Shown: positions 1-23,689 of the stretch, piece after piece
How positions within the stretch are numbered: the first letter of the stretch is position 1
Layout: the number at the start of each line of letters is the position of its first letter
IMG/VR virus record: IMGVR_UViG_3300006030_000108
Location: 1 to 23,689 of that record
Strand: one strand, 5' to 3'
DNA length: 23,689 bases
From: a virus
Notes under the pieces: model-generated
What the model was told of the DNA's origin: nothing
The model's input: the letters and a program-made list of their open reading frames with translations, nothing else
The model's database searches: none
Made by a program: the position numbers and the translations under genes

Positions 1-169
1 TATGATGGTCAGCCCCGTCGCAGACGTATTCCCCTCGCCGATCTTTGCTTTCTGAGACGGTGAACCTCACCTCATCCTGCGGCGGCAATCGCCAGCCAGA
101 GAACGGCTTGGACGTTTGCAAAAGCGCATAAGACGCGGCCAGCATGGGCTTGGTCACGTGCAGCGTCAT
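1..169 (-). CDS. Unknown phage protein, N-terminal part only
   Basis: This reading frame starts at the ATG at 169 and runs off the left edge of the window, leaving about 56 visible codons. The start overlaps the stop of the metallophosphoesterase gene by four bases (ATGA), the same coupling used at many junctions here, which supports it being real. The visible protein begins MTLHVTKPMLAASYALLQ and continues with a polar stretch containing FSGWRLPPQDEVRF. The family looks like a small conserved phage protein but I cannot name it. No catalytic motif or membrane segment is visible. The rest of the gene is outside the window. Confidence 0.7.
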   Translation of the reverse strand, partial: MTLHVTKPMLAASYALLQTSKPFSGWRLPPQDEVRFTVSESKDRRGEYVCDGADHH

Positions 170-1296
170 ATCAGGTGCTCCCAATCGCCATCGGGATATT
201 TTTTTGACATGTAGGCGTAGAGATCGACGCCCTCGTATTTGCGGCATAGGTATTTGAGCGATAACGGCATGATGCATAGGTCGCCGTTTTCGACTTCGTT
301 TAGGACGACAATTCCGCGCCAATGGCGTTGGTTCTGCCTGCCGCGATAATCCTCAATGTGGAGGTAACAACTTCCGGCCACAATGCCGTGTATCGTCTGG
401 CCGTTTCCAAGAACCTTGTTTCCGTAGCGGAAGCCCTGCTCATGGCCCTGGATAAAACTTTGGCCGATCTTGTTAAGGCGGTTTGAGACTTCGCCGCCGA
501 CTGGAAACTTGGAGTGCTGCGAGGCAAAGTAGTGGGAAGCCATGATGCCATCGGCATTGGACCGCTTGAGAAACGGCACCCATTCCCAATCCCGCACCTG
601 ACAATTATTGGAGCCGACGTGGCCCATCCATCGCGGATCATTCGTTGCCACGCGGTCTGCGCGGTCCTCATGGTTCCCGGCCAGAAACCGCTTGCGCGGC
701 TTCCACTTGTTGCCCTTAAGAGCAAGCTGGGCCTCCATAGGTGCGCATAAGCGCGCAAATGCAGCGTTTCCGGCTTCCAGATCGTCTTGGTAGCGAGCGC
801 CCTCTAGCGGGGCTGCTCCGGGCTGTACGTGAGAGTTGAGGCTAGGGAAGTCCCAGTGATCGCCCAGATGGCAAATCTCGTCCGGCGCATAATCCACAAG
901 AGCCTGCGCGACCCAGCCGATATGATCGAGTGGGACACCGGGCCTGACTTGGGTGTCGGGGATGTAGAAATGCCTGCGGACTTGGGCGGCATCACGATTT
1001 GGCCGATCTTTTGGCCGATCTTTCACGGGTGGGAGTTTATATTCTGGGGATGGCGGCTGCGCCTTGAGCGCGGCGAGGTCTCTTTCCAAGACCTGTATGC
1101 GCGCCCGCATTTGTTCTGGCGTCTGGGCCTTTACCTTCGGCTCTATGCCGTATTCGGCGCAGAGCTTTCGCCAATGCTGCGCTGTGGAGCGCGTGACGCC
1201 TAGCGCGACCGCAGCTTGCGAGAGGTTGCCGCAGGCAATAGCAATCTCATCCGCACACCGCTGCAACTTGTCGAGCGGCGGCTTCGGGATCGGCAT
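166..1296 (-). CDS. Helix-turn-helix / calcineurin-like metallophosphoesterase fusion
   Basis: The 376-residue protein has two parts. Residues 10-50 look like a helix-turn-helix (SQAAVALGVTRSTAQHWRK), followed by a short coiled-coil or linker at 58-100. Residues 108-376 carry the calcineurin-like phosphoesterase motif series: DTQ at 114-116, GDHWD at 145-149, GNHED at 208-212, SHY near 254-256 and GHEQ at 284-287. These are the expected ligands for a two-metal centre; the first motif is DxQ rather than the usual DxH. The family hydrolyses phosphomono- or diesters, and the substrate here is unknown. The gene lies three bases after the small membrane protein gene, at the end of the lysis block. 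A tandem 12-base repeat encodes KDRPKDRP in the linker. The fold is secure. A role in DNA processing or regulation is inferred from the fused DNA-binding domain. Confidence 0.88.
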   Translation of the reverse strand: MPIPKPPLDKLQRCADEIAIACGNLSQAAVALGVTRSTAQHWRKLCAEYGIEPKVKAQTPEQMRARIQVLERDLAALKAQPPSPEYKLPPVKDRPKDRPNRDAAQVRRHFYIPDTQVRPGVPLDHIGWVAQALVDYAPDEICHLGDHWDFPSLNSHVQPGAAPLEGARYQDDLEAGNAAFARLCAPMEAQLALKGNKWKPRKRFLAGNHEDRADRVATNDPRWMGHVGSNNCQVRDWEWVPFLKRSNADGIMASHYFASQHSKFPVGGEVSNRLNKIGQSFIQGHEQGFRYGNKVLGNGQTIHGIVAGSCYLHIEDYRGRQNQRHWRGIVVLNEVENGDLCIMPLSLKYLCRKYEGVDLYAYMSKKYPDGDWEHLI

Positions 1297-1299
1297 GAG

Positions 1300-1659
1300 C
1301 TACAGCTCACTGCATGAAGGAAGCGGTATCAAGTCTCCCGATAGCTGCATGTATATCCGCTGCGCGTCGGATAGTTGATCTGACAGGCTTGCGGCCAGGC
1401 TGCTGTTGCCTTCCTTCAACGCCCTGCATCTCTCGCGCTGGAATGTCTGCGCGCGGTTGAAATATGCGTCGGATTTAAGTTCGTTTTTGGCGTTTGTGAT
1501 AAATCGCTTTAGCGCCTCGTGATCTTCGATGACGCGGGCGCGACTGGCCCAGGGCGGTGCGTCAGATGCCATAAATGGGATTGCAAAAGCGCCCAACATA
1601 ATGACGCCCGCGACTGCACCCGTTACGACTCCGATATGCTTTAGTGTGTAATTCGCCAT
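1300..1659 (-). CDS. Small single-pass membrane protein
   Basis: I start this gene at the ATG at 1659, giving 119 residues, rather than at a longer in-frame start. An AAAGGG-like ribosome site lies just upstream, and a transmembrane segment then follows the short N-terminus MANYTLKH at about residues 9-32 (VVTGAVAGVIMLGAFAIPF). The remainder (about 40-119) is charged and probably helical, with two cysteines (one in the run RERCRA, one near the C-terminus), and would face the periplasm if the N-terminus is cytoplasmic. It comes straight after the holin, Rz and Rz1 genes, so an accessory lysis role such as a holin regulator is possible. This is inference from position and topology only; I do not recognise the family. 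Confidence 0.7.
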   Translation of the reverse strand: MANYTLKHIGVVTGAVAGVIMLGAFAIPFMASDAPPWASRARVIEDHEALKRFITNAKNELKSDAYFNRAQTFQRERCRALKEGNSSLAASLSDQLSDAQRIYMQLSGDLIPLPSCSEL

Positions 1660-1684
1660 GACAGCACCCTTTATAGATAGCCGA

Positions 1685-1966
1685 TCAACGCTTAACGCCC
1701 TTGCAGGCTCGCACGGCATCTCGCAGCGCCACGCTGTCAGCAGCGAACATGGGCCAGGCCGCATCCGGCGCGGCCCGCTCTAGCTCTCTTGTTATTTCTT
1801 CGGTGTATGCCGCGTCGTATTCTTTGAGCGGTATTAGGTTACAGTCCCCCGCCGTCGCGCAGCCTCTTAACAAGATCAGCGCGGGTAGCAGGAGCGCGAG
1901 ACTGTGCGTCCGAAATTCGCTCGGCTGCCTGGTTGTTTCTTTCGCCAATGGCTTTTTCAACGGCAT
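1685..1966 (-). CDS. Rz1: Rz1-like outer membrane spanin lipoprotein
   Basis: The 93-residue frame begins inside the Rz gene in another frame and extends past its end, the usual Rz/Rz1 nesting. It has a basic N-terminus (MPLKKPLAKE), a hydrophobic core (LALLLPALILL, about 23-33) and a lipobox-like cysteine at 36 (ILLRGC). The arginine at position -2 of the lipobox is unusual. After lipid attachment the mature part would be about 58 residues and carries two further cysteines. In spanin pairs the Rz1 lipoprotein in the outer membrane binds the periplasmic part of Rz and fuses the two membranes in the last step of lysis. Sequence similarity to known Rz1 proteins is low; the call rests on architecture and position. 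The start codon is uncertain. Confidence 0.7.
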   Translation of the reverse strand: MPLKKPLAKETTRQPSEFRTHSLALLLPALILLRGCATAGDCNLIPLKEYDAAYTEEITRELERAAPDAAWPMFAADSVALRDAVRACKGVKR

Positions 1967-2048
1967 CTGATCCCGCCTTTCTCGCGAACCAGATCATCCC
2001 CGCCAGCAAAGCAAAGGCCACGCCAGCGAGGATAAATCCGGGGTACAT
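1839..2048 (-). CDS. Rz: Rz-like inner membrane spanin
   Basis: The protein is 69 residues. An N-terminal membrane anchor (FILAGVAFALLAGMIWFA, about 5-22) is followed by a charged, probably helical periplasmic part rich in Glu, Arg and Ala. The ATG overlaps the stop codon of the holin gene by one base (TGATG). The Rz1 frame starts within it at 1966. It is short for an i-spanin, so the periplasmic helix would be brief. The identification depends on the combination of anchor, helical tail, nested lipoprotein frame and position after holin and endolysin, not on a conserved sequence motif. Confidence 0.72.
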   Translation of the reverse strand: MYPGFILAGVAFALLAGMIWFARKAGSDAVEKAIGERNNQAAERISDAQSRAPATRADLVKRLRDGGGL

Positions 2049-2224
2049 CAGGCCGCCTTCTTTTTTGCGGCAATCGACCAGATGACGGTCGCGACGGTCA
2101 TAATCGCGGTGACAAAACCGGCAACACTGTCGGCGGTGATATAGCCGCCGCTGACAAGGAATCCAGCGCCAAAGGAGATAACGTGGCGAACAATTCCGTC
2201 AATCTTATCGTTAATCAATACCAT
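2048..2224 (-). CDS. Holin, Pam3-gp28-like
   Basis: This short gene encodes 58 residues starting MVLINDKIDGIVRHVISFG and ending in a basic tail, AAKKKAA. It has two hydrophobic segments, about residues 11-27 (ending FLVSGG) and 34-51 (AGFVTAIMTVATVIWSIA), joined by a short turn containing YITADS. That size, two helices and a lysine tail match the small holins of alphaproteobacterial phages. A holin opens the inner membrane at a set time so that the endolysin can reach the cell wall. An AGGAG ribosome site overlaps the stop codon of the endolysin gene and lies about six bases before the ATG. Its stop overlaps the Rz start by one base. Confidence 0.85.
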   Translation of the reverse strand: MVLINDKIDGIVRHVISFGAGFLVSGGYITADSVAGFVTAIMTVATVIWSIAAKKKAA

Positions 2225-2233
2225 CTCAGTCTC

Positions 2234-2635
2234 CTATCTAACGTCGCGGTAAAATCTGTGCCTGCCTATCTTTGCCGTGAAAGTAGCGCCGTTCACCCAG
2301 GCTGGTGCCGTTGGCATAATGTCAGAATAATAATGAGTAGCGCCGCCGGTCGGGTCTTTGTGTATCCCCGCTCCAGCCTCGGCAATGTAGTTTGCAAACG
2401 TGATTAGCTTTGCGTCTGCGTCATCGAGCGCGATCATCTGGCGCAGATTTGGGTCTTTGGGATGCCAGCAAGAAAACTGATAGGGCCACATGCAAACGGT
2501 GGCTAGGGTTTTGCCCCATCGCCCGTCCCTGACGCGATTGACAAAGACATGCGCAACCGCCCTTTGCCCGTCCTCACCCTCACCGCGCGCCTCGCCCCAT
2601 AAGGTCCGCGCGGCAATGTGCATGGCGAATGTCAT
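2234..2635 (-). CDS. Endolysin, SleB-type cell wall hydrolase (Hydrolase_2)
   Basis: The 133-residue protein is a single catalytic domain without a signal peptide, so it needs the neighbouring holin to reach peptidoglycan. The N-terminus contains ARTLWGEARGEGEDGQRAVA, the SleB-family signature with a likely catalytic glutamate at 15. The region AHVFVNRV and the C-terminal GATHYYSD and IGRHRFYR blocks also match the family. SleB-like enzymes cleave the glycan strand of peptidoglycan as lytic transglycosylases. The ATG overlaps the stop of the large tail tip gene by one base (TGATG). A second in-frame ATG four codons on is possible but less well placed. Its place between tail genes and holin/spanins completes a standard lysis cassette. 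Confidence 0.93.
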   Translation of the reverse strand: MTFAMHIAARTLWGEARGEGEDGQRAVAHVFVNRVRDGRWGKTLATVCMWPYQFSCWHPKDPNLRQMIALDDADAKLITFANYIAEAGAGIHKDPTGGATHYYSDIMPTAPAWVNGATFTAKIGRHRFYRDVR

Positions 2636-5364
2636 CAGGCTAGGCCAAAAACCGGGCGATTGATTTTCAGGCGTTCATATACCTGTTGCATCTGAGAAAC
2701 CGAAAGCGCCGTTCCCTGATGAATGGAGAACAATTCAGCGCGCGTTCCAGTCTCCGTGAAGCTATCAGTCGCAACCGCCGCATCCATAAGCGTCAAAGAT
2801 TTGGCCGCCGAGTTTGTTCCAGCGGTTCCAACAGAAACGGCACCATACCAAGAAGCCGCCCCAAGACTGGCAATCATGGAAACCTTGGCCGCGCCGTCAT
2901 CCCATGAAACGCCCACAAAATACCATCCGGGCGGCGGCGTGTCGTCATACTGCCCAAAGCCAATAGACTTCTGAATATAAATTGCGTTGTTAGACATCAC
3001 CATAAGCTGAAGTCTGAACACCGCGTTGTTTGGATCGTCTTTGGCGACGTATATACTCACATCAATTCCGTTCGTTGACGTGACCCCGTAATGGTCATTC
3101 ATAGTTGAGACAAGGCTAAAAATGCCGTCCGCCGTCCAGCCCGGATAATAGAACAGCGCCATCACTGTTCCCTTGGTGCCTGATTTGTGCAGGTTCTCAA
3201 CCCATGTCGGATTTGACGCAATAAGCGTCATATAGTCCGCATCGCTGAATGAGAAGTAAGTATCAGCACTCAAAGAGCCAGCGCTTCCGTTGAAGGCTCC
3301 GTCCGCGCTGTCCGATCCCGAGCCTGATCCGTTGTAGAAATCCGTATCGTTCGCGGTCAGGTCATAGATTGTTTGACCGCTGCCGGAGTAGCAATTCGCA
3401 TCACCAAAATCGAGGCACAGCTTTAGATTAGTGGTGAGGCTCAATTCACTCAGGACTGAATAAAAATTGGTCACAACAGCCCCGCCGACAACCGTTGCCA
3501 CCGTCACATCTAAATCGGCGGCAGTCCCGGCTTGGCCGTAAACGTCAACCCCGCGAACGAATACCGTGTAGTCGCCAGCGGAGAGGGCGGCGGTAGTAAA
3601 GTCGCGCGCCTTTCGGTCGCGATCCAAATACGTGGCGTTGCCGATGACATCGCCTTGGTCTGCAACTAAAACGTCATACCCCGACAGAAGCGGTGAAACG
3701 AGGGCGTCCCATGTCAGCGTGATTGATCCGCTCGCCTGCGTGAACGCAAGCCCCGTGGGAGCGTCAAGCGGGTCTGGCAGGTCGCCGCTTGCGACCGTCT
3801 GACTTGTCTGCGCGAGATAATCGGAAATCGTATCGAAATCATAGTCGGCAGGGTCAACCTCGGATATGACAACAGGTACATCGAGATTGCGGTTATCGGT
3901 CACGGCATCGACACGGAACAGCTTGGAAATGTAACCGTTCTTGGTGCTGGTCCATTCGATGTAATCGTTCGGCTCCAGCTTATAGGCCGATGGAGGAAGT
4001 ACTAACGTGTGGCGGCGGAATTTGCGGGCTTCGTAAAGCGCGGAAGTCTGCAACCGCTGAACCTGCGACTTATATGGGACCGCCGCGTAATTGACGTTGG
4101 CAATAAGCTCGCGGCCATCGTCCTCTGTTACAAGTGCGGCGTCTGTCCGTAGGGGAGCGTCGCGCGTCCCCCATCCTTCATCCGGTTCTGGATAGACCGC
4201 CGCGATTCCGTTCGCGAGCTTGTCCTCGCCGGGGAACATGTCAAATGTTTGCGGCTGCGAAATGATGACATCGCCATCGGTAAAGCTGTAGATTGATGAT
4301 CCAGCCGCCCCCACATAGGGTTTATACGAGCCGCCGACCTCAGCCAATCGCCCGTTGCAGCATTTTAGCAGTTCCTCGATGATGTCAGCCGGTGGCGTGT
4401 CAACGGTGATTTCAAGGCCGCAGCGGAATTGATCCTCCGGGTTTCCGTCGGCATCATCCACATCCACATCGCATTCATTCATGGCCGCAAACCAGGGCGT
4501 CGATGGACAGCGGTTTGCGTTCAAATCCTGCAATCCGTAAAACCAGTCGGTGCTGTAGTACACGCCGCGAAGAATGTTGTGCGCGACAACCATCGGATTG
4601 GATGTCAGTTCGTAAGTTGAGGCCGTGCCGAAGCGGTGCGAGCCAGACCCGCTTGCCGTGGAGTCCTTGCGCTGGTCGTACAGTTTTACGCCGTCAACCT
4701 CGAATTTGTAATTCGGGAAGCTGCTAAATAGGCTTTGATTGACCAAGGCAGTTACGATCACATAGGCGCGGCCATAGCCAACCATGCCGCTGTCATACGG
4801 GTAATTGGCGTGGGAGCCGAATTTAGTGCTTAGGAAAGAGTCAACGGCAGTCTGCGACCCGTCATGGAAAGAAACCCACAGGTGGTCCTTGCCGCTGACG
4901 CGATATTCGATAATCGGATATCCCTGCGTTGCAGGTGTGAGGCCGGTATTATAGGTCGCGCGCTTTTCGTTGACGAACAATCCGGCCAGGCCACTGACCT
5001 GCAAATCTGAAAGCGCGATGACGTAGGTTAGATAAGCGTTCGGGGTATCACCGTCCTTGCCCCAGACGCCCGCATATACAAGGCTGCCTGCCGTGCAATA
5101 GCGACCGCAGATAAATGACTGCGGCACCGTTCCGCCTGATGCAATCGAGCCGCGTACCCCAGTTGCAGCGGACCCGCCGCCCTTTGGGCCGCCAAAGAGT
5201 GCTTGTTGTACGTATGCTAAGCCGAGGCCAACTACCAAGTATCCAATCGTAGTCCCAATGGCTACAGATGTGGCCGCGCCAATGCCTAGCGCGTACAGGG
5301 TAGGAATCGCGACATTCGCGACGGCTGTAGCAGCAATCGCAATTGCGCCGACGACTGGCGGCAT
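2635..5364 (-). CDS. Large tail tip / central hub protein with Fn3 and LamG-like C-terminus
   Basis: The protein is 909 residues when started at the ATG at 5364, which overlaps the previous stop (TGATG) and has GGAGG eight bases upstream; an in-frame TTG five codons earlier is less likely. The first 60 residues are hydrophobic and Ala/Gly rich (MPPVVGAIAIAATAV), as in lambda J-like tail tip proteins. The middle, to about 520, is the tail hub region with the block TPPADIIEELLKCCNGRL. Residues about 534-623 form a fibronectin type III domain (ITLTWDALVSP and YTVFVRGVDVYGQAG). Residues about 640-909 look like a LamG/concanavalin-type beta sandwich. The C-terminal domains are the likely host-surface binding parts. 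It follows the DUF6950 gene, which occupies the position of lambda K. Confidence 0.87.
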   Translation of the reverse strand: MPPVVGAIAIAATAVANVAIPTLYALGIGAATSVAIGTTIGYLVVGLGLAYVQQALFGGPKGGGSAATGVRGSIASGGTVPQSFICGRYCTAGSLVYAGVWGKDGDTPNAYLTYVIALSDLQVSGLAGLFVNEKRATYNTGLTPATQGYPIIEYRVSGKDHLWVSFHDGSQTAVDSFLSTKFGSHANYPYDSGMVGYGRAYVIVTALVNQSLFSSFPNYKFEVDGVKLYDQRKDSTASGSGSHRFGTASTYELTSNPMVVAHNILRGVYYSTDWFYGLQDLNANRCPSTPWFAAMNECDVDVDDADGNPEDQFRCGLEITVDTPPADIIEELLKCCNGRLAEVGGSYKPYVGAAGSSIYSFTDGDVIISQPQTFDMFPGEDKLANGIAAVYPEPDEGWGTRDAPLRTDAALVTEDDGRELIANVNYAAVPYKSQVQRLQTSALYEARKFRRHTLVLPPSAYKLEPNDYIEWTSTKNGYISKLFRVDAVTDNRNLDVPVVISEVDPADYDFDTISDYLAQTSQTVASGDLPDPLDAPTGLAFTQASGSITLTWDALVSPLLSGYDVLVADQGDVIGNATYLDRDRKARDFTTAALSAGDYTVFVRGVDVYGQAGTAADLDVTVATVVGGAVVTNFYSVLSELSLTTNLKLCLDFGDANCYSGSGQTIYDLTANDTDFYNGSGSGSDSADGAFNGSAGSLSADTYFSFSDADYMTLIASNPTWVENLHKSGTKGTVMALFYYPGWTADGIFSLVSTMNDHYGVTSTNGIDVSIYVAKDDPNNAVFRLQLMVMSNNAIYIQKSIGFGQYDDTPPPGWYFVGVSWDDGAAKVSMIASLGAASWYGAVSVGTAGTNSAAKSLTLMDAAVATDSFTETGTRAELFSIHQGTALSVSQMQQVYERLKINRPVFGLA

Positions 5365-5777
5365 CAGCCAATCCTCCAAGCCATAGCCGCGTTTTCACGC
5401 GGCAGTATGCCATAGCCATCTCCTGGCGTTATGCAGCCGATGTGGTCGCCCAAGAATACGCCAAGCGCATAAGCGTTTTCGCCGCAGTCTATCGCCGCCA
5501 AATCCCCCACCCTCGCCATCGACGGATGGCATTCCGTAAAAAGTGCGGACGCCAGGCTAACAAGGTCGCGGTGCCCGTTAGCTATTAGGGCTTTGGCCGA
5601 AGATAGAGGGTCGTCATATTGGCCCGCATATGGCGCAAAGAAATCCTCACCCGTCATTGCCTCAACGCAAGCCGCCGCGAAACGCGCGCAATCCCATTCG
5701 CCCCAACAAAATTCCCGCCTGCGGTTTTCCGAGATGACGGCGAATAGGCGCGTCCTCCAATCGAATCTGCGCTTCAT
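5364..5777 (-). CDS. DUF6950-like tail protein, degenerate NlpC/P60-like
   Basis: I choose the ATG at 5777, which overlaps the previous stop as ATGA and gives 137 residues; the longer in-frame extension upstream is a shadow of the preceding gene. The protein contains FCWGEWDCARFAAACVEAMT (residues 23-42), GDLAAIDCG (91-99) and ALGVFLGDHIG (104-114), the pattern of DUF6950 proteins. The Cys in WDC resembles the NlpC/P60 nucleophile, but where NlpC/P60 enzymes have a histidine before GI(Y/F)LG, this protein has leucine. It sits where lambda-like phages place the tail tip peptidase K. It is therefore probably a structural tail-tip component that may have lost hydrolase activity, which is an inference. 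Confidence 0.75.
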   Translation of the reverse strand: MKRRFDWRTRLFAVISENRRREFCWGEWDCARFAAACVEAMTGEDFFAPYAGQYDDPLSSAKALIANGHRDLVSLASALFTECHPSMARVGDLAAIDCGENAYALGVFLGDHIGCITPGDGYGILPRENAAMAWRIG

Positions 5778-6457
5778 TTCGTCCTCGAAAGAACCCAGGC
5801 CAGTATTCCAGGGCCGCTGGTTGGGGGTGCAGATGCGGCAGCGCCGGAAACCGTGCCGCCATTCTGCCCCCAGAAAAGCTCCCATCCGCCAGCAATGTTC
5901 GTGTATTGGTAAAAGGTGTCCCCGGAATGCCTCGCCTGGCATGAAGCATCGCTGCGCTTCGCCGTCCCGCGCCTCGTAAGTTCGCGCGTATGCGATGTGC
6001 AACGGAGGACCACTGAGCCAGCATTATCAGGCGTCGGCGTGTTGATGATGCAGCCGTCAACAAACCCGACAAATCTCGGAATCGCGCTGGCAACAATAGA
6101 ATGCGTATCAGGGTCAAAAATTGCCCTGTGAACCTCTACAGCGGCGCGCTTGAGATTGTATGTCCTAACATAAGTGTCGATTGTGTCGTTTGTCTGGTTA
6201 AGGCTGATCTGAACAGATCGGACAGACATATCATTTACGAGCGGAATATCGTCACAGGTTATGAACGTCCCGGAGCCTGTGAATGTGCGCGATACGGTGG
6301 ACCCGGATATTCCGTCGATCACATTGCAGGTGATTGATCCTATATCGTCCCAAAAGTACGCCGCGTCTGAATCAACGGTTACGATGCTGAATAGCTGGCG
6401 CGCCTCGAGACGCCGCTGCGCAAGAGCGGTTACGATAGATGCGTCTATGGTGCGCAT
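5774..6457 (-). CDS. Minor tail protein (tail tip cluster)
   Basis: The 227-residue protein starts MRTIDASIVTALAQRRLEAR, like the N-termini of phage tail proteins of the DUF2163 type. Its later segment RRGTAKRSDASCQARHSGDT followed by FYQYTNIAGGWELFWG resembles the C-terminus seen in tail-tip proteins placed before the K/J genes. It starts in a TAATG overlap with the previous gene and ends in an ATGA overlap with the DUF6950 gene. By position it should help join the tube to the baseplate hub, similar to lambda L. The family assignment is tentative; that it is a virion tail protein is fairly safe from context. Confidence 0.72.
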   Translation of the reverse strand: MRTIDASIVTALAQRRLEARQLFSIVTVDSDAAYFWDDIGSITCNVIDGISGSTVSRTFTGSGTFITCDDIPLVNDMSVRSVQISLNQTNDTIDTYVRTYNLKRAAVEVHRAIFDPDTHSIVASAIPRFVGFVDGCIINTPTPDNAGSVVLRCTSHTRELTRRGTAKRSDASCQARHSGDTFYQYTNIAGGWELFWGQNGGTVSGAAASAPPTSGPGILAWVLSRTK

Positions 6458-7089
6458 TACAGGACAACCTGACAGGCTTTGAAAGATATGCGGGTGAATT
6501 TAACATCCGACTGGATGTCAACCGAGCCTGGTACGATGCAGGCCAGAAAAGTTGGAATTTTAAGCGTCACAACATCATCGACCGCCTCACCGTTGCGGAT
6601 GCGGGAAGCAACCGAAAAGGTTGCCGTGTCGCCTGATCCGTCGCTTGTGACGGTTTCTAGGACGCGGTGGTAGCCGTACCTAGTCGCAACGGAGATCATG
6701 TCGCCAACCGTGAGCGTGTAAGACGCAGGCAGACCCTTTAGCTGTAACCCGTATGAGCCAGAGAGAGCTTTAATCTTGACCGTGTTAGAGCCGACAATCG
6801 AGCCAGTCGGGTCAGCCTTGGGATAGCGGCGCTTCGTGTTGTAGCACCAGAATGTTTGCTGCGACCCTTGCAAGGCTTCTATAAGCGCCTGCGCCCGCGC
6901 GGCATCGTCGTCGTTCATTACAGTTGTTTGGATGTCCGCCATCCATAATTCCGGGCCAAGGTCTTTACCCAGAACCGCGCCGGATGATTGATTGCTCATT
7001 TCCTGTTGGGGAACGAGTTTTGGCACGATAGCCGGGAGGGGGAGAAGGTCGATAAAATTTGCAGTCGATAGCGGATACGAGATGGTCAT
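6457..7089 (-). CDS. Minor tail protein, distal-tail-like
   Basis: The protein has 210 residues. It follows the tape measure gene directly (TAATG overlap) and precedes the other tail tip genes, the place of lambda M or of a distal tail protein. The order of motifs LLPLPAIVP, LGPELWMADIQTT, QTFWCYNTKRRYPKADP and LKGLPASYTLTVGDMISV is typical of a family found after tape measure genes in alphaproteobacterial phages: an N-terminal part, a short stretch rich in aromatic residues, then a beta-barrel-like part. I do not know a formal family name. No signal peptide or membrane segment is visible. Confidence 0.72.
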   Translation of the reverse strand: MTISYPLSTANFIDLLPLPAIVPKLVPQQEMSNQSSGAVLGKDLGPELWMADIQTTVMNDDDAARAQALIEALQGSQQTFWCYNTKRRYPKADPTGSIVGSNTVKIKALSGSYGLQLKGLPASYTLTVGDMISVATRYGYHRVLETVTSDGSGDTATFSVASRIRNGEAVDDVVTLKIPTFLACIVPGSVDIQSDVKFTRISFKACQVVL

Positions 7090-8891
7090 TACCTTACCCT
7101 GCTATCGTTTGCAATTTGCATGACGCGATTGGGAAGAACATGCCTGCTGAAATGCGCAACGACATTGCTGGAAGCGCGCAACACTTTAGCGTTTAGATCA
7201 TCGCTCAGGGATATTTCGACAAAAACCCGCTGGTCCGTTGCGGCATCCTTCATCGGCGTGACGGTTGCGGGACCGCGGATTATTTCCGGCCCCCTTTCGC
7301 CAGCGATACCCCACTGACCCGCAGGGATTGTGCCGCCTTCCGCAAACAAACCAGAAAACGCCGAAAGTATCCCGCCGAAAAACCCGCCACCGCCGCCACC
7401 GCCGCCAGAACCGAGGGACGATTCGATTGCCTTCGCGATTTGCAGCTTGATTATTAATTGCGCAACGCCAAGGATCATGCTCCCCATCGCCTGCAAGAAA
7501 TTCTTAGAGCCCTGCATAGCCGCTTCACCAAGGGCCATGATGTTTTCGGCGGCAGACATTGCGATGAATCGGTTTGTTTCCGCTTGACGCTGCTTCATCT
7601 CCTCGGACATTTGTTGATAGTGCGCAACTATCTCGTCATTCTGCGCCTTTCGCTTCGCATTTGCGTCATCTACGCCCCTTGAAACGAGTTCACTCCACTC
7701 GCGAGCGTAACGCATCGACTCGATCCAGGAGCGGTAATCGTCCTCACGGCGCTGGTTAAATCCGTCGTACCAGACCTTATTTGCTTCAGCGATTTGCTTT
7801 TGAGCGTTGGCCGTAAACTCGGCCATCGCCTCGGCGCTGGCTTTTGCCGCCTCGTCTCGTACGCGATACCCGGCAAGCGGTGATTTCGTGATTGCGCCTG
7901 CCGGAAGATCGAGATTTGCAACCGGTAAATCCATTGGGAGGTTGCTTGTCGTTGACCTCGCGCCGGGCGTTGTCCACGCCTTAGATGCCAATGGGTTTGT
8001 AGTTCCCATTGCCATATTTGCGCCCTGGCTAAAACTTGAGCCCATCGCCTTAAGGGCGTCAACAATCTTATTGGCAGACCATAAAATCGCCGTTAGCTCA
8101 GAGGCAATAAAACTTAGCGCTGGCGCTGCTTGCGCCTTCAAATGCTCCCAAGATTGCCCCATCTTGGTAACAGCATCATTCATTTTCTTTGCGGTGTCGC
8201 CAGAGACAACCCGCCCAAGCTCTTTCTGTTTTTCTGTAACCTCAGAAACCGATTTGGAAAGTTCTGCCATTGCTGGCACAACGTATTTGCCCAGCTTGTC
8301 ACCAAGCAATTCGTTGAGGGCGTTCAGGCGTTGCGTTTCGCTGGACATACCCGCTGCGCCACGCGCTACAAGCGGCAAGATGTTTTCCGCTTTAGCAAAA
8401 GCGCTTGATACAGTATTGACCGACAAGCCGAGCGCCATAAAACGCTCGCGGGCTTCTTTCGACCCAGCCTGCGCCTCGCCAATGCGATCCGTGAGGCGCG
8501 CAAGGATGCGGTCCATAACTTCGGCGCTTCCGCCGTTGTCCGTTAGCGCAGCCCTGTAGGCTTGCAGGGCCTCGACAGAAACGCCAACCTGCTTGGCTTG
8601 ATCCACAAGGGCCGCCGTGCTGGTAATCACGGACCTGGCAAAAGCGGCAACGCCCGCAGCCCCAACCCCTATTCCAGCCGCTCCGAGAAGGCCGCGAAGG
8701 CTGACAAGCTCCTTCGCCATATTGGTCACATTGACCGTTGTGCTCTTGAATGAGCGATCAATTACGGCAAGCATCCGATTTGAGTTGGCCGCGAGAGACG
8801 ATAATTCCTGCCGCGCCTTTTGTGTGCCAGCGGTAAACGCCGCCGTGTTCATGGACAGCGGGACGTTTAGAGCGCCAATCGTTGTCGTCAT
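7089..8891 (-). CDS. Tail tape measure protein
   Basis: The 600-residue protein has the usual tape measure layout. It has an N-terminal helical part, a hydrophobic Gly/Ala segment at about 67-89 (LLGAAGIGVGAAGVAAFA), long helical stretches to about 440 and a second hydrophobic segment near 463-488. A run of eight glycines ends at about residue 503 and is followed by FAEGGTIPAGQWGIAGERGP, a very common tape measure C-terminal block. It follows the frameshifted tail chaperone genes with an ATGA overlap, as expected. The protein sets tail length; at about 1.5 angstrom per residue it predicts a short tail of roughly 90 nm, which is an estimate from known tape measures rather than a measurement. 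Confidence 0.95.
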   Translation of the reverse strand: MTTTIGALNVPLSMNTAAFTAGTQKARQELSSLAANSNRMLAVIDRSFKSTTVNVTNMAKELVSLRGLLGAAGIGVGAAGVAAFARSVITSTAALVDQAKQVGVSVEALQAYRAALTDNGGSAEVMDRILARLTDRIGEAQAGSKEARERFMALGLSVNTVSSAFAKAENILPLVARGAAGMSSETQRLNALNELLGDKLGKYVVPAMAELSKSVSEVTEKQKELGRVVSGDTAKKMNDAVTKMGQSWEHLKAQAAPALSFIASELTAILWSANKIVDALKAMGSSFSQGANMAMGTTNPLASKAWTTPGARSTTSNLPMDLPVANLDLPAGAITKSPLAGYRVRDEAAKASAEAMAEFTANAQKQIAEANKVWYDGFNQRREDDYRSWIESMRYAREWSELVSRGVDDANAKRKAQNDEIVAHYQQMSEEMKQRQAETNRFIAMSAAENIMALGEAAMQGSKNFLQAMGSMILGVAQLIIKLQIAKAIESSLGSGGGGGGGGFFGGILSAFSGLFAEGGTIPAGQWGIAGERGPEIIRGPATVTPMKDAATDQRVFVEISLSDDLNAKVLRASSNVVAHFSRHVLPNRVMQIANDSRVR

Positions 8892-9100
8892 TTTCTCAGC
8901 GCCTTCCGCGCGCGCGCATCCGCACCAGCAACAGCCGATGCTTCACGCTGCCGCTTGTCCATGTCCTCGTTTTCAAGCCTGAAATAAGCCATCCACTCAG
9001 AGAGCTCGTGCGATGTCATTCGAGACATCATCTCCGCATGTGTCATTTTTAATTCGCGCGCCAGCGAGAATTGAAACCGCCTCGTCTGGCGCTTTTTCAG
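8888..9100 (-). CDS. Tail assembly chaperone T part, made by -1 frameshift from the G gene
   Basis: This frame has no well-placed start of its own and continues the preceding chaperone gene after a -1 slip at the A AAA AAC heptamer. The fusion would contain 116 residues of the first frame plus 70 from this one, 186 in total, continuing ...DALAKKLKKRQTRR. The segment MTSHELSEWMAYFRLENED is the hallmark of gpT-like proteins in HK97- and lambda-type tails. The C-terminal region is charged and ends ARKALRK. In lambda the short G form and the GT fusion bind the tape measure and tail tube subunits during assembly. The stop overlaps the tape measure start (ATGA). An internal ATG (MTHAEMM) could start a separate product but has little ribosome-site support. 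Confidence 0.88.
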   Translation of the reverse strand: MKKRQTRRFQFSLARELKMTHAEMMSRMTSHELSEWMAYFRLENEDMDKRQREASAVAGADARARKALRK

Positions 9101-9106
9101 TTTTTT
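9058..9106 (-). promoter_or_regulatory. Programmed -1 ribosomal frameshift signal (slippery A AAA AAC plus hairpin)
   Basis: On the minus strand the zero-frame codons GCA AAA AAC TGA contain the heptamer A AAA AAC at 9106-9100, a classic X XXY YYZ slippery site, directly before the stop of the first chaperone frame. Seven bases later a hairpin begins: GCGCCAG (9092-9086) pairs with CTGGCGC (9064-9058), and above one bulged A, CGAG (9084-9081) pairs with CTCG (9068-9065). The loop is 12 bases. The order and spacing are those of known -1 frameshift stimulators, and the -1 frame runs into the gpT-like motif. Confidence 0.92.
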
Positions 9107-9447
9107 GCGAGTGCGTCCACATCCGACGAGAGGACGGCGGATAGCCGCGAGGCAACCGCCCATAGCCTATTCATCGCGCGCGCCGATTTCTTGGCGAGCG
9201 CGGAGATGTCATCCTCGGAAAAAAGGCGGTTCCCCTCGTCATCGACGCAACAAAACGCGACCAGCTTGGCCCTGATGTCCTGCGGCGTTGTCACGTTTCC
9301 CTTGGAATCAAGATAGGTCATAGCCTCCCATCTATCTCGTTCCGAGGCCATTAACGCGCGGACGCGCACGATCCCGCCCCACTCGGGAACCTCCACATCT
9401 TCAAACGGCAGATCGTCAGCCTTGAGAATATCCTCCCGGTTAAGCAT
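9097..9447 (-). CDS. Tail assembly chaperone G-like, short form
   Basis: The 116-residue protein starts MLNREDILKADDLPFEDVEV and ends DALAKN at a stop that lies immediately after the slippery heptamer. Its start overlaps the stop of the tail tube gene (TAATG). Small acidic proteins with a motif like VPEWGGIVRVRALMASERDR followed by a helical region are found in this place in many siphophages as the first of two tail chaperones. Most ribosomes should make this short form and a minority the fusion with the downstream frame. It is an assembly factor and not expected in the mature virion. Confidence 0.88.
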   Translation of the reverse strand: MLNREDILKADDLPFEDVEVPEWGGIVRVRALMASERDRWEAMTYLDSKGNVTTPQDIRAKLVAFCCVDDEGNRLFSEDDISALAKKSARAMNRLWAVASRLSAVLSSDVDALAKN

Positions 9448-9857
9448 TAGGCCACCGCCCGCGTTACGTTGCCGGACGAGATCACGAACTTCGCGGAGGC
9501 AGCCGCCCTGTCACCAACGGATTGCCCGAAGGGTTGGTAGTCCGTCAGTATCCCGGTGAATTGATATTCCGGGTTGGTGGACGTGGTGCTGCCGCTCGTC
9601 GGCTTAATGGTGAGGGCCGTCGATGTCCCAAGCAATGCGAATAGCGTGGAGTCCACATTGCTGGAAGCGTAGTCCTGATTGAAAGTCAGATCGAGCGTTG
9701 CATCCTTAAGGCCACCAAGCCGGGCGTGATAGGTCGCGCCCATAGCCGTGGAATCCTGCGTTTCAGCCACTACGTTGAGCGTGGCCTGGGTTACGTGATC
9801 CGAGAGATTTACAGAGTTGACGGTAATTTTAGCGTCAGTAAGAACAAAGGCTGCCAT
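9447..9857 (-). CDS. Tail tube protein, short paralogue
   Basis: The 136-residue protein is rich in Thr, Ser and small residues and predicted to be mostly beta strand, as expected for a tail tube subunit. Its N-terminus (MAAFVLTDAKITVNSVNLSD) and the block QDSTAMGATYHARLGGLKDA match those of the upstream 236-residue protein, so the two genes are paralogues. A good ribosome site, AAGGAG, precedes the ATG and overlaps the end of the upstream gene region. It lies between the tail terminator and chaperone genes, the standard place of the major tail protein. Which of the two copies builds most of the tube cannot be told from sequence. Confidence 0.82.
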   Translation of the reverse strand: MAAFVLTDAKITVNSVNLSDHVTQATLNVVAETQDSTAMGATYHARLGGLKDATLDLTFNQDYASSNVDSTLFALLGTSTALTIKPTSGSTTSTNPEYQFTGILTDYQPFGQSVGDRAAASAKFVISSGNVTRAVA

Positions 9858-9867
9858 AGGAAGCTCC

Positions 9868-10578
9868 TTATAAAATACCCATTGAACCGATTATTGCGAA
9901 GGACGGCGTACCGCCGCCAACCGTGAATTTGAATCTCCAATAATCGTCTGTCACAGCGCCAGACACCGTTTTTTGAGCCGCGCCTGCGGAAGTAATTTGC
10001 GTGAAGGTGGCGCGCGTTGTTGGAGTGGTAAACCCGGCATTGTCATCGCTCTCTATTGTCACATCGAGAGTCGGAGACGAGCCGGAGGCGGCTGTCACAT
10101 GTATATTTGCGTAAAGCGTCTGCGTGGCTGAGATCGCGCCTAGCTGCTGCCCGGTTCCGTTTCCGGTCGAAGTCTTTGTACCGTTCTGCATCAGCAGCCC
10201 GCTCGCGCATGGCGCGGTTGACTGAGCCCCGGCTGAGAATTTGAACATATCGCCAACGGCAGCGCCGATCTGATATTCGGCTGATAGGGCCTTGAATATG
10301 TAAGCCTTGTTTCCGACTGTCGTTGTGGCCGCAGCCGTGACCGGCAACTCCGCCCCCAATGATCCGCTTGTTATCGCCAAGTCCGTGGCGTAATCCCAAT
10401 AGCCCTCCACCTGAACGCCGCAGGACTTGAGGCCAGCCGCGCGCGCGCGATAAGCCGCCCCGAAAACAGTTGCGTCCTGGACATCTGCTTGCAGGCTCAC
10501 AGCTAGAGAATTGGAGACGCCCGCCAAGGCGTACTGACCAATCCAAAGCCCGGCATCCGTTAGAATAAACGTGGACAT
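9868..10578 (-). CDS. Tail tube protein, long paralogue with extra C-terminal domain
   Basis: The protein has 236 residues. Residues 1 to about 130 align with the adjacent shorter tail protein: MSTFILTDAGLWIGQYALAG, QDATVFGAAYRARAAGLKSC, and YQIGAAVGDMFKFSAGAQST line up with equivalent blocks there. The remaining hundred residues form an additional beta-rich domain (QTLYANIHVTAASGSSPTLD, then DDYWRFKFTVGG) of a kind found on many phage structural proteins. It could decorate the outside of the tube, as the Ig-like domain of lambda gpV does. GAGG eight bases before the ATG supports the start, and the gene follows the DUF3168 protein by two bases. Confidence 0.8.
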   Translation of the reverse strand: MSTFILTDAGLWIGQYALAGVSNSLAVSLQADVQDATVFGAAYRARAAGLKSCGVQVEGYWDYATDLAITSGSLGAELPVTAAATTTVGNKAYIFKALSAEYQIGAAVGDMFKFSAGAQSTAPCASGLLMQNGTKTSTGNGTGQQLGAISATQTLYANIHVTAASGSSPTLDVTIESDDNAGFTTPTTRATFTQITSAGAAQKTVSGAVTDDYWRFKFTVGGGTPSFAIIGSMGIL

Positions 10579-10580
10579 TT

Positions 10581-10970
10581 TTATTCCTCGTAAATAAGCC
10601 TTACATCAACCAGGGCGCGATATATTTCGGCATCGTCGTCGTATTCGTCATTCGACGAAGAAATGAATGTGTCTTGAATGGTGACGGGGCTGCTTGCGGA
10701 CCACCGCTGCAATCTTGAAACTATGGCCGCAGAAAGAAGCCTCATTCCGTCGAAGGTTTCCGACCAGCCGTCAATCTGAAATCTTGTATCTACGATTTGT
10801 GTATCAGAGCCCATTGCTGAATAGCGCGTCTCGGCAATTCGCTGATAGGTGACGCAGGGAAATAAACAGTCTTGCGGAAACCTGACCGGATAGACGCGAG
10901 TTGCGACAAGCGGGTATAGATCACCGGCCCCGTCCGTCAGGCGGGAGTAAAGCGCAGCCTCAATCGTCAT
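10581..10970 (-). CDS. Tail terminator / completion protein (DUF3168)
   Basis: The 129-residue protein matches DUF3168 in length and in motifs: MTIEAALYSRLTDGAGDLYP, then VRFPQDCLFPCVTYQRI, a central VDTRFQIDGWSETFDGMRLL and a C-terminal ALVDVRLIYEE. Members of this family sit on the head-proximal end of the tail tube, stop its growth and help it join the head, as lambda gpU does. The gene follows the gp10-like gene with no gap (the upstream stop TAA abuts the ATG) and precedes the tail tube genes, which is the standard order. Confidence 0.9.
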   Translation of the reverse strand: MTIEAALYSRLTDGAGDLYPLVATRVYPVRFPQDCLFPCVTYQRIAETRYSAMGSDTQIVDTRFQIDGWSETFDGMRLLSAAIVSRLQRWSASSPVTIQDTFISSSNDEYDDDAEIYRALVDVRLIYEE

Positions 10971-11552
10971 TTAGCGGCCTATGAAAAACCGATTGCGGGA
11001 TGAAAATCCCGATTTGGCGTATGGTCCGGCAAGCCGCGCCGCCGCATCCTCAATTCCGGCACCAAGTTTTGAGCCGATCATGTTGAGGGCTGCCATCTGC
11101 GTAGATTCCCACGATGGCCGGAGAAACGGGCGGGCGGCAACATGCCTGATTTTGCGCCCGGCATGGCTCGTTAAAACCCATCCATATTCTAGGAAGCGCA
11201 GGTAGAACGCCTTAGGCCCCACGCCCGCGAGGGCGGCAGCCGATATTCCAGAATCTCCAACAATAGCCGCAATCTCTCCAAGCTCTGAATTTCTAGCCAG
11301 CCTTGCGCGTATCTGCCTTTTTCCGAAACCGGGTTCGCGATTGAACTCCTTACCCGTGGGCTTGCCCTTCTTTCTGTATTTGTAAATGTGAGACTCCGCA
11401 CCTATGGGGCATCTTGATTTCATCGCCGAAGAAACAACGCGAGCGCCAGCCCTTAGAGAGTTAGAGACAACCTTTTTGGCAATCTCGTCTGGCAACATTT
11501 GCAGGAGCTTGTCCAACTCACTAGCGCCCTCAATAGATACTAGGTTTGTCAT
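10971..11552 (-). CDS. HK97 gp10-like tail completion protein
   Basis: The protein has 193 residues. The N-terminal part, GASELDKLLQMLPDEIAKKV followed by SNSLRAGARVV, and the later KAFYLRFLEYGW and AARPFLRPSWES blocks are characteristic of the HK97 gp10 family. The middle contains a basic stretch (YKYRKKGKPTGKEF). Family members act at the neck, joining the tail to the filled head. The ATG overlaps the head closure stop as ATGA, and the order connector, head closure, gp10, DUF3168, tail tube is the usual one in HK97-type phages. Confidence 0.9.
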   Translation of the reverse strand: MTNLVSIEGASELDKLLQMLPDEIAKKVVSNSLRAGARVVSSAMKSRCPIGAESHIYKYRKKGKPTGKEFNREPGFGKRQIRARLARNSELGEIAAIVGDSGISAAALAGVGPKAFYLRFLEYGWVLTSHAGRKIRHVAARPFLRPSWESTQMAALNMIGSKLGAGIEDAAARLAGPYAKSGFSSRNRFFIGR

Positions 11553-11866
11553 TCGACCTTCGCCGTGGATTTGATTTCTAAACCCTGCCGCCTGCCGACT
11601 TCTGAAATAGAAGTAATATCGTAAATATCACCGGCATAGCTTATCCGGTGCTTTGCCGTGACATCCGAGCGATACCTGATAGTGAATGTCTTGGTTGAGC
11701 GGGCCTTGTCACCCGCAGCCTCAAGACCCTCGCTGCCGCCTTCGGCATCGACACTGGCCCACACGGTCGCGAGCGTTGACCAAGATTGGCTGACGGCCCC
11801 GCTGCTCGTCCGCGTTTCGGTTACTTCCTGGATCGTTATTCTGCGATCCGCCTTGCCGATCTGCAT
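11549..11866 (-). CDS. Head closure / head-tail adaptor protein (SPP1 gp16-like)
   Basis: The 105-residue protein has the family signature: an N-terminal GKADRRITIQEVTETRTSSG, the motif WSTLATVWASVDAEGG, then FTIRYRSDVTAKHRISYAGD followed by IYDITSISEVGRRQGLEI. These small beta-barrel proteins bind under the connector, close the head after packaging and provide the surface for the tail. It lies between the gp6-like connector (one base away) and gp10, as expected. Confidence 0.92.
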   Translation of the reverse strand: MQIGKADRRITIQEVTETRTSSGAVSQSWSTLATVWASVDAEGGSEGLEAAGDKARSTKTFTIRYRSDVTAKHRISYAGDIYDITSISEVGRRQGLEIKSTAKVE

Positions 11867-11867
11867 T

Positions 11868-12464
11868 TTAGACCCAAGAAACGATGTAAGGCGTTAAGCT
11901 GGCATCCTCGTCCCACATAGAGCTAACCACGTTGCCGACAATGCGGTTCTGCCGGTTCTCGTACATGTCGCCTATGCGGTTCAGAAGGTTCTGGATAATG
12001 GGACGCGGAATTGCGCCGGATAGACCGCCATTCGAGACGCTCGCGTATCCCGCAACATAGCGAATGCGAATAGCGTTTGGCTGCGATCTGATGCTTGGAT
12101 AGCTTTGACCATAGGCGGGTTGTATGATCGCCATGCTAGAGCCCTGGTCGATCACGTCGTAGTAGCTAGACGACAGCGTTTGCTCCACGCCGCTGGTGTC
12201 TAGGTATTTCACGCTCGATACACTCACCAATGGCGGCAGCGGGATTTCAATGATCTGTTGCCAGTCCGGCAAACGCAGTTCCCATGTCTGCTGCACCAGG
12301 CATCGACCAAGGATGCCATCCCTACCGTCCAGCATGGCGGTAGCGGATTCGATCAGAGAGTCGATATAGGCGTCAGAGTTGTTGTCATCGACGCGAAGAT
12401 GCTCCTTCGCCTCTATTAGCGTGACGGGATGCCTTTCCGGGGCCGTGATTAGATGCAGGCTCAT
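11868..12464 (-). CDS. Head-tail connector protein (HK97 gp6-like)
   Basis: The protein has 198 residues. It begins with LITAPERHPVTLIEAKEHLR, followed by VDDNNSDAYIDSLIESATAM, the recognised start of gp6-like connectors. The pattern PLPPLVSVSSVKYLDTSG, then IRIRYVAGY and a helical end with PRPIIQNLLNRIGDMYENR completes the family. A ring of this protein binds the portal and prepares the head for the closure protein. Its ATG overlaps the upstream small adaptor gene stop as ATGA. Confidence 0.92.
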   Translation of the reverse strand: MSLHLITAPERHPVTLIEAKEHLRVDDNNSDAYIDSLIESATAMLDGRDGILGRCLVQQTWELRLPDWQQIIEIPLPPLVSVSSVKYLDTSGVEQTLSSSYYDVIDQGSSMAIIQPAYGQSYPSIRSQPNAIRIRYVAGYASVSNGGLSGAIPRPIIQNLLNRIGDMYENRQNRIVGNVVSSMWDEDASLTPYIVSWV

Positions 12465-12742
12465 GGGCTATCCGTGCAGCGGAGTTGAACATCCCTGACA
12501 CCGATCTGACCGTCACTGGCCGTGATCGTGTTTCGGAGCGTGTATTGAACGCCATAGGTGCAGCCGGTAATTTTGGTCTGCGTTGTCGTGCTGTCGTTTA
12601 TCTGTCCAGAAAGCACGGGGCCGGTCGGAGATATGGTCCAGGAAGAACTTGATATGGTGGCGGAGCCGAGCCAACCCTCCGCACCCCAGTCAATGTCCCA
12701 GATCAAAGTTTCTCCCGGGCCGATGATGCGATATGCGCTCAC
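12461..12742 (-). CDS. Small fibre-tail adaptor-like protein
   Basis: The 93-residue protein begins at a GTG that overlaps the stop of the repeat-rich fibre gene as GTGA. The pattern GETLIWDIDWGAEGWLG, SSWTISPTGPV, and CTYGVQYTLRNTITASDGQ near the end matches a family of small phage proteins often annotated as fibre-tail adaptors and encoded next to connectors. It appears to be a single Ig-like beta sandwich. Direct contact with the 913-residue protein encoded just upstream is plausible from the overlap, but is inferred. Confidence 0.7.
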   Translation of the reverse strand: MSAYRIIGPGETLIWDIDWGAEGWLGSATISSSSWTISPTGPVLSGQINDSTTTQTKITGCTYGVQYTLRNTITASDGQIGVRDVQLRCTDSP

Positions 12743-15480
12743 GATAAGACCTCTATCCCGTTGTGTGAGCCAGCGCTAATCACGATGCTCCCCCTGCTTG
12801 CATTCACAGTGTTATCAGTCCTATTTGCCGTGATCGTGCGAGAAACTGGGAACATAATACCGTGCGAGATAACCCCACCCGTGACTGCGATCTGTCCGTC
12901 AACAATAGTGATAATGGTACCTTGTGACTGAATTAAGTAACTAACATCCAGGCCATTAAGTACAATGCTGCCTTTGATGACTGTCAGCATGTCGGCAACG
13001 CTCAAAGACGCGCCAGACATATAAATATCGCCCTTGACGCCGAGCATTGAAAATGCCGCTTGGCTTTGCGCCCCGCTGAGAGTAAGCAGCGCAGGTGGTG
13101 CTTCTAGGCTGTCATAAATAGCGCCAGCGCCACCAGATAACGAAATGGTGCCGGTAGAAGTTCCCAAAGCGTCAACTATGGGTGCCGGTTTCCCGGATAT
13201 GAGTAAGTCGCCCTTGACGCCCGCAAACGCTGCCGTGGTAGCAAGGGACCGGCCCGATATTGTAATGCCGCCAAAAACGCCACCAAGGGCGTCTGCTAAC
13301 TGCAACGCCTTACCAGCAAGGACAAGATCGCCCTTGATTAGCGTGTATTGCTGACCCTGTGATATAGAGCCAGCCTGCCCAGCTATAACTAAATCGCCCT
13401 TAATCCCGGCAAATACTTCTGCGATCTTGGCAGCATTACCGGAAATTACTAGGTTTCCGACAACGCTTGTTAGCGTAAGGCCAACGCTAATCGAGCTTAC
13501 AGAGCCTGTTAGCGATAAATCGCCCTTAATACCACCAAAGGCTGTGGCAAGCGCCCCGGCACTTCCAGTAAGGATAATGTCGCCTTTGACCGACAAATAC
13601 TGCTGATATGTCTGTATCGAGCCCGATTGACCGCTGAGGCTCAGACCCCCCTTTACCGTTGCAAAGGCGTCTGCGATACCGATGATCTTCCCGGAAATCG
13701 CCAGATCGCCCTTTACAGACAAGAGCGCGTTGACAATGCTCGATGCCGATGAGCTTAGGAGAATTTCGCCATTTATAACCGTAAAGGAAGTGGTGGCAGT
13801 AAATAGCCAGCCGGTGTTCGACCCTCCGTTGACGTTACCGTTCGTGGTGTACGAATTGAACGTAGCGCCGCCAGTGGCCGAGCTGCGCGTGATGGTGCAG
13901 CCGTAAGCGTCATTAGTGCCGCTGCTGTCAGAAATCGTCCAGGTATTTACGCCATCGTCGCTATCGACCGCAATCGCGTTCGCGCCACTTGCAGGCATCG
14001 AAAGCGACGTAATCGCGAAGGTCTTTCCGTGTTCGTATTTCTGATTTGTATTGGCTTCCCAATAAAGATCGTTGCAGGTGAAGCCGCTGTAGAGATAAGA
14101 GGCCGCGCTGCCGCCAGTGTTGTAACCAACCTTGATGTTGTTCCAGGTTTTCCCGTAGCCATAAAAGTAGGCACTGTTGCCGTCGATCACGTTTCGCAAA
14201 TAAACGGTGCCGCTGCTTGGGTTGATCGTGATGTTAGCAGAATTTCCCGTGAACGTATAAAGCTCGACGGTTCCGGTTCCCCAATTGATGGTAACTGCTC
14301 CGTCATCACCAACAGACTGCATCACGCTGATGTAATGATCGAAATTCCCCCAAGTGAAAGTTCCAATACGGGGGTTGATTTGGTATCCGGTCAGGCTATC
14401 AGCAATGGAGAGGCTACTGGACGTATCACCGAAAAGACTCACGATGACGCCAGTCTGGTAGTTGCGGAATGATTTTCCGGCGCTCGTCAACGTGTGCGAA
14501 ACGCCGTTACCGTAAAAATCTAGGCTGAGATTTTTACCCGCAGGAAGCGTCAGCGTCATCCCTGACGCGGCGGTGAAGTCTCCGTAACACTTAATTCTTG
14601 AACCGTTCGTGGCGTCGACTGCTAAGGTGCCTGTGTAGCCTGTGCAGATGACCGATTTAGCCAAGCAATCGTAGCCGGTAATATCGGCAAGCGTGACAGT
14701 GCCAGAGCCAGAATTGGCATCAAACCTTGCGCTGTGAGTAGAATCTGGGACCGGCGCTCCACCAGTCCCGCCGCTTTGATAGGACCACTTACTCCCCGCC
14801 GTGCCGTCCCATGTCGCAGTGCCGCCGACCCAGTAATAATAAAGAAAATCAACCGAAGATGTATTACCCGATAGCGTCAGATCGCCCTTAACACCAGCGA
14901 ATGAATCCGTCAGCTTCGCAGCCCTACCAGTGAGGGTCAGATCGCCCCTCACCAGCAGGCATGACGCGGTGATCGTCGGCGTCGTCGTCGCGGTGATGGA
15001 CGTTCCGCTTAACGCAACGACCTTAAGCTGAATTTTATCTCCAAACGCAACGCTTGATCCGACAATCTGAACGCCAAACTCGTATTCGGTGTTATTATTT
15101 GCCGCCAAGTCAACGCTGGTCGAGGTGGAGCCGTCCTCGGAATATCGGCCAGTGACGTAGGTGCCTGTGCCGCCTAGGCGGGCCGTTGTAACCGCAGCCT
15201 CGTCAGCGTCGGATGAGGCATCGACTGCTTTCACAATCGTGCTGCCGGTCGTTACGTCCTGAAAAGCGCCGCCGTTCTTGTTGGCCTGTAGCTTTACTGT
15301 GTGCGCTGCGGGGTTGCCGCCCGCTGTTTCCTGTATGCAGAACCGAATACGAAATGTCGTATCTACGTTGACCGAGAAATTCGTATCAACCGCCGCAATC
15401 CATGTTGGTGCGGTTTCGACCGACGAGGAATCCGACCGGCCCCGGAAATGGCTTTGCGATAGTACCGGGGTTGTGGTCAC
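12739..15480 (-). CDS. Fibre-like virion protein with interrupted 20-residue repeat array
   Basis: The 913-residue protein starts at a GTG overlapping the previous stop (GTGA). Residues 1 to about 175 form a beta-rich domain common on phage fibre proteins (QSHFRGRSDSS, RIRFCIQETAGGNPAAHTV, YEFGVQIV). Two 20-residue repeats follow at 178-213, then an inserted region of about 356 residues (214-569) that begins YYWVGGTATWDGTAG and is rich in Ser, Thr, Gly and aromatics, as in beta-helical surface proteins. Fifteen more repeats occupy 570-880, consensus (V/I)KGDLxLSGxxxxIxxAFAG, then a 33-residue tail. No signal peptide or membrane segment is visible. A receptor-binding or head-surface fibre is the best guess, since it lies in the head-neck gene block rather than after the tail tip. 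Confidence 0.75.
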   Translation of the reverse strand: MTTTPVLSQSHFRGRSDSSSVETAPTWIAAVDTNFSVNVDTTFRIRFCIQETAGGNPAAHTVKLQANKNGGAFQDVTTGSTIVKAVDASSDADEAAVTTARLGGTGTYVTGRYSEDGSTSTSVDLAANNNTEYEFGVQIVGSSVAFGDKIQLKVVALSGTSITATTTPTITASCLLVRGDLTLTGRAAKLTDSFAGVKGDLTLSGNTSSVDFLYYYWVGGTATWDGTAGSKWSYQSGGTGGAPVPDSTHSARFDANSGSGTVTLADITGYDCLAKSVICTGYTGTLAVDATNGSRIKCYGDFTAASGMTLTLPAGKNLSLDFYGNGVSHTLTSAGKSFRNYQTGVIVSLFGDTSSSLSIADSLTGYQINPRIGTFTWGNFDHYISVMQSVGDDGAVTINWGTGTVELYTFTGNSANITINPSSGTVYLRNVIDGNSAYFYGYGKTWNNIKVGYNTGGSAASYLYSGFTCNDLYWEANTNQKYEHGKTFAITSLSMPASGANAIAVDSDDGVNTWTISDSSGTNDAYGCTITRSSATGGATFNSYTTNGNVNGGSNTGWLFTATTSFTVINGEILLSSSASSIVNALLSVKGDLAISGKIIGIADAFATVKGGLSLSGQSGSIQTYQQYLSVKGDIILTGSAGALATAFGGIKGDLSLTGSVSSISVGLTLTSVVGNLVISGNAAKIAEVFAGIKGDLVIAGQAGSISQGQQYTLIKGDLVLAGKALQLADALGGVFGGITISGRSLATTAAFAGVKGDLLISGKPAPIVDALGTSTGTISLSGGAGAIYDSLEAPPALLTLSGAQSQAAFSMLGVKGDIYMSGASLSVADMLTVIKGSIVLNGLDVSYLIQSQGTIITIVDGQIAVTGGVISHGIMFPVSRTITANRTDNTVNASRGSIVISAGSHNGIEVLS
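12841..13773 (-). repeat. Array of 15 in-frame repeats of 20 to 25 codons
   Basis: The coding strand carries 15 consecutive units beginning at residues 570, 590, 610, 632, 652, 674, 694, 716, 736, 756, 776, 796, 816, 836 and 861. Eleven are 20 residues long, three are 22 (units 3, 5 and 7) and one is 25 (unit 14). The first residues are usually KGD(L/I) followed by alternating hydrophobics and SG or TG. Units are diverged at the DNA level but share short cores, such as the plus-strand string atcgccctt. A strict period of about 20 fits a beta-solenoid or a repeated strand-turn-helix unit. Confidence 0.9.
14842..14949 (-). repeat. Two further repeat units ahead of the inserted domain
   Basis: Residues 178-197 (RGDLTLTGRAAKLTDSFAGV) and 198 to about 213 (KGDLTLSGNTSSVDF) match the units of the main array. 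The second is cut short where the inserted region with YYWVGGTATW starts. Their presence shows that one solenoid-like array was split by, or grew on both sides of, a separate domain. Confidence 0.85.
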
Positions 15481-15824
15481 GGAAACGGTCTCTCGGCTGC
15501 GTCAGTGGATGATTTGGGCGGTAAGCGAGGGTCGCTAACCGCGCGCTCGAATATCTCCCTAAATGTTTTTAGCGGCACGGATCGGCCAATAAGCACTATT
15601 TTATCGGTTCCTGGGCGTGTCAGGTAATCGAGCAGCCCGCAAAGGTCGCACGTGATCCAGTCGCCATTCTCGAAGGCGTAATAGTCCGCGCCGTGCCAGA
15701 TGACGCGGCCATGATCGTATGACCTGACGGCAACGCAGATAACGCCCCAGCGAGGAATGTCAGACGCAGCCGCGTCCTCATCAGTTGCGGTCGTGCCGTC
15801 CGAATAACTGACGATCCACTTCAC
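15477..15824 (-). CDS. Conserved phage protein of unknown function
   Basis: I start this gene at the GTG at 15824, which overlaps the previous stop as GTGA and gives 115 residues beginning MKWIVSYSDGTTATDEDAAA. The longer in-frame extension is a shadow. The pattern W-x-(V/I)-x-Y-x-D-G-T near the start, IPRWGVICVAV, WHGADYYAFENGDWITCD, then GLLDYLTRPG and KIVLIGRSVPLKTFREIFER is found in a family of small phage proteins placed beside fibre genes; I know no function for it. It ends in a GTGA overlap with the repeat-rich fibre gene, so the two products are probably used together. Confidence 0.72.
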   Translation of the reverse strand: MKWIVSYSDGTTATDEDAAASDIPRWGVICVAVRSYDHGRVIWHGADYYAFENGDWITCDLCGLLDYLTRPGTDKIVLIGRSVPLKTFREIFERAVSDPRLPPKSSTDAAERPFP

Positions 15825-16099
15825 GCAAGCGATGCCTCGGTGACGATGGTGCCGCCCGTAAATGCCGTCCAGCTGATAACCTTGTTCTCTACCCAATCGA
15901 GAATGTTTGCCGGGGTGTTCGCCACCTTGAATTGGTACGGATGAACAGCGCCCCCGGCCTGGCCGTCAACAAAGCCCTGCACGGTAATAATTGTTTCGGC
16001 AGTGCCGTCTCGCTTAAACGAGATATGCAGATCAGTGACACGATAGACCGTGGCCGAAACTTTCGTGCTATCGTTTGTGATGGTCTTTAGAATTGGCAT
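15821..16099 (-). CDS. Small protein of unknown function in structural block
   Basis: The 92-residue protein starts at the ATG at 16099 that overlaps the stop of the lipoprotein gene as TAATG, with a purine-rich GGAGGGAG stretch a little upstream. It begins MPILKTITNDSTKVSATVYR and has alternating polar and hydrophobic residues (ETIITVQGFVDGQAGG, then FKVANTPANILDWVENKVIS), which suggests a small beta-rich structural subunit. No catalytic motif is present. Its function is unknown; the genes on both sides overlap it. Confidence 0.65.
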   Translation of the reverse strand: MPILKTITNDSTKVSATVYRVTDLHISFKRDGTAETIITVQGFVDGQAGGAVHPYQFKVANTPANILDWVENKVISWTAFTGGTIVTEASLA

Positions 16100-16428
16100 T
16101 AGAGCATTCTCCCTCCGGCATGGTCCGTAGGCCAGCCGTTGACGTGTCCCCATTCGTGCCTGAGCACACAGCCCTGATACGAGCGCCCGCTGTCCAGGCT
16201 TGGGATAATGACCAGATTGCCCCGGCTACAACCGACCCTATGAGGTTCCGCGCCCATTGATCGGCAAAGACCATCGACATCGGCCATGCCAAGTTCGCGC
16301 GTGATAACCGCGCCAGATGGCGCGTGGTCCATAACCTCTGGCGGCTGCATAATGTCGGGACATTCCGGCTTGCGCTCGCAGGCAGCGAGCATGGCTAGAC
16401 TAAGTAAGCTCGAACAGACCGTTCGCAC
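16099..16428 (-). CDS. Putative lipoprotein with HEXXH metallopeptidase-like motif
   Basis: The best frame begins at a GTG at 16428 and gives 109 residues. The N-terminus MRTVCSSLLSLAMLAAC looks like a short lipoprotein signal peptide with lipobox LAAC, the modified cysteine being residue 17. Near the C-terminus is LRHEWGHVNGWPTDHAGG: HEWGH fits the zinc-binding HEXXH of metallopeptidases, with a possible third ligand in the following DH. The product would thus be an outer-membrane or periplasmic lipoprotein with a zinc site. There is no clear ribosome site, and the gene overlaps its upstream neighbour by 29 bases, so the start is uncertain. A lipoprotein in the middle of structural genes is unexpected. 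Confidence 0.68.
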   Translation of the reverse strand: MRTVCSSLLSLAMLAACERKPECPDIMQPPEVMDHAPSGAVITRELGMADVDGLCRSMGAEPHRVGCSRGNLVIIPSLDSGRSYQGCVLRHEWGHVNGWPTDHAGGRML

Positions 16429-16852
16429 TGGGATTGATAATCAGTTTATTGCCGCTCGATACGGTAAAGACGGCGGACGTAAGCGACGCATAGCCCACCA
16501 GCTTATTCGCGGATGCCTTGGCACTCGTGCCAGTGCGCGCGACTACGACATAAAACATGATCGACGTTATGTTTGCCGATGCTGAATGCGATATGGCCGT
16601 AAAATTAAACCGCATGACGCCAGCCGATGCGCCGGTTGACCATGTGCGCGTCATCGCCTTGCCCGCCAGCGTGTAGCCGCCAGCCGATGCAATCTGGTTC
16701 GTGAGCGAGCCATACGTCGAGAGCGTATTGGTCGCGGCATTCGACGTTGACTTCATCAAGTGCATGTCAAACGAGGTGCCATCTAAGTCAATGGTGCCGT
16801 CAGCCATGTATCGCTTAAACCGCTTGTAGAACTTGAACGCCTGGACCGCCAT
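16400..16852 (-). CDS. Probable minor virion protein, conserved phage family
   Basis: The 150-residue protein starts MAVQAFKFYKRFKRYMADGT, with DLDGTSFDMHLMKSTSNAAT next, and ends with VFTVSSGNKLIINPSANGLF. This layout (a short Phe/Tyr-rich start, a LxTS motif, a WSTG block, YVVVARTG, LVGY and a last strand) recurs in proteins encoded in the structural blocks of many phages and is usually left unnamed. It is predicted to be all beta. AGGAG lies just before the ATG, overlapping the end of the DUF115-like gene. A capsid- or fibre-associated role is inferred from position only. Confidence 0.72.
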   Translation of the reverse strand: MAVQAFKFYKRFKRYMADGTIDLDGTSFDMHLMKSTSNAATNTLSTYGSLTNQIASAGGYTLAGKAMTRTWSTGASAGVMRFNFTAISHSASANITSIMFYVVVARTGTSAKASANKLVGYASLTSAVFTVSSGNKLIINPSANGLFELT

Positions 16853-17701
16853 TTATTTCTCCTGTTCCGGCATTTCCGCGCCGGTTTTCAATAAATAAGA
16901 GAGCAAACCATCGCCATGAACATCAATTTCAAAATGTTCTCCGTTCACGCGAATAACGTCTAGAAAATTACGAGCCTGCGCCGCCTGCCATGCGCTGCAA
17001 AGGTACTCCCGGCCAGCTACTTTGAACAAGGCCGCGCCCTCATTGTCATTAAGTGACTGCGGATAGGCGTGGTGTGTTCCGTCAGGCTTGTAGCAACTGT
17101 CAATTCCAAACATATGCTGAAATCGAAATCCCAATATTCTCAAAAGCAGGATTGACGTTATGCCGACTGTGCCAGCCGCAGGCACTCGCACCCACCTGCC
17201 CTTGCCGTAAAATTCGTCAAGAATTGATATTTCTTCGCCAGCGGTTTCTGCTACAGCATGGAATATGTATGTGTCACGATCATCCGCTGCATCAAACATA
17301 ACTGGGTCGCATTGCGATGCGAGCATTGTCTTGCAGTTGGGTATTTTGACGTTGAGAAAGTCAACATTTTGAGGGCGGGCATCCAGTATCACATGGAGTG
17401 ATGGCTTTAAGTTACGCTCCATAAGCCACTTTGCGGAGCCATTTAACGCGACAATCTTGGCCCCATTAAAATATAGCTCGCGTAATTCATCGTAAACGCT
17501 TGGCTCGTTAAGTGACCAGCCGCCCCCGACAATGCAAACGGGTACTTTACTCGTTTGGTGCGGACTGATCTGCGGTAATTGCAGACGAATTGAGCTGCGT
17601 ACATTTGAAAATAAGGTTTCGTGGTCGGTATTCACTTTCATTACGGAAGCGTCAAACTTTTCACCTTCGGCCAGTGTGTACGTGTCGTTATCGAGCGACA
17701 T
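16853..17701 (-). CDS. DUF115-like protein (MptE/MAF-type), possible glycosyltransferase
   Basis: The protein has 282 residues. After an 50-residue lead it contains PVCIVGGGWSLNEPSVYDEL, then GAKIVALNGSAKWLMERNLK and PSLHVILDARPQN, the core pattern of DUF115 proteins. That group includes MAF flagellin-glycosylation factors and archaeal MptE-like pyrophosphokinases. Later blocks VRVPAAGTVGITSILLLRIL and MFGIDSCYKPDG fit the same Rossmann-like fold. The gene overlaps the preceding methyltransferase by 14 bases and has GAGGGGG upstream. In this context (next to a methyltransferase and a methyltransferase-glycosyltransferase fusion), transfer of a sugar to a virion or host surface protein is the likeliest role; this is inferred. 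A hand count over 17281-17460 gives about 48% GC, lower than a sample from the capsid gene. Confidence 0.78.
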   Translation of the reverse strand: MSLDNDTYTLAEGEKFDASVMKVNTDHETLFSNVRSSIRLQLPQISPHQTSKVPVCIVGGGWSLNEPSVYDELRELYFNGAKIVALNGSAKWLMERNLKPSLHVILDARPQNVDFLNVKIPNCKTMLASQCDPVMFDAADDRDTYIFHAVAETAGEEISILDEFYGKGRWVRVPAAGTVGITSILLLRILGFRFQHMFGIDSCYKPDGTHHAYPQSLNDNEGAALFKVAGREYLCSAWQAAQARNFLDVIRVNGEHFEIDVHGDGLLSYLLKTGAEMPEQEK

Positions 17702-18239
17702 AAAACACCCCCTCGCCCATCAGGTCGCGGGCTTCATGCACAATGCCCAATTCACGCAACAGATCACGCCACCAGACGAAGGGTTTAACCGTTAGGTGCA
17801 GGGCTTCGCCAACAAAGTCCCCGAAGTGATCTTCGGTGAAAGAGATCGAAAAGAACGCCTTGGGCGCAACTTGCAAAATACGATCAATGGCAAGGCCAAC
17901 AAATTCTGTCGGTATATGTTCCATCACATCGCAGCAATAGGCGTAATCGTATGGACCGCCGCGCAAGTCGCGCCAGATCGTGCCGGTCGTCAGCGGTATA
18001 TCGTCGTGATCCCACGCCGTGTCAGTGAGATCGAACCCCCTGACGCTAAGGCCGCGAGATTTCAAAGCCCGCGTTGCCGCTCCAGCGCCGCAACCAACGT
18101 CAATCAGGGATTGGCCACGTTTAGGGGACGCAATCGACCAGAACATGTCAATGTGGGAAAGGCCGGGGGAGAATTTGGAATAATCGTCTATCGCCCATGC
18201 CCTTGCGTATTTCTCGCGTTCTTTCGCGGCGATGCTCAT
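17688..18239 (-). CDS. SAM-dependent class I methyltransferase
   Basis: The protein has 183 residues. Motif I is SLIDVGCGAGAATRALKSRG near residues 43-62, followed by VRGFDLTD (motif II region) and the acidic-aromatic block YDYAYCCDVMEHIPTEFVGL, typical of small Methyltransf_11/25-type enzymes. The last part, KPFVWWRDLLRELGIVHEA, is a common C-terminal element. It transfers a methyl group from S-adenosylmethionine; the substrate is unknown. The start overlaps the small upstream gene as ATGA. Given the sugar-related neighbours, O-methylation of a glycan is more likely than DNA methylation, and no DNA methyltransferase motif such as DPPY or NPPF is present. Confidence 0.9.
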   Translation of the reverse strand: MSIAAKEREKYARAWAIDDYSKFSPGLSHIDMFWSIASPKRGQSLIDVGCGAGAATRALKSRGLSVRGFDLTDTAWDHDDIPLTTGTIWRDLRGGPYDYAYCCDVMEHIPTEFVGLAIDRILQVAPKAFFSISFTEDHFGDFVGEALHLTVKPFVWWRDLLRELGIVHEARDLMGEGVFYVAR

Positions 18240-18415
18240 GGCTTACCCGCCTTTCGCGTGATGTAGTCACGCCCAGCCCGCATTGCAGCGGCAGGCTTGA
18301 CCAGCTCGGCAATGCCACGGGCAATCAGCGAGTTTGCAATGTTCTCTGGCATGTCGGGGATGACGTGCCCGGCAGACCAAATCCGCCACGCCTTTATAAG
18401 CTTGATCTTTGTCAT
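18236..18415 (-). CDS. Small phage protein of unknown function
   Basis: I start it at the ATG at 18415, which overlaps the upstream stop as ATGA and gives 59 residues: MTKIKLIKAWRIWSAGHVIP followed by a helical, Ala-rich end. A pattern of (I/V)K(A/F)xRxWxxGxVxxMPxxxAxxLIxRGIAE is common in very small phage proteins encoded near head genes; I do not know a function. Its stop overlaps the methyltransferase start (ATGA). The longer in-frame form lacks support. Confidence 0.68.
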   Translation of the reverse strand: MTKIKLIKAWRIWSAGHVIPDMPENIANSLIARGIAELVKPAAAMRAGRDYITRKAGKP

Positions 18416-19581
18416 TTCCAGGCATCCTGCGGTTTGCCGCTTTTCCAATAGTCGGGCACTCGCTGGTAGATGCCTCCCAGATTGCGGCCCGGCCACTTTA
18501 TGACCGCCTCAATGTGCCCCACTGAAACGCGGTTTGCGCAGTAAAGCGTCTTGCCGCTGCGTTCCCAGTTGCGCCAGAAATAAATATCTTCGTCCTCATG
18601 CCCCTCACCCCACGAACCGTCTTTAGAGGGTGTAGAGAGGAACCAGGGCTTTTTGACATCTCGCAGCGATGCAGCCCTAATCAGTGTCAGGCCGAAATGG
18701 CCGGTCTTGAGCTTAAGCAGATCATCGTCGAATAAATTGGCTGGAACCCTCCCCGGTTCGGTTCCCGGCGGTAAATCGACCGTCGCTAAAACCGAATCCC
18801 AGCCTCTTGCCTGCTGCATGGCGCAGATTGCGTCTGCGTGCTGATTAAGCAGGTATAAGCGAATGAGCGTCAGTACGTCTTGTGCTGAAAAAAGCGTATC
18901 GAAATCAATCGTCAATATAGCGTCAGCACCGCCAGCAATGATGTCATCAAATCCGCGCTCAAGGCATTGCCCCCAATAAACGCCTTCATATGTCTGTAAA
19001 GGGATGCCCAGCTTCGACAAATTCTCCGTTGTGCAGCGGTGATTGGCCGTCCAGTGAACGCGAGGCATCGACATTGCCGCGACAATGTTCGGCATTTTCT
19101 TTATTTTGGCAGGCTTCACCGCCCGCATGTTGAGAGATACGGGAAGCCGCGAGCAGTCGCTGGCGTCTGAATCCCACTTGCCAATGTCGGTCAGATTTGC
19201 CGCGCGGAAATAGTCAATAAGCGTCCGCTCGTTGAACAGCGATCTATGATAGTCGTCTGCGTCCGTCTGACCGCCCATCAAATATGCTTCTAGCGGTGCC
19301 TGCGAACCGGCGCTGTATTGCTCGACACACCAATCAAAATCAGGAACGGCAATCTTGAGAACGCCGCCCGGCTTTAGTTTTGAAGCCCAATGCTTGATGA
19401 CTTCCGGGGCTTCGGTATGTGAGAAGTGCTCAAGGATGTGACTGGCGCGGATAACATCAACGCTCTCATCCTTAATTTCAACGCCATTGTGTGAAAGCGG
19501 AAACGCCTCGTCTCCGTTTTTACGGTCAAGATTCAGGTAATACGGCAGCGGATTGCTGCCGGAGCCGATATTGATTTTCAT
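18412..19581 (-). CDS. Methyltransferase-glycosyltransferase fusion
   Basis: The protein has 389 residues when started at the ATG at 19581, where GGAG is well placed. Residues 1 to about 160 are a methyltransferase domain of the type found in polysaccharide loci: MKINIGSGSNPLPYYLNLDR, then ESVDVIRASHILEHFSHTEA and LKPGGVLKIAVPDFDW. From about 165 a second domain follows that looks like a GT-A-fold glycosyltransferase: GGADAILTIDFDTLF with a DxD-like pair at 226 and 228, and a late acidic block GEGHEDEDIYFW followed by VGHIE. Neither the sugar nor the acceptor can be read from the sequence. The gene is the first of four overlapping ones and lies just after a terminator-like hairpin. Confidence 0.83.
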   Translation of the reverse strand: MKINIGSGSNPLPYYLNLDRKNGDEAFPLSHNGVEIKDESVDVIRASHILEHFSHTEAPEVIKHWASKLKPGGVLKIAVPDFDWCVEQYSAGSQAPLEAYLMGGQTDADDYHRSLFNERTLIDYFRAANLTDIGKWDSDASDCSRLPVSLNMRAVKPAKIKKMPNIVAAMSMPRVHWTANHRCTTENLSKLGIPLQTYEGVYWGQCLERGFDDIIAGGADAILTIDFDTLFSAQDVLTLIRLYLLNQHADAICAMQQARGWDSVLATVDLPPGTEPGRVPANLFDDDLLKLKTGHFGLTLIRAASLRDVKKPWFLSTPSKDGSWGEGHEDEDIYFWRNWERSGKTLYCANRVSVGHIEAVIKWPGRNLGGIYQRVPDYWKSGKPQDAWK

Positions 19582-19602
19582 GGCTTCTCCAGAACCGTCC
19601 CC

Positions 19603-19661
19603 AAAAAACACGCGGCAGGCCGGGGGAGGGCCAGCTTTTCGGGAATGACCCTAGCCGCGCG
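19603..19661 (-). terminator. Terminator-like hairpin with U6 between capsid-associated and glycan genes
   Basis: On the minus strand CGCGCGGC (19661-19654) can pair with GCCGCGTG (19616-19609), eight pairs including one G-U, followed at once by TTTTTT (19608-19603). The loop is long (37 bases) and GC rich and may fold further. The U-run ends 21 bases before the ATG of the fusion gene, so a transcript must pass it to express the glycan cassette, unless a promoter is hidden nearby. The long loop makes it weaker than a textbook terminator. Confidence 0.6.
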
Positions 19662-19669
19662 ATACAGAC

Positions 19670-20107
19670 TTAGACGTAAATCGCGTTCAGAGTGCCTGCT
19701 GTTGCCGCACTGGTCGGCGCGATTTCACCGCGATGAAGGGCCGCAACACCAGCGAGAACCATCGTGGTCTGCGGGGACGCCGAGACGCGCAAGTAACGCT
19801 TGCGGTTGCGGCAATCGACAAAGAAGGTCCACACATTCTGACCAGCGGTCGAAGTGTAGGCGTTCGTCGCGATAGTGTAGTCGGTGCCCGAAACAGCCCC
19901 GGTGAAGGTCGCGTAGGAGGAAGTCGTGTCGCCCTCCTCGATCTTCAAAACCGAAAGCGTATTGGACACAACGTCGGCATTGCTACCGATAACGCTGATG
20001 GCTGCGAAGTCGTAGCCCTTCGTATCAATAGCTTCGCCTGTGGCAGTAGCGCCGTTCGTTTTAGAAACCGGCAAAATAGCAAGCACAGTCTTGGGATGCG
20101 GAAGCAT
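19670..20107 (-). CDS. Capsid-associated / decoration-like protein
   Basis: The 145-residue protein directly follows the major capsid gene, the usual place for a decoration or head-fibre protein. The order of blocks, MLPHPKTVLAILPVSKTNGA, GEAIDTKGYDFAAISVIGSN, LSVLKIEEGDTTSSYATFTG, and VDCRNRKRYLRVSASPQTT near the end, matches a common phage family usually called hypothetical. The protein is all-beta by appearance and has no signal peptide. GGAAAGGA lies just upstream of the ATG. It is flanked by hairpins on both sides, so its dose may be set separately, as expected for a protein needed in many copies. Direct binding to the capsid is inferred. Confidence 0.75.
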   Translation of the reverse strand: MLPHPKTVLAILPVSKTNGATATGEAIDTKGYDFAAISVIGSNADVVSNTLSVLKIEEGDTTSSYATFTGAVSGTDYTIATNAYTSTAGQNVWTFFVDCRNRKRYLRVSASPQTTMVLAGVAALHRGEIAPTSAATAGTLNAIYV

Positions 20108-20122
20108 GGCCCAGTCCTTTCC

Positions 20123-20208
20123 AAAATAATTGAGTTGAAAAGCGACAGGCGCTGCGCGCCCGTGAGAGCGTCAGCGCCTGTCTTGGCAAAATGATTGAGA
20201 TGAAAAGC
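20123..20208 (-). repeat. Hairpin flanked by 21-base direct repeats in the capsid-decoration spacer
   Basis: The spacer contains a perfect 11-base inverted repeat, gacaggcgctg at 20144-20154 and cagcgcctgtc at 20172-20182, which can extend by three more pairs past one bulged base. It is bordered by direct repeats at 20123-20143 (aaaataattgagttgaaaagc) and 20188-20208 (aaaatgattgagatgaaaagc), 19 of 21 bases identical. On the transcribed strand the stem is followed by GCTTTTC, a weak U-tract. It may be an attenuator, an RNA-stability stem or the remnant of a local duplication. Confidence 0.8.
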
Positions 20209-20216
20209 CGCTAGGC

Positions 20217-21560
20217 TTATTCGCCCATCAGCGCGACAACCGCGCCAGCGTTGGAGCTATCGCCGGTCCCGTGCGCGACAATATCGAAGCGCTCGGTGCC
20301 AAGAATGGCGATTTGACGATTAGCGAAGCGGTAGCTGGCGTCACGCTCGACTTCCAAGCCGCGACGGTCGCCCATTGCGACGGCCATCGAGAGGTCGCCA
20401 AACAGGATCATCGCAACGTCAGAAGCGTCCGTCGTCGCCGAGGCGGGCGCGAGCATGGCGGGCGTAATCACAACATCATATCCGTTGTATTGGCGGATCG
20501 TGCGGCCCGATGCCTGGTCCTTGGTGACGCCACCGGAAGCTCCGATCAGGCGTTCAAAGACGTTCGCAAACATCGTTTGCGAGCAGTACCACTTGGGATT
20601 GCCGCGATCATAAACGTACTGCGGCAGCTTGCCCTGCACACTCGCAAGGTCCACCGCGTCGATTTCAGCCATCGTGTCATGGCCGCTTGCCGCATCAACG
20701 GCACCAGCCAAAGACCCAACGCCAGCGTTGAAGATCGAGCGCAGGCCCGTCATACCGCCATAGGTGGAAGTGCCGTCTCCGCTAAAGAGGCAGCCATCCT
20801 CAGCCTTGGCAAAAGCCCACGCCAATTCGCCGGAGAGAAGGTCGCCCATGGAGACGGCGGCGTCCTCGTCCAGATCGCGCGAAACATAGGTGAGCGCGGC
20901 CATCGCCTTCGCCGTCAGCCCGATCTGTCCATAAACCGGATCGGAGGTGGTAACGGCGGTGCCCTTGTCATCGACAAAATACGTGGTCAGGCCGCTGACC
21001 CATTTCGGAATGGTGATGCGGTCGCGCCCCATCGGGTACACGCGCAACTCCTGACGGGCCAATCCGTAATTGTCGCGGAGCGTGATGATTTCCATCGACA
21101 CTTCTTCGGGGACAAAGAAGCCGCCGGCGGAGTTGATGCCTTCCGACATCGCCTTTTGAACCATCAGGCCGTTTTCGCGGCACCAGTTCGCGGACTTCTC
21201 GTTGCCGAACATGGTCGCGAGGAAAAACTGCCCCACCTTGTGAGCGCGAGACAGAGAATTTTCGCCGCGAATGTTTTTGAGCGCGTGAGACGAAAGAACG
21301 CTGCGGGCGGCCGAGAGAGCGGGGACGCCATCGACAATGTTGATCGGCTGCGCCTTAGCGGCCTTCGCGGCAAGGATCGACTCCTCACGCTGAATCTCAG
21401 CGTCAAGCGTCTTGATCTCGTCAAGATGCGCGACGTGCGCCTTGCGCTCATCCTCGTTGAGAACGAGACGGCTTTCTTTCTCAGCCTTTTCAGTAATAAG
21501 TTCGGCAGCATTGATAATATCGGCCCGCTTTTCGCGGAGGGCCTTCAAACGATTGGACAT
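20217..21560 (-). CDS. Major capsid protein, HK97 fold
   Basis: The protein has 447 residues starting at the ATG at 21560, six bases after a strong AAGGAG site; a longer in-frame start would read into the hairpin. Residues 1 to about 75 form a charged coiled coil (RLKALREKRADIINAAELIT, ending near EIQREESILAAKAAK), the scaffold-like delta domain that the prohead protease removes. The rest is the HK97 fold: GGFFVPEEVSMEIITLRDNY, YVSRDLDEDAAVSMGDLLSG, GDGTSTYGGMTGL, RQYNGYDVVITPAML and a C-terminal RQIAILGTERFDIVAH. The subunits form the icosahedral head. Spacers with hairpins lie on both sides of the gene, unlike the overlapping genes elsewhere, which suits its need for high expression. Confidence 0.95.
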   Translation of the reverse strand: MSNRLKALREKRADIINAAELITEKAEKESRLVLNEDERKAHVAHLDEIKTLDAEIQREESILAAKAAKAQPINIVDGVPALSAARSVLSSHALKNIRGENSLSRAHKVGQFFLATMFGNEKSANWCRENGLMVQKAMSEGINSAGGFFVPEEVSMEIITLRDNYGLARQELRVYPMGRDRITIPKWVSGLTTYFVDDKGTAVTTSDPVYGQIGLTAKAMAALTYVSRDLDEDAAVSMGDLLSGELAWAFAKAEDGCLFSGDGTSTYGGMTGLRSIFNAGVGSLAGAVDAASGHDTMAEIDAVDLASVQGKLPQYVYDRGNPKWYCSQTMFANVFERLIGASGGVTKDQASGRTIRQYNGYDVVITPAMLAPASATTDASDVAMILFGDLSMAVAMGDRRGLEVERDASYRFANRQIAILGTERFDIVAHGTGDSSNAGAVVALMGE

Positions 21561-21578
21561 TGAAATCTCCTTTTGTCC

Positions 21579-21607
21579 AAAAAAAATGGCCGGGATTTTC
21601 CCGGCCA
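21579..21607 (-). terminator. Intrinsic terminator-like hairpin directly before the major capsid gene
   Basis: On the minus strand TGGCCGGG and CCCGGCCA (21607-21600 and 21594-21587) pair perfectly around a 5-base loop (or nine pairs around three bases), and TTTTTTTT (21586-21579) follows. This is a textbook rho-independent terminator. It points in the direction of the operon, between the protease stop and the capsid ribosome site, which starts only about six bases after the U-run. It therefore acts either as an attenuator that is read through or as a 5' stabilising stem. Confidence 0.88.
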
Positions 21608-21644
21608 CTGTTCAGCCGCCCTCGCGAGCGGATGCGGTTCGGCG

Positions 21645-22265
21645 TTAGCCGAGTTTCAATAATTCGAGGCGGTGGCGCGCAAATTCGACGGAATGAGATG
21701 CGTCAAAAGTGACCACCTCATCCATGTCGCGACCCTCGATTAACGCTTCGGCGTTCGCCGGAACGGTAACGATTGAAAATTCGAGTAATTCCTGCTCGAC
21801 AAAATCAATTCCAAGCTGGCGCTTGGGGTCTTCGGAAAAATTGTATTTCAGCGGGACAAACCCAACGGATGTCGCCGACAAATAACCGTCCTTAAGCATC
21901 TGATAGACGGTATCGTTGAAGGCCAGCATCCCCATCGGCGTAAACTCGACGCGAGATTTGAGCTTGCCATCCTCAACACGAACATTTGTTGCCTTGCCTA
22001 CGGGCAGAAGCGAATTGTCGTGCATCCACAAGACGACCGGATTCTTTTTATAGGCTTTGAGTTTCCAGCCTTCCGGGTTCACGGTGTCGCCATAGCGATC
22101 AACCGATTTCGTCGAAATTGTAAAATCAAGAACGCGGGCGTCCTCGCCGCTCGCCTTGATTTCCGTTTCAAGCGTTCGGCGGATAAGACACTCATCGCCA
22201 CTTTCTTTTGCTTCGCGTAATTTTCTAACTTGAAATTCCTTGGACCCAAGAACGAGCCGACGCAT
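21645..22265 (-). CDS. HK97 family prohead protease (S78)
   Basis: The 206-residue protein matches the U35/S78 protease family: an entry motif STKSVDRYGDTVNPEGW, the catalytic histidine region PVVLWMHDNSLLPVGKA (His82), the serine motif LSATSVGFVPL (Ser133 likely) and the late LLEFSIVTVPANAEAL segment with Glu162. It cleaves the delta domain from the capsid protein and itself during head maturation. GGAG lies just before the ATG, two bases after the portal stop. The C-terminus is acidic and ends LELLKLG. Position between portal and capsid is canonical. Confidence 0.94.
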   Translation of the reverse strand: MRRLVLGSKEFQVRKLREAKESGDECLIRRTLETEIKASGEDARVLDFTISTKSVDRYGDTVNPEGWKLKAYKKNPVVLWMHDNSLLPVGKATNVRVEDGKLKSRVEFTPMGMLAFNDTVYQMLKDGYLSATSVGFVPLKYNFSEDPKRQLGIDFVEQELLEFSIVTVPANAEALIEGRDMDEVVTFDASHSVEFARHRLELLKLG

Positions 22266-22267
22266 GC

Positions 22268-23548
22268 TTATTCTCCAGCGACTAGCCGCAACGCCTCGTG
22301 CGGTCGCATGTCTTTCGTTGGGGGTGGCGAGGCGTCTGACGGCAATATCGGAGTTCCGGCAATAGTCATGTTCGTAGGCCGTAAATATTCGTCTCCGTCA
22401 GGAATCGGATTCATATTTTCCTTTTCAAGAACGTCGTTTGCGCTCATCCATCCCCAATTTCTCGCAACGGCGTAGGCGTCATAGCGGCTCTTGAGATCAC
22501 CGCGCAGAAGCGCGTCGAAAAGAAACTCGAAGTAATATTCGCCCTTCTCCGTATCGCGCAGGAGCGTTGCGTTAAGCGTTTGCTCCCAGCGTTTGGCGAT
22601 TGGCATCAGTGAATCAGTGACGTATTCGAGCGACTGATGCTCGATATTAGAAAACGTCGCATTGTCTAGAATGCCGATCTTGTGCGGCGGCACACGAAAG
22701 ATGCTGGCGATCTCCGCGCGCGTCAGTTTGCGCGCTTCAATAAATTCGGCATCAACATTGGTCATTGCTATGGGTTTGAAATCCATAGCTTCGGCAAGAA
22801 CCGCAACCCGGTTCGTGTTTTCGACGCCCTGGTATTGCTCATTCCACTCCTTCGCGATGCTTTTGCGGCCCTCTTTGCCGACCTTGCCTGGATGAACCAG
22901 CAGGCCGCCGGGGCGAGCGCCATTCGCAAACAGCTTCGATGCGTGTTTCGCCGTCGCAAGGTCCATACCTATGACGTTGCGGGCTTGTGAAATCCGGCTT
23001 ACTCCGACATATCCATCTTCGGCCTTGTCGCGAATGTGCAGAATATCTTCTTGGTAATGCCGCTGAACCTTTGCGCCAGCCCACATCCTTACGTCATAAA
23101 AGATGGTGCCATCGCTATCTAAACGCACCTCAACCCAGTCGGGATGGAGCGGAATCAACCGTTTAGGCGTATAACGACCATCGCGCTCGATCAGGGAGTA
23201 GGCATTGCCGCGCAGTAACAGATGCGACTGCATCGTTTCGCGCCAGTCGAACGAGGACTGCACCTTGTTAGGTTCTGCGGCCAGCAGTTTGTAGAGCGGA
23301 TGATCCTCCGCGCTTACCCGGCCCTTGCCGTCGGGCAACTTACGATAAAGTTTAAGAGGCAGTTTCGCGATGTCTTGCGATAAAACCTGTACTGCCGCAT
23401 AAACCGCCGCGCTGCGCTGCGCGCTTTGCGCATTGACGCGGACTCCGGCGTCAGCTTCTTCGCCACCGACCCAATCCAATAGCCACCGTTCTGGGCTGGA
23501 AGTGCCGGACTTCATCAGCCAAGATCCAACGCGCTGGATGATGTTCAT
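22268..23548 (-). CDS. HK97 family portal protein
   Basis: The 426-residue protein contains the family core: RSAAVYAAVQVLSQDIAKLP, LKLYRKLPDGKGRVSAEDHP, SSFDWRETMQSHLLLRGNAY, VGVSRISQARNVIGMDLATA, and IASIFRVPPHKIGILDNATF, then SNIEHQSLEYVTDSLMPIAK. The last hundred residues give the ring-wing domain and a proline-rich end (ILPSDASPPPTKDMRP). Twelve copies form the ring through which DNA is packaged by the terminase. The start overlaps the terminase stop as ATGA, so the two are translationally coupled. Confidence 0.95.
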   Translation of the reverse strand: MNIIQRVGSWLMKSGTSSPERWLLDWVGGEEADAGVRVNAQSAQRSAAVYAAVQVLSQDIAKLPLKLYRKLPDGKGRVSAEDHPLYKLLAAEPNKVQSSFDWRETMQSHLLLRGNAYSLIERDGRYTPKRLIPLHPDWVEVRLDSDGTIFYDVRMWAGAKVQRHYQEDILHIRDKAEDGYVGVSRISQARNVIGMDLATAKHASKLFANGARPGGLLVHPGKVGKEGRKSIAKEWNEQYQGVENTNRVAVLAEAMDFKPIAMTNVDAEFIEARKLTRAEIASIFRVPPHKIGILDNATFSNIEHQSLEYVTDSLMPIAKRWEQTLNATLLRDTEKGEYYFEFLFDALLRGDLKSRYDAYAVARNWGWMSANDVLEKENMNPIPDGDEYLRPTNMTIAGTPILPSDASPPPTKDMRPHEALRLVAGE

Positions 23549-23689
23549 ACGGTAGCCTCGGCATCATATATTGATCCGATGCCCGCATACTCGTTACGGA
23601 ATCCGCCCTCCGTGTCGTAAACGCTAGTGCTGTCCTCTGCGGTGTCCGCGCTGCCGATAGCCATTGCCAACGCAATCGCTCCGTCGATG
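23545..23689 (-). CDS. terL: Large terminase subunit, C-terminal end only
   Basis: The frame runs in from the right edge and ends 47 visible residues later in an ATGA overlap with the portal start. The visible piece begins IDGAIALAMAIGSADTAEDS. IDGAIALAMAIG is the helix found at the end of the nuclease domain of HK97-type large terminases, where the Asp is usually the last catalytic metal ligand. The remainder is an acidic, poorly conserved tail ending AGIGSIYDAEATV. The terminase motor cuts and packages DNA into the head. Only the end is present, so the ATPase and most of the nuclease cannot be checked. Confidence 0.85.
   Translation of the reverse strand, partial: IDGAIALAMAIGSADTAEDSTSVYDTEGGFRNEYAGIGSIYDAEATV

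Follow-up and report, generated by a model that had tools for sequence, protein, structure and literature searches.

A 17-unit repeat protein encoded beside a Gp77-like collar gene is a probable neck fiber of a siphophage

Few structures show collar-anchored neck fibers, whose flexible shafts are resolved poorly. The Pfam family PF23148 takes its name from the fiber-tail adaptor gp77 of podophage GP4. A passage of the paper on phage DEV presents the GP4 collar as a ring that encircles the head-tail adaptor with a 15:12 mismatch (PMC10925440), and a passage of the paper on Alishewanella siphophage LSH1 describes a GP4 protein as a fibril linking an adhesin to the collar (PMC13243795). A fiber of the GP4 fiber I type, made of bead and rope, was taken here to comprise an adjacent Gp77 collar gene, a bead homologous to chain 8JOU_a, a rope homologue, and a 15-fold ring with five fibers; structure 8JOU contains ten copies of the bead chain. 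Five fibers on a 15-fold neck ring have been described for cyanophage A-1(L) (PMC10966104) and for the DEV collar fiber gp53 (PMC10925440). We compared these systems with a locus in which a 913-aa repeat protein is encoded beside a Gp77-like gene. We propose, at a probability of roughly 0.7, that the protein is a neck (collar) fiber of a siphophage that is probably temperate, that its C-terminal end anchors it to a Gp77 collar, and that it bears adhesin domains at and near its distal end.

The window, meaning the whole stretch of DNA analyzed, is a complete IMG/VR record of 23,689 bases, with the minus strand coding for all of its main genes. A twin contig, 3300025848_000153, is identical across window positions 4742-16572 in the part compared and extends beyond the window start. 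That added region encodes an integrase and an Erf-like annealing protein, which makes a temperate phage probable. The gene order is portal, protease, capsid protein, a cassette of modification-type and small structural genes, the 913-aa fiber, the Gp77-like gene, connector, head closure, Neck1-type, terminator, two tail-tube proteins, tape measure, distal tail, hub, and J, with the names head closure, terminator, and protease assigned by eye. Coordinates of the features discussed are given in Table 1. Two tandem genes at 9447-9857 and 9868-10578 (minus strand) each matched families of major tail proteins (phrog_4574 and phrog_9522); the product of the latter gene is about 100 residues longer. 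Inside the head block, between capsid and fiber, three enzyme-like genes at 16853-19611 (minus strand) encode an MptE-like protein (PF01973) and two methyltransferases, one of which is extended by a long additional C-terminal half that resembles a glycosyltransferase by eye; they possibly serve surface or DNA modification. A 430-aa open frame at 20271-21563 on the plus strand is antisense to the capsid gene and is probably a by-product of codon usage.

Table 1. Positions of the fiber gene, its domains, and selected genes in the window
Feature	Position	Strand	Remarks
J/tail-tip protein	2635-5379	-	phrog_5616 match over first 606 residues
gp6-like head-tail connector	11868..12464	-	PF05135 and phrog_442
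Gp77-like collar / fiber-tail adaptor protein, 93 aa	12461..12742	-	PF23148, E 8.4e-14
Fiber protein, 913 aa	12739..15480	-	GTG start; 4-nt overlap with next gene
C-terminal tail, residues 879-913	12742..12846	-	putative collar-proximal end, from fused proteins
Repeat units 3-17, residues 567-878	12847..13782	-	period 20/22
Inserted 350-residue domain, YWVGGT-type, residues 217-566	13783..14832	-	
Repeat units 1-2, residues 176-216	14833..14955	-	
N-terminal beta domain, residues 1-172	14965..15480	-	putative distal fiber end
150-aa phrog_644 protein	16400..16852	-	same cassette as fiber; candidate fiber subunit only

The fiber repeat comprises 17 units of about 20 residues, arranged as 2 + 15. 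Units of the first group start at residues 176 and 196, and those of the second at 566, 588, 608, 630, 650, 672, 692, 714, 734, 754, 774, 794, 814, 834, and 859, with a 42-residue (20+22) super-period across residues 588-714. Self-similarity over residues 561-880 peaked at lag 20 (0.52) and lag 42 (0.27); among 2000 shuffles the highest value at any lag was -0.09. In the fiber, 12 copies of the motif G-x-hyd-x-hyd-[STA]-G-x4-hyd were counted, where 0.16 would be expected. A sequence-only reading of this DNA had reported 17 units in the gene, three of them with a spacing of 22 residues and one of 25; the periodicity, far above shuffles, bears this out, and one more spacing of 22 was found (566 to 588). 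The same reading had placed a domain of 356 residues between the two groups of units. The insertion stands, whereas its length is revised to 350 residues (217-566 being the best placement). A distant relative of the N-terminal domain (27% identity) precedes a 21-residue-period repeat in another locus, L099.

The domain boundaries were compared with L006, a relative from another metagenome that has 17 units in a 409-residue fragment. Its repeat continues where the window has the extra domain, and with residues 217-566 removed both flanks of the window protein aligned to L006 gap-free across the junction (score 987.5, compared to 907 +/- 8 and a maximum of 938 when the left flank was shuffled). 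Because the L006 repeat is uninterrupted, the middle domain is regarded as an insertion; judged by this alignment, the split in the window repeat is an insertion for which gain and loss are indistinguishable, and either event fell on a repeat boundary and left the repeat register undisturbed. The L006 fragment is incomplete at its start and may therefore carry a domain elsewhere. Identity to L006 was 57% over the common part of the fiber and approximately 90% for the Gp77-like gene and connector, indicating that the fiber diverges much faster than its neighbors. Third-position GC was 0.63 in the inserted domain versus 0.50 in the repeats. Limnohabitans phage DC31 and Methylophilaceae phage P19250A have domains like it (37-41% identical across part of residues 216-449) at the start of otherwise different proteins; from this distribution the YWVGGT domain looks like a mobile module.

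The gene next to the fiber matched PF23148, the Gp77 'fiber-tail adaptor' family, at 52.3 bits (curated cut-off 27), and a 12-sequence profile that includes it (A6) found the GP4 cryo-EM chain 8JOU_D at 5.1e-17. On these profile matches it is a member of the Gp77 collar family. It overlaps the fiber stop codon by 4 nt and sits directly before the head-tail connector gene, whose product would be the surface encircled by the collar. Gp77 is missing from Mesorhizobium, Paracoccus, and Rhizobium phages with a related J, and in the Mesorhizobium phage a single 213-bp gene is all that separates the capsid and connector genes. The placement of a fiber-like protein in the head-neck block, as first read from the letters, is thus supported, with a GP4-type collar gene adjacent and the connector gene next.

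Gp77 proved rare, being found in 5 of 385 alphaproteobacterial genomes and 14 of 399 genomes of a phylum-wide set (two genomes are common to both), and no close relative of the window Gp77 protein appeared in the bacterial-genome scan. A gp6-like connector directly followed 6 of the 12 separate Gp77 genes examined in bacterial genomes (L066, L088-L091, and L093). Proteins with a period of 20-22 residues were encoded directly upstream of Gp77 in L098 (z 18.6) and L096 (z 22), and repeats of the same period were fused to a C-terminal Gp77 domain in L069 (z 10.5) and L068 (z 7.4); the fused Gp77 domains scored 24-25 bits on the whole-protein scan (cut-off 27) and 29 bits in the genome search. Periodicity at z>=6 was present in 4/16 Gp77-linked ORFs versus 10/805 others (Fisher p 9e-5), a figure to be read with the facts that L068 and L069 share one genome, that L094 and L095 share another, and that the z>=6 threshold was chosen after seeing the data. 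Most Gp77 genes had no repeat protein directly upstream. In Burkholderia phage BcepIL02 the order is bead protein gp55, gp56, and Gp77 gp57; gp56, virion-associated and 285 aa long, has z 10.9 at lag 20, further periods of 22 and 42, and roughly 10-11 units counted by eye. Purified virions of phage JC1 contained the bead gp53 and the Gp77 homologue gp55, and the repeat protein gp54 was not listed (PMC9144972). The window repeat shares period, position, and partner with the other Gp77-locus repeats; its unit had no detectable homology to them by chained PSSM (z -0.8 to 1.0). As a separate observation, at L103:3977-4720 (Mycobacterium phage LilDestine) the Gp77-like gp22 is directly followed by bead-type gp23 (E 1e-13), a pair that adjoins genes annotated as minor tail proteins.

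Searches of Pfam, PHROGs, and PDB sequences with the fiber protein returned nothing significant. Hints of CE2_N (residues 392-437, E 0.019) and of LRR chain 8z5u (E 0.011) were below significance. N-terminal, repeat, and Gp77 queries had no matches in the phage collection, and neither a single-unit HMM nor a chained PSSM linked the window units to other repeats. A two-unit KGD pattern had no match in IMG/VR; it missed even the twin contig, so this result is not evidence of absence. Period-20 repeats in the C-terminal parts of the J proteins of L014, L020, and L022-L024 read AxTAAKIAAGA and were set aside as a different repeat.

The shaft was modeled with AlphaFold. The full 913-aa model was poor (pLDDT 47), whereas a model of 8 units was of moderate quality (pLDDT 69, pTM 0.68) with three short strands per 20-residue unit. 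Neither model, at low to moderate confidence, contained a helix, and a fibritin-type (T4 wac) neck whisker was rejected. Many of the folds nearest to the 8-unit model in PDB were beta-helices (NeuO, LpxD, GlmU, gamma-carbonic anhydrase, pectate lyase, and bactofilin; best E 0.025), and BFVD matches included phage proteins at a probability near 1. The model suggests a beta-solenoid, as the sequence-only reading had proposed from the strict period: the strands per unit agree with that proposal at moderate pLDDT, and the poor full-length model and the lack of any PDB fold match at E 0.001 or better speak against it. Left- and right-handed helices also matched alike, and the authors of the LSH1 study warn that a similar low-quality beta-helix prediction for gp34 may be a hallucination (PMC13243795). 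The shaft of the same neck fiber could be a beta-solenoid that stands alone, with 20 residues to a coil and no need of bead subunits, which would accord with the lack of a bead homologue in the window. We hold this for plausible at somewhat under even odds; it bears on the shaft alone and does not conflict with the neck-fiber explanation. The gene sets of GP4 and BcepIL02, by analogy, would favor a bead-clad rope.

The adjacent gene resembles a collar protein that pins fibers to the neck of another virus, and the 913-aa protein is therefore probably a neck fiber. The Gp77-like protein would encircle the head-tail connector as a ring, like Gp77 in GP4, and the C-terminal end of the fiber would attach to that ring, with the 20/22-residue repeats as the shaft. 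This orientation follows from the GP4 analogy and from the domain order of the fused proteins, which end in Gp77 and so would put the C-terminal side of the repeat at the collar and the N-terminal end distal. The N-terminal and inserted YWVGGT domains would then lie in the outer fiber, fit for contact with a cell surface, and may act as adhesin or payload modules that touch the host early. By analogy, the window protein, a putative virion component, may work like a collar-anchored neck fiber.

The 4-nt overlap with a gene whose profile reaches 8JOU_D, the connector next to it and next to half of the separate Gp77 genes examined, the period 20-22 proteins beside or fused to Gp77 in four bacterial ORFs and BcepIL02, their enrichment, and the J-related phages without Gp77 all argue for a neck fiber. 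The lack of detectable unit homology among Gp77-locus repeats and the many Gp77 genes with no repeat protein directly upstream count against it. Genome G009 also does: two of its prophage proteins (L068:7453-8766 and L069:8737-10881) combine 20-residue-period repeats with a C-terminal Gp77 and lie between J and lysis-type genes, a tail-fiber position downstream of J, so Gp77 is not always a neck protein. One repeat-Gp77 fusion of a G009 prophage, between J and the endolysin, speaks for a receptor-binding fiber of the tail tip that is encoded out of its place. No tail-fiber gene was recognized past J in the window or the twin contig, which suits either a neck fiber or such a misplaced tail fiber. 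However, the window gene lies upstream of J in the neck block rather than downstream of J or the hub, it overlaps a Gp77 gene that precedes the connector, and the repeat-Gp77 pair of L098 belongs to the neck block and that of BcepIL02 is close to head genes. J also has an extra C-terminal region of its own, the last 300 or so residues of which have no family match and look lectin-type by eye. The misplaced receptor-binding fiber raised in the sequence-only reading is unlikely, and less likely than a neck fiber in its proper place. The position between capsid and connector genes, among other small structural genes, would also suit a head-surface or vertex fiber, or a decoration protein unrelated to the collar; this leaves the Gp77 overlap and the recurrent Gp77 pairing unexplained, and we consider it very improbable.

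Compared with the collar-anchored fibers of podophage GP4 (PDB 8JOU), the likeness of the window lies in the Gp77 collar homologue adjacent to the 913-aa protein. A profile of related beads found GP4 chain 8JOU_a, and bead homologues were confined to Gp77 loci except for one marginal match in L052. No homologue of 8JOU_a was detected in the window (scores at most approximately 1 bit), which counts against the neck-fiber explanation, and the protein is therefore not filed as a GP4 fiber I. The 16400-16852 protein was unsupported as the bead, homology to 8JOU_a not being found, and a match of profile A7 to that chain stemmed from its phrog_240 members. Unlike GP4, the window belongs to a siphophage, one large protein bears the repeats together with the N-terminal and inserted domains, and the repeat has no sequence match to any PDB chain.

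BcepIL02 has the triad of bead, 20/22-period protein, and Gp77. Its gp56 and the window fiber both have periods of 20, 22, and 42, with no match in unit sequence. By inference gp56 may be a rope of the GP4 lineage; a PDB search with it returned no chain, and its equation with the GP4 rope is putative. The A-1(L) fibers differ in attaching to gp5, called there a unique neck protein (PMC10966104), and in DEV the collar is the N-terminal barrel of the fiber itself (PMC10925440). Outside these systems, GSFALTG-type repeats of EBPR siphovirus 2 gp72 and Manatee Spring podovirus ctVRi840 have the spacing motif of the window; among 999 ORFs of the loci compared, only gp72, ctVRi840, and the window family had at least three copies. 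The ctVRi840 repeat gene directly precedes a tail tubular / adaptor-like gene. Unit homology with the window was not established by single-unit HMM or PSSM.

The 20/22 repeat could be a general rope code of collar-anchored phage fibers, in which each unit docks one bead, unit number sets length, and adhesin domains slot between units. We regard this as rather doubtful; if true, the window would be the siphophage version, with 17 units, a slotted-in domain, and a presumed bead. A repeat protein beside or fused to Gp77 is a recurring unit that makes collar-anchored fibers findable from sequence. The gp34-gp36 module of LSH1, also a siphophage, has a proposed adhesin payload, fibril protein, and Ig-fold anchor; compared by description, it differs in lying downstream of the lysis genes and in an anchor that the authors matched to no Gp77, and it resembles the window in the poor beta-helix prediction for the C-terminal part of payload gp34 (PMC13243795). 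That part could, on this description, be a repeat shaft of the window kind, and the repeat-Gp77 unit offers a possible reason for its puzzling character.
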